This document shows positions 1-43,156 of a DNA stretch of 43,156 nt, piece by piece. Both the position numbers and the translations under genes were made by a program. The DNA is from Bryobacterales bacterium (GTDB taxonomy: Bacteria; Acidobacteriota; Terriglobia; Bryobacterales; Bryobacteraceae). Within the stretch, counting starts at the first letter, position 1. Each line of letters begins with the position of its first letter. Location of the stretch: NCBI GenBank assembly GCA_003142185.1, contig PLOR01000031.1, positions 1 through 43,156 on the forward strand, given 5' to 3'. The notes beneath the pieces were generated by a model that searched no databases, was not told the origin of the DNA, and was given only the letters and a program-made list of their open reading frames with translations.

Positions 1-216
1 TTCACGGCTTCCAGGCTACGAAACTCCCAATTGGGGCTGCGCGGCAGCTTGCTGGCGACCCTCGAACAGGAGCACGGACAGTCCGAGATCGCGCTCTCTT
101 CCGTTACAGTCGCTTGCAGCGCGCGAACCACCAGCAATTCAGTACCAGTACTGATAACTGAGTATAGCACCCAAATGTCCTAAAACTACTAATACACAAC
201 GTGGTACCCTTAAACC

Positions 217-245
217 TTCCATAAGACAGTAAACCTCTATATACT
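217..245 (+). promoter_or_regulatory. candidate sigma-70-type promoter of the first small gene
   Basis: A good -10 hexamer (TATACT, 240-245) sits 17 bases after a weak -35 (TTCCAT, 217-222) in an AT-rich stretch unlike the GC-rich surroundings. The predicted transcript start is about 252, only a few bases before the ATG at 256, so the message would be almost leaderless. There is no Shine-Dalgarno before that ATG, which fits. Predicted from sequence only. Confidence 0.35.
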
Positions 246-255
246 AAGTGTCGCA

Positions 256-531
256 ATGTATTGTGAACGAAGAGAAGAAGCGACCAGCCAATATGTGCGC
301 GTTCTCGATCTGGTGGACCGCGCGAAGCACAGGCTCCTTACGGCCGTAACTCGGATGAACATCGAGTGCGCCACCACGGAGTTGAGCCGGGTCGAAGAAT
401 ACCGGCTCGCTGCGCTGCGCGAAATCGCCGAGCATTGCGAAAGCCACGGCTGTGCCACGCCGGAATTGGAAGCGATCTGTGGCCTTGAGCTGGTTTCCCG
501 CGAAATGGTTTCCCCCGAAATGGTGGCGTAG
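256..531 (+). CDS. small helical hypothetical protein
   Basis: Encodes 91 residues that I do not recognise. The composition (many Glu, Arg, Ala and Leu; no signal peptide or membrane segment) suggests a soluble, mostly alpha-helical protein. The ATG at 256 lies just after a candidate -10 element and has no clear ribosome-binding site, so translation may be leaderless. The end of the gene contains an exact-length 15-bp tandem duplication (491-505 and 506-520, one mismatch), giving the residues VSREM followed by VSPEM. A hairpin follows the stop. Coding potential is plausible but not proven; an antisense open frame in the same region looks like a shadow. Confidence 0.45.
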   Translation: MYCERREEATSQYVRVLDLVDRAKHRLLTAVTRMNIECATTELSRVEEYRLAALREIAEHCESHGCATPELEAICGLELVSREMVSPEMVA

Positions 532-540
532 GCGTGACCT

Positions 541-566
541 TGGCGGCCGGATTCTCCGGCGCGCCA
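541..566 (+). terminator. GC-rich hairpin after the small gene
   Basis: GCCGG (546-550) and CCGGC (556-560) pair around an ATTCT loop, and flanking TGGC and GCCA extend the stem with a small bulge. It begins 10 bases after the stop at 531. There is no T-run, so it is a stem-loop with possible terminator function, not a classical intrinsic terminator. Confidence 0.35.
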
Positions 567-938
567 CGGTGATACTGGTCGCCGCTCCCGTCTTGCCCCA
601 GGGAATATAGGCTGTCCAACGAAAAAGCCCCCACTCTGCGGCTAACACCGGGCTTGCGGATCGAAGGTGGCTTGCCTGCAGCACAACACAACTTCCAGCT
701 TTTCGCCTCTCATTGCAACATCTCCTTCAAGCTCTTGCCCATCGGCCCTTGCAACCGCAATACGCCCAGGGAGCCAAACACCCGTTCCTCGGGGAACTGG
801 CGGGTGCCGTGCGACGACACCTGGCGCCACGGTGCTCGGTTTCATCCGTTTGGGAGGGCCGCAGGCCCATGGTCACTCCCTATGGTCGCGGCTCCGAAAA
901 GCATCGAAGCGAATCGCGGCGGCAAATCGGCTATAGTC
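567..938. other. non-coding stretch, nothing recognised
   Basis: About 370 bases with no convincing gene between the first small gene and the S41 peptidase. Several frames are open on both strands, but they overlap one another and have arginine/proline-rich translations typical of chance frames in GC-rich DNA. I see only a short GTTCC-TCGG-GGAAC hairpin near 785-800 and a TATAGT hexamer at 933-938, just before the next start codon. Confidence 0.5.
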
Positions 939-945
939 GGAAGGA

Positions 946-2229
946 ATGTTCCCACGCTCGGCAGTATTGGCGCTGGTCCTGGTGTGGGCCTCCCCAGGCG
1001 GCGGAGTTGATCGCCTCACTCCGGAGCAAAAACGTCTGAACATCGAGTCCTTCGAGCACGTATGGACTACAGTGCGCGACAAACACTGGGACCCCAAGCT
1101 GGGGGGGCTCGACTGGCAGGCCGTTCACGATGAATTGCTCCCGCAACTGGAACGCGCCGCCACCATGGAACAGGCGCGCGCGGTGATGGAGGACATGTTG
1201 TCGCGGCTCAAACAGACGCATTTCGACATCGTGCCCGCCACGGTTTACCAGGAAATGGAGGGCGACAAAGGCCCAGGCAGGACTGGCATCGAAGTGCGGG
1301 TGGTGGAAGGCCGCGCGCTGGTGGTCTCGACGGAGCCGGATTCGCCGGCGGCGAAGAGCGGCGTCACACCCGGTTGGGAAATCGATCGGGTGGACGGCAA
1401 GCCGCTGGCGCCCGGACTGCGCAAGATCGACCGGAACTTCCGCCACTCGACGCTGCACGACCTGATGCTGGAACAGGCCGTGTTTACTCGCCTGGCGGGC
1501 GGCGAGGGCAGCCATGTGAAAGTGGGTTTTCGCGACGCGCGGGGCCGGAGCACGACGATCGACATGGAGCGCGCCCGCCCGCGCGGTTCGGAATTCTCCT
1601 TTGGCAACCTGCCGCCGCTCTATTTCTGGGTGGAGTCGCGCAAGGTGCGGCCGGATGTCGGTTACATAAGGTTCAATCTTTTTTTCGCGCCGGAGACTTT
1701 GAACAAGGCCGTCGAAAACGCGGTCAAGGACTGCGCGGGCTGCCGCGGTTTTATCGTCGACTTGCGGGGCAACCTGGGCGGGATCGGCGGTTTAGCGCCG
1801 GGCGTGGCGGGGTGGTTTCTGGATCAGCCCGGGCTGCGGCTGGGCGATATGTTCCTGCGCAGCGCCAAACTCAAATTCGTGGTGTTTCCGCGGCCATCGC
1901 CGTTCCGCGGGCCGCTGGCGATCCTGATGGACGGCTGCTCCGCCTCGACGTCGGAAATCTTCGCCGGCGGCATGCAAGACCTGAAGCGCGCGCGCGTCTT
2001 CGGAATGCGGAGCGCCGGCGCCGCATTACCGTCCATGTTCGAACGGCTGCCCAACGGCGACGGCTTCCAATACGCCATCGCCAATTATATTTCCGAAGGC
2101 GGGAAGCAACTGGAAGGCGCCGGGGTGATTCCTGACGAAACCGCCGGGCCGACGCGCCACGAGTTACTGGAAGGCCGCGACCCGGCGCTTGACCGCGCGC
2201 TGGCGTGGATCGAGAGCAGCAGGAATTGA
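946..2229 (+). CDS. S41 family peptidase (C-terminal processing/tricorn type) with PDZ domain
   Basis: Encodes a 427-residue serine peptidase of the S41 clan, probably exported. Residues 1-20 form a short hydrophobic leader. An N-terminal helical region (about 25-105) resembles the tricorn/IRBP-like cap, and a PDZ domain follows (about 110-210). The catalytic S41 core is about 235-400. The segment ASTSEIFAGG carries the expected nucleophile at Ser334, and VDLRGNLGG (271-279) is the usual preceding strand. The lysine of the Ser-Lys dyad seen in CtpA is not obvious after FG (352-353), so this is closer to tricorn/IRBP-like members. The GGAAGGA sequence touches the ATG, and a TATAGT box at 933-938 suggests a very short leader. 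The substrate is unknown. Confidence 0.85.
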   Translation: MFPRSAVLALVLVWASPGGGVDRLTPEQKRLNIESFEHVWTTVRDKHWDPKLGGLDWQAVHDELLPQLERAATMEQARAVMEDMLSRLKQTHFDIVPATVYQEMEGDKGPGRTGIEVRVVEGRALVVSTEPDSPAAKSGVTPGWEIDRVDGKPLAPGLRKIDRNFRHSTLHDLMLEQAVFTRLAGGEGSHVKVGFRDARGRSTTIDMERARPRGSEFSFGNLPPLYFWVESRKVRPDVGYIRFNLFFAPETLNKAVENAVKDCAGCRGFIVDLRGNLGGIGGLAPGVAGWFLDQPGLRLGDMFLRSAKLKFVVFPRPSPFRGPLAILMDGCSASTSEIFAGGMQDLKRARVFGMRSAGAALPSMFERLPNGDGFQYAIANYISEGGKQLEGAGVIPDETAGPTRHELLEGRDPALDRALAWIESSRN

Positions 2230-2439
2230 GGGTGGCAATGTTGGCAGGCGAAATCCGCATCGGACCAGAAAACCGGGGCGCCTGCCCCACTTGCGCGTGA
2301 ATTTTTGAACCGTCGGAACAACGTAGACTGGAAGGAGCGGCAGACCGGACTGATCGGCCATGCCGGTCCGCAATTGGCAACCCAACTTATCGGCCCTGCT
2401 CGCTGGGCTGAGAATGGAAGAAAACTTTCGGGAGTCCTT

Positions 2440-3204
2440 ATGAAACGTTTACCAATCAGACGAACCCTGGCCGCCTGCGCGGTGATGGTGCTGGCTGCGG
2501 CCGGCGCCAGGCTGCGTGCGGCCGACGATCTGCCCAAGGCAGAAACCATCCTCGACAAATCCGTCGAGGCAACCGGCGGCAAAGCCGCCTTCGAGAAGAC
2601 GCACAATATGGTCATCACCGGCTCCATGGAGCTTGCCGCCGCGGGCATCAAAGGCTCGATGGTGATTACCAAGGCAGAACCGGACAAGAGCCTGGTCGAA
2701 ATCGATCTCGCGGGAATCGGATCGGTCAAGCAGGGCTACGACGGCAAAGTGGCATGGGAGATCAACCCCATGCAGGGCGCGCGCATCAAGGACGGCGACG
2801 AAAAAATCTCAAGTAAGCGCGAAGCTCACTTTCACGAAGAGAACTGGCGCGACGATTACAAGAAGGTCGAGACCGTGGGCGCGGAAACCGTCGACGGGAA
2901 AGACAGCTACAAGCTGGTGCTGACGCCGAACGAAGGCAGCCCGGTAACCCAGTATTACGATAAGAAGACCGGCCTGCTGGTGAAATCCAAAATGACCGTG
3001 AACACACCCAATGGCGATCTTGAGGCCGAGACCCTCTTCAGCGACTATCGCAAGGAGGGAGACCTGCTGGTCGCGCACAAGATCCAGCAGACCGCCGCCG
3101 GGCAGGACATCGCCCTCACGTTCGACAGCTACAAGTTCAACGTAGACCTGGGCAAGGACAAATTCGACCTACCGGAGGATATTAAGGCGCTCGTCAAGAA
3201 GTGA
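2440..3204 (+). CDS. LolA-like periplasmic protein (outer-membrane lipoprotein-sorting-like)
   Basis: A 254-residue protein with an N-terminal signal peptide (charged MKRLPIRR, hydrophobic core, cleavage near ALRA-like ARLRA-AD). The mature part repeats strand-turn patterns such as GYDGKVAWEINPM, YKLVLTPNEGSPVTQYYDKKTGLLVK and a final F-D-L segment. This is typical of acidobacterial LolA/LolB-fold proteins annotated as outer-membrane lipoprotein-sorting-like. The ATG at 2440 is chosen because GGGAG (2430-2434) lies 5 bases upstream and because it exposes the signal peptide; the frame is open further upstream without such support. Its role is probably in the periplasm, ligand unknown. Related domains occur at 14189-16345 and 16342-17334. 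Confidence 0.75.
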   Translation: MKRLPIRRTLAACAVMVLAAAGARLRAADDLPKAETILDKSVEATGGKAAFEKTHNMVITGSMELAAAGIKGSMVITKAEPDKSLVEIDLAGIGSVKQGYDGKVAWEINPMQGARIKDGDEKISSKREAHFHEENWRDDYKKVETVGAETVDGKDSYKLVLTPNEGSPVTQYYDKKTGLLVKSKMTVNTPNGDLEAETLFSDYRKEGDLLVAHKIQQTAAGQDIALTFDSYKFNVDLGKDKFDLPEDIKALVKK

Positions 3205-3238
3205 GCCTGGCCCATGCAGTTTTGGGTCTGCCGACGAT

Positions 3239-3274
3239 GGCACTCCGGCCGGCGCGGCTGCCCGCCGGAGTGCC
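3239..3274 (+). terminator. 11-bp perfect stem-loop after the LolA-like gene
   Basis: GGCACTCCGGC (3239-3249) and GCCGGAGTGCC (3264-3274) are exact inverted copies around a 14-base GC-rich loop, 34 bases after the stop codon. The following bases lack a T-run. It is likely a terminator or 3'-end stabilising hairpin, or a member of a dispersed palindromic repeat. Confidence 0.45.
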
Positions 3275-3310
3275 GAAACGGCACGCTGAGTGCCCCCGCT
3301 ACAACACGTG

Positions 3311-3329
3311 GCACGGGTTTCTTCCGTGC
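3311..3329 (+). promoter_or_regulatory. hairpin in the upstream region of the NHL gene
   Basis: GCACGG (3311-3316) pairs with CCGTGC (3324-3329) around a 7-base T-rich loop, about 40 bases before the ATG at 3370. It may lie in the 5' untranslated region. No matching riboswitch class is recognised. Confidence 0.25.
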
Positions 3330-3369
3330 TAACCTCGTAGTTACCGGTTTCACCTGGAAACGTTCGGAC

Positions 3370-5139
3370 ATGTCACTTCGGCTTCCCTTCAGACGAGTCG
3401 CGCCGGCCCTGATGCTGGCGTTCTGCGCCGCGGCGCAGCAGTACACCATCAGCACCATCGGCGGCAATGGCAGCGCGGGGTACGTGGACGGCCCGGCGGT
3501 CGGCTCCCAATTCGACATCCCGGTGGCGACAGCGGTCGACACAAAGGGGAATGTCTACGTCGCGGATTCGGTCAACCACCGTGTGCGCATGATCTCGAAC
3601 GGGGCCATCTCCACCGTGGCTGGCACCGGGACACCCGGCTACTCCGGTGACGGCGGGCAGGCTACCTCGGCCGAATTGAACTATCCCTCCGGCGTAGCGG
3701 TGGATAAAGCCGGGAACCTGTACATTTCCGACATGAAGAACCAGGTAATTCGCAAGGTCACCTCCGCCGGCGTGATTTCGACCTTCGCCGGCAATAACGC
3801 CTTGGGAGAAGGTTTCGGCTCCGACAACGTGGCCGCCACGAGCGCGCAATTAGATAACCCGGTCGGCTTGGCCGTTGATTCCGCCGGAAACCTGTACATC
3901 GCGGACTCTCATTCCGACCAGAACGCAACCACCACCCAAGGCCTGATTCGCATGGTCAACACGGCCGGCATCATCAGCACTGTGGTTGGGCTCGGCACCT
4001 CCGCCGGGCAATTGATCTGTCCCGAGGGTGTAGCGGTCGATGCCTCGGGCGCCATATACGTTTCCGACGTCGAGATCCACACCGTGTCCAAGTTCCTGAA
4101 TGGCGTGCTCACGGAGAACTTCGCGGGCGATGGCTATAGCGGGTTTGCGGGCGATGGCGGTCCGGCAGCGAATGCCGAGTTGGGAGATCCCGCGGGCTTG
4201 GCGACGGACAGCGCGGGCAGCGTCTACATCGCGGATCCGACCAACATGCGCATTCGAAGAGTGACGCCGGATGGGATCATTTCGACGATCGCGGGCGTAA
4301 CCAAGGATGGCTACTCGGGGGACGGCGGACCGGCGCTCGAAGCGCAGATGTGGTCACCGCACGGCGTGGCCGTGGATGCGAGCGGCAACGTCTATATCGC
4401 CGACACCGAGAACGACGTGATCCGCCAATTGACCCCGGCGAATCCCTCCATCGCCGGTGTCACCAACGCCGCCGGCTACCAGCCGCAGATCTCTCCCGGC
4501 GCGCTGGCTTCTGTTTTTGGAACCGGCCTGGGCAACGCGACTTATCAGTCCGCAGCCCCTTACCCGGCCAGCCTGGGCGCATCCAGCCTGGGCGGGGACG
4601 GTGTGAGCGTGAAGGTCAACGGCCAGGCGGCGCCGGTATTCTTCGTATCGCCGACGCAGATCAACTTCCAGGTTCCGTGGGGAACCGCGATCGGCACGGC
4701 CAGTGTGACCGTGTCGGTGGCGGGCGGCGAAAGCAATGCGGTTTCCGTGCCGGTGGTCTCGGCGGGCCCGGGCTTGTTCATGGCGGGAAGTTCGGCGATC
4801 GCGCAGAACGCCGCCGATTACTCGCTGAACGGTCCCAGCCATCCTGCCACGGCAGGCAGCACGATCGTCGCGTACCTTACCGGCTCCGGACCGGTGAGTC
4901 CGACGGCGACCGACGGTGAAGCCGCGCCGCTAACCACGCTCCTGTATGCCACGGCGTCTCACAGCGCCGTGATCGGTTCGACTGCGGCGACGGTGAGTTT
5001 CGCCGGACTGGCGCCCGGCTGGGTTGGCTTGGTGCAGGTCAACCTGGTGGTGCCGGCCGGTCTGGCCACGGGCACCTACCCGCTCACTGTCACCATCGAC
5101 GGACAAACCAGCAACGCGGGCAACATTAGCGTGCAGTAA
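3370..5139 (+). CDS. secreted NHL-repeat protein with Solibacter-type C-terminal domain
   Basis: A 589-residue secreted protein. A signal peptide (about 1-24) is followed by five or six NHL beta-propeller blades, each reading roughly GVAVDxxGNLYIADxxNxxIRxVxxxG-I-ST-AG, to about residue 355. The C-terminal 230 residues start near PSIAGVTNAAG and match the domain known as TIGR03437, common in Solibacter secreted proteins (motifs PGALASVFGTGL, VFFVSPTQINFQVPW and VPAGLATGTYPLTVTI). NHL propellers generally bind proteins, RNA or carbohydrate; the ligand here is unknown. The ATG at 3370 exposes the signal peptide; an upstream in-frame ATG at 3214 would add unrelated residues. The 3' end overlaps the convergent LssY_C gene by 14 bases. 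Confidence 0.85.
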   Translation: MSLRLPFRRVAPALMLAFCAAAQQYTISTIGGNGSAGYVDGPAVGSQFDIPVATAVDTKGNVYVADSVNHRVRMISNGAISTVAGTGTPGYSGDGGQATSAELNYPSGVAVDKAGNLYISDMKNQVIRKVTSAGVISTFAGNNALGEGFGSDNVAATSAQLDNPVGLAVDSAGNLYIADSHSDQNATTTQGLIRMVNTAGIISTVVGLGTSAGQLICPEGVAVDASGAIYVSDVEIHTVSKFLNGVLTENFAGDGYSGFAGDGGPAANAELGDPAGLATDSAGSVYIADPTNMRIRRVTPDGIISTIAGVTKDGYSGDGGPALEAQMWSPHGVAVDASGNVYIADTENDVIRQLTPANPSIAGVTNAAGYQPQISPGALASVFGTGLGNATYQSAAPYPASLGASSLGGDGVSVKVNGQAAPVFFVSPTQINFQVPWGTAIGTASVTVSVAGGESNAVSVPVVSAGPGLFMAGSSAIAQNAADYSLNGPSHPATAGSTIVAYLTGSGPVSPTATDGEAAPLTTLLYATASHSAVIGSTAATVSFAGLAPGWVGLVQVNLVVPAGLATGTYPLTVTIDGQTSNAGNISVQ

Positions 5140-6685
5140 CCACAGCCGGCTTTAGATTCCACCCAACCGCTTCGCCGGCAGACGCGACCCCCAGGCCGCG
5201 AGGGCCGGAGCCCGTGGCGTCCGCCGAAACGGGGCGGGAATCGCCTGGCCAGCGGTCCGGCTTTCGCGCCAGCCGCTCGTCTTTCCATTGCGCGCGCCAA
5301 CCACGCAGAGTGATAATACCCAGCCGAAGAGCGTCTCCCGAGCGCCACACGATGTTGTCGCGCAGCAAATGATTGCGTGCCGTCAACGTAACGCGCCGCA
5401 AACAACGCACCAGCAGCGATGGCTCCGGGGAGCGCGTGCCGGCGGCCACATCGAGGCGCGGCTGTTGGCAGGCATTCAACTCGACCACCGCCACGCGGGA
5501 GTCCGTGTAGACTCCCTTGCGGTACTTCCGGCCCGGGCCGCGCAACCATTCCGGGCGGCGCAGGTAGGTCACCGAATCCACGCACCCGGTGTAAACCAGG
5601 TCGCTCACCACTTTGTTGCGCTCCCGGTCCACATCGTCTTCAATTTGATGGGTGAATCCGAACGGCTTCAGGGAAAACGTGGTGCCGATATCCTGGGTGG
5701 CGGCCGAAGCCCACACGCTCTGGCCGTGCCATTCCCCGCGACGATTCCAAACGCGCAAATGGTGCCGCTTTTCGAAGGTGTTGAGCGACTTTTGCAACCG
5801 CATATCCGCCTCCTCGCCATCGAGCAAGAGCGTCCTCATGGGAGCGTCGCCATCTGAGCGGTCTTCCACGATCGCCCGGATGGCGCCGAAGCCGGAGCGC
5901 ATGGAGTTCGGCGCCGATCCGGCCCAGCCGGCGGCGTGGAACGCGGCGTCAAGCGATGGCGAGCTCCCGATGAACATCAGGTTCACCAAGTCCATCGGCT
6001 GCGCCTGGCGCTTGGAATAGCTCCAATAAGGTAGACCATCCACCAGGCTCTGCAAGTCGTCCAAATCCTTCACGGAGCCGCCGGCGGTGGGCAAGGTGCA
6101 TGGCGCGAGGCCGCGAAAAGGTTCCGGGAACTCGATTTCCAGGTACAGTTCAGCGCCGCGCGTGTACTCGATTTCCGGGTCGGGGAAGCGGAACAGCCCG
6201 GTTTCGGCCAGGAACAGCGGCGTCGCCATCATCGGATGCACGAACGCCAAGAAAGCCAGCCGTTGGCTGAACCGGTTGGCAATCGTCGCGGTTGCCCGCA
6301 TGCCGTGGATTGCGCCGCGCCCGTCGATGCGTTCGCGCGCGTTGTCGATTCCCACCAGCCGGATGGGCGCGGCATAATCGGTTCCATTCGGGAGGTGCAG
6401 GGTCTCGAAATCGATTTCCAGGGAGGCGGTCTCGTGAATCAGTCCTAACCCGACTTTGCGTACCCGTTTCACCGTCCCCTGCACGGTCGTTCCTTCGGGT
6501 AACGACGCGCCTTCCTGACACAGCCGTGTGCTGACCACGGCTTCCACGGAAGCACCCGGCTTCGAGCTGTAAGTGGAGATCGGCGTCAGCAGGCGGGCTT
6601 CCACCCGGCTTGAACCGGGAGCCGCGGCGAACGCGGACCGTGCAACCAACACAAGCGCCAAGCACAGCCACACTACAGAAACCAT
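5126..6685 (-). CDS. secreted protein with LssY C-terminal-like domain
   Basis: Encodes 519 residues from the ATG at 6685, chosen because it starts a clear signal peptide (MVSVVWLCLALVLVARSAFA). The N-terminal mature part (about 25-190) is beta-rich, with GTTVQGTVKRVRKVG-like and SLEIDFETLHLPNG segments as in outer-membrane barrel-associated or adhesin-like proteins. From about 235 onward the segment with VNLMFIGSSPSLDAAFHAAGW, LLLDGEEADMRLQKS and HLRVW matches the LssY C-terminal domain (PF14067-like), which is found free or fused to membrane phosphatases. Here it is free and exported. Its biochemical role is not known to me. No good Shine-Dalgarno precedes the start. The last 14 bases overlap the convergent NHL gene. 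Confidence 0.65.
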   Translation of the reverse strand: MVSVVWLCLALVLVARSAFAAAPGSSRVEARLLTPISTYSSKPGASVEAVVSTRLCQEGASLPEGTTVQGTVKRVRKVGLGLIHETASLEIDFETLHLPNGTDYAAPIRLVGIDNARERIDGRGAIHGMRATATIANRFSQRLAFLAFVHPMMATPLFLAETGLFRFPDPEIEYTRGAELYLEIEFPEPFRGLAPCTLPTAGGSVKDLDDLQSLVDGLPYWSYSKRQAQPMDLVNLMFIGSSPSLDAAFHAAGWAGSAPNSMRSGFGAIRAIVEDRSDGDAPMRTLLLDGEEADMRLQKSLNTFEKRHHLRVWNRRGEWHGQSVWASAATQDIGTTFSLKPFGFTHQIEDDVDRERNKVVSDLVYTGCVDSVTYLRRPEWLRGPGRKYRKGVYTDSRVAVVELNACQQPRLDVAAGTRSPEPSLLVRCLRRVTLTARNHLLRDNIVWRSGDALRLGIITLRGWRAQWKDERLARKPDRWPGDSRPVSADATGSGPRGLGVASAGEAVGWNLKPAVVTAR

Positions 6686-6689
6686 AGAG

Positions 6690-7017
6690 GCGAAGGTCCT
6701 ATCCTTGACCGTGCAACGAGCACCAGCACCAGGCAACGCCAGAGACCGACGGCATGGCGGCTGGCAGCACCGCACCGCTTGCCCCGCGACAGCAGGCCGT
6801 CCGGCTTTGTTTTCATTTCGAGTGGTGGAACGACCGATTCCGGAATCCTGTAATCCTCCCCGGCGAACCAACTCCCGCGCGCTCCAACACCCCCGCTATG
6901 CGGGTTCGACCGCTTTCGAAAACACTTCGTTCGATCCAGCGGTTGTGAGAATGATACCAGATATATTCGATGCCGGGAAGGTGCGGTGGGGACTTGGGAG
7001 CCTGGCAGCGGCGCCCG
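6690..7017. other. intergenic stretch upstream of the LssY_C gene
   Basis: About 330 bases with no convincing gene. A short CCCGC-TAT-GCGGG hairpin lies at 6892-6904. On the minus strand an extended -10-like TGGTATCAT (6951-6959 on the plus coordinates) could start a long-leader transcript toward the LssY_C gene. Open frames on both strands here have low-complexity Arg/Pro-rich translations and are not called. Confidence 0.4.
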
Positions 7018-7290
7018 TCAAGCCTTCGGATAATACCGGTCGCTGCACGCCTTCGAACAGAAGTGTATGACTTGGCCATTGACGGTGCGGGTGAGGCTGG
7101 CCGCAGTCGAGACATAGGTGCCGCAGACGGGGTCCTTCTTCAATTCGCCCCCGGCCTGGACCGATGGCATGCCCTGAGGCCGGGGCGCAGGCGGGTTGCG
7201 GTACCGGGAGAGGAAATTGCCCAGCAAAGACCGGATGACGAGGAACAGCAGAATGGGAAAGACAAACTCGACGAAGAATGCTCGAATCAT
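7018..7290 (-). CDS. small membrane-anchored YHS/TRASH-type metal-binding protein
   Basis: A 90-residue protein with one N-terminal membrane helix (about 5-28), a Pro-rich linker (33-45) and a C-terminal YHS-like domain beginning KKDPVCGTYV. Cys56, Cys78 and Cys82 (VCG and FCSKAC) form the metal-binding pattern of YHS/TRASH domains, which bind copper, iron or zinc or act in heavy-metal sensing. The order of one helix then a short Cys-rich tail also resembles the PP0621-like family. It lies 48 bases after the TPR gene on the same strand, so it may be co-transcribed. The metal and the partner are unknown. Confidence 0.7.
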   Translation of the reverse strand: MIRAFFVEFVFPILLFLVIRSLLGNFLSRYRNPPAPRPQGMPSVQAGGELKKDPVCGTYVSTAASLTRTVNGQVIHFCSKACSDRYYPKA

Positions 7291-7338
7291 GAGATCGGGG
7301 CAGAAACGCGCCGCCTCTGCCCCGGATTGTGCGTGCCG

Positions 7339-8481
7339 CTACTTCTTTTTCTTCTTGGCGTCGGGATTCTTGTACTGCGTTTCGATCGTGGCGCCAAGCG
7401 TGTCCAGCAGCGCCTTGGCTTCCTCCGCGTGCGGACCAGCCGGAGTCAACACCAGATATCTTTGGAAAGCTTCCGCGGTTCCGGGAACGAAGATCGTCTT
7501 GCCGTCCTTGTCCATCGTCGCTTTGGCCATCAGGGTGAGGCCATATTGATAGAAGGCCTCGGCATAGGGCGGCGTGATCGCGGTTGCCTTCTTGAACGTT
7601 TCGCTGGCCGCATCGTTCTGACCGGCGTTTACTTCGAGCGCGCCCAAGTTGTAATAATACTGGCCGGCGCCGGGCGGGTTGAGGGTAGCGGCTTTCTCGA
7701 GCTCGGCCTGCGCCTCGGGGAACCTCTTGCCTCCCGCCAGGGTCAGCGCGTAATTATTGTGAAGGCCGGCATCGTCCGGGTGGATTGCGATCGCCTTGGT
7801 CCAGGACTCGGCCGCCTTCTGCATGTCGGTATCGAAGTCGGCGCCCGTCTTGGTCTTCGCCAGTTGCTCGTAAGTCTGTGCCAGCGTGGACCATACAGCC
7901 TCCTGCCCGGGGTCGAGTTCCCCCGCCTTATTGAAGTTCTCGATAGCCACGTCGTACTGCTTGTTCTCCAAGGCGGTCTTACCCACGTTGAAAGCATCGT
8001 TGAGCGCGGCGTTCTTCTTTATGTTTTCTTTCTGCTTGACGTAGTACTCCTCGAGCGCCTTCTTCTGCTCGGGGGTCATGCCGCGCTCCTGGTCTTTGTT
8101 GAGGGTGCCGCTGCTCGTCGCGGCCTTTTGCACAGCGGCTGCCTGATCGGCAATCTGCTTCAGGTTGAAATTTACCAGCTTGCTGTCAGTCGGGCTGGTT
8201 TTCACGCCGTTCTCGTGGTCCTTTTCCACGTCGTCCACGAGACATGTGACGTTGTACGTCCCCATCATCAAGCCGTACAGATAGTGGCCCTTCTTGTCGG
8301 TCTTGACGGTGTACGGCTTCTTGGTCTTAATATCGGTGCGAACGATTTGGATCACGGCACCCTGCAGGGGGTTGCCGTCCGCGCCCGTCACAACGCCTTC
8401 GATCGTGGTGATCTGGGCAAAAGACGGTAGCGCAATCAGCAGCAGCCCGGCCAGGGTCGCAGCCATAGTGCGGATCTTCAT
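7339..8481 (-). CDS. secreted TPR protein with carboxypeptidase regulatory-like domain
   Basis: A 380-residue protein. Residues 1-22 form a signal peptide (MKIRTMAATLAGLLLIALPSFA). About 25-95 is a transthyretin-like carboxypeptidase-regulatory fold (EGVVTGADGNPLQGAVIQI, GHYLYGLMMGTYNVTCLVDD). A charged linker follows, and four or more TPR units run from about 150 to 350 (AIENFNKAGELDPGQEAVW, AIAIHPDDAGLHNNYALTL, ELEKAATLNPPG). The tail is Lys-rich. The ATG at 8481 has GGAGG four bases upstream on the minus strand. TPRs act as scaffolds, so a periplasmic or cell-surface assembly role is likely, partner unknown. A TATACT hexamer about 40 bases upstream may be its -10. Confidence 0.8.
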   Translation of the reverse strand: MKIRTMAATLAGLLLIALPSFAQITTIEGVVTGADGNPLQGAVIQIVRTDIKTKKPYTVKTDKKGHYLYGLMMGTYNVTCLVDDVEKDHENGVKTSPTDSKLVNFNLKQIADQAAAVQKAATSSGTLNKDQERGMTPEQKKALEEYYVKQKENIKKNAALNDAFNVGKTALENKQYDVAIENFNKAGELDPGQEAVWSTLAQTYEQLAKTKTGADFDTDMQKAAESWTKAIAIHPDDAGLHNNYALTLAGGKRFPEAQAELEKAATLNPPGAGQYYYNLGALEVNAGQNDAASETFKKATAITPPYAEAFYQYGLTLMAKATMDKDGKTIFVPGTAEAFQRYLVLTPAGPHAEEAKALLDTLGATIETQYKNPDAKKKKK

Positions 8482-8570
8482 GAAACCTCCAACTTGAGAG
8501 TTGCGTGTATGAAATTCGAGTATACCGCAATTGACCTGTATCACCCTTGCAGCGGCGCGCGCAAGAGCCG

Positions 8571-8603
8571 GTGGGGCAAGCTAATTCAGCTTGCCCGGAC
8601 CAC
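8571..8603 (-). terminator. stem-loop between the TPR gene and the upstream hypothetical gene
   Basis: GGGCAAGCT (8574-8582) and AGCTTGCCC (8588-8596) pair perfectly around a 5-base AATTC loop, with GTGG/CCAC flanks able to extend the stem. It lies about 30 bases beyond the stop of the minus-strand gene ending at 8634. It lacks a clear T-run, so it is probably a Rho-type or processing hairpin, possibly also part of a dispersed repeat. Confidence 0.5.
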
Positions 8604-8633
8604 ATGGAGGCAGCGGTCAAATCCGCCAGAACC

Positions 8634-9116
8634 CTATTCGCCGAACAGACCGATCTGAGCTTCGGGCGCGGCCTTTTCCTTGCGCCGTTTGAGCGGACTG
8701 CCCACCACCCCCAACACTTCCGCCGAACGCAACGCCGGGCGCGGCAGAAACACGCGCTGCTGCGCGCTGTAGGGGTGGGGTGGAATCACGCTGAACCCAT
8801 ATGGTTCGACCGGCAGCAGGTTGTTGGGCATGATGCCTTCCATGACTTCTCCATCGCGAAAGGTGAATCGCATCCAGAGACCCTCCATCTTCGGGCGATT
8901 GAGGAAAACGGGGCGCTCGACCTCCGGGGCGGCGTCGAAATCGCGCACGAACGAGACGGTCTTGATCTCGGCGTAGGGCACGTTGACGACCTGGCCCTCG
9001 GCAGAGAGCAGCTCAACTCCCGTAGGTTGAAGATAAGAAAGGGGATTGACGTAACCAGCGAGACTTTCCCGCTGAAATCGACGGATCACAGCCTTTTTGG
9101 TGGTGGAAGTGGCCAA
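8634..9116 (-). CDS. conserved hypothetical protein (acidobacterial type)
   Basis: A 160-residue soluble protein with no signal peptide or membrane helix. The first 110 residues form a compact beta-rich pattern (VIRRFQRESLAGYVNP, GVELLSAEGQVVNVPYAEIKTVSFVRDF, GLWMRFTFRDGEVMEGIMPNNLLPVEP) that reads like a small-barrel domain which I believe recurs in Acidobacteria as an uncharacterised DUF. The tail (about 130-160) is charged and probably disordered. It is transcribed divergently from the xerD-like gene, with 62 bases between the two start codons, so the two probably share a regulatory region. Function unknown. Confidence 0.65.
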   Translation of the reverse strand: MATSTTKKAVIRRFQRESLAGYVNPLSYLQPTGVELLSAEGQVVNVPYAEIKTVSFVRDFDAAPEVERPVFLNRPKMEGLWMRFTFRDGEVMEGIMPNNLLPVEPYGFSVIPPHPYSAQQRVFLPRPALRSAEVLGVVGSPLKRRKEKAAPEAQIGLFGE

Positions 9117-9178
9117 GGGTCGCCCTTTTTTGTCAATTATGTTTCAATCATTTCGGCGCTTATTGTATCATTGGCACG

Positions 9179-10087
9179 ATGGCAGAAGTGCGTGCGGAGG
9201 AAGCGGCCGGCCTGAAAGGCCATGCGCGCGCGTTTCTCAACTATTGCCGCGTGGAAAAAGGCCTGTCGGCCAACTCGATCAGTGCCTATGGTGCAGACCT
9301 CGATCGCTTTATCGTTTCTATCGGCGGCCATTCGGAACTCCCCGGACCGGAATCGCTGCGTCTCTATATTGATAGTTTATATCGGGGCCAGTTGAGCAAT
9401 CGTTCGGTGGCCAGGCATTTGGCCACGCTTCGCTGCTTTTTTCGGTTCTTGCTGCAGGAGGGCGTCATCGGCTGGGACCCGGCCCAGGAGTTGCGTCCGC
9501 CCAGGCAATGGCAGACCATCCCTAAGTTCCTTAATCTCGGGGAGATAGAGAAGCTGACTCAGGCACCCGATACCGCCCGGCCGACGGGTCTGCGCGACCG
9601 CGCCATGATTGAACTGCTGTATGCTTCCGGCCTCAGGGTTTCCGAATTGTGCCGGGTGGGGGTGGGCGACCTCGATGCCCGCATGGGTTACGTGCGGGTG
9701 ACCGGCAAAGGCAACAAGCAGCGCCTGGTACCGGTGGGGCGGGAGGCGATCAGTGCCGTCGAGCGATACCTGGCGGACGGCCGCGGCGCTCTGCTGAAGG
9801 GCCGCGCCAGCCGCTACCTATTCGTGACCGCGCGCGGCGGCTGCCTCACCCGGCAGGCATTTTGGAAACTGCTCGCCGGTTATGGACGCAAAGTGCAAAT
9901 CTTCCGCGGACTGACGCCCCATGTCCTGCGCCACAGTTTCGCCACCCACCTGCTGGACGGTGGAGCGGACCTGCGCAGCGTTCAGGTCATGCTGGGCCAC
10001 GCCGACATCTCGACTACCCAGATTTATACTCACGTCATGCGGTCGAGATTGCGGGAGACGGTTCAAAAGCATCATCCCCGCGCCTGA
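9179..10087 (+). CDS. xerD: site-specific tyrosine recombinase XerC/XerD family
   Basis: A 302-residue tyrosine recombinase, the usual size of XerC/XerD. An N-terminal SAM-like core-binding domain (about 15-100, with LSANSISAYGADLDRF) is followed by the catalytic domain (about 115-295). All catalytic positions are present: Arg153 (GLRVSEL), Lys177 (GKGNKQRLVP), His248 and Arg251 (HVLRHSFATHLL), His274 (LGHADISTTQIYTH) and Tyr283. Such enzymes resolve chromosome dimers at dif near the terminus. No dif-like 28-mer was recognised here, and no integron or phage genes flank it, so a housekeeping Xer role is favoured. The XerC versus XerD assignment is uncertain. Confidence 0.85.
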   Translation: MAEVRAEEAAGLKGHARAFLNYCRVEKGLSANSISAYGADLDRFIVSIGGHSELPGPESLRLYIDSLYRGQLSNRSVARHLATLRCFFRFLLQEGVIGWDPAQELRPPRQWQTIPKFLNLGEIEKLTQAPDTARPTGLRDRAMIELLYASGLRVSELCRVGVGDLDARMGYVRVTGKGNKQRLVPVGREAISAVERYLADGRGALLKGRASRYLFVTARGGCLTRQAFWKLLAGYGRKVQIFRGLTPHVLRHSFATHLLDGGADLRSVQVMLGHADISTTQIYTHVMRSRLRETVQKHHPRA

Positions 10088-10144
10088 GGATCACTACGAG
10101 AATTGGGGCGCGGGCCTTGTTGGTACGTTCGAGAGCGCACTTCG

Positions 10145-11452
10145 ATGAGCGACTACATCTATATCTTGGAAAGCCACCTCAGCCCGGACCAGAACCGGGT
10201 TCTGGGCGAGGTGATGGCCGCCGCGGGACAGGCTAATCTCAACCTGTTCCTAACCGGCGGCGCGATGCGCGACATGCTGGCTGGTTTCCGGATTCGCGAT
10301 CTCGATTTCGTGGTGGAGGGCGCGGCCCTGAAACTCGCCAAGGCGGTGGCCGACCACTCCGGCGCCACCATCGTTTCGGCGGACGAGAACCGCAAGAGCG
10401 CGGAGATCGAGTTCCCCTCCGGCGCCACCGCGCAAATCGCCATGTCGCGGCAAGAGAAATACCCGCGCGGCGGCGGCAAGGCGCAAGTTTCGCCAGCCAC
10501 CATTCAGGAAGATCTGCGCGGCCGCGATTTCACCTGCAACGCGATTGCGCTTTCGCTCAATAAGGCCTCGCGCGGGTTGCTGCTGGACCCGCTGAATGGC
10601 CTGGCGGACCTCGAACGCCGCGAACTGCGCGCCGTCAGCGCCTATGGATTTTACGACGACCCCACGCGCCTGCTGCGGCTGGTGCGATTGGGCGTGCGGC
10701 TGGGCTTCGCGACTGAGGAACGCACCGCGATGCAGGTGGCCAACGCCCGCGAAGCCGAGGTGGAAAAGGCGATCCCGCCGCGCGTGTTGGGAACGGAATT
10801 GAAGCTGATCGGCGTAGAGGATAACGCCGCAGGGGTTATCGAGGCGCTCGCCCAGGCCGGCTTGCTGGCGCTGTTCTGGCCCACCCTGGCCGAGGGTCAC
10901 GCGCACCGCGCCGGGCTGGCAAAATTCGACAAGATCGCCCACCTGCTGCCGGACGAAACCGAGACCCGCGCCGCCCGCCTCGGGCCATTCCTGTTCGCCC
11001 TGACGGAGAAGCTGAGCCCGCGCGAAAAGCAGGCGCTGGCCAAGCACCTCGAACTCTCCAAAGCGGACACCAACCAGTGGTTGCAACTGGAAGCGAGGTC
11101 GAAGAAGCTGGCGGCGGCGCTGCGTGCGCCGCGCATCCGCAAACCTTCGCAGGTGTACCAGTTGATTTCCACCGCCGCGCCGGACCAGGTGATGTTTCTG
11201 CTGTATGCTTCGCCGCTGAAGCCGGTGCAGGATCGCCTGCGGGCCTACTTCCAGAAGTATCTGCCGGCGGTCGAGGAAATCACGCCCGAGGAGTGGGCCA
11301 CCGTGGAAGCCAAACCGGCGCGCCAGCAGAAGGCCCGCGAAGAATTCATCGCCAACCGGCTGGACCGCCGTCCGCCGCGTAAGCCCGCGCCCGATCCGCT
11401 GCCGCCGCCGCCGCCGGCCCCAGAACCGTTCATGGCACGCCGCGCGCGGTGA
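10145..11452 (+). CDS. CCA-adding enzyme / poly(A) polymerase family nucleotidyltransferase
   Basis: A 435-residue class II tRNA nucleotidyltransferase-like enzyme. Residues 36-57 hold the nucleotidyltransferase signature FLTGGAMRDMLAG followed by DLDF, with metal ligands Asp52 and Asp54. The segment SAYGFYDDPTRLLRLVRLGVRLGF (about 165-190) is the conserved fingers/RNA-binding motif. A helical body follows, and the last 25 residues are a Pro-rich tail (PLPPPPPAPEP). The family adds CCA to tRNA 3' ends or, in paralogues, A tails to RNA; sequence alone does not separate these. The ATG at 10145 is used because conservation begins just after it. It lies 57 bases after the recombinase gene and may be co-transcribed. 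Confidence 0.8.
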   Translation: MSDYIYILESHLSPDQNRVLGEVMAAAGQANLNLFLTGGAMRDMLAGFRIRDLDFVVEGAALKLAKAVADHSGATIVSADENRKSAEIEFPSGATAQIAMSRQEKYPRGGGKAQVSPATIQEDLRGRDFTCNAIALSLNKASRGLLLDPLNGLADLERRELRAVSAYGFYDDPTRLLRLVRLGVRLGFATEERTAMQVANAREAEVEKAIPPRVLGTELKLIGVEDNAAGVIEALAQAGLLALFWPTLAEGHAHRAGLAKFDKIAHLLPDETETRAARLGPFLFALTEKLSPREKQALAKHLELSKADTNQWLQLEARSKKLAAALRAPRIRKPSQVYQLISTAAPDQVMFLLYASPLKPVQDRLRAYFQKYLPAVEEITPEEWATVEAKPARQQKAREEFIANRLDRRPPRKPAPDPLPPPPPAPEPFMARRAR

Positions 11453-11479
11453 CCGAACACGCCCCGGCTCGAAAGTCAT

Positions 11480-11953
11480 CTACCCCACAATGGACGTATT
11501 CTCTATCCGGTCGTGGGGCTGAAATCCATTGATAATCCGCCTCCATTCGACCTTGGGCCTTTGGAAGTTTATCAGAAGACATAATCCAAGGCCGGAGGCT
11601 CGCAGATAGTTGATGCATTGCGCGACGTGCTCGTTGGCGAGACGCTCCACGCATTTCAGCTCGATCACCAACACGCCCTCGACGAGGATATCGGCAAAGT
11701 ATTCGCCGACAGGGTGGCTCTTGTACGTGACAGCCAATGAGGCTTGGGCGGTAGCCCGAATACCGCGAAGGGCGAGTTCTCGAAGCAGCGCCCGCGCGTA
11801 GACCTTCTCGAGGAAGCCGGCGCCCAGAATATTGGAAACCTCGAAGACTGCGGCGAGCACGCGCTCGGTCAGCGAATCCAGGTATCCGTGTTCATCGGTG
11901 GCTAATCTTTGTGTGCCTTCCACGCGGCATTTCTCAGAACTATTACTGGCCAC
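11480..11953 (-). CDS. GxxExxY family protein
   Basis: Encodes up to 157 residues matching the GxxExxY family (TIGR04256-like): LGAGFLEKVYARALLREL supplies the name-giving GxxExxY, followed by YFADILVEGVLVIELKCVERL and HVAQCINYLRASGLGLCLLINF, a PD-(D/E)XK-like fold pattern (D...ELK). Members are widespread, often near repeats, and their function is unsettled, though the fold suggests a nuclease ancestry. The longest frame starts at a GTG (11953) within a block of 10-bp repeats, and this repeat is mirrored inside the first 25 codons, so the true start is uncertain. It converges with the nucleotidyltransferase gene. Confidence 0.8.
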   Translation of the reverse strand: MASNSSEKCRVEGTQRLATDEHGYLDSLTERVLAAVFEVSNILGAGFLEKVYARALLRELALRGIRATAQASLAVTYKSHPVGEYFADILVEGVLVIELKCVERLANEHVAQCINYLRASGLGLCLLINFQRPKVEWRRIINGFQPHDRIENTSIVG

Positions 11954-11980
11954 GGATGAACACCGATGAACACGGATAAG
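11884..11980. repeat. inverted repeat and 10-bp tandem units at the GxxExxY gene start
   Basis: ATCCGTGTTCATCGGT at 11884-11899 is repeated exactly in inverted form at 11962-11977. The right arm sits in three imperfect 10-bp units (CACGGATGAA, CACCGATGAA, CACGGATAAG; 11951-11980). The left arm lies within the 5' coding part of the GxxExxY gene. The RNA could fold over the translation start. Confidence 0.7.
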
Positions 11981-12031
11981 ACAATGAAAGAGGAACGATA
12001 GACTTGCCCAGGTTATCTCGCAGCCGCTCTG

Positions 12032-12487
12032 CTAGCGCGGCTCGGTCAAGCCCGGCGCGCCGCCGAAGCGGGAAAGCAGCGGCAGCGTGGACCGTGGGCC
12101 AGTGGCCAGCGCCAAACGCCGCTCCATCATCGCCCCGGCCGTGCGGAATTCGTGCTGGACCATGCGGACGGCCGTGCGCCGGCCATCCGAACGGACGATC
12201 TTGCCAGTTACCAACAGTTGCAGCGGGGCCACGTTGTGCAGCATCACGGGCCAGGTGACCGAAAGCTCCACGTTGAGGCCTGCCGGCAGCGGACGCCCGG
12301 CATCGAAGAGGATTCCGCCGCTGGACAAATCCACCGTCCGGCCCTCGCCGCTTTCCAGCAAGCGGCGGCGGCGGATCAGTTTCCAGCGCACATCCAATTC
12401 GAGCACATAGCGCTTGTCGCGACGCCGGTCTCCGGCGATCGTGTCAAATTCCTGAATGGTGCCATCCCAGTCGTCTGCGGCGCGCAT
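12032..12487 (-). CDS. PilZ domain protein
   Basis: A 151-residue cytosolic protein with a single PilZ domain (about 20-120). The c-di-GMP-binding signature is complete: RRDKR (Arg22 and Arg26) and D53-L-S55-S-G-G58, followed by the PilZ barrel strands (GILFDAGRPLPAGLNVELSVTWP, LLVTGKIVRSDGRRTAVRM). PilZ proteins relay the second messenger c-di-GMP to motility, adhesion or polysaccharide export systems. No such system is next to it, so its target is unknown. The last 30 residues are variable and probably unstructured. It is divergent from the M16 peptidase operon. Confidence 0.8.
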   Translation of the reverse strand: MRAADDWDGTIQEFDTIAGDRRRDKRYVLELDVRWKLIRRRRLLESGEGRTVDLSSGGILFDAGRPLPAGLNVELSVTWPVMLHNVAPLQLLVTGKIVRSDGRRTAVRMVQHEFRTAGAMMERRLALATGPRSTLPLLSRFGGAPGLTEPR

Positions 12488-12561
12488 CGTGGCCTATCTC
12501 GGTCCTATCGTCAGAAGTAGTCTACATTATGCGGGCACGCGAAGTTGCCCTAAAGTCATGG

Positions 12562-12573
12562 CGGTACGTACCG
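12562..12573. promoter_or_regulatory. 12-bp perfect palindrome in the PilZ/M16 divergent region
   Basis: CGGTACGTACCG is a perfect palindrome, followed by a second partial inverted repeat (GGTAAC near 12574, GTTACC near 12595). It lies between the divergent PilZ and M16 genes, so it could be an operator. No regulator is identified. Confidence 0.3.
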
Positions 12574-12671
12574 GGTAACAGCGGTCCTACGAACGTTACC
12601 TGTTAACCTTACTGCCCAAATCCGAGCTGGAGCCCTGCTATCCTCAAAGGAAGTGCAGGAGCCATAAAACT

Positions 12672-14192
12672 GTGATCGGACACCGTTTAACCCTGGTATT
12701 GTTGCTCACGGCCGCTACCCTCCCCGCGCAAGACCTGAAGGAGTTCGAGAAGAAGGTTACGGAATTCACTTTAGCCAATGGTCTACACTTCACCGTGGTG
12801 GTGCGCCACGAGGCCCCTGTCGTTTCTTTCCACACCTTTGTGAACGCGGGCTCCGCGGAAGATCCCGGGGGCGAAACCGGCCTCGCCCACATGTTCGAGC
12901 ACATGGCGTTCAAGGGCACGGAAAGCATCGGCACCAAGAACTGGCCTGCCGAAAAAAAAGCCCTGCAAGATGTGGAAGACGTTTACGACCGGATGGAAGC
13001 CGAACGCAACAAAGGGCCCAAAGCCGACCAAAGCAAGATCGGTTACTTCGGCATGCAGCTCAAACAGGCGATTAATGTGGCGCAATCGTACGTGGAATCG
13101 AACGAGTACACGCGCATTATCGAGGAAAACGGGGGCGCCGGTCTGAACGCAGACACCTCCTTCGATTACACGGAGTACTTCTACAGCCTGCCTTCCAACC
13201 GCATCGAGCTCTGGTTTCTGCTGGAGTCGCAGCGCTTTCTGCACCCGGTGTTCCGCGAGTTCTACCAGGAACGCGACGTGGTGCAGGAGGAAAACCGCAT
13301 GCGCAATCAGCCCGGCTCGGAGGGCGAGCTATTGCGTGATTTCGCGGCTACCGCTTTCGAGGCCTTCCCGTATCGCAATCCGCCCGGCGGCTGGCCGAGC
13401 GATGTGGAGAACCTGCGGCGCGGCATGGCCCAGGCGTTCTTCGACAAGTACTACGTGCCCGCCAATATCAATCTGGCCATCGTGGGCGATGTGGATCCAG
13501 CCCAGGCCCGGCGCCTGGCGGAGCGCTATTTCGGCCCCATGCCGGCACGTCCGCTGCCGCCGCTCGTTCACACCGTCGAGCCGGCCCAGGACGGCCCGAA
13601 AACGGCAGTCGTGGAATCGCAGAGCCAGCCGCTGTTCGCCGCTGGCTTCAAGCGGCCCGGCCAGGACGACGCCGACGATCCGGTGTACGAGGTCATCTCG
13701 CTGATCCTCTCGGGCGGCCGCACCAGCCTGCTCTATAAGGGCCTGGTGCAGGAGAAGAAGATCGCGATCGAAGTGGAGGCGTCGCCGGCCTACCCGTCGT
13801 CACGCTATCCGAACCTGTTCGTCATCTTCGTCGCTCCCGCGGTGGGGCACACGGTGGAGGAAAACCAAAAGGCGCTGGAGGATCTGCTGGCGGGCTTTGG
13901 GGCCCAGAAAATCGACGCGGAGACCTTGCAGCGCGTGAAAACCCAGGCTCGCGCGGCGGTGATTCGCCGGTTGGACAGCAACGCCGGCCTGGCATCCTTG
14001 CTGGCGTCGTATTACGGCAATTACGGGGACTGGCGTAAGCTGTTCACCCAGATCGACGACCTGAACAAGGTGACGGCCGAAGATGTCGAGCGAGTGGCGC
14101 GCAGTTGTTTCGTGGCGCAAAACCGCACGGTGGCTTTCACGGCGGCGCCGCGCCGACCGGCCGCCGCGGGCGCCGGGGAGAGCCGGCAATGA
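12672..14192 (+). CDS. M16 family zinc metallopeptidase (catalytic subunit type)
   Basis: A 506-residue exported M16 (pitrilysin-clan) peptidase starting at GTG 12672, with AGGAG about 12 bases upstream. A signal peptide (about 1-19, ending in TLPAQ) precedes an N-terminal M16 domain with the inverted zinc motif HMFEH (His73, Glu76, His77) and the downstream acidic region ERDVVQEENRMR that supplies the third ligand. The second, inactive half (PF05193-like) covers about 215-400, with FAAGFKRPGQ and YKGLVQEKKIAIEVEASP. The family degrades peptides in the periplasm. The stop overlaps the start of the next M16 gene (ATGA), so the two are translated as a pair, and M16 proteins often act as heterodimers of an active and an inactive partner. 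Confidence 0.9.
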   Translation: MIGHRLTLVLLLTAATLPAQDLKEFEKKVTEFTLANGLHFTVVVRHEAPVVSFHTFVNAGSAEDPGGETGLAHMFEHMAFKGTESIGTKNWPAEKKALQDVEDVYDRMEAERNKGPKADQSKIGYFGMQLKQAINVAQSYVESNEYTRIIEENGGAGLNADTSFDYTEYFYSLPSNRIELWFLLESQRFLHPVFREFYQERDVVQEENRMRNQPGSEGELLRDFAATAFEAFPYRNPPGGWPSDVENLRRGMAQAFFDKYYVPANINLAIVGDVDPAQARRLAERYFGPMPARPLPPLVHTVEPAQDGPKTAVVESQSQPLFAAGFKRPGQDDADDPVYEVISLILSGGRTSLLYKGLVQEKKIAIEVEASPAYPSSRYPNLFVIFVAPAVGHTVEENQKALEDLLAGFGAQKIDAETLQRVKTQARAAVIRRLDSNAGLASLLASYYGNYGDWRKLFTQIDDLNKVTAEDVERVARSCFVAQNRTVAFTAAPRRPAAAGAGESRQ

Positions 14193-16345
14193 CCAGACTG
14201 TCAGTTCTGATGCTGCTGGCTGCCGGCTGCGTGGCCGCACAGGTGCCGCTGCCTCAGGAGCCCACCGCCACGCCACGCAAGAGCGCCGCCGCTCCAGCGC
14301 CGAAGCCCGCACCGCCGCCATCGTGGAAGGACCTCGTCTACCCGCCAATCCATGCCGTCGCGATTCCCGACGTCGAAACCATCACTCTGCCCAACGGCAT
14401 GAAGCTCTACCTTCTCGAAGACCACGAACTGCTGCTGGTCCAAGGCACAGCGCGTATCCGCACCGGCAACCTGTTCGATCCGCCGGAGAAGATCGGCCTG
14501 GCCACGCTGACCGGCATGGTGCTGCGCACCGGTGGAACGCGCACCAAGACTGGCGAGCAGCTTGATAAGGAACTGGAAGACGCCGCCGCCAGCGTGGAAA
14601 GCAGCATCGACGAAGGTTTCGGGTCGGTGAGTTTTTCCTGCCTCAAGGAAAACCTGGGCGAAGTGCTGGCCGATTTTCATGACGTGCTCATCGAGCCGGA
14701 ATTCCGTCAGGACAAGCTCGACCTGGCCAGGACCGGGATGAGCGGCGGCATCGCCCGCCGCAACGACGAGCCCCAAGGCATCGCCGAGCGCGAGTTCACC
14801 AATACCGTGTACGGCAAGAACACGCCGTATGGCTGGGAGGAAGAATACGACACCATCGACCGCGTCACCCGCGCCGACCTGGCCAGCTTTTACCGCCGCT
14901 ATTTCTTCCCCGCCAACACGATGCTGGCGGTCTGGGGCGATTTCAGCGCGCCGGAGATGAAGGTCCGCCTGGAGAAGCTGTTCGCCGATTGGACCGTGGA
15001 ACAGCCGCCCGTGCCGGCCTTTCCGCCGGTTTCGGCCAAACCCGCCGTGGGCACATACCTGGCAAGCAAGTCCGATGTGACGCAAACTTTTTTCTCCATG
15101 GGGCAATTGGGCGGCTTGCTCAAGGACAAGGACTACCCCGCTCTTGAAATCATGGCCGACATTCTGGGCGGCGGGTTTCAGAGCCGCCTGTTCCGCAGGG
15201 TGCGCACCGAGATGGGGAACGCCTACGAGATTGGAGCCGACTGGGCCGCCAATTACGATCACCCTGGCTTGTTCTTCATCTCGGGGAGCACCAAATCCGT
15301 ATCCACCGTGGAAACCCTCCGGGCGATCCTCGAGGAAGTGGAGCGTATCCGCTCGACCGAAGTGAGTGAAGAGGAACTCAAGACCGCCAAGGACACGGCG
15401 CTCAACAGCCTGGTGTTCGCCTTCGACACCAAAGCCAAAACGCTGGGCCGCATCCTCAACTACGAGTACTACGGATACCCGCGCGATTTCATCCAGCAAT
15501 ATCAGCGGGCGCTGGAAGCCGTGACCCGCGCCGATGTGCTGCGCGCCGCCAAACGGTATCTCGCCCCCGCGGATTTCACCATCGTGGCCGCGGGCAACCC
15601 CGAGCAGTTCGGACAGCCGCTCTCCAAGCTCGGGCGGCCTGTCACTGCCCTCGACCTCACCATCCCCGAGCCGAAGAAACAAGCGGTCCAGCCCGATGCC
15701 CCCAGCCTGGCGAAAGGCCGTGAGATTCTGGCGCGCGTGCAGCGTGCCGTGGGAGGCGCCGGCAAACTGGCGGCTGTGAAGGATTTCACGGTGACCCAGA
15801 ACGACCGGTTCGATCCCAGCGCCGGGCGGCTGGATGCCAGTGAGACCGACCGGTGGATCGCCCCCAGCCATTTGCGGCAGGACAGCCGGCAGGCCAGCGG
15901 GCCGATAAGCACGTACTGCGACGGCAAGCTCGGCTGGTTCTCCTCCCCGCGGGGCGCCGGGCCATTAAGGGGCGTGACCTTGCGGGAGATGCGCAACGAA
16001 GTGTTCCACGTCTATTTCAGCCTGCTGCTAGCCGGCGCGGCGGGCGCCAACGTGGTAGCGGTGGATGACCGCACGGTCGAGATCTCCGCCGGCGATGGAA
16101 TCGTTCGCCTGGTGATCGATCCGGCCACCGGGTTGCCGCAGCAACTGCTCTACGATTCGCCGCAGCCCAACGGTCCGCCGAAGCCGATGGAAGAAGAGTA
16201 TTCCGATTTTCGCGAGGTGAATGGAATCCAGGTGCCTTTTCACGTGACCTATCATCTGGGTGGCAAATACCTGGCCGAGTCCACGGTCAGCCAGTTTCAG
16301 ATCAACACCGGCCTCCAACTGGAGGATCTGGAGCGGCGCCCATGA
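14189..16345 (+). CDS. M16 family homologue without zinc motif, with C-terminal LolA-like domain
   Basis: A 718-residue exported protein. After a signal peptide (about 1-18) and a Pro/Ala-rich linker, residues 55-480 form the two M16 halves (VETITLPNGMKLYLLEDHELLLVQG; LPNG start). The HxxEH position reads LATLTGMVLRTGG, so zinc binding is lost and this is probably the regulatory partner of the preceding gene. The last 190 residues (ILARVQRAVGGAGKLAAVKDFTV onward; ending in FHVTYHLGGKYLAESTV) form a LolA/outer-membrane lipoprotein-sorting-like domain, unusual as a fusion with M16. The ATG at 14189 overlaps the previous stop by four bases, and the 3' end overlaps the next gene's ATG in the same way. 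Confidence 0.85.
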   Translation: MTRLSVLMLLAAGCVAAQVPLPQEPTATPRKSAAAPAPKPAPPPSWKDLVYPPIHAVAIPDVETITLPNGMKLYLLEDHELLLVQGTARIRTGNLFDPPEKIGLATLTGMVLRTGGTRTKTGEQLDKELEDAAASVESSIDEGFGSVSFSCLKENLGEVLADFHDVLIEPEFRQDKLDLARTGMSGGIARRNDEPQGIAEREFTNTVYGKNTPYGWEEEYDTIDRVTRADLASFYRRYFFPANTMLAVWGDFSAPEMKVRLEKLFADWTVEQPPVPAFPPVSAKPAVGTYLASKSDVTQTFFSMGQLGGLLKDKDYPALEIMADILGGGFQSRLFRRVRTEMGNAYEIGADWAANYDHPGLFFISGSTKSVSTVETLRAILEEVERIRSTEVSEEELKTAKDTALNSLVFAFDTKAKTLGRILNYEYYGYPRDFIQQYQRALEAVTRADVLRAAKRYLAPADFTIVAAGNPEQFGQPLSKLGRPVTALDLTIPEPKKQAVQPDAPSLAKGREILARVQRAVGGAGKLAAVKDFTVTQNDRFDPSAGRLDASETDRWIAPSHLRQDSRQASGPISTYCDGKLGWFSSPRGAGPLRGVTLREMRNEVFHVYFSLLLAGAAGANVVAVDDRTVEISAGDGIVRLVIDPATGLPQQLLYDSPQPNGPPKPMEEEYSDFREVNGIQVPFHVTYHLGGKYLAESTVSQFQINTGLQLEDLERRP

Positions 16346-17334
16346 AGACGACTTCAAATGATCTGATCGGCAATCGTGGCGCACGCACTCGGGCGTGGCG
16401 CGCCTGCAGCCTTGTGGTAGGACGGACGATCGGTTTTTGTCGTCTGTCAGCGCGTCGCACGTTGGCGCGGGATGACAGAACACGAAAGGCGATGGTCTGT
16501 CCTACCGCGCGAACGCACGAGTGCGTGCGCCACGGCACCAAATGGCTTTTCTGCCTGCTGGCCTGCGCGGCGCTGGTGGGCGGCTTGTGGGCGCAGGAGG
16601 AAACCCGCCAGGCGCGCGGCAAGCGAGTGGTCGACGAAGCTCTGGCCGCGCTCGGCGGCGACGCTTTTTTGCGGGTCGAAGATCGCGTGGAAACGGGCCG
16701 CGCTTACTCCTTTTATGACTCAAAGCTTTCCGGGCTCTCGGTGGCCACCGTTTATACTCGCTACCTGGTCCCGGCGCCGGGTAAGCTGGCCATGCGCGAG
16801 CGCGAGAATTTCGGCCGAAAACAGGACGAGGGCTTTGTGTTGTTCAACGAAAGCGGCGCTTGGGAAGTGAACTATCACGGCGCCAAGCCGCTCGAGGACC
16901 AGCGGTTCAAGAACTACCAGGAGACCGAGCTGCTGAATATCCTTTACATCCTGCGCCAGCGGCTCGCCGAACCCGGCCTGTCGTTTTACTCGCAAGGGTC
17001 CGACGTCTTCGAGAATCAACCGGTGGAAATCGTCGATATCACGGACGCCAACGGCCGGACTGTCACCGTCTACTTCAGCAAGTTCACCAAGCTCCCGCTG
17101 CGGCAAAGCTTTCGGCGCCGCAATCCGATCTATGGCGATTTCGACACCGAAGTGACGGCCTTCGCCAAGTACCATCCCACCGGCGGCATATTGTGGCCCT
17201 ACGACATCCGCCGCGAGCGCAACGGGGACAAGATCTTCGAGATGTATTCGGAAACCGTGGAGATTAACCAGAGCCTCGGCGATGAGTTATTTACGTTACC
17301 GGCCAGTGTGAAGATGTTGCCGAAGGACAAATAG
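16342..17334 (+). CDS. LolA-like periplasmic protein, 5' end invaded by a palindromic repeat
   Basis: The frame runs for 330 residues from an ATG overlapping the previous stop (ATGA). Codons about 12-64 are not protein-like; they encode the 158-bp nested palindrome at 16376-16533. Past it, TKWLFCLLACAALVGGLWAQE is a normal signal-peptide core, and the mature region (KRVVDEALAALGGDAFLRVEDRVETGRAYSFY, then repeated beta hairpins) resembles acidobacterial LolA-like proteins. The ancestral start was probably the ATG at 16342 or one lost to the insertion; an ATG at 16492, inside the repeat, would give a usable shorter signal peptide. It belongs with the two M16 genes, probably acting in the same periplasmic process. 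Confidence 0.7.
   Translation: MKTTSNDLIGNRGARTRAWRACSLVVGRTIGFCRLSARRTLARDDRTRKAMVCPTARTHECVRHGTKWLFCLLACAALVGGLWAQEETRQARGKRVVDEALAALGGDAFLRVEDRVETGRAYSFYDSKLSGLSVATVYTRYLVPAPGKLAMRERENFGRKQDEGFVLFNESGAWEVNYHGAKPLEDQRFKNYQETELLNILYILRQRLAEPGLSFYSQGSDVFENQPVEIVDITDANGRTVTVYFSKFTKLPLRQSFRRRNPIYGDFDTEVTAFAKYHPTGGILWPYDIRRERNGDKIFEMYSETVEINQSLGDELFTLPASVKMLPKDK
16376..16533. repeat. 158-bp nested palindromic element inside a coding region
   Basis: Three nested inverted repeats share one centre: a 16-bp perfect pair (16376-16391 with 16518-16533), a 12-bp pair with one mismatch (GGTAGGACGGAC at 16416-16427 with 16495-16506) and TCTGTCA (16443-16449) with TGACAGA (16473-16479). The whole lies in the first 65 codons of the LolA-like gene and keeps the frame open. 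It has no transposase, so it resembles a REP/BIME or MITE-like element. Confidence 0.85.
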
Positions 17335-17371
17335 TGGAACAGCGCGTGCTACGCTTGGCCGGGAGAGAATC

Positions 17372-17782
17372 ATGACTGTTTCAGAGCCCATGTCGCCGGC
17401 TAGCCCGATCCGCAAGGACCACGAGCAGCCCGCGGCCACTTCTCTGCATGGCTGGAGATATCATCACGTCGGCATTCCGACCGTCGTTCCGCGCCCCGGC
17501 GAATGCTATCTGGAACAGTTCAAGATGCACGTCTCCGCGTTTGAGACGAGCCCTTGTGGCATTCAATGGATGCGCTTCGAGCCGGATAGCCCGGTGCACC
17601 CGCTGATCCAGTTAGTGCCCCATGTAGCGTTTGAAGTGGCCGATCTACAGGCCGCGTTGGAGGGTATGGAGATTCTCACAGCGCCGAATTCGCCTTCGGA
17701 AGGAGTCACGGGGGCAATGATTATCGACAACGGCGCCCCGGTTGAACTCCTCGAGTTTCGCCGCGATTCGCGCGTCCGGTGA
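17372..17782 (+). CDS. VOC (glyoxalase/dioxygenase-like) family protein
   Basis: A 136-residue protein with one vicinal-oxygen-chelate fold, about 25-130. HHVGIP (His32), PHVAFEV (His84) and the end strand VELLEF (Glu125 or Glu128) supply the usual metal-ligand positions of glyoxalase/dioxygenase-type enzymes. The family covers glyoxalases, extradiol dioxygenases, epimerases and antibiotic-resistance proteins; the substrate cannot be told here. The first 25 residues are variable. No Shine-Dalgarno is strong, but GGGAGAG lies near 17360-17366, a few bases before the ATG. It converges with the DUF2007 gene, with 18 bases between. Confidence 0.75.
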   Translation: MTVSEPMSPASPIRKDHEQPAATSLHGWRYHHVGIPTVVPRPGECYLEQFKMHVSAFETSPCGIQWMRFEPDSPVHPLIQLVPHVAFEVADLQAALEGMEILTAPNSPSEGVTGAMIIDNGAPVELLEFRRDSRVR

Positions 17783-17800
17783 GTGCATCGGCCGCGTCGC

Positions 17801-19887
<2,087 letters not shown>

Positions 19888-19917
19888 CAATCTCTAATTA
19901 ACAGGCATTTCCATTCC

Positions 19918-21543
19918 ATGACACAGAATTTGAAGTGGCGAACCGTGGTGATTGTGGTGACGATCCTGCTGTGCATTTTCGGCATCATCGGTCTGCCCAA
20001 ATCGAAAACCGACCTGGTCCAGAATCTGAAGGACAACATCCGCCTGGGGCTCGACCTGAAGGGCGGCAGCCAACTGGTGGAGGAGGTGCATGTCGAGGAC
20101 GCCGTGAAAGCGGATGCCGATCAGGCCATGGAGCGCATCAAGGCGGACATGGCCAAGCAAAACATCGGATTCTCGAGCATGGACCGCAACGATCCTCAGC
20201 CGGCGACGGTGGCGGATGCCGACAACATCATCATCACCGTGAAGGGCGTGCCGGAGACCGTGTCGAGCGCATTCCGCACTTTGGTAAACGAACGTTACAG
20301 CGCCTACGTGCTGACGGTGGTGAATTCCACCGATTACACGATGCGGCTGAAGCCTTCGGACCTGATCGCGCTAAAGCGCGATACGGTGGAACGCACGATC
20401 GATACGATCGACAACCGCATCAACCAGCTTGGCGTGGCGGAATCGAGCGTGCAGAAGTACGGCCGGGCCGGAGCAGACTACCAGGTGCTGGTGCAGTTGC
20501 CGGGCGTAGACGATCCGGCGCGGGTGAAAGAGTTGATCGGCACGGCGGCGGTGCTCGAAATCGACGAGGTCAAGGACGGCCCGTTCCCCAGCCGTGAAGC
20601 GGCGCTGGCGCAGAAGGGCGGCGTTCTGCCGCTGAACAGCAAGCTGGCCAAGGCCAAGCCGCGCGGCACGGCGCCGGGCGAAGAGTGGTTCCTGCTGGGG
20701 CGTCCGGCGGTGATCATGGGCAGCGAGATGCGCAACGCTCATGCCGGCCAGGACGAATACCGCAAGTGGGAAACCGGCTTCACCCTGTCGCCGGACGGCG
20801 GTCGCCGGTTCGGCATGTTCACCGAGAAGAATATCGGCAACAAGCTGGCGGTGGTACTGGATAACCAGATCGTAAGCGTAGCCACCATTCAGTCCAGGAT
20901 CGAAGACTCCGGACGCATCACCAACCTGGGCAGCGAAGAGGAATCCGAGGATCTGTCGCGCTACCTGCGCTCGGGTTCGCTGCCGGCCAGTGTAACGCCG
21001 GTGGAGGAGAGATCGGTCGGGCCATCGCTGGGCGCGGACTCGATCCGGGAAGGAATGCAGGCGGCCATCGCGGGCCTGGTAGCGGTGGTGGTGGTGATGC
21101 TGTTTTACTACAAGCGCAGCGGCATTAACGCGGTGCTGGCGCTACTGCTGAATACCGTGATCCTGCTGGCGGCGATTTCCTATTTTCATGCCGCGCTCAC
21201 CTTGCCGGGGATCGCGGGTGTGATTCTGACGATTGGTATGGCGGTGGATTCGAACGTACTGATTTTCGAGAGAATCCGCGAGGAACTGCGGGCCGGCAAG
21301 GCGGTGGTGGCCGCGGTGGAGAACGGTTTCAACAAGGCGTGGTGGACGATCGTGGATACCCACGTCACCACGATCGTGTCGTGCGCCTTCCTGTTTCTGT
21401 TCGGGGAAGGCCCGGTGAAAGGATTCGCGGTCACGCTGACGATCGGTCTGGCCGCCAACGTTTTCACGGCGGTATTCGTGTCGCGGACGATCTTCAACTA
21501 CGAATTGTCCGGACGGCACCGGATGGAGACGCTGAGTATTTAG
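19918..21543 (+). CDS. secD: protein translocase subunit SecD
   Basis: A 541-residue inner-membrane protein that, with SecF, uses the proton gradient to help the Sec channel release and pull exported proteins. Helix 1 is about 9-29. The first periplasmic domain begins RLGLDLKGGSQL and contains the long P1 region; IDNRINQLGVAESSVQKYGR marks its second half. The C-terminal five-helix half starts near SVGPSLGADSIREGM and contains LTIGMAVDSNVLIFERIREEL, the conserved D/R-containing motif of the family. A weak ribosome-binding site precedes the ATG. SecF follows as a separate gene after 254 bases, a longer gap than is usual for fused or overlapping secDF. Confidence 0.95.
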   Translation: MTQNLKWRTVVIVVTILLCIFGIIGLPKSKTDLVQNLKDNIRLGLDLKGGSQLVEEVHVEDAVKADADQAMERIKADMAKQNIGFSSMDRNDPQPATVADADNIIITVKGVPETVSSAFRTLVNERYSAYVLTVVNSTDYTMRLKPSDLIALKRDTVERTIDTIDNRINQLGVAESSVQKYGRAGADYQVLVQLPGVDDPARVKELIGTAAVLEIDEVKDGPFPSREAALAQKGGVLPLNSKLAKAKPRGTAPGEEWFLLGRPAVIMGSEMRNAHAGQDEYRKWETGFTLSPDGGRRFGMFTEKNIGNKLAVVLDNQIVSVATIQSRIEDSGRITNLGSEEESEDLSRYLRSGSLPASVTPVEERSVGPSLGADSIREGMQAAIAGLVAVVVVMLFYYKRSGINAVLALLLNTVILLAAISYFHAALTLPGIAGVILTIGMAVDSNVLIFERIREELRAGKAVVAAVENGFNKAWWTIVDTHVTTIVSCAFLFLFGEGPVKGFAVTLTIGLAANVFTAVFVSRTIFNYELSGRHRMETLSI

Positions 21544-21629
21544 GAACTCGTCAGAAGCGAGCGGGTTTAGTGGCCGGGGACCGCTCCCTACGGGGAGCCC
21601 ACTGGGCCGGCTGGGTTCGGTTGATACAG

Positions 21630-21657
21630 TTGTTACGGAACGCGTGTTTGATACAAT
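21630..21657 (+). promoter_or_regulatory. candidate promoter in the secD-secF gap
   Basis: TTGTTA (21630-21635) and TACAAT (21652-21657) are separated by 16 bases, both close to the sigma-70 consensus. This would start secF independently, about 135 bases before its ATG. Predicted only. Confidence 0.4.
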
Positions 21658-21797
21658 GACCGAGCGGAAAAAAAGAGCGGGAATCGGGTGCGGCGGGCGG
21701 AAGCCGACCGGCAGCCGGATCCTTGGCGGGCGGGCGGGAACAAAACGGAAAAGGCTGGTGTCCAACCTTACATCAGGCACCGGCATGGCACGTATCG

Positions 21798-23027
21798 ATG
21801 GAATTATTTAAAAGCACGAATTACGATTTTCTGGGCAAGAAGTGGCCGTTTATCATCGCCAGCCTGGTGCTGACGGCGGCCGGATTGATCAGCATCGCGG
21901 CCAAGGGCGGGTTGAAGTATGGGATCGACTTCAAGCAAGGCGTGATGATGACGGTGAAGTTCGCCTACACGCCGCCGCTCGATAAGATTCGCTCCGCCAT
22001 GTCCTCCTCGCCCCAGATTAAAGGCGAAGTTTCGGTGCAGAACGAAACCAGCGCGCAGAACACGGTCGAGATCGGCACGGAGGCGGTGAGCGAGGGCCAG
22101 ATGAACGTCAATCGCCAGGACATGTCGGATGTTCTGACGGCAACCTTCGGGCAGGGCGCGGGCGGCAAGCTGGATTTCAACAATGCCGGGCATGACGCGC
22201 TGGCGGAACGGCTGCGCGATGCGCTGGCGCGCAACAACGTGTCCGCGAGCGAACAGGACTTGCAGAACCTGGTAACGGGGCTGCTCTCGACGCGCGACAC
22301 TCAGCACTCCGGGCTGATCGCAAATTTTAATCAATTGTCTTCCACGCCGGGCGTAAATACTGGTATTATGAACACTCTTCACGAGGAGTGTTACTTGGCT
22401 CCTTTCCACATTGCGGGAGTGGAAATGGTGGGACCGAAGGTGGGCGCGGAACTGCGCAAGAAGGCCGTTCTGGCCACGCTATACGCGCTGGCCGGCATGC
22501 TGGCCTATATCGCCTTTCGATTCGAGTGGATTTACGGGCTGGGCGCGGTGATCGCCTGCTTCCACGACACTATCATTACGATCGGACTGTTTTCGTTATT
22601 CAACAAGGACATCACGATGACGGTGATCGCGGCCTTGTTAACGCTGGTGGGCTATTCGATGAACGACACCATCGTGATTTTCGACCGCATCCGGGAGAAC
22701 CTGAAGATGTCCCGGCGTGAGCCTCTGGAAGCGGTGATGAACCGGGCGGTGAACCAGACGCTGAGCCGGACGGTAATGACTTCGGGGCTGACGTTTTTGA
22801 CGGTGATCGCGCTGTTCCTGTTCGGCGGCCCGGTGCTGAACGGATTCTCGTTCGCGCTGGTATGCGGCATCCTGGTGGGAACGTATTCTTCGGTATTTGT
22901 GGCCAGTCCGATTGTGCTGTTCTGGCATGGGTGGGCGGACCGGCGGGGCGGGAGGACAGCCCCCGTCATGGCTACGGCGCCCCGGCCGGACGCGCCGCGG
23001 AAGAATGCGGCCAAGGCGGTGAGGTAA
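21798..23027 (+). CDS. secF: protein translocase subunit SecF
   Basis: A 409-residue inner-membrane partner of SecD. The ATG at 21798 gives MELFKSTNYDFLGKKW, the usual short cytosolic tail, then helix 1 (about 17-36), YGIDFKQGVMMTVKF, the periplasmic domain, and the five-helix C-terminal half with GYSMNDTIVIFDRIRENLK, the SecF signature. Typical SecF proteins are near 300-320 residues. Here the periplasmic domain (about 40-220) is about 90 longer, with a Gln/Asn/Ala-rich insertion (about 75-175) not seen in E. coli. The extra length is in frame and protein-like, so it looks lineage-specific. The last 25 residues are a Pro/Ala-rich tail. Confidence 0.93.
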   Translation: MELFKSTNYDFLGKKWPFIIASLVLTAAGLISIAAKGGLKYGIDFKQGVMMTVKFAYTPPLDKIRSAMSSSPQIKGEVSVQNETSAQNTVEIGTEAVSEGQMNVNRQDMSDVLTATFGQGAGGKLDFNNAGHDALAERLRDALARNNVSASEQDLQNLVTGLLSTRDTQHSGLIANFNQLSSTPGVNTGIMNTLHEECYLAPFHIAGVEMVGPKVGAELRKKAVLATLYALAGMLAYIAFRFEWIYGLGAVIACFHDTIITIGLFSLFNKDITMTVIAALLTLVGYSMNDTIVIFDRIRENLKMSRREPLEAVMNRAVNQTLSRTVMTSGLTFLTVIALFLFGGPVLNGFSFALVCGILVGTYSSVFVASPIVLFWHGWADRRGGRTAPVMATAPRPDAPRKNAAKAVR

Positions 23028-23057
23028 GGCGGCAGGAATTTTGGACGTACGCAAGAT

Positions 23058-23104
23058 ATTTTAGCCGTCCGCTGGACATTTTTTAGCCGTCCGTTGGACG
23101 GGCG
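23058..23104 (+). repeat. tandem 22-bp repeat with inverted core before tonB
   Basis: Two 22-base units begin TTAGCCGTCCG at 23061 and 23083. Each holds an inverted core (GTCC-GCT-GGAC, then CCGTCC-GTT-GGACGG). They lie in the 107 bases between secF and tonB, so they may be a double operator for the ton operon or a 3' hairpin of secF. Confidence 0.6.
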
Positions 23105-23134
23105 GCGCTTGAAAGCAGGTAAAGGAAGTGCCTC

Positions 23135-23881
23135 ATGTTTGAACAGACATTCGTACAGACGGGGAAGACCAACAAGGGCTGGATGGTCTTGATATCGACC
23201 TTGATCCAGTTGTTTATGATCGGCGTCTTCGTGATTCTGCCCATGATCTACTTCGACGTCCTTCCCGCGGCCACTTTGCAAAGCTTCCTGGTTGCTCCTC
23301 CTCCTCCTCCTCCTCCGCCGCCTCCGCCGCCCCCGCAGGTGGCGCCGAGGGTGGTGAAGGTGATTCCGCGGCAATTCGACGCCGGCAAGTTGATGGCGCC
23401 GAAAACGATTCCGAAAGAGATCGCGCAGATCAGAGAAGATGAGCTTCCGCCTCCCTCGACCGGCGTCGGCGTAGTCGGCGGCGTGGCGGGCGGCATGACT
23501 GGCGGTTCGGTGGGCGGCGTGCTGGGCGGCATTATCGGTGGTGTACCTTCGGCCGCGCCTCCGCCTCCGCCTCCGCCCAAGACGGTGACTCCGCAGCGCA
23601 TCCGCGTGGGCGGCAATGTGCAGGCGGCCAACCTGATCACGCAGATCAAGCCGGTGTATCCTCCCCTGGCCAAGCAGGCCCGTATTCAGGGGACGGTGGA
23701 ATTGAGTGCCATCATCGGCAAGGACGGCCGGGTACAGGATCTGAAGGTGGTGCGGGGCCATCCCCTGTTGGTGCACTCCGCGATGGACGCGGTGAAGGGC
23801 TGGATTTATCGCCCGACCATGCTGAATGGAGAGCCGGTGGAAGTTTCGACGACCATCGATGTCAACTTTACGTTGCAGTAG
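23135..23881 (+). CDS. tonB: TonB energy transducer
   Basis: A 248-residue TonB protein that carries proton-motive energy from ExbB/ExbD to outer-membrane transporters. One N-terminal membrane helix is about 17-40. A run of 13 prolines (55-67) and a second Pro-rich segment (about 140-148) flank a Gly/Val-rich stretch (113-137); together they span the periplasm. The C-terminal domain (about 160-248) contains YPPLAKQARIQGTVELSAII and the WIYRP strand that bind the TonB box of transporters. GGAAG lies 10 bases before the ATG. It is the first gene of the operon tonB-exbB-exbD-exbD-TPR. Compared with E. coli TonB, the linker is Gly-rich instead of Lys/Glu-Pro. Confidence 0.9.
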   Translation: MFEQTFVQTGKTNKGWMVLISTLIQLFMIGVFVILPMIYFDVLPAATLQSFLVAPPPPPPPPPPPPPQVAPRVVKVIPRQFDAGKLMAPKTIPKEIAQIREDELPPPSTGVGVVGGVAGGMTGGSVGGVLGGIIGGVPSAAPPPPPPPKTVTPQRIRVGGNVQAANLITQIKPVYPPLAKQARIQGTVELSAIIGKDGRVQDLKVVRGHPLLVHSAMDAVKGWIYRPTMLNGEPVEVSTTIDVNFTLQ

Positions 23882-23951
23882 TACCCCGGCGGGCGCGTAG
23901 CGGACGCCGGCAAGAGCAGTAACATTTCAACTCGCAGGAGAAAAAATCAGA

Positions 23952-24686
23952 ATGTTCGTCCATGTGCATTTCGCGTTCTTCTATTTGCTCCAGGAGACGG
24001 TGGGCTGGGACCTGCCGCACCTTTGGAGCCAGATGGGCACGCCGGCCAAGGCCGTCGTAATCATTTTGTTCATCATGTCCGCGTATTCGATCGGCGTGAT
24101 GATCGACAGATTGCTGGCTTACAGCGCCGCCCGTAAACAATCCCGGCAGTTCGCTCCGGCGGTGGCCGGCGCGCTGCGGGAAGGCAAACTGGAAGAGGCC
24201 GTCAAGATCGCCGACCGCTACAAGAAGAGCCACCTGGCTAAGGTTGTGGTCGCCGGTTTGCAGGAATTCCAGGCGCATCAGATCAGCTCCGAAATCCCGG
24301 GTGAGGAGATCGAAGCTTCCAAGCGCGCTCTGGACCGTGCCCAGGCCATCGTTCACGCCGAACTGAAACGCGGCGTTTCGGGTCTGGCGACCATCGGTTC
24401 CACGGCACCGTTCGTCGGCTTGTTCGGAACCGTCCTCGGCATCATCAACGCATTCCGCGGCATTTCGAACGAAAAGTCGACCGGCCTCGGCGCCGTTGCC
24501 GGCGGTATTTCCGAAGCCCTGGTAACCACCGCCATCGGTCTGTTCGTGGCCATCCCGGCGGTGTGGATGTACAACTACTTCACGAACAAAATTGAAGCTT
24601 TCGATGTGGAGATGGGCAACTCCAGCTCCGAGCTCATCGATTACTTCTTGAAGCGCAGCCAGCGCGGCGCCGCTGCCCACAAGTAG
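23952..24686 (+). CDS. exbB: MotA/TolQ/ExbB proton channel protein
   Basis: A 244-residue inner-membrane proton channel that forms a pentamer around ExbD and energises TonB. Helices are about 33-53, 144-168 and 188-210. The region GLATIGSTAPFVGLFGTVLGIINAF and the GGISEALVTTAIGLFVAIPAV helix are the family signature, with Thr150s/Thr192-193 positions lining the proton path. The cytosolic loop (about 60-140) is charged. GCAGGAGAAAAAATCAGA before the ATG gives a good ribosome-binding site. It lies 70 bases after tonB and 109 before exbD; the latter gap contains a GAAA-capped hairpin. Confidence 0.93.
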   Translation: MFVHVHFAFFYLLQETVGWDLPHLWSQMGTPAKAVVIILFIMSAYSIGVMIDRLLAYSAARKQSRQFAPAVAGALREGKLEEAVKIADRYKKSHLAKVVVAGLQEFQAHQISSEIPGEEIEASKRALDRAQAIVHAELKRGVSGLATIGSTAPFVGLFGTVLGIINAFRGISNEKSTGLGAVAGGISEALVTTAIGLFVAIPAVWMYNYFTNKIEAFDVEMGNSSSELIDYFLKRSQRGAAAHK

Positions 24687-24738
24687 CGGTAAGTCCGAGC
24701 GAGTGAAACAGTCGGGATTCCCGGCGAGTTGAAAACCG

Positions 24739-24762
24739 CGGGGAGCCGGAAACGGCTCCCCG
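24739..24762 (+). promoter_or_regulatory. 10-bp stem with GAAA tetraloop between exbB and exbD
   Basis: CGGGGAGCCG (24739-24748), loop GAAA (24749-24752) and CGGCTCCCCG (24753-24762) form a perfect hairpin inside the operon. No T-run follows, so read-through is expected. It could stabilise the exbB message or set the relative amounts of ExbB and ExbD. Confidence 0.6.
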
Positions 24763-24795
24763 TAAGTACAGCCGGCTTTCCAGGGAGAAACAACA

Positions 24796-25248
24796 ATGGC
24801 GATGGATTTCAATATAAACAAGGCCCCGGCGCCGGTAGCCGACATCAACGTCACGCCGATGGTGGACGTCATGCTCGTGCTGCTCATCATCTTCATGGTC
24901 ATCACGCCGATGTTGACGCACGGCGTGAGTGTGGACATGGTGAAGACCCACAACCCGGTCCCCATGCAGGCGGCCGATAAGAGCGACGCGGTGCTGATCG
25001 CCGTCACCCGCGATGGCAATGTCTTCCTCAACAACACGAAGTTGAGGCCCGAGGATCTGGCGCCCAAGGTGAAAGACATTCTCACCAACCGGCTGGACAA
25101 GGAGTGCTTCGTGCGCGCGGATCAGCGCGCCAAGTACCAGACCGTGCTGGATGTGGTGCAGAATCTGCAATCGGCCGGCGTGGACCAACTGGGCCTCCTG
25201 ACGGACCAGATCGAGGCAAAGAAGCAACCGGCCGCGGCTGCGATGTAG
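24796..25248 (+). CDS. exbD: ExbD/TolR family protein, first copy
   Basis: A 150-residue ExbD-type protein. After a short cytosolic start, one membrane helix (about 22-42) begins INVTPMVDVMLVLLIIFMVITP, with the proton-carrying Asp24 that is essential in ExbD/TolR. The periplasmic domain (about 60-145, AVLIAVTRDGNVFLNNTKL, QTVLDVVQNLQSAGVDQLGLL) is a normal ExbD fold. GGGAG lies 9 bases before the ATG. A second ExbD follows after 31 bases, an arrangement common in Acidobacteria and Bacteroidota, where two different ExbD copies may form the stator dimer. Confidence 0.93.
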   Translation: MAMDFNINKAPAPVADINVTPMVDVMLVLLIIFMVITPMLTHGVSVDMVKTHNPVPMQAADKSDAVLIAVTRDGNVFLNNTKLRPEDLAPKVKDILTNRLDKECFVRADQRAKYQTVLDVVQNLQSAGVDQLGLLTDQIEAKKQPAAAAM

Positions 25249-25279
25249 AGCAAGGGAATTTTCGAAAAGGAGCAATCTT

Positions 25280-25699
25280 ATGTCAATGGCAGTGGGCGGA
25301 ACGGGCGGTCCGAAATCCGACATCAACATGACGCCCATGATCGACGTGCTGCTGGTGCTGATCATCATTTTCATGGTGATCACGCCGCTGACGCCGAAAG
25401 GTCTGGAGGCTCTGGTGCCACAGCCGCCTCCGCCTGGGGCGCCGGCGGAGAACAACATCCGCACGGTCGTGATCAGCATCAATGCGGATCACAGCATGAT
25501 GATCAACCAGGATCCGATCGAGGAAGCGGCCCTGCAAAATCGCCTGGTGGACATTTTCAAGACGCGCGCCGAACGCGTGGTATTCGTCAAAGGCGATCCC
25601 AATCTGGAGTTCAGTTGGGTAGCCAGGGTCATTGACATCGCGCACGGCGCCCAGATCGACAAGGTGGGCCTGATGCCATACAAGGACCTTGGACAATAG
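25280..25699 (+). CDS. exbD: ExbD/TolR family protein, second copy
   Basis: A 139-residue ExbD-type protein, clearly diverged from the first copy (similar TM helix, different periplasmic domain). Asp22 in NMTPMIDVLLVLIIIFMV is the conserved proton carrier. A Pro-rich linker (about 48-58, VPQPPPPGAPAE) is unusual and absent from the first copy, and the periplasmic part (VVISINADHSMMINQD, WVARVIDIAHGAQIDKVGLMP) is complete. AAAGGAG precedes the ATG. It most likely pairs with the first copy under one ExbB pentamer. Confidence 0.93.
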   Translation: MSMAVGGTGGPKSDINMTPMIDVLLVLIIIFMVITPLTPKGLEALVPQPPPPGAPAENNIRTVVISINADHSMMINQDPIEEAALQNRLVDIFKTRAERVVFVKGDPNLEFSWVARVIDIAHGAQIDKVGLMPYKDLGQ

Positions 25700-25713
25700 G
25701 AGATCAATACGCG

Positions 25714-26526
25714 ATGCGCAAACTGACAATCGTTATCGCCGCGGTTGCGTTGGCTTTCGCGGCCACCGGCTGCAACAAGCTGAAGTCGCGCTCTCAGGTG
25801 AATGAGGGCGTGCAGGCATTCAAGGGCGCCCAGTATCCGCAGGCCGTCGAGCACTTCAAGAACGCGGTCGACCTCGATCCCACGTTTCTCTCGGCGCGCG
25901 AGTACCTGGCGGTCGCCTACTATCAGCAGTACATTCCCGGAGCACGGTCGCCGGAAAACGACCAGATGGCGGAGGCGGCTTACGACCAGTTTCAGAAGGT
26001 CCTCGAGCAAAACCCCAAGGACCAGTTGGCCATTATGTCCATCGCCAGTCTGTTCCTGAATCAGCAGAAATGGGATGACGCCAAACAGTGGTTCGAAAAA
26101 GCCATCGCCGTGTCGCCCAACAACGCCGACGCATATTACAGCCTGGGGTTCATCACCTGGTCGCGGTGGTTCCCGGCATTCGGCCAAGCGCTTGCCAGCC
26201 TAGGCATGAGACAGGAAGACCCGGGGCCGATCAAGGACAAGAAGGTCAAGGCGGAGCTCAAGGAAAAATGGGATCCGGTGATCGAGGACGGGTTGAAGGA
26301 CCTGGACAAGACGCTGGAGATCAACCCGGAGTACGATGACGCGATGTCGTACGAGAACCTGCTCATCCGCGAGCGTGCTTACCTGGCGGACACCAAAGAG
26401 GAGTACGAACAACAGGCCAAGATCGCCGATGCCTGGCTCGACAAGGCCATGGCGACTAAGAAGAGCAAGGAAGAGAAGAAGGTCAAGCAGTCGGGCGGCG
26501 GCATCGTCGCCGAACCGGCAAAGTAA
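25714..26526 (+). CDS. TPR lipoprotein of the ton operon
   Basis: A 270-residue lipoprotein with lipobox FAATGC (acylated Cys20), so it sits on the periplasmic face of a membrane. At least three TPR units follow (AVEHFKNAVDLDPTFLSAREYLAVAYYQQ, QFQKVLEQNPKDQLAIMSIASLFL, WFEKAIAVSPNNADAYYSLGFI), and a helical C-terminal half ends in a Lys-rich segment. It starts 14 bases after exbD with AGGAG upstream, so it is co-transcribed and probably attaches to the TonB/ExbB/ExbD machine. The operon ends in a strong terminator. The partner cannot be read from sequence. Confidence 0.88.
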   Translation: MRKLTIVIAAVALAFAATGCNKLKSRSQVNEGVQAFKGAQYPQAVEHFKNAVDLDPTFLSAREYLAVAYYQQYIPGARSPENDQMAEAAYDQFQKVLEQNPKDQLAIMSIASLFLNQQKWDDAKQWFEKAIAVSPNNADAYYSLGFITWSRWFPAFGQALASLGMRQEDPGPIKDKKVKAELKEKWDPVIEDGLKDLDKTLEINPEYDDAMSYENLLIRERAYLADTKEEYEQQAKIADAWLDKAMATKKSKEEKKVKQSGGGIVAEPAK

Positions 26527-26554
26527 GGACCTACAGAACCGCTGCTTTCCCTGC

Positions 26555-26604
26555 ACGCTCGCGGCTGGAGCACCATCTGCTCCAGCCGCGAGCGTTTGTG
26601 TTTT
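26555..26604 (+). terminator. intrinsic terminator of the ton operon
   Basis: An 18-bp perfect stem (26555-26572 with 26578-26595) around a 5-base CCATC loop is followed by a T-rich run (TTTGTGTTTT). It lies 28 bases after the lipoprotein stop. This is the clearest intrinsic terminator in the window. Confidence 0.9.
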
Positions 26605-26965
26605 GTAGCGCCGGCGGTCTCCGCCGCCGGTGTCCTTTTCAGAGCGGAATACGACCCGGTGAGGAGCGGACTGGCCGCGTGTTCCGAACAGTGGCCGTGG
26701 GGCAAGCGCGTAACCTGAAATTCCGGAGTTGGACGCCTTGTATCAGGGCACGGCTTGAGCCGTGCCGCCGACCACGCACATTCTGATGGCTTTAGCCCCT
26801 GTCTGCTGCAGGGGCTAAAGCCCATCAGCATCATCCCGTTCCGGCACGGCTGAAGGCGTGCCCTGATACAGGTGCTCCGCTGTGGAAATGCAACTTCGCC
26901 GAAGTTGACTTCGGAATCCAGGCGTAAAAGGCACAAGACACCGGCGGCAAGACCGCCGGCGCCAC
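26605..26965. repeat. composite of three nested inverted-repeat families
   Basis: Outer pair: 26605-26635 and 26935-26965, inverted copies of a 31-base GTAGCGCCGGCGG-type unit that can itself fold. Middle pair: 26737-26767 and 26842-26872, inverted copies (three differences) of a unit containing GGCACGGCTTGAGCCGTGCC. Core: 26783-26801 and 26809-26828, a 19/20-base stem (GGCTTTAGCCCCTG) around a 7-base loop. No gene lies inside. The outer family recurs at 40791-40911. It resembles BIME/REP clusters. The remainder of the 26640-26934 segment holds no gene. Confidence 0.85.
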
Positions 26966-26968
26966 CGT

Positions 26969-28069
26969 TCAGCGGGAGCAGCAGGGGCTGGTGACGAGGA
27001 TTTCCGGCATGCCGGGTTGCCGGCTGGAGCCATCGGCGGTGAAGTAGCGCTGCGCGGAGAGGTTGCGGTAGAGATTGCCGGCGACGGCGGAAGCCAGCGG
27101 GCCGTTCACGCCCTTGTAGGGGCTGGCCAGCATGACTACCACCACCAGCTTGTGGAAGCCCACTTCGTTGAAAGAGCCGAACCAGCCCATGAAATTGCCC
27201 GCACGATAATCGGTGCAGGTGCCGGTCTTACCGAGAATCGGCTCGTTGGGGTCGTAGGCCGCGCCGCGCGCGGTCCCGTACTCCACCGCGCCGCGCATTC
27301 CCATTTTGATATCGTCGATGCCGTTGGGCGCCAGCTCCAGTTGGCGCTTCACTTGCGGCGCCAAATGCGACGCCTCGTCCGCGCTGTGAGGATATTGCAA
27401 GTAATACAGTGTGCCGCCGTTGGCGATAGCCGAAAGCAGCGCGGCGAGTTCCAGCGGTGTCATCTGGAACCCTTCACCGTAGGCCGTCATTAGAATCATG
27501 CCGCCCTTCGGCTGCGCAGTGGCGACCTCGCCGGGCTGCTCGCCGGAAATATCCAAACCCGCCTTTTCGCCCAGGCCCATCATGCGAGCGTAGCGAGTTA
27601 CCGTTTCGAAGCCCAGACGGCTGCCCAGCGCGCCAAAGTACTCGTTGTTGGAACGCGCCAGCGCGGTCGTCATGTTGTAACTCAAGTAACGGCCTATGCG
27701 AACGAAAGTGTCGCGCTCCACGACGTGCTCGGTGAGGGCGGCCAGGGCGGTGACCAGCTTGATCGTGGAGCAGGGGATGAACCCGGTCTCGAAGGCGAGC
27801 TTCTGGCCGACTATGGTAAGGACGCGCCCATTGTCGGGGTCCACCACCACTACCGAGCCGCGGCGCGTTCCCAAGGCCTCGACTGCGGCGCGGCGCACGG
27901 TCGGGTCGTCGCCTTCGCTGTCGTCCCCGGCGGCAGGGTCCACCGGATGCGCCCGGTGGCGCACGGCCGACCTTCTGCCGGATGCCGCCGATGCCGACGC
28001 GGCAGATGCAACTCCCGCGCTCAGCACGAAAGCCGCCGCAACCACCCATCCCAGTGTTAGCCTGCTCAT
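26969..28069 (-). CDS. stand-alone penicillin-binding transpeptidase domain protein
   Basis: A 366-residue exported serine transpeptidase that would cross-link peptidoglycan. A signal anchor/peptide (about 8-27) is followed by a Ser/Ala/Asp-rich linker (28-60) and the transpeptidase fold. All three active-site motifs are present: STIK (Ser101-Lys104), SNN (140-142) and KTGT (281-284). There is no glycosyltransferase domain and no class B pedestal, so it is shorter than FtsI or MrdA. It ends in an odd cysteine-rich CCSR. The ATG at 28069 is chosen to keep the signal sequence; a good promoter lies upstream at 28146-28174. It could be a minor transpeptidase, a carboxypeptidase or a beta-lactam sensor. 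Confidence 0.85.
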   Translation of the reverse strand: MSRLTLGWVVAAAFVLSAGVASAASASAASGRRSAVRHRAHPVDPAAGDDSEGDDPTVRRAAVEALGTRRGSVVVVDPDNGRVLTIVGQKLAFETGFIPCSTIKLVTALAALTEHVVERDTFVRIGRYLSYNMTTALARSNNEYFGALGSRLGFETVTRYARMMGLGEKAGLDISGEQPGEVATAQPKGGMILMTAYGEGFQMTPLELAALLSAIANGGTLYYLQYPHSADEASHLAPQVKRQLELAPNGIDDIKMGMRGAVEYGTARGAAYDPNEPILGKTGTCTDYRAGNFMGWFGSFNEVGFHKLVVVVMLASPYKGVNGPLASAVAGNLYRNLSAQRYFTADGSSRQPGMPEILVTSPCCSR

Positions 28070-28145
28070 GTTCGGCGAAAAACCGCTGCCGGGGGGCGCC
28101 AGAAAACTGTACGCAAAAGCACTAAATCCGGCAGGACGTGTAGCC

Positions 28146-28174
28146 ATTATCGGTTACTCTGCCTCAGGAATCAA
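28146..28174 (-). promoter_or_regulatory. sigma-70-type promoter of the transpeptidase gene
   Basis: On the minus strand, TTGATT (28169-28174) and GATAAT (28146-28151) are separated by exactly 17 bases, close to consensus. The transcript would start about 70 bases before the ATG at 28069. Confidence 0.6.
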
Positions 28175-28450
28175 CCGGAGGAATACCCTACCATCTACGG
28201 TTAACACCGGAGCTACTACCACAAGCAACTCACTGAGGGAATTGCGTTTGCGAGACGCACTGCGCGGACGCGCCAAGTGCGCCCAGGGCATATCGGATCA
28301 ATCAGTTGCGGCGCCCACGCAGCCAATCGAAGGCCGGCATGGAGCCCGCGCGCGGAGGGAGGGCGGCAGCGGGCCTTCTGGCTCCCAACACGCCAAAACG
28401 GACAAACCGCGCCGCCAGATCCGCAGTCCAATGTGTAAACTTCGCCCGGG
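28175..28450. other. intergenic stretch with no recognised gene
   Basis: About 275 bases between the transpeptidase promoter and the stop of the next minus-strand gene. Open frames here are overlapping and not protein-like. I see no structured RNA, repeat family member or tRNA. Confidence 0.5.
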
Positions 28451-28906
28451 CTACTTCAGCTTTTCCAGTTTCTTGCGGATGTCGGCGGCGTTCTTGGCGT
28501 CCGCCGCCAAATCCAGGTACTTCTTGTAGGCGTCTCGGGCGGCGTTCTTGTCTTTGAGCCTTTGATCGGCTTCACCGAGCAGCAGCCATGCCTCGCTATT
28601 GCTGTCATCCCACTTGGTGGCCTCCCGGTAACGGCCGGCCGCAGCGCGGTAGTTCCCCTTCTTGGCGTAAAACTTGCCCGCCACGACGTCTTTCTTCGAC
28701 TGCAAGGGGTTAAAAGAATACGCTGTGGTCGCCAGCGAAGAGTCTTCTTCCGGAGGCACTTCCTGCTTGTCTGAGGTGGCGGGCTGCGGATGCACCGTCT
28801 TGAGTTGCGCTGGCGGCGAATCGGGTGGTGTCTGCGGGTTGCCGGAATTCTGGGCCGCCAGAGAGGCTGCGCCCAGTGCCAGCAAGGCCAGAAGCCAGCG
28901 TGACAT
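28451..28906 (-). CDS. small secreted TPR protein
   Basis: A 151-residue protein with a signal peptide (MSRWLLALLALGAASLAAQ), a Pro/Ser-rich low-complexity linker (about 20-70) and two TPR-like units near the C terminus (DVVAGKFYAKKGNYRAAAGRYREATKWDDSNSEAWLLLGEA and the following RLKDKNAARDAYKKYLDLA). Lys-rich end. It resembles small periplasmic TPR proteins that cap larger assemblies, but no partner is visible. It is the nearest upstream gene to the transpeptidase on the same strand; the 381-base gap and separate promoter argue against co-transcription. Confidence 0.72.
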   Translation of the reverse strand: MSRWLLALLALGAASLAAQNSGNPQTPPDSPPAQLKTVHPQPATSDKQEVPPEEDSSLATTAYSFNPLQSKKDVVAGKFYAKKGNYRAAAGRYREATKWDDSNSEAWLLLGEADQRLKDKNAARDAYKKYLDLAADAKNAADIRKKLEKLK

Positions 28907-29070
28907 AATTCAATTTTACCGTAGCGACAACAGGTTGCGCACGACCCGCAGAAAAACAAGCGGGTTATCGTTTCGGACCATGCTCCAGTTTTGTGCGAAA
29001 GTTGCATCCGGCAGCCGTTTTGTGAAATAGATTGCGAAGCCGGCGCCGCGGCGCTTGCCGCGGGATCGGC

Positions 29071-29856
29071 TCATCCACTCTTGAACCCAAAGAGCCGCTT
29101 GCAGCGCTTCCACACCTCCGGCAATGCTAGGCCGCCGATCCCGACAAGAAACCATTTCGCCACCGCCCATACGCTTCCAAGTATCGACTCAAGCCGTCCT
29201 CGGAAACCCACGATGACGATGATTTCCTGTTCTTTGACTTGGTATTCGCTCTCCGTGTTGAGACCTGGCAATGTCACTACGACCGCAACCCGCAGAAGGA
29301 GTTTGAGTTTTCCGGTCTTCGTGGGTACGACCTGCCACTGCCAGAGAGTAGGACGTGCGGGATCTACAAACTGCTTCGGCGGACTGCTGCTTGTAACTTG
29401 AAAGCCATCCCCCGAGAGAGTGGCGGACATTTCCGGTGCGACCGGAACGGGGTCAACAACAGTGAGCTTCCCAGGGCCGCTCATGGCTGTCGCGAGGGCT
29501 TGCGCATCACCGAGGGTGAGGCCCGCTTGGACCGTGTGCGCGCGGTCTCTTACCATCGTGTTCTCTGCCTTTAGATAAACGTTGCGCCTGGGCAAGCCTT
29601 GAATGAACTGAGCGATGGAAGTGCGCTGGGTCTCGGCAGCAGGTTGCATCTTGAGAGCACGTTGAAAGGCCTCCAGGGCAGCCAACTCCCTATCTGACAA
29701 AGGGTCGGTACGCACGACCAGATGACGGATCTCAGCATCGTTAGTTGTGGGCGCAGCGACCGCAACGGCAAAGAACTCTGGTCCGGCCGCGTTCGCGTGG
29801 CCGAATAACGTGGAGGCGAGAAAGGCCAGTAAAATCGTCCTCGAAGCCGAGGTCAT
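29071..29856 (-). CDS. unrecognised exported, membrane-anchored protein
   Basis: A 261-residue protein that I do not recognise. It has a signal peptide (about 1-23, ending in HANA-AG), a mixed region (25-130), a beta-rich stretch with a repeated W-Q-W and V-V-V-type strand (WQWQVVPTKTGKLKLLLRVAVVV, about 165-205) and a C-terminal membrane helix (about 225-247) followed by a basic cytosolic tail (KRCKRLFGFKSG). The region seems somewhat lower in GC than its neighbours. It stands beside another anchored unknown protein (29912-30406) on the same strand, suggesting an islet of two co-acquired genes. Confidence 0.55.
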   Translation of the reverse strand: MTSASRTILLAFLASTLFGHANAAGPEFFAVAVAAPTTNDAEIRHLVVRTDPLSDRELAALEAFQRALKMQPAAETQRTSIAQFIQGLPRRNVYLKAENTMVRDRAHTVQAGLTLGDAQALATAMSGPGKLTVVDPVPVAPEMSATLSGDGFQVTSSSPPKQFVDPARPTLWQWQVVPTKTGKLKLLLRVAVVVTLPGLNTESEYQVKEQEIIVIVGFRGRLESILGSVWAVAKWFLVGIGGLALPEVWKRCKRLFGFKSG

Positions 29857-29911
29857 TTAGGCCAGCTTATTGTATCGCCTGGCGGTGATAGATGCTACCC
29901 CACCCCGCTGG

Positions 29912-30406
29912 TTAGGATGCGCGGCGCCACGCGTGTGGCGGGTATACATTGCCGATGGTCGCAACCGTAGGGTCGGGGAAAACGCGCACGGTTTTCCAGT
30001 CCTTCAGGTCAATTTCAAGCCGCTGCTGGGATACTTCGTCCGAGTCACGATAACGAAGAATCCGAGTCGCCAGCCAGGGCTTAACAGGGTCCAAGACGAT
30101 GCTGCCGTGATGCTCTCTTGTCTGGCCAGTGGAAGGGTCAATATCCTGGGCGTGAACATCGAGAAGCCCCGAGTCTGCCGCCCACCAATCGCGGCTCAAA
30201 GACACAACCGTAAGGCCCGCGCCCTGCATCGGGGTGCTGGCAATCGTTCGGCCCTCAAAGTCGTAGGCTACCCAGGTGCCGACCAGTCTACGGGCGGCGA
30301 CATAGGCCCTAATTCGTGTCTTCACATCCCAAAGATAGGCTGCAATGAGGCTGGCAACGATTCCGAGGAAGAAGCCAATCAGCATGCCTTTCCAGAACTC
30401 GCTCAT
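29912..30406 (-). CDS. small unrecognised membrane-anchored protein
   Basis: A 164-residue protein with an N-terminal membrane helix (about 7-27, GMLIGFFLGIVASLIAAYLW) and a soluble domain starting LVGTWVAYDFEGRTI, reminiscent of lipocalin-like or DUF-type ligand-binding small barrels (GTW start and alternating strands), then RLEIDLKDWKTVRVFPD. No catalytic motif is seen. It lies 55 bases before the larger unknown protein on the same strand, so the pair is probably co-transcribed from a promoter between here and uvrC. Function unknown. Confidence 0.5.
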   Translation of the reverse strand: MSEFWKGMLIGFFLGIVASLIAAYLWDVKTRIRAYVAARRLVGTWVAYDFEGRTIASTPMQGAGLTVVSLSRDWWAADSGLLDVHAQDIDPSTGQTREHHGSIVLDPVKPWLATRILRYRDSDEVSQQRLEIDLKDWKTVRVFPDPTVATIGNVYPPHAWRRAS

Positions 30407-30740
30407 GGCAACAGTGTAGCGCCATGGCTATCAAACTGGCCGGTCTGGCGCGGCGACTTATCCTGGCGGCCTTAGGCGCGTACAAACGCTGCTATGAGCC
30501 ACAGCAGTGCTCAAGCCAGCGTCAGAATAAACCACCAAACCATGAGGATCTTGATTGTGCGAACTGATCGTTCTACGGACGTGAGGCGTACGGTCGAGTC
30601 CGTCGCGGTCCCTCGAAGCCGTAGCCGCATTGGCACGCCTTCGCGTCGTAATCGTTATTGAACGAACATGCTGGGCATTTCACATCAGTGAGCTTAACGG
30701 CACGTTCGTCCTGACAGTGAGAGACACCGCCGCATCCTGT
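30407..30740. other. region between the unknown pair and uvrC
   Basis: About 330 bases with no supported gene. A 38-codon frame from 30542 is too short and Arg-rich to trust. The uvrC frame is open upstream of its ATG here, but the translation is not UvrC-like. I see no repeat family member. Confidence 0.4.
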
Positions 30741-30743
30741 GCA

Positions 30744-30793
30744 ATAATTGAATTAAGCGCCCTAGAATCAACAGCGTTAGGTAATTCAATTAT
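30744..30793. promoter_or_regulatory. 12-bp AT-rich inverted repeat across the uvrC promoter
   Basis: ATAATTGAATTA (30744-30755) is exactly inverted at 30782-30793, with 26 bases between. A candidate promoter (TCAACA 30768-30773, 17 bases, TATAGC 30791-30796) lies inside the pair and overlaps its right arm. It is thus a plausible operator for a repressor of uvrC; no LexA-type motif is seen. Confidence 0.5.
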
Positions 30794-30806
30794 AGCGTTC
30801 CCTCCG

Positions 30807-32618
30807 ATGGATCTCCGTGAAAAGGCAGCGCAGCTCCCGCTCGCGCCCGGCGTGTATCTGTACAAGGATGGCGGCGGCCAGGTCATCTACGTCGGCAAGG
30901 CCAAGGTCCTCCGCCACCGCGTGCGCAGCTATTTTTCCGAGGACAAGCTGGCCGATGTCAAGACCGGGAGTCTCATTGCGGAAGCGCGCGACATCGACTA
31001 CATTCTGGTCGACAACGAAAAGGAAGCGCTGGCGCTCGAGAACAACCTCATCAAGCAGTACCAGCCGCGCTTCAACGTGCTATTGCGCGACGACAAGACC
31101 TACCCGTACGTCAAGCTGACGCGCGAGCGCTACCCGCGAGTGTACGTGACCCGCCGCCTGCGCAAGGACGGCGCCACCTATTTCGGCCCCTTCTTCCCCG
31201 CCAACCTGGCGCACCGGCTGGTGCACTTCATCCACCGCCATTTCCTGGTGCCGTCTTGCAAAGTGGACCTGACACGTTACCACCCGAAGCCGTGTTTGCA
31301 GTACCACATTCACCGCTGCCTGGGCCCGTGCGTGGAGGGCCTGGCTGACGGGGATGCCTACGAGGCCGCGGTGCGCAACGTGCGGCAGTTCCTGGAGGGC
31401 CGGCACACGGACCTGGCGCGCGAGCTGCGTGGGCGGATGGAAGCGGCGTCGGGCGAAATGCGGTTCGAGGAAGCGGCCTCGCTGCGCGACCTGCTGGCCA
31501 CGGTGGAAGAGATCGAACAGCGGCAGAAGATGGCGGCCGCCAAGGGCGACGATGTCGACATTTTCGGCTGCTACGCGGAACCGCCGCTGGTGGCGCTGAA
31601 CCTGTTTCACCTGCGCCACGGCCAGATCGTCGACCGGCGCGAGTTCTTCTGGGAGGATCAGGAGGAATTCGACGAGCCGCAGTTCTTCTCTTCGCTGCTC
31701 AAGCAGCTCTATCTCGACCAGCAGTTCATACCGGCGGAGATTCACGTGCCGGTGGATTTCGAGGACCGCGACACGCTGGAGGAGTTGCTCTCCGAGAAAC
31801 GTGGCGCGCCGCACGGCGGACGGGTCGAGATCCGCACGCCGCAGCGCGGGCAGAAAAAGGCGCTGATGGACCTGGTGGGGACTAACGCCAAACACAGCTT
31901 CGACGCGCGCTTCCGCGTGTTGAAGCCATCGTCGAAGGCGATTCAGCAAGCCTTGCAGGACGCGCTCAACCTGCCTGTGGCGCCCACGCGCATCGAATGC
32001 TTCGACATTTCGCACATCCAGGGAACCGACAAGGTGGCCAGCATGGTGGTGTGGGAAGACGGGCGCATGAAGAAATCCGACTACCGGAAGTTCATCATCA
32101 GAACGGTGGTCGGCAACGACGATTTCGCCAGCATGCGCGAAGTGGCGACGCGCCGCTACGCGCGGCTGCTGGAAGAAAAGCAGCCGCTGCCCGGGCTGGT
32201 GCTGATCGATGGCGGGCTGGGCCAGTTACACGCGGCGGCGGAATCGCTCGAAGCGCTGGGCATCGCCGATCAGCCGCTGGCCTCCATCGCCAAGCGCGAG
32301 GAGATCATCTACGTTTTCGGGCAGGAAGACGAACCGGTGGTGCTGGACCGCTTCTCGCCCATCCTGCACCTGGTCCAATCCATTCGCGACGAGGCACACC
32401 GCTTCGCCGTCACCTTCCACCGCTCGCGCCGCTCCGCGCGCCAATTGACCAGCGAGTTGGACGCGATTGCGGGCGTGGGCGAGAGGACGGTGCAGAAGCT
32501 GCTGAAGCAGTTCGGCAGTACCGAGCTGGTGCGGGCGGCCTCGGAAGACGATCTCGCCAAGGCCGTCGGCCGCGCCGCCGCGCGCAAGGTGAAGGCGCAC
32601 TACGCGCATTGCCCTTAG
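30807..32618 (+). CDS. uvrC: UvrABC system protein C
   Basis: The excinuclease that makes both cuts around a DNA lesion in nucleotide excision repair, after UvrA/UvrB recognition. Full length, 603 residues. The GIY-YIG nuclease domain begins GVYLYKDGGGQVIYVGKAKVL (about 15-95), a Cys-containing block with HPKPCLQYHIHRCLGPC follows (about 150-170), the UvrB-binding UVR helix pair is about 205-235, the RNase H-like domain carries FDISHIQGTDKVASMV and LVLIDGGLGQL, and the helix-hairpin-helix end is AIAGVGERTVQKLLKQFGS. The ATG at 30807 is chosen because similarity starts there. A possible operator lies just upstream, and a hairpin with a T-run follows the stop. Confidence 0.95.
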   Translation: MDLREKAAQLPLAPGVYLYKDGGGQVIYVGKAKVLRHRVRSYFSEDKLADVKTGSLIAEARDIDYILVDNEKEALALENNLIKQYQPRFNVLLRDDKTYPYVKLTRERYPRVYVTRRLRKDGATYFGPFFPANLAHRLVHFIHRHFLVPSCKVDLTRYHPKPCLQYHIHRCLGPCVEGLADGDAYEAAVRNVRQFLEGRHTDLARELRGRMEAASGEMRFEEAASLRDLLATVEEIEQRQKMAAAKGDDVDIFGCYAEPPLVALNLFHLRHGQIVDRREFFWEDQEEFDEPQFFSSLLKQLYLDQQFIPAEIHVPVDFEDRDTLEELLSEKRGAPHGGRVEIRTPQRGQKKALMDLVGTNAKHSFDARFRVLKPSSKAIQQALQDALNLPVAPTRIECFDISHIQGTDKVASMVVWEDGRMKKSDYRKFIIRTVVGNDDFASMREVATRRYARLLEEKQPLPGLVLIDGGLGQLHAAAESLEALGIADQPLASIAKREEIIYVFGQEDEPVVLDRFSPILHLVQSIRDEAHRFAVTFHRSRRSARQLTSELDAIAGVGERTVQKLLKQFGSTELVRAASEDDLAKAVGRAAARKVKAHYAHCP

Positions 32619-32632
32619 CGTCCACGCCTACT

Positions 32633-32653
32633 CCCTTAAGGCAAGGGTTTTAT
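32633..32653 (+). terminator. short intrinsic terminator after uvrC
   Basis: CCCTT (32633-32637) pairs with AAGGG (32643-32647) around a 5-base AAGGC loop and is followed by TTTTAT. Only 5 bp of stem, but placed 15 bases after the uvrC stop. It may also serve the small minus-strand gene opposite. Confidence 0.5.
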
Positions 32654-32859
32654 AGCACCAGGTTGTCTAGCGGCAGTTTTTGGCCGAATTTGGTGCTGCG
32701 ATGAATCGTTAACCGCTTGGGTGGTTCGAGCCGCGCGAGCCGGCTGGCAAGGTAGAAATGGCTGCGGATGAACCTGACCGGCCATTCCGGCTCGCGATGA
32801 AGACGCCTGGCCGCTTCGGCTTCGGGCAGCCGCTTTCCCCGCCGAATCACGCATCGCAT
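32650..32859 (-). CDS. possible small basic protein
   Basis: A 69-residue frame from an ATG at 32859, rich in Arg, Leu and Pro, with no motif that I recognise. It ends at the uvrC terminator and is antisense to nothing, so it may be a real convergent gene, but its Arg-rich composition is also what chance frames in GC-rich DNA look like. Kept as low confidence. Confidence 0.3.
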   Translation of the reverse strand: MRCVIRRGKRLPEAEAARRLHREPEWPVRFIRSHFYLASRLARLEPPKRLTIHRSTKFGQKLPLDNLVL

Positions 32860-32958
32860 AATTGTAGTGTATGAACATGGATCGGTATGAATCGGGGTCG
32901 CTGAACAACACAGAGAGTGGCGGCCCGGCCTCATGGCAGGCGGAAACGGAGTAACCAG

Positions 32959-34053
32959 GTGGAATCGGAAGGGACTGTTCGACTCCGGACTGCGACATTG
33001 GCCGATGCGGAAGCGATCGCACAATTGCATAAGCGGAATGGTATGGGCGATCTCGACCCAGTGGCGTGGCGCAGCCAGTGGGATGCCTACCCTTTCGCCG
33101 CGGAATTTCGGGACGTCGCAATTGGGTGGGTTCTGGAAACGGAGACTGGCGGAGTGGTGGGCTATCTGGGCAACATCCACATGCTTTACGATCTCGGTGG
33201 GCGGAGCGTTAAGGGAGCGATTGCCACGGCCTGGGCGGTGGATGCCAGTCACCGCAACAGGTCTCTGCAGTTGATGACCGCTTTCCTAAAGCAAAGGAGC
33301 GTCGATCTGTGGCTGGACGGCAGCGCCAACCCCACCGCATCACGGGTGCTGACTGGCATGAAATTAGCGCGCATCCCGATACCCGGTTACGATGTTCCAT
33401 GCTTCTGGGCCGCGCGGCCGCAAGGATTCGCGAAGGCGGTTCTATCGAAGAGAGCGATCCCCGGAGCGAGCGCTCTGGCCCGGCCGGTGGGAATGCTCCT
33501 CAACGCAAGAGATATCGTCCGGCGTAGTGGCCGGGGGCGCACTTCTTCTACTGTGTATCGTCTCGGAGGCTTCGACGATCGCTTCGAAGTTTTCTGGCAG
33601 GGTCTTCGCGCAGACCCGCTCCGTCTGCGCGCGGTGCGCACCAAAGCGGTGCTGGAGTGGAGGTTTGGCGGACAACTTCGCAGCGGCCGCGCCACAATTG
33701 TCGCGGCCGAGCGGAACGGAACGCTCTCCGGTTACGCGGTTCTCGTGCGCCGGGAGTCACCTGAATTGGGGATGGATTTGTACGATGTGGCGGACCTTCA
33801 GGCATTGCGGGACGCCCCCGCGACCATCAGAGACCTCTTGCTGGGGTCGATCGGAATCGCCCGCGAAGAAGGCGTGGACGCCGTCAAATTCATGACTGGC
33901 ACTCCGGCGAAGCGCGCCCCTGCCGATGAGTTGCGGCCCTACACGTACCGCCTGGCGTCCTGGCAACTGTATTACAAGGTGGAGGCGCCCGAGCTGAAGG
34001 CGTCGTTGGCCACAGCCGATGCCTGGGACTTTTCGCTTTTCGATACGTACTAG
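32959..34053 (+). CDS. GNAT-family acyltransferase beside the FkbH/ACP cluster
   Basis: A 364-residue protein starting at GTG 32959, with CGGAG about 9 bases upstream. Residues 1-140 form a GNAT-type N-acyltransferase domain (VRLRTATLADAEAIAQLHKRN, GAIATAWAVDASHRNRSLQLMTAFLKQ, where the R-N-R region is the usual acyl-CoA/phosphopantetheine-loop position). The second half (about 190-360) is a further GNAT-like fold (GYAVLVRRESPELGMDLYDVADLQAL). It converges with the MaoC-SDR gene with 16 bases between them, and its neighbours make acyl-carrier-protein-bound acyl groups, so it is a candidate for the final transfer of that acyl group to an amine. This role is inferred. Confidence 0.65.
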   Translation: MESEGTVRLRTATLADAEAIAQLHKRNGMGDLDPVAWRSQWDAYPFAAEFRDVAIGWVLETETGGVVGYLGNIHMLYDLGGRSVKGAIATAWAVDASHRNRSLQLMTAFLKQRSVDLWLDGSANPTASRVLTGMKLARIPIPGYDVPCFWAARPQGFAKAVLSKRAIPGASALARPVGMLLNARDIVRRSGRGRTSSTVYRLGGFDDRFEVFWQGLRADPLRLRAVRTKAVLEWRFGGQLRSGRATIVAAERNGTLSGYAVLVRRESPELGMDLYDVADLQALRDAPATIRDLLLGSIGIAREEGVDAVKFMTGTPAKRAPADELRPYTYRLASWQLYYKVEAPELKASLATADAWDFSLFDTY

Positions 34054-34069
34054 ACCCGGCGTGCGGATA

Positions 34070-35248
34070 TCACAATTGGCCTCCGGTGAGCGGCAGAATC
34101 TGACCGGTGACAAACGCGGCGCGCTCGGACAGGAAGAAGTCCACGGCTCCGGCGACGTCATCCGGCGAGCAGAGTTTCCCTAGCGGCACCTTGGCGGTTT
34201 CCGTCAGAATGACCCGGTTGGTTTTGGCGCTGTTCATCCCCACCGGGACAAACGACGGCGCGACCAGGTTGATGGTGATGTTACCGCGCGCAAGCTCCGG
34301 AGCCAGCAAGCGAACCGTATGCTCGAGCGCCGCTTTCCCAAGCGAGTACGCGGACATGCTCACCACCGGCTTGATGGTGGCCGCGGTGGATCCCAAAATG
34401 ACGAGCCGGCCCGCGGGACCGCCGAACGAGCGCAGGAATCGGGCGATGCGAATGGTGGTCACACTGCCGAATTCCACCTGGGCGCGGACCGCATCGGTTT
34501 CCACGTCGAGCAAGCCGCCTTGCGGGCCAGGCGGCCAGGCCGCATGCACCAACCCGTAGAGCCGGCGGCCGCACAGGTGACGTTCCACCGACTGTTCCCA
34601 ATCCCCTGCTTGTAAGTCCGCGGCAAGCCACTCGACACGCGGGTAACTCGATTCCGAAGGCGCGGCGAGTGACCTGGCCATACCAATGACCTGGTAAGTT
34701 CCACTGAGGCGGGCAACCAGAATCCGCCCCAGACCGCCGCTGGCGCCGGTGATCAGAACGACTGGTTTGTTCTCCGCGGAGGCAGGCGCGGCCTCAGCCT
34801 CATGCGCCGGGAGGGAACGACGTTCGTGGAGCGAGAACCCGACGTGAATTTCCGAGGTCAGCGTGACGGTGGAGATCTCGATTACTCGGACCCGAATGGC
34901 GCCGCTTGCGGATTTGGGTACCCACGTCGTTATCTCACCGTGCACACGCACGCGCGAGGGATAGTGCAACGGGGCGGGGAAACGGCATTGAAAAGACCCC
35001 ACGACAACGTGACGGCCCGGCAGATACATGCCAGCCATGGCCGAGGCGAGCGCCACCTGGAATGCACCGTGTACGATTCGACCGCCGTAATTGGTTTGCG
35101 CCGCGTACGCTTCGTCGGTGTGCAATGGATTCCAGTCGCCGGAAAGTTCGGCGAATGAAGTTACATCGTCCACTGTAATCTCACGTTCGAATTCGGCCTG
35201 GAGACCGGTCCGCAGCTCGCCGGCCGTGAATGCGCGCGACTCATCCAT
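34070..35248 (-). CDS. MaoC-like dehydratase fused to short-chain dehydrogenase/reductase
   Basis: A 392-residue fusion of two fatty-acid-type enzymes. Residues 15-140 form a hotdog (MaoC) dehydratase with the catalytic pair Asp38 and His43 (SGDWNPLHTDEAY) and the GGRIVHGAF helix. After a linker (145-160) a short-chain dehydrogenase begins: cofactor loop TGASGGLG (167-174), and Ser287, Tyr301 and Lys305 (YSLGK) form the catalytic triad. The pair would reduce a 3-ketoacyl or dehydrate a 3-hydroxyacyl group on a carrier protein, which fits its position after the ACP. The ATG at 35248 overlaps the ACP stop by 8 bases, so translation is coupled. Fusion of these two domains is uncommon. Confidence 0.85.
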   Translation of the reverse strand: MDESRAFTAGELRTGLQAEFEREITVDDVTSFAELSGDWNPLHTDEAYAAQTNYGGRIVHGAFQVALASAMAGMYLPGRHVVVGSFQCRFPAPLHYPSRVRVHGEITTWVPKSASGAIRVRVIEISTVTLTSEIHVGFSLHERRSLPAHEAEAAPASAENKPVVLITGASGGLGRILVARLSGTYQVIGMARSLAAPSESSYPRVEWLAADLQAGDWEQSVERHLCGRRLYGLVHAAWPPGPQGGLLDVETDAVRAQVEFGSVTTIRIARFLRSFGGPAGRLVILGSTAATIKPVVSMSAYSLGKAALEHTVRLLAPELARGNITINLVAPSFVPVGMNSAKTNRVILTETAKVPLGKLCSPDDVAGAVDFFLSERAAFVTGQILPLTGGQL

Positions 35249-35495
35249 TGGCGGACTTACTCTCCAGATAGTCGACGATCAACGCGTAAGAAACCAACTC
35301 CTCGAAATCTTCCAGCTCGAAGTCCAGGCCGAACTCTTCCGCAATCGAGGAGAGAAGTGTGACGTGCGCCACCGAATCCCATGCCGCCAGCGAGGCCGTG
35401 CTGGCGCGAGGTATCTCCTCCTCCCGGATGTCCGGGAACACGTTGGAAAAACAACGGGCGACCTTCTCTTTCGTGTCGTTCATTTTGGATGACAT
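35241..35495 (-). CDS. acyl carrier protein
   Basis: An 84-residue acyl carrier protein. Asp40-Ser41 in AAWDSVAHVTLL is the phosphopantetheine attachment site (DS pattern), followed by IAEEFGLDFELEDFEEL, the acidic helix 2/3 face that docks partner enzymes. Composition is acidic, as expected. It is distinct from a housekeeping AcpP, which would lie beside fabF or fabD. It starts one base after the FkbH-like gene stops and overlaps the MaoC-SDR gene, so it is the carrier shared by this cluster. Confidence 0.9.
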   Translation of the reverse strand: MSSKMNDTKEKVARCFSNVFPDIREEEIPRASTASLAAWDSVAHVTLLSSIAEEFGLDFELEDFEELVSYALIVDYLESKSANG

Positions 35496-35496
35496 T

Positions 35497-37221
35497 TCAT
35501 TCTGTCAGATTCGCGACTTCGTGCGGTAGCGCCCCGCAGCGATCGACAAAACCGGAACGCGATATGCGATGGACGTCCTCGGCGCCCCGGGGTACGTCAA
35601 GGGCGCGGAAAAACTCCTGGAGCGGCTGGTTTCTTTCGGTCGCCTCAAAGGCGAACTCGATTTCTTCGGCGTTGGTGTGGCGGAAGAGGCTGTCGAGAAT
35701 GTGATGCTCGATCCGCCGCGAGAACGCCCGGCAGCTCATCACCCAATGCGAAACCCTGACCAAGCGGCCGGCTTGCGATCCGACCAGAACCGCGATCTTT
35801 CCCAGCGGACCGAATTTGTCCCGATAGGAAACCACGGCGACGATCGCATCTTTCCGTTCCAGCAGGCGCTGCCATTCGCTCTCGCCCATGCGGACGCCGT
35901 TGAGATTAAACTGATTGGTCTTGTTGATCAGATCGAGCGGCCGTTTATCGGCCGAGTCAACACGCCAGGCCAGCGTCACGGTACCCTGCAGCGTGCGAAG
36001 GAACTCGGCCGCGCCGCCGTCCGCCGCCATCTCGCGGACCTGGGCCGAGGCACGGATGCTGGATTGCCGCAGCCGGTCCTCCTCCAATTGCACCGGTTTG
36101 CCGAACAGATCGCGCAGACGCCCGAGCAGGTTCCACACCGCCGCGGGATCTCTGCCGGGAAACGCGAGACACGTCATTCCCGGATAAGCCCGCTCGACCT
36201 CGTCCAGTTCCATCGGGCTGTCATCGACGAAAACCACGGCATCGGCCGCAATGTTCCACGTGTCGAGAATGCGGCCCACCGAGGCCGATTTCTGCCCCCA
36301 GTTGGCGCAGACGGGGAACAGCGATTCGGCATTCAGAAACAGGTCCTTCCGTGCCAGTGCAGCCTCTGCCGTCGTCATTTCGTTCTTCGAGCAGGCAGCC
36401 AGCAGCACGCCGCAACTTGCCAGATGGCCGAGCATCTGCTGATACAGCCCGTGCGTCTGCGTGTGGTGCTCCTGGCTCCAGGAGATCGCGTCCACCCCTA
36501 TCTCGCCCGCGACTCCCGACCACAGCGTGCCATCCAGATCGGTGATGAGGCCCTTCTTCGGCGCCGGCTGGCAAAGTACGTCGACCAGCGAGGCTGCCAG
36601 GCCGCTCGCGAACGGGACCGTGTACGGGAAGCCGGCGATCAGTTCCATGCGAGCGTCGAGCGAGGCAACCGCCGGCTCGATCCGCGATCGTTCGATCACG
36701 CGCACGCCGGAGACCCGCGAGATGCGAAGGAGGAACCGAGCGAGTTGCTGCCCCAGTTCCAGTTCCAGGACACTGCTCTGGGCGCGAATCGTGTTTCCGA
36801 TCGGCGGCAAAGGCAGGCTGGGCGGAGCCAGCGCCACCGGCATGCGGCCGGCCAGCGCGACGATAGCCGCTTCGAGGTGCGTGTAGCGCTCGATGCAATT
36901 GGCGATCAGATCCGCCTTGGCTTCATTCGACCAGCCGCCGCTGCTGCGCAGGCCGAGCCGCGGGTCGAGGTCGCTCCACTCCAGCACCACCGCACAGGCG
37001 GTAACCGCCGTTCGCGCGGCCGCATCGACGTTGCCGCGGAGGTCGCCGTAAACTCCGCACTGCACCTCGACATTCCCATCGTCCCGCAGCCGTTCCAGCA
37101 GATGGGCACGCAACAGGGTCGCCAGATGCAGCGGCTCGAAGCCGCAAGCCAGATAGTAAGTCCCGTCCTCACTGTTCCCTTTTCGGGAGTTGATGAGAGC
37201 CAGAGCCTGGTTGAGCGTCAT
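35497..37221 (-). CDS. FkbH-like HAD-family glyceryl-loading enzyme
   Basis: A 574-residue protein of the FkbH/HAD-IIIC family, which takes 1,3-bisphosphoglycerate, dephosphorylates it and loads the glyceryl group on a carrier protein. Asp228 and Asp230 in DLDGTLWSGVAGE are the HAD nucleophile and acid; SKN (278-280) and VDDSPMELDEVE (332-343) are motifs II and III. The C-terminal part has NKTNQFNLN (433-441) and MSCR (495-498), the cysteine-containing motif typical of the glyceryl-transfer module. The first 220 residues are the variable N-terminal domain. Six bases separate it from the PIG-L gene, and one base from the ACP. Known members supply glyceryl-ACP to polyketide and sugar-acylation pathways. 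Confidence 0.9.
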   Translation of the reverse strand: MTLNQALALINSRKGNSEDGTYYLACGFEPLHLATLLRAHLLERLRDDGNVEVQCGVYGDLRGNVDAAARTAVTACAVVLEWSDLDPRLGLRSSGGWSNEAKADLIANCIERYTHLEAAIVALAGRMPVALAPPSLPLPPIGNTIRAQSSVLELELGQQLARFLLRISRVSGVRVIERSRIEPAVASLDARMELIAGFPYTVPFASGLAASLVDVLCQPAPKKGLITDLDGTLWSGVAGEIGVDAISWSQEHHTQTHGLYQQMLGHLASCGVLLAACSKNEMTTAEAALARKDLFLNAESLFPVCANWGQKSASVGRILDTWNIAADAVVFVDDSPMELDEVERAYPGMTCLAFPGRDPAAVWNLLGRLRDLFGKPVQLEEDRLRQSSIRASAQVREMAADGGAAEFLRTLQGTVTLAWRVDSADKRPLDLINKTNQFNLNGVRMGESEWQRLLERKDAIVAVVSYRDKFGPLGKIAVLVGSQAGRLVRVSHWVMSCRAFSRRIEHHILDSLFRHTNAEEIEFAFEATERNQPLQEFFRALDVPRGAEDVHRISRSGFVDRCGALPHEVANLTE

Positions 37222-37227
37222 GGCACC

Positions 37228-38097
37228 CTATCTCCCGTTTGCCGGTGCGGATGGCTCGGCGGCGCGGATTCGGCCTGCGAGCTCGATGTATTCCTCGCGG
37301 GGGAGTTCGAAGAATCGCTCCGCGTACCGGCACGTGCCCGCGCCGAGCATGCGCGAGTGAAACATATTCAGTCCCAGCGTGCTGTTGACGTAATCCAGCG
37401 CCGAATTGGCGAACGTGAAACAGCGGAGCATTTCGGTTTTGGTTTCGATCACATCGTCGATAATCAAAACCACGTTCGGAATACACATTCCCCAAACCTC
37501 GTACCCGAAAACCCGCACGTTCCAGGAAATCTTCCGCAAGGCGCCGGCCAGGATGTAGTTTGCGGTACGGTGATCGCGATGCCCGTCGAGCGCGAATGGA
37601 ATGAAGACAGCATCGGCCTTGCGCTCGATCAGGACCTCCGCCAGTTCCGCGATCTGAGCACCGTCGTCCGCCAGCACGGGGTGATTGAGAAAGACCGGAG
37701 ACGCAGCGATCACGGCGGCGGCGCGCCGCGATTCTTCATTGCGCATCTCCATCATGCCCTGCCGCGTGAAGCCTAGTTCCTCGCACCCATCGGCGCCGTC
37801 CTGTAGGACGACGATGGAGGGCGCATTCCCACTGCTCGCCTGAAGGGCGAGCGCGCCTCCGCACCCGATTGCTTCATCGTCCTGGTGCGGTGCGATGACG
37901 ACTATCGATTTGCCGAACGGCGCCCGGATCGGAATGGCGCGGACAAAGTTGGAGAAGTAGTCCGTCGCCGAAGCCAGCGCCAGCATGCGCAATTCGATAT
38001 CGCCCAGACCAGCCTTCAGAAACAACTTGAACTGGCTGCGCGCGTACAAAAGAGGGAGCGCGTTGCGATAGATCTGCCGCAGGTAGTCGCGAATCAT
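37228..38097 (-). CDS. PIG-L/LmbE family deacetylase
   Basis: A 289-residue member of the PIG-L/LmbE zinc deacetylases, which remove N-acetyl groups from amino sugars (GlcNAc-PI, GlcNAc-Ins, N-acetylglucosamine conjugates). The zinc signature APHQDDE (His71, Asp73, Asp74) and HRDH (His173-His176) are both complete. The first 60 residues (LLYARSQFKLFLKAGL) are an extra N-terminal helical part. It is the first gene of the operon PIG-L - FkbH - ACP - MaoC/SDR (gaps 6, 1 and -8 bases). Its job may be to free an amine that the cluster then acylates, an inference. A 15-bp palindrome at 38179-38193 lies about 80 bases before the start. Confidence 0.88.
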   Translation of the reverse strand: MIRDYLRQIYRNALPLLYARSQFKLFLKAGLGDIELRMLALASATDYFSNFVRAIPIRAPFGKSIVVIAPHQDDEAIGCGGALALQASSGNAPSIVVLQDGADGCEELGFTRQGMMEMRNEESRRAAAVIAASPVFLNHPVLADDGAQIAELAEVLIERKADAVFIPFALDGHRDHRTANYILAGALRKISWNVRVFGYEVWGMCIPNVVLIIDDVIETKTEMLRCFTFANSALDYVNSTLGLNMFHSRMLGAGTCRYAERFFELPREEYIELAGRIRAAEPSAPANGR

Positions 38098-38178
38098 TCG
38101 GCTTCTTTCGGTATGTTAACAGACCGCGCTTGGGCCGCTCGCGCATCGGCAAAATCGGGTTCATTCGACTCTGGAATC

Positions 38179-38193
38179 TACAGAATCTGTAGG
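38179..38193. promoter_or_regulatory. 15-bp palindrome upstream of the PIG-L operon
   Basis: CTACAGA-A-TCTGTAG is a perfect 7-bp-arm palindrome 82 bases before the PIG-L start, on the likely upstream side of the four-gene operon. It could be an operator for a dimeric regulator; none is identified. Confidence 0.4.
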
Positions 38194-38213
38194 GGCCGGA
38201 CATGCCCGGCCCG
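38194..38213 (-). terminator. GC-rich hairpin after the sugar isomerase-like gene
   Basis: GGGCCGG (38194-38200) pairs with CCGGCCC (38207-38213) around a 6-base loop, about 60 bases beyond the stop (38272) of the minus-strand gene. There is no T-run. It probably insulates the PIG-L operon from that gene, or belongs to the dispersed GC-rich repeats. Confidence 0.35.
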
Positions 38214-38271
38214 GAGCCTCAGTAGTGGATTCGGTCGCGTCGGCGGGAGCCAACCGGTTTACAGCCCCGCT

Positions 38272-39126
38272 TCACCCCACCATCCTCACCAGATTTCTCC
38301 CGCAAATCAGACTGGCTTCCAGCTTGTCGCCGGTGGGGCCGCGCCAGTGGGTTTCCAGGCTGAACCAAGCGCGGTAGCCGTCGCGCAGGAGGGCGGCGAT
38401 CTGGCCGGTCCAGTCGATGCTGCCGGTACCCAACTCCACCCACTCGGGGGTGTGCCCGGTGACGCGGCAGTCCTTGGCGTGCACGTGGGCGATGCGGCTG
38501 GCCGGAAGCTTGGCGTATCCTTCGGGGAACGGCGTTTCACCGGCGACCAGGGCGTTGGCTGGGTCCCAGATGAGTTGCAAATTGGGATGCGCGACTCGGG
38601 CGAGCAGGCGCGCCGCTTCCGACGCGGTCCCAATGTTGCACGCGTGTTCGTTTTCGATGCCGATGATGATGCCAGCCTGCTCGGCCAGCTCGGCCAGGCC
38701 GGTCAGCGCCTCCGCGATGCGGTCGAAACAGGCTTCGGGCTGAACCGTGCGCCAGAAGGAAAACACGCGGATGATGCGCGCGCCGGTGCGGCCGGCGATC
38801 TCGAGCGCGCGGCGAGCCAGCCGCGGCTGATCCGCGAACGTGTGTTGGGCGGCGAATACGTCCTGCTGGAAGCGCGTATCGACCTCGGGCGCGTCCGGCA
38901 GCACGCACTTGAACACAGGGGAGGCGATGGATACAACTGCCAGGCCGTACGCGCGTAGGATGGCGGTGGCGCGGTCCACTTCCTGATCCGTCAAGTCGAT
39001 GATGTTCTTGCCGGAGACCATGCGCAGCTCGGCTCCCGTCATGCCTAGCGAAGCTATGGCACGCGCGGCCGTTTCGAGATCCGGCGAGAACTCATCGGTG
39101 ATGGCGGCTACGGGATAGCGGGGCAT
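38272..39126 (-). CDS. sugar phosphate isomerase/epimerase family (TIM barrel)
   Basis: A 284-residue xylose-isomerase-like TIM barrel (AP endonuclease 2 clan). The usual metal ligands appear: GIENEHACN (Glu), LIWDPANAL (Asp), RIAHVHAKDCR (His and Asp) and SLETHW (Glu). The start MPRYPVAAITDEFSPDLETAAR is typical of the family. Members isomerise sugars or inositols, or act on other polyols; the exact substrate cannot be read. It is divergent from the aminotransferase with 48 bases between them. It is not tightly linked to the PIG-L operon (174 bases, with a hairpin between). Confidence 0.85.
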   Translation of the reverse strand: MPRYPVAAITDEFSPDLETAARAIASLGMTGAELRMVSGKNIIDLTDQEVDRATAILRAYGLAVVSIASPVFKCVLPDAPEVDTRFQQDVFAAQHTFADQPRLARRALEIAGRTGARIIRVFSFWRTVQPEACFDRIAEALTGLAELAEQAGIIIGIENEHACNIGTASEAARLLARVAHPNLQLIWDPANALVAGETPFPEGYAKLPASRIAHVHAKDCRVTGHTPEWVELGTGSIDWTGQIAALLRDGYRAWFSLETHWRGPTGDKLEASLICGRNLVRMVG

Positions 39127-39174
39127 GGAAGTCTCATTGTAGTCAAACCGGCGTGCGGTGCGACAATAGCGGAG

Positions 39175-40368
39175 ATGCCGCGCGTCGCCCCTTCCGTCGA
39201 ACGAGTGCCTTACTCCGGCATACGCGAGCTGGCGGAAATCGCCATGTCGATGGAAGGCGTGCTCCGCCTCTATTTCGGCGAATCGAACCTTCCCACGCCG
39301 GATTACATCAAAGACGCGGCCGAACGCGCCATCCGCGAGGGCGACACGTTTTACACCGAAAACGCCGGATTGCCTTCGCTGCGGCGCGCGATTGCCGAGT
39401 CGTACCGAAAGCTGCATCAGGTGGAGCTCGACCCGGCCGGCGAAATCGTGATCACGGCTTCCGGCGTGCAGGCGCTGAATGTAGCGATCCGGTCGACGCT
39501 CGATCCGGGGGATGAGGCGCTGGTGCTGACGCCGGCCTGGCCAAACGGCTCGTCCATTGTCGCCCTGTCGAACGGCGTGGCGCGGCAGATCCCGCACCCA
39601 TTATGCGGCAGCCGGTACGCGATCGATTTTGACGCGCTCGAAGCCGCGGTCAACCAGCGCACGCGGCTGCTGGTTTACATTTCGCCCTCGAATCCGCTGG
39701 GCTGGGTGGCCACCCAAGCCGACCAGCAGCGCCTGCTCGATTTCGCGCGCCGCCACGAATTGTGGCTGCTGGCCGACGAAGTCTACGACCGGCTGAATTA
39801 CCTGGGCGCGCGCCCGGGCGAGCCGGCGCCATCCATCCTACGCCTGGCCTCGCGCGACGACGCGGTGATCGTGGTGCAATCGTTTTCCAAAGCGTACCGG
39901 ATGACAGGATGGCGCCTGGGCTACCTGATCGCGCGTCGAGACCTGGCCGAAAAGGCGGCGCAGATGAACGAATTCATCGTTTCGCACGCTGCCAGCTTCA
40001 CGCAGAAAGCCGGCGAGACCGCGCTGATGGAAGGCGAAGAGGAACTGGCGCGGATGCTGGAGGGCCTGCGGGCGAACCGGGACCTGTGTCTCGATGCGCT
40101 GCGCGGCATGCCACGAGTGACCGTGCCCGAGCCCGATGGCGCGTTTTACCTGTTTCCGCGGATTGCGGGAGTTGCCGATTCCTTCGCATTTTGCCGGCGT
40201 CTGCTGGAAGAGACCCGCGTGGGGCTGGCGCCCGGAGTGGCGTTCGGCGCCGGCGGGGAGGGCTCGGTGCGCATTTGCTACGCCGCCGAGCGATCGATCC
40301 TCGAACCGGCCATGGAGCGCCTGAGAAAATTCTTGCAACAGGGTCATCAATTCGGCATCATAGCGTGA
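39175..40368 (+). CDS. class I/II pyridoxal-phosphate aminotransferase
   Basis: A 397-residue aspartate-aminotransferase-like (fold type I) enzyme. PLP is bound by Lys239 (SFSKAYRMTGWRLGY), with Asn173 (PSNPLGW), Asp201 and Tyr204 (LADEVYDRL) and the substrate-binding Arg247 region present. Such enzymes transfer amino groups between an amino acid and a keto acid; the donor/acceptor pair is unknown. GCGGAG directly touches the ATG. It is divergent from the isomerase-like gene and followed after 10 bases by mscL, which is probably co-transcribed. Confidence 0.88.
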   Translation: MPRVAPSVERVPYSGIRELAEIAMSMEGVLRLYFGESNLPTPDYIKDAAERAIREGDTFYTENAGLPSLRRAIAESYRKLHQVELDPAGEIVITASGVQALNVAIRSTLDPGDEALVLTPAWPNGSSIVALSNGVARQIPHPLCGSRYAIDFDALEAAVNQRTRLLVYISPSNPLGWVATQADQQRLLDFARRHELWLLADEVYDRLNYLGARPGEPAPSILRLASRDDAVIVVQSFSKAYRMTGWRLGYLIARRDLAEKAAQMNEFIVSHAASFTQKAGETALMEGEEELARMLEGLRANRDLCLDALRGMPRVTVPEPDGAFYLFPRIAGVADSFAFCRRLLEETRVGLAPGVAFGAGGEGSVRICYAAERSILEPAMERLRKFLQQGHQFGIIA

Positions 40369-40378
40369 GGAGAAAGCG

Positions 40379-40786
40379 ATGCTGAACGGTTTCAAAAAGT
40401 TCGTGATGCGGGGCAACGTAATCGACCTGGCGGTGGCGGTGGTGATGGGCGGCGCTTTTGGAGCGGTAGTGACGGCGTTGGTGAAGGATCTCCTCACGCC
40501 GATCATCGCGGCCGTGGTGGGCAAGCCGGACTTCTCCGGGATTGTCTTCACCATTAATGGCAGCAAGTTTCCAATTGGGGATTTCATCAACGCCGCAGTC
40601 GGATTCCTGCTGATCGCGCTGGCGATCTACGCCTTCGTGATAGCGCCGATGAATGCGCTGACGGCCCGCCTGAACCGCGGCGCAGTGCCGCCCGATCCGA
40701 CCACCAAGAAGTGCCCCGAATGCCTGAGCGAGGTTCCCATAGCCGCCAAGCGGTGCGCCTTCTGCACCAGCGCGCTGGCGAAGTAA
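40379..40786 (+). CDS. mscL: large-conductance mechanosensitive channel with zinc ribbon
   Basis: A 135-residue MscL, which opens under membrane tension to release solutes during osmotic downshock. The start MLNGFKKFVMRGNVIDLAVAVVMGGAFG is diagnostic of the pore helix (about 15-40), with the second helix about 70-92. The C-terminal tail after Arg100 carries CPEC (Cys112, Cys115) and CAFC (Cys126, Cys129), a zinc ribbon that replaces the usual C-terminal coiled-coil bundle. GAGGAG lies 7 bases before the ATG. This zinc-ribbon tail occurs in some Acidobacteria and related lineages; whether metal gates the channel is open. Confidence 0.93.
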   Translation: MLNGFKKFVMRGNVIDLAVAVVMGGAFGAVVTALVKDLLTPIIAAVVGKPDFSGIVFTINGSKFPIGDFINAAVGFLLIALAIYAFVIAPMNALTARLNRGAVPPDPTTKKCPECLSEVPIAAKRCAFCTSALAK

Positions 40787-40790
40787 GGCG

Positions 40791-40911
40791 GTAGCGCCGG
40801 CGGTCTTGTCGCCGGTGTCTTGCACGCGCTTGAACGCGGTCTCTTCGGGCCCTCCTCAACGTGCATGATCGGAGACAGAAGAACGCCGGCGGCAAAGACC
40901 GCCGGCGCTAC
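40791..40911. repeat. inverted repeat pair of the GTAGCGCCGGCGG family
   Basis: Copies at 40791-40823 and 40881-40911 are inverted versions of the same 31-base unit seen at 26605 and 26935, with an inner TGCACG (40821-40826) / CGTGCA (40860-40865) pair. The element begins five bases after mscL and ends at the permease gene, filling almost the whole gap between two convergent genes. Confidence 0.85.
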
Positions 40912-40915
40912 ACGC

Positions 40916-43156
40916 TCACTGATAGTGCAGCGCCTGGCCCGGATCGGTGGCGGCGGCGCGGCGGGCGGGAATGAAGGTCGCGATCAGAGCGACCAGCGAG
41001 AGGATGGCGGCGACCGCGGCGAGAGTCCACGGGTCGCCGGCTTTCACGCTGAACAGCAGGCTGGCGAGGAAGCGTGTCAGCAGGTACGCCAGCGCCAGGC
41101 CGATCGCCACGCCCATTCCAGCCAGTTTCAAGCCTTGGCCGAGCATCAGCTTCAACACGTCGCCGCGGCTCGATCCCAAGGCCATGCGGATGCCGATTTC
41201 CTGAGTGCGTTGTTCGACCGAATACGACATCACGCCGTAGATGCCGATCGCGGCCAGCAGCAGCGCAATGACGGCGAAAATGGTGAGCAGCAGCATGTTG
41301 AAGTTCTGCCGCGCCATGGTTGACGCGAGCACCTTCTCCATCGGCTCGACGTGCGAAACCGTCATGGTGGCGTCGACGGCCTGGATTTGGCGCTCGACGG
41401 CGGCGCTCAGAGCCATTGGGTCGCCACGCCCCCGCACCGCCCAGGCCAGCGGAATGAGTTGGCGAACCAGTTCCATCATTCCCTGCGGCACTTGGGCTTC
41501 CGGAAGGTACATGACTCCGAGATCGCCATTCGCCACCCCGGCTTCCTTGACCGTTCCCACCACGCCCACGATTTCCCGCGGAGGGTCCGCAAACTGCGGG
41601 CCGAGGCCCTGGCCGATGGTGATCACCTGGCCGATGGGGTCCTGATTCGGCCAGTAGCGCTTGGCCATGTGCTGATTGATAATCACCACCGGCGTGGCGT
41701 TGCCGGTATCGGTCTCGGTGAAGCGCCGGCCGCGCAGCAGCGGAATGCGAAACGCCTGGAAGTAATGCCCGGCAACGAACCGGTATTGCTCGTCGCCGTT
41801 GTACTGGTCGCCCTTGGCGGGAGGCTTGCCGGCGATATTGAACGGCAGGTCAATTCCGTAGCCGATTCCTGGCAGTAACACCGCGGTCGCGGCCGCCTCT
41901 ACGCCAGGGACGCCCTCGATGCGGCGCAGCGTGTCGGTGGTGAATGCATCGATCTTGCCGGTGGTGGAATAGGCGCCGCTGGTGAGCGAAGTGGCCATGG
42001 TGAGGACATTGTGCGGGTCGATGCCGGGTTGGGCGTTGCTGAGGCCGACGAAGGTGCGGATGAGGAGAGCCGCGCCGGCCACCAGCACCAGCGCCAGCGC
42101 CACCTCGGCGACCACCAGGGACGAGCGGAGGCGATTCTGGCGCCGGCTGGTCCCGGAGCGGTTGCCGGCTTCCTTGAGGGCGGACACCAGATCGAGCTTC
42201 GATGCCTGCAGCGCCGGGATGAGGCCAAAGAGAACGCCGGTGAGCAGAGCGGCGGCCAGGGTGAACGCGGCCACGCGCCAATCGAGCGGCGGCGCCACCG
42301 CGCGCACGCCGTCCGCATCCATCAGGCGCGGGATGTTGGCGGGAACCAGCAGCAACAGCGCGCGCACTCCCCAGGAACCGAGTGCGTAGCCGAGCGCGCC
42401 GCCGATCCCGGCCAATAAGACACTTTCGGTGAGCAGTTGGCGCACCACCCGCCAGCGGCCGGCGCCCACGGCGGCGCGCACCGCCATTTCGCGCTGGCGA
42501 GCGGCGGCCCGCGCGAGCAGCAGGTTCGCCACATTGGCGCAGGCGATCAGCAGCACGAATCCCACCGCGCCCAGCAGGACCAGCAAGGCCGTCTTGATGT
42601 CGCCAACGGTGGCTTCGCGCATGGGCGTCACGGCCACGGATTCTCCCTTGTCCATCCACTTCGGATTCTCTTTGCGGAAGCGCTCGCCGGCGATCTTCAT
42701 CTCCGCGCGCGCCGCAGACAGGGTCACGCCGGGCTTGAGCCGCGCGGCAACATTCAAATAATGGCCTTGGTTGGTGGAGTGCGGGTCGGCCTGGAGCGGC
42801 AGGAACACTTCTGATTGGGGTTCCGAGTGGAAACCCTTGGGGAGCACGCCGAGGACGGTGTACGGCTGGCCGTTGAGCAGGACAGGGCGGCCAATAATGC
42901 GCGGGTCGCCGCCGAGGCGCGACTGCCACATTTCGTGCGTCAGCACGGCCACCGCCGGGCCGTCCGGTACGTCTTCGGACGGAGTGAACGCGCGGCCCAT
43001 CGACGGACCCACGCCGAAAACCTGGAAGAAGCCCGAGGAAACCTGGAGCGTCTTCACTTCCTCCGGCCGGTCGCCTGCGCCCAGGTTCATTCCGGAGGCC
43101 CCGAAACCGTACAGGGTCATCGACTGGAAGACGTGGTTGTCCTTCCAGGCCATGAA
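40916..43156 (-). CDS. ADOP-family MacB/FtsX permease, N-terminus beyond the window
   Basis: A large integral-membrane permease; at least 746 residues are present, and the frame runs off the window end, so the start is missing. The N-terminal MacB periplasmic core-like domain (VSSGFFQVFGVGPSMGRAFTPSEDVPDGPAVAVLTHEMWQSRLGGDPRIIG) is followed by two FtsX blocks, each ending in a PARRAA-type loop (LARAAARQREMAVRAAVGAGRWRVVRQLLTESVLLAG and IGIRMALGSSRGDVLKLMLGQGL). Acidobacteria carry many such ADOP genes, usually without a partner ATPase beside them. The substrate is unknown; members are related to macrolide/peptide exporters. Confidence 0.93.
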   Translation of the reverse strand, partial: FMAWKDNHVFQSMTLYGFGASGMNLGAGDRPEEVKTLQVSSGFFQVFGVGPSMGRAFTPSEDVPDGPAVAVLTHEMWQSRLGGDPRIIGRPVLLNGQPYTVLGVLPKGFHSEPQSEVFLPLQADPHSTNQGHYLNVAARLKPGVTLSAARAEMKIAGERFRKENPKWMDKGESVAVTPMREATVGDIKTALLVLLGAVGFVLLIACANVANLLLARAAARQREMAVRAAVGAGRWRVVRQLLTESVLLAGIGGALGYALGSWGVRALLLLVPANIPRLMDADGVRAVAPPLDWRVAAFTLAAALLTGVLFGLIPALQASKLDLVSALKEAGNRSGTSRRQNRLRSSLVVAEVALALVLVAGAALLIRTFVGLSNAQPGIDPHNVLTMATSLTSGAYSTTGKIDAFTTDTLRRIEGVPGVEAAATAVLLPGIGYGIDLPFNIAGKPPAKGDQYNGDEQYRFVAGHYFQAFRIPLLRGRRFTETDTGNATPVVIINQHMAKRYWPNQDPIGQVITIGQGLGPQFADPPREIVGVVGTVKEAGVANGDLGVMYLPEAQVPQGMMELVRQLIPLAWAVRGRGDPMALSAAVERQIQAVDATMTVSHVEPMEKVLASTMARQNFNMLLLTIFAVIALLLAAIGIYGVMSYSVEQRTQEIGIRMALGSSRGDVLKLMLGQGLKLAGMGVAIGLALAYLLTRFLASLLFSVKAGDPWTLAAVAAILSLVALIATFIPARRAAATDPGQALHYQ

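Follow-up and report, generated by a model that had tools for sequence, protein, structure and literature searches.

In the part of the literature covered, FkbH enzymes serve assembly lines for polyketides and peptides. The closest described arrangements are those of the tetronate and methoxymalonyl-ACP pathways where, as in the locus reported here, an FkbH-like enzyme is accompanied by a stand-alone acyl carrier protein (ACP; Mad7/Mad8 and Mad14/Mad12). Mad-type pairs pass the glyceryl group to a FabH-like enzyme or to dehydrogenases for polyketide synthesis, whereas the cassette described here has instead a MaoC-SDR fusion, a PIG-L deacetylase and a double GNAT. In the deacetylase and N-acyltransferase pairs of teicoplanin-type systems and of mycothiol synthesis (MshB/MshD), a PIG-L/LmbE protein frees the amine of GlcN and a GNAT-type enzyme acylates a product. 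In these pairs, however, the acyl groups come from CoA, and no FkbH, ACP or MaoC-SDR is known to participate. In the Flavobacterium psychrophilum system described below the amine would come from transamination, the reaction of PglE, whereas the cassette would use PIG-L deacetylation. The BryA loading module of bryostatin synthesis has FkbH-like, DH, KR and ACP domains that give a D-lactyl group by the chemistry proposed below. These are domains of a polyketide synthase that make a polyketide starter, whereas the cassette encodes separate proteins and would make an N-acyl group. This glyceryl-to-lactyl precedent was not found in the literature searched, including the portions consulted of PMC4979870 and PMC7600079. 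In Flavobacterium psychrophilum, the wfp genes (ACP, ketosynthases, reductase, acyltransferase) include a dedicated ACP which, according to the sections consulted, is the predicted carrier of a hydroxyacyl group destined for a sugar amine, that of UDP-Qui2NAc4N, a role like that proposed for the ACP of the cassette (PMC6519341). In the same sections the wfp acyl group is made by ketosynthases and transferred by a PglD-type acyltransferase, whereas the cassette has FkbH (PMC6519341). The literature searched yielded no FkbH feeding a deacetylation and re-acylation pair outside polyketide or peptide assembly, and nothing that connects FkbH with O-antigen. Every part of the cassette belongs to a known family; relative to the literature searched, it is the combination that appears new.

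The locus occupies positions 32,959 to 38,097 of contig PLOR01000031.1 from a Bryobacterales bacterium (GCA_003142185.1); the window, the whole stretch of DNA analysed, is positions 1-43,156 of that contig, 43,156 nucleotides. The layout given in the first-pass annotation is borne out by the ORF coordinates: the PIG-L, FkbH, ACP and MaoC-SDR genes follow one another, spaced by 6, 1 and -8 bases, and the GNAT gene converges on them with 16 bases separating the two stops. The longest GNAT ORF opens at 32917 and aligned relatives begin near 32959, the start adopted here. The family labels assigned from the sequence alone also hold, with PIG-L, FkbH, MaoC and SDR above Pfam or NCBIfam cut-offs and the ACP just under its cut-off with the D-S site present; the GNAT label is without support from either database, yet the fold is borne out by a predicted structure and fold comparison. 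The annotation had further placed no ketosynthase, adenylation domain or glycosyltransferase nearby, and none was seen among the window's long ORFs, which were judged by eye, with a Pfam profile search of eight window proteins. A polyketide or NRPS cluster that includes FkbH was rejected on the same scan, in which no ketosynthase, FabH-like or NRPS gene was recognised.

Table 1. Genes of the cassette, with positions in the window
Feature	Position	Strand	Product
PIG-L/LmbE-type deacetylase	37228-38097	-	289 aa
FkbH-like ACP-loading enzyme	35497-37221	-	574 aa
Stand-alone acyl carrier protein (ACP)	35241-35495	-	84 aa
MaoC (hydratase 2 / hotdog)-SDR fusion	34070-35248	-	392 aa
Double-GNAT N-acyltransferase, predicted N-myristoyltransferase/Eis fold	32959-34053	+	364 aa, GTG start

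We propose, with about even confidence for and against, that the five genes are a self-contained cassette that deacetylates and re-acylates an amine of a glycan precursor with an acyl group of its own making. By family, FkbH would take glycerate from 1,3-bisphosphoglycerate, remove the phosphate and load the glyceryl group onto the dedicated ACP. The MaoC domain would then eliminate the beta-hydroxyl from glyceryl-ACP to give hydroxyacryloyl/pyruvyl-ACP, and the fused SDR would reduce the alpha-keto group to give lactyl-ACP. PIG-L would remove the N-acetyl group from an amino sugar of a cytoplasmic glycan precursor, a nucleotide sugar or a lipid-linked saccharide, and the double GNAT would transfer the acyl group from the ACP to the freed amine. 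Judged from alignments, the main catalytic residues are kept in the cassette proteins.

The five genes had been expected to be conserved together in related genomes, and they are. The whole set is present in G342 and G343, on one strand and in the order GNAT-FkbH-ACP-MaoC/SDR-PIG-L, and in G311 in the order of the window, spread over two contig ends. With about 97-98% identity in this region, G342 and G343 were counted once. Each of the three settings has its own flanking genes (uvrC with a TIM-barrel gene; a folC-like gene of the Mur-ligase family; a sorbosone dehydrogenase with a TPP enzyme), and since the five genes recur whole with differing flanks, the GNAT belongs to the set. The five genes thus form a conserved, movable unit. 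Across related genomes the set is patchy, and G001, the only other sampled genome of the genus (91% complete), had neither FkbH nor PIG-L. A clean empty site was sought in this sister species, but there the TIM-barrel gene that adjoins the cassette in the window is flanked by unrelated genes, so no insertion junction could be read.

Co-occurrence was evaluated at two levels. Of 299 genomes in the class sample, 22 have long FkbH, five have MaoC-SDR (E<=1e-40) and four have PIG-L, and FkbH is present in all five and all four of the latter. At family level, PIG-L orthologues occur at E<=1e-25 in 10 of 237 genomes, the source genome included; nine have at least 52% identity, and the tenth, in G010 (36%, E 3.9e-28), is outside the nine-carrier count. 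FkbH was found in 6 of the 9 carriers and in 45 of the 228 genomes without PIG-L (Fisher P 0.0038, or 0.0079 with G010 included), tests that ignore shared ancestry. Eight of the nine PIG-L genes share a block with, or adjoin, an N-acyltransferase gene, five with a GNAT of the window type (in G311 across contigs) and three with Acetyltransf_6, one of these a fragment; in G193, PIG-L lacks a GNAT neighbour and is not linked to FkbH. PIG-L thus goes with N-acyltransferase genes. The three carriers in which no FkbH was found, G336, G362 and G401 (E<=1e-80), all have PIG-L next to a GNAT-type gene. This, and the occurrence of FkbH-ACP-MaoC/SDR without PIG-L at other loci, is what would be expected if the locus were two unrelated neighbouring units, an FkbH-ACP-MaoC/SDR operon for acyl supply and a PIG-L/GNAT pair. 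The 10 other MaoC-SDR loci have no PIG-L in their own locus, although in G311 it is on another contig and several of the contigs are short. Such an accident of position is nevertheless very improbable given all five genes together in three settings, with differing flanks, two gene orders and abutting or overlapping genes.

FkbH scores 214.1 bits against TIGR01686 (cut-off 146.65). In the predicted structure (pLDDT 86), which matches 3slr over 361 residues (Z 22.1), an N-terminal lipase-like domain is followed by a HAD phosphatase and a C-terminal domain of GNAT fold. Residues 19-219 of the model match the lipase 6nkd (Z 12.4), residues 218-376 match MDP-1 (1u7o, Z 16.3) and, within a GNAT fold at 413-560, residues 414-556 match RimI (2cnm, Z 14.2). 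Of the 80 relatives listed, from 547 that met the threshold, the 38 best were combined with the window and G115 to give 40 loci of the long FkbH subfamily; the other 42 are distant FkbH with shorter matches. Three loci with truncated FkbH (L057, L062 and L064) were retained, the pairs L033/L057 and L041/L061 are each from one assembly, and L031/L153 and L064/L157 each denote a single place, counted once. L160 and L161 were also searched, outside the 40; L161 duplicates L066, so that place appears twice in the residue rows. Among the matches listed, members of the long subfamily bear the record labels Acidobacteria, Planctomycetes and those of a small number of further groups. The HAD nucleophile motif DxDxT is present in 39 of 39 subfamily rows and DD in 41 of 41. 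All 39 aligned distant FkbH have both motif aspartates and DD, and 26 have the Thr of DxDxT (these alignment counts were used instead of a strict regular expression, which gave DxDxT in 20 of 39). The cysteine of an SCR motif in the C-terminal domain is conserved in 41 of 41 subfamily rows and 39 of 39 distant FkbH and, by analogy with OzmB, may be the acyl carrier. A catalytic role for a second cysteine, in CSKN, was set aside because 35 of 40 subfamily rows have alanine at that position and just 10 of the 39 distant FkbH have cysteine there.

An ACP gene directly follows FkbH in 33 of the 40 loci (38 best of 80, the window and G115), is within 3 kb in three more and is absent from four. The ACP of the window scores 18.9 bits (E 0.0019) against PF00550, just below the cut-off of 20.8, and has a WDS phosphopantetheine site, the serine of which is present in 37 of 37 rows. 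The next protein carries MaoC (66.4 bits, cut-off 27) and adh_short_C2 (82.1 bits, cut-off 27) on one chain, and the structures nearest to its MaoC half are 3ir3, 2b3m and the (R)-specific enoyl-CoA hydratases 5cpg/1iq6. The SDR Ser column is conserved in 9 of 12 aligned rows, that of the window protein included, and the Gly positions of TGxxxGxG in 12, 11 and 12 of 12. MaoC-SDR is present in 11 of the same 40 loci and an epimerase-like VOC protein, whose expected target would be the alpha carbon, in 14; the two never occur together (P 0.0033, shared ancestry ignored), a pattern that suggests a tailoring role for each on one and the same ACP-bound acyl group. Locus L067 of the cultured Singulisphaera acidiphila combines VOC with FkbH and ACP, and G193 also has a VOC protein. 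Conversion of glyceryl to lactyl would be the simplest chemistry for MaoC-SDR, a step that the first-pass annotation did not specify; the group on which the two domains act could also be one different from glyceryl. Alternatively, the cassette may operate as proposed with an acyl group that remains glyceryl, MaoC-SDR working on another thioester or being a side activity. N-D-glyceroyl amino sugars are known in an O-antigen, D-glyceroyl being on a diamino sugar in Pragia fontium (PMC10609480), a product type that also favours the cassette as such, and the literature sections consulted showed no N-lactyl counterparts; in addition, 29 of the 40 loci (38 best of 80 plus two) are without MaoC-SDR, and many of these keep FkbH and ACP. 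We nevertheless consider it quite unlikely that the acyl group stays unmodified, as the MaoC-SDR gene is directly 3' of the ACP gene and overlaps it, MaoC Asp and His and SDR Tyr and Lys are present in 12 of 12 rows, and the mutual absence of VOC and MaoC-SDR points to tailoring.

The proposed deacetylase scores 62.3 bits against PF02585 (cut-off 28.2), and its translation contains PHQDDE and HRDH, in agreement with the DDE and HxDH metal motifs of PIG-L/LmbE proteins. The nearest solved structures are 1uan and the diacetylchitobiose deacetylases 8bgn/3wl4. Identity with the bacillithiol deacetylase BshB was rejected on scores of 47.4 for BshB1 (cut-off 182.5) and 22.9 for BshB2 (cut-off 195.25). 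The inositol-linked amino sugar offered as an acceptor in the first-pass annotation finds no support in these data.

Nothing in Pfam or NCBIfam matches the GNAT above cut-off. The predicted structure (pLDDT 91.2, pTM 0.89) matched 5npq in a structure search (E 6.4e-13) and aligned with N-myristoyltransferase (NMT) 4cax over 319 of 364 residues (Z 21.3, rmsd 4.4); the VIA-align lists re-examine the matches that Foldseek had selected, and a fold outside them may also match. As modelled, the protein has the two-domain N-acyltransferase fold of NMT and Eis across its chain, a fold shared over nearly the whole length, whereas sequence identity is 7-12% in the listed rows and the window GNAT is encoded beside a carrier protein. 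In NMT and Eis the C-terminal carboxylate is the general base. In 12 of 14 aligned GNAT chains the C-terminus is at either of two positions about three residues apart, L037 extends two residues further and L163 far beyond, and the final residue of the model, 364, is matched to the end of the aligned part of the NMT chains. Window-type GNATs are not tied to FkbH; they occur at E<=1e-30 in 10 of 299 class genomes, of which only three, those above 50% identity, also have long FkbH, and in 4 of the 40 long-FkbH loci (38 best of 80 plus two), a match in L040 at E 7e-4 being disregarded. Relatives without FkbH lie near other genes for acyl activation, as GNAT-ACP-AMP ligase (L162), as GNAT-AMP ligase (L163) and 1.2 kb from an AMP-binding/PP-binding protein (L164). 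This is probably a bacterial double-GNAT family that uses acyl-ACP. By eye, 13 further loci of the 40 (38 best of 80 plus two) hold one of five other putative GNAT families; one is a GNAT by Pfam (L047), a second has a marginal Pfam match (L034, E 0.019) and the other three have none. Kinship of these families (G12, G15, G28, G32 and GL154) to the window GNAT is unsupported because hhalign probabilities, from shallow alignments, are 30, 1.4, 18.6, 0.2 and 14%, respectively.

The suggestion that the acceptor is a glycan amine is supported by polysaccharide genes beside orthologues in three genomes, with none seen beside the cassette of the window. PIG-L of G193 has HldE-like, GT4 and hexapeptide-transferase neighbours, FkbH of G115 has GT2, AsnB, GT4 and polysaccharide-deacetylase neighbours, and the orthologue in G362 is also beside polysaccharide-type genes. 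The source genome has a GT4-AsnB-hexapeptide-sugar transferase cluster on contig C96; its GT4 was rejected as proof of function and is context only, because a homologue occurs in G001, G008 and G025, in which no long FkbH was found. By eye, no glycosyltransferase gene adjoins the cassette in the window or in G311, G342 and G343, where the contigs are short. This would also fit a product that is not surface polysaccharide but a small metabolite, secreted or intracellular, either an amino sugar with an N-acyl group or a thiol-like compound. The linkage of GNAT relatives to AMP-binding and NRPS-like proteins points the same way, and PIG-L relatives act on small molecules in the mycothiol and bacillithiol pathways. 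We regard a small metabolite as unlikely, however, given the low BshB1 score and the polysaccharide-type genes that adjoin orthologues in G193, G115 and G362.

Glycan N-acylation by the cassette may be one instance of a broader, modular acylation outside natural-product assembly lines, a tentative and rather unlikely generalisation. Exchangeable acyl-supply modules, FkbH-ACP-MaoC/SDR (lactyl), FkbH-ACP-VOC (inverted glyceryl), AMP ligase-ACP or KAS III, would feed NMT-like double GNATs, with their own C-terminal carboxylate as base, for transfer to a sugar amine freed by PIG-L. If so, a module swap would alter the chemistry of cell-surface glycans. The cassette leads us to expect that glyceryl is turned into lactyl on a carrier protein by a stand-alone route, and the long FkbH subfamily seems to supply glycan N-acylation with a group drawn directly from glycolysis. 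The cassette offers a concrete way to predict unusual N-acyl groups on the surface sugars of uncultured bacteria.

The five genes lie on the window sequence at the positions and on the strands assigned by the first-pass annotation, with the same gaps of 6, 1 and -8 bases between the four minus-strand genes (PIG-L, FkbH, ACP and MaoC-SDR) and a 16-base interval separating the convergent stop codons of MaoC-SDR and the plus-strand GNAT gene. The PIG-L, FkbH, MaoC and SDR family labels are borne out by curated cut-offs; the ACP scores slightly under the Pfam cut-off and has kept its serine. The combination was not found in the literature searched. The cassette adjoins uvrC, in an otherwise ordinary neighbourhood.

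Coordinates of the cassette and of the loci discussed in the text
Feature	Sequence	Coordinates	Strand
Five-gene cassette	window	32959-38097	
GNAT	window	32959-34053	plus
FkbH (574 aa)	window	35497-37221	minus
tgt/yajC/secD/secF-like housekeeping run (by eye)	window	18144-23027	
Large ABC-type permease, MacB/FtsX-like by eye, cut by window end	window	40916-43156	
Second, distant FkbH-like protein of the window's genome, 30% identity	G000:C41	43251-44204	
ACP, MaoC-SDR and GNAT-like genes	L160 (G322)	9491-11941	
GNAT locus	L162	9849-12966	
GNAT locus	L163	6947-10187	
GNAT locus	L164	9612-13554	
PIG-L, GNAT and KAS III-like genes	L218 (G336)	9837-12818	

When co-conservation was checked, the whole set was found in two related genomes, G342 and G343, and, across two contigs, in a third, G311. 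G342 and G343 have the order GNAT-FkbH-ACP-MaoC/SDR-PIG-L, all on one strand, with identities to the window proteins of ~52, ~55, ~68, ~61 and ~59%, respectively; being 97-98% identical to each other at the cassette, they were counted once. One contig end of G311 holds PIG-L and the start of FkbH and another the rest of FkbH, ACP, MaoC-SDR and a convergent GNAT, and these ends presumably join as the FkbH fragments abut. The flanks differ among the window, G311 and G342/G343. Recurrence in two orders and three settings shows that the GNAT belongs to the five-gene set and makes a chance neighbourhood very unlikely. Among 299 genomes of the class (thresholds E<=1e-80 for FkbH, 1e-40 for MaoC-SDR and 1e-25 for PIG-L), FkbH of the long subfamily to which the window protein belongs is present in 22, and all five genomes with MaoC-SDR and all four with PIG-L are among these. 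Of 237 genomes searched in the family, 51 have FkbH and 10 have PIG-L, nine of the latter at 52-100% identity. FkbH is present in 6 of these nine and in 45 of the remaining 228 genomes (Fisher P 0.0038, or 0.0079 when the weak tenth carrier is included, shared ancestry being ignored). Neither PIG-L nor long FkbH was found in G001, the only further member of the genus sampled, and the cassette is therefore patchily distributed.

The proposal was that FkbH loads glyceryl on the ACP, MaoC-SDR tailors the acyl group, PIG-L frees an amine and the GNAT acylates this amine. FkbH-like enzymes convert 1,3-bisphosphoglycerate to a carrier-bound glyceryl group, according to excerpts of PMC7489565 and PMC8949500. 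The HAD aspartates, ACP serine, MaoC Asp/His and SDR Tyr/Lys are all kept. MaoC hydratases act on beta-hydroxyacyl thioesters and, as the primary hydroxyl of glyceryl occupies the beta position, MaoC elimination on glyceryl-ACP could give the enol of pyruvyl-ACP, which the SDR would then convert to lactyl-ACP. The bryostatin loading module provides a likely precedent for glyceryl to lactyl conversion on a carrier.

We inspected 40 long-FkbH loci, namely the best 38 of 80 listed relatives, the window and G115. An ACP directly follows FkbH in 33, lies within 3 kb in three and was not found in four. Eleven loci have MaoC-SDR and 14 have a VOC protein, and no locus has both (P 0.0033, shared ancestry ignored). 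The best match of the VOC protein is methylmalonyl-CoA epimerase TIGR03081 (E 1.7e-16 for the protein of locus L031, under the equivalog cut-off), and His, Glu, His and Glu are kept in 15 of 15 rows. Enzymes of this type work at a thioester's alpha carbon. As alternatives with the same partners, MaoC-SDR and the VOC protein are suggested both to tailor the ACP-bound FkbH product. Directly ahead of SKN in the HAD domain, 35 of 40 long-subfamily rows have alanine; distant FkbH proteins are mixed at this position, and the window FkbH has cysteine. In G322, ACP, MaoC-SDR and a gene of family G12, judged GNAT-like by eye and weakly hinted at by Pfam, stand in an uninterrupted row without an adjoining FkbH; another contig of this genome (L161) carries FkbH and VOC together with an ACP and a GNAT-like gene.

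The window GNAT reaches no Pfam or NCBIfam cut-off. Its AlphaFold2 model (pLDDT 91, from 14 aligned sequences) nevertheless confirms the fold, matching N-myristoyltransferases (NMT) and Eis-type double GNATs along nearly its full length (Foldseek E 6.4e-13 with 5npq; VIA Z 21.3, rmsd 4.4, 319 aligned with 4cax). The modelled protein thus has a two-domain N-acyltransferase fold, which by itself implies neither donor nor acceptor. In NMT and Eis the C-terminal carboxylate serves as base. The model's final residue falls opposite the end of the aligned part of NMT chains, and 12 of the 14 aligned sequences end at one of two points ~three residues apart. By analogy, a base role for the C-terminal carboxylate of the window GNAT is a testable prediction.

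Window-type GNATs are present in four of the 40 long-FkbH loci, and 13 more have one of five other families of ~330-400 residues, judged GNATs by eye; of these five families Pfam confirms one and gives a hint for another, with no hit for the remaining three. A common double-GNAT partner across FkbH loci is not supported, profile comparison of these families with the window GNAT giving 0.2-30% probability and so no support for kinship; this lowers the odds of a wider modular scheme, in which exchangeable acyl-supply modules would feed such double GNATs, and leaves the cassette itself untouched. Ten of the 299 class genomes have a window-type GNAT (E<=1e-30), and the three of these that also have long FkbH are the three at >50% GNAT identity. 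Of the seven that have no FkbH, three were inspected for partner genes: L162 has a direct row of GNAT, a carrier protein gene and an AMP-dependent ligase, GNAT directly adjoins an AMP-dependent ligase in L163, and an AMP-binding/PP-binding protein lies 1.2 kb from GNAT in L164. In L125 (G144:C32), a weaker relative and a part that looks adenylation-like by eye share a single long open frame and may be a natural fusion. Window-type GNATs thus track various kinds of acyl-activation genes, consistent with a donor bound to a carrier.

Five of the nine PIG-L genes share a block with a window-type GNAT (the window's genome, G311 across contigs, G342, G343 and G336), and three adjoin an Acetyltransf_6 gene (G362, G401 and, as a fragment, G115). 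In G336, in which no long FkbH was found, PIG-L is followed directly by GNAT and then, near a contig end, by a KAS III-like gene (ACP_syn_III_C), a possible alternative source of acyl groups for the PIG-L/GNAT pair. This placement of PIG-L with acyltransferase genes supports a coupling of deacetylation to re-acylation. The ninth, in G193, has no GNAT-type gene as neighbour; it adjoins a SIS-domain gene, an HldE-like gene, GT4 and a hexapeptide transferase, with FkbH, ACP, VOC and GNAT together on another contig. The same kind of hexapeptide transferase adjoins PIG-L in G362. In G115, FkbH, VOC, ACP and a gene judged GNAT-like by eye, which has no Pfam match, lie beside GT2, AsnB, GT4 and polysaccharide-deacetylase genes. 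On contig C96 of the window's genome, a GT4 homologue at 61% identity is accompanied by AsnB, a hexapeptide transferase, a bacterial sugar transferase and a nucleotide-sugar dehydrogenase; as GT4 homologues also occur in genomes without long FkbH, this cluster is context rather than proof. Amino sugars with D-glyceroyl amides occur in the Pragia fontium O-antigen (excerpt of PMC10609480), and transfer of an ACP-borne acyl group to a sugar amine is predicted in Flavobacterium psychrophilum (excerpt of PMC6519341).

The function in detail, as outlined here, has roughly equal chances of being right or wrong. That the five genes act together is highly probable, and the cassette is real, conserved and coherent, with every part belonging to a known family or fold.
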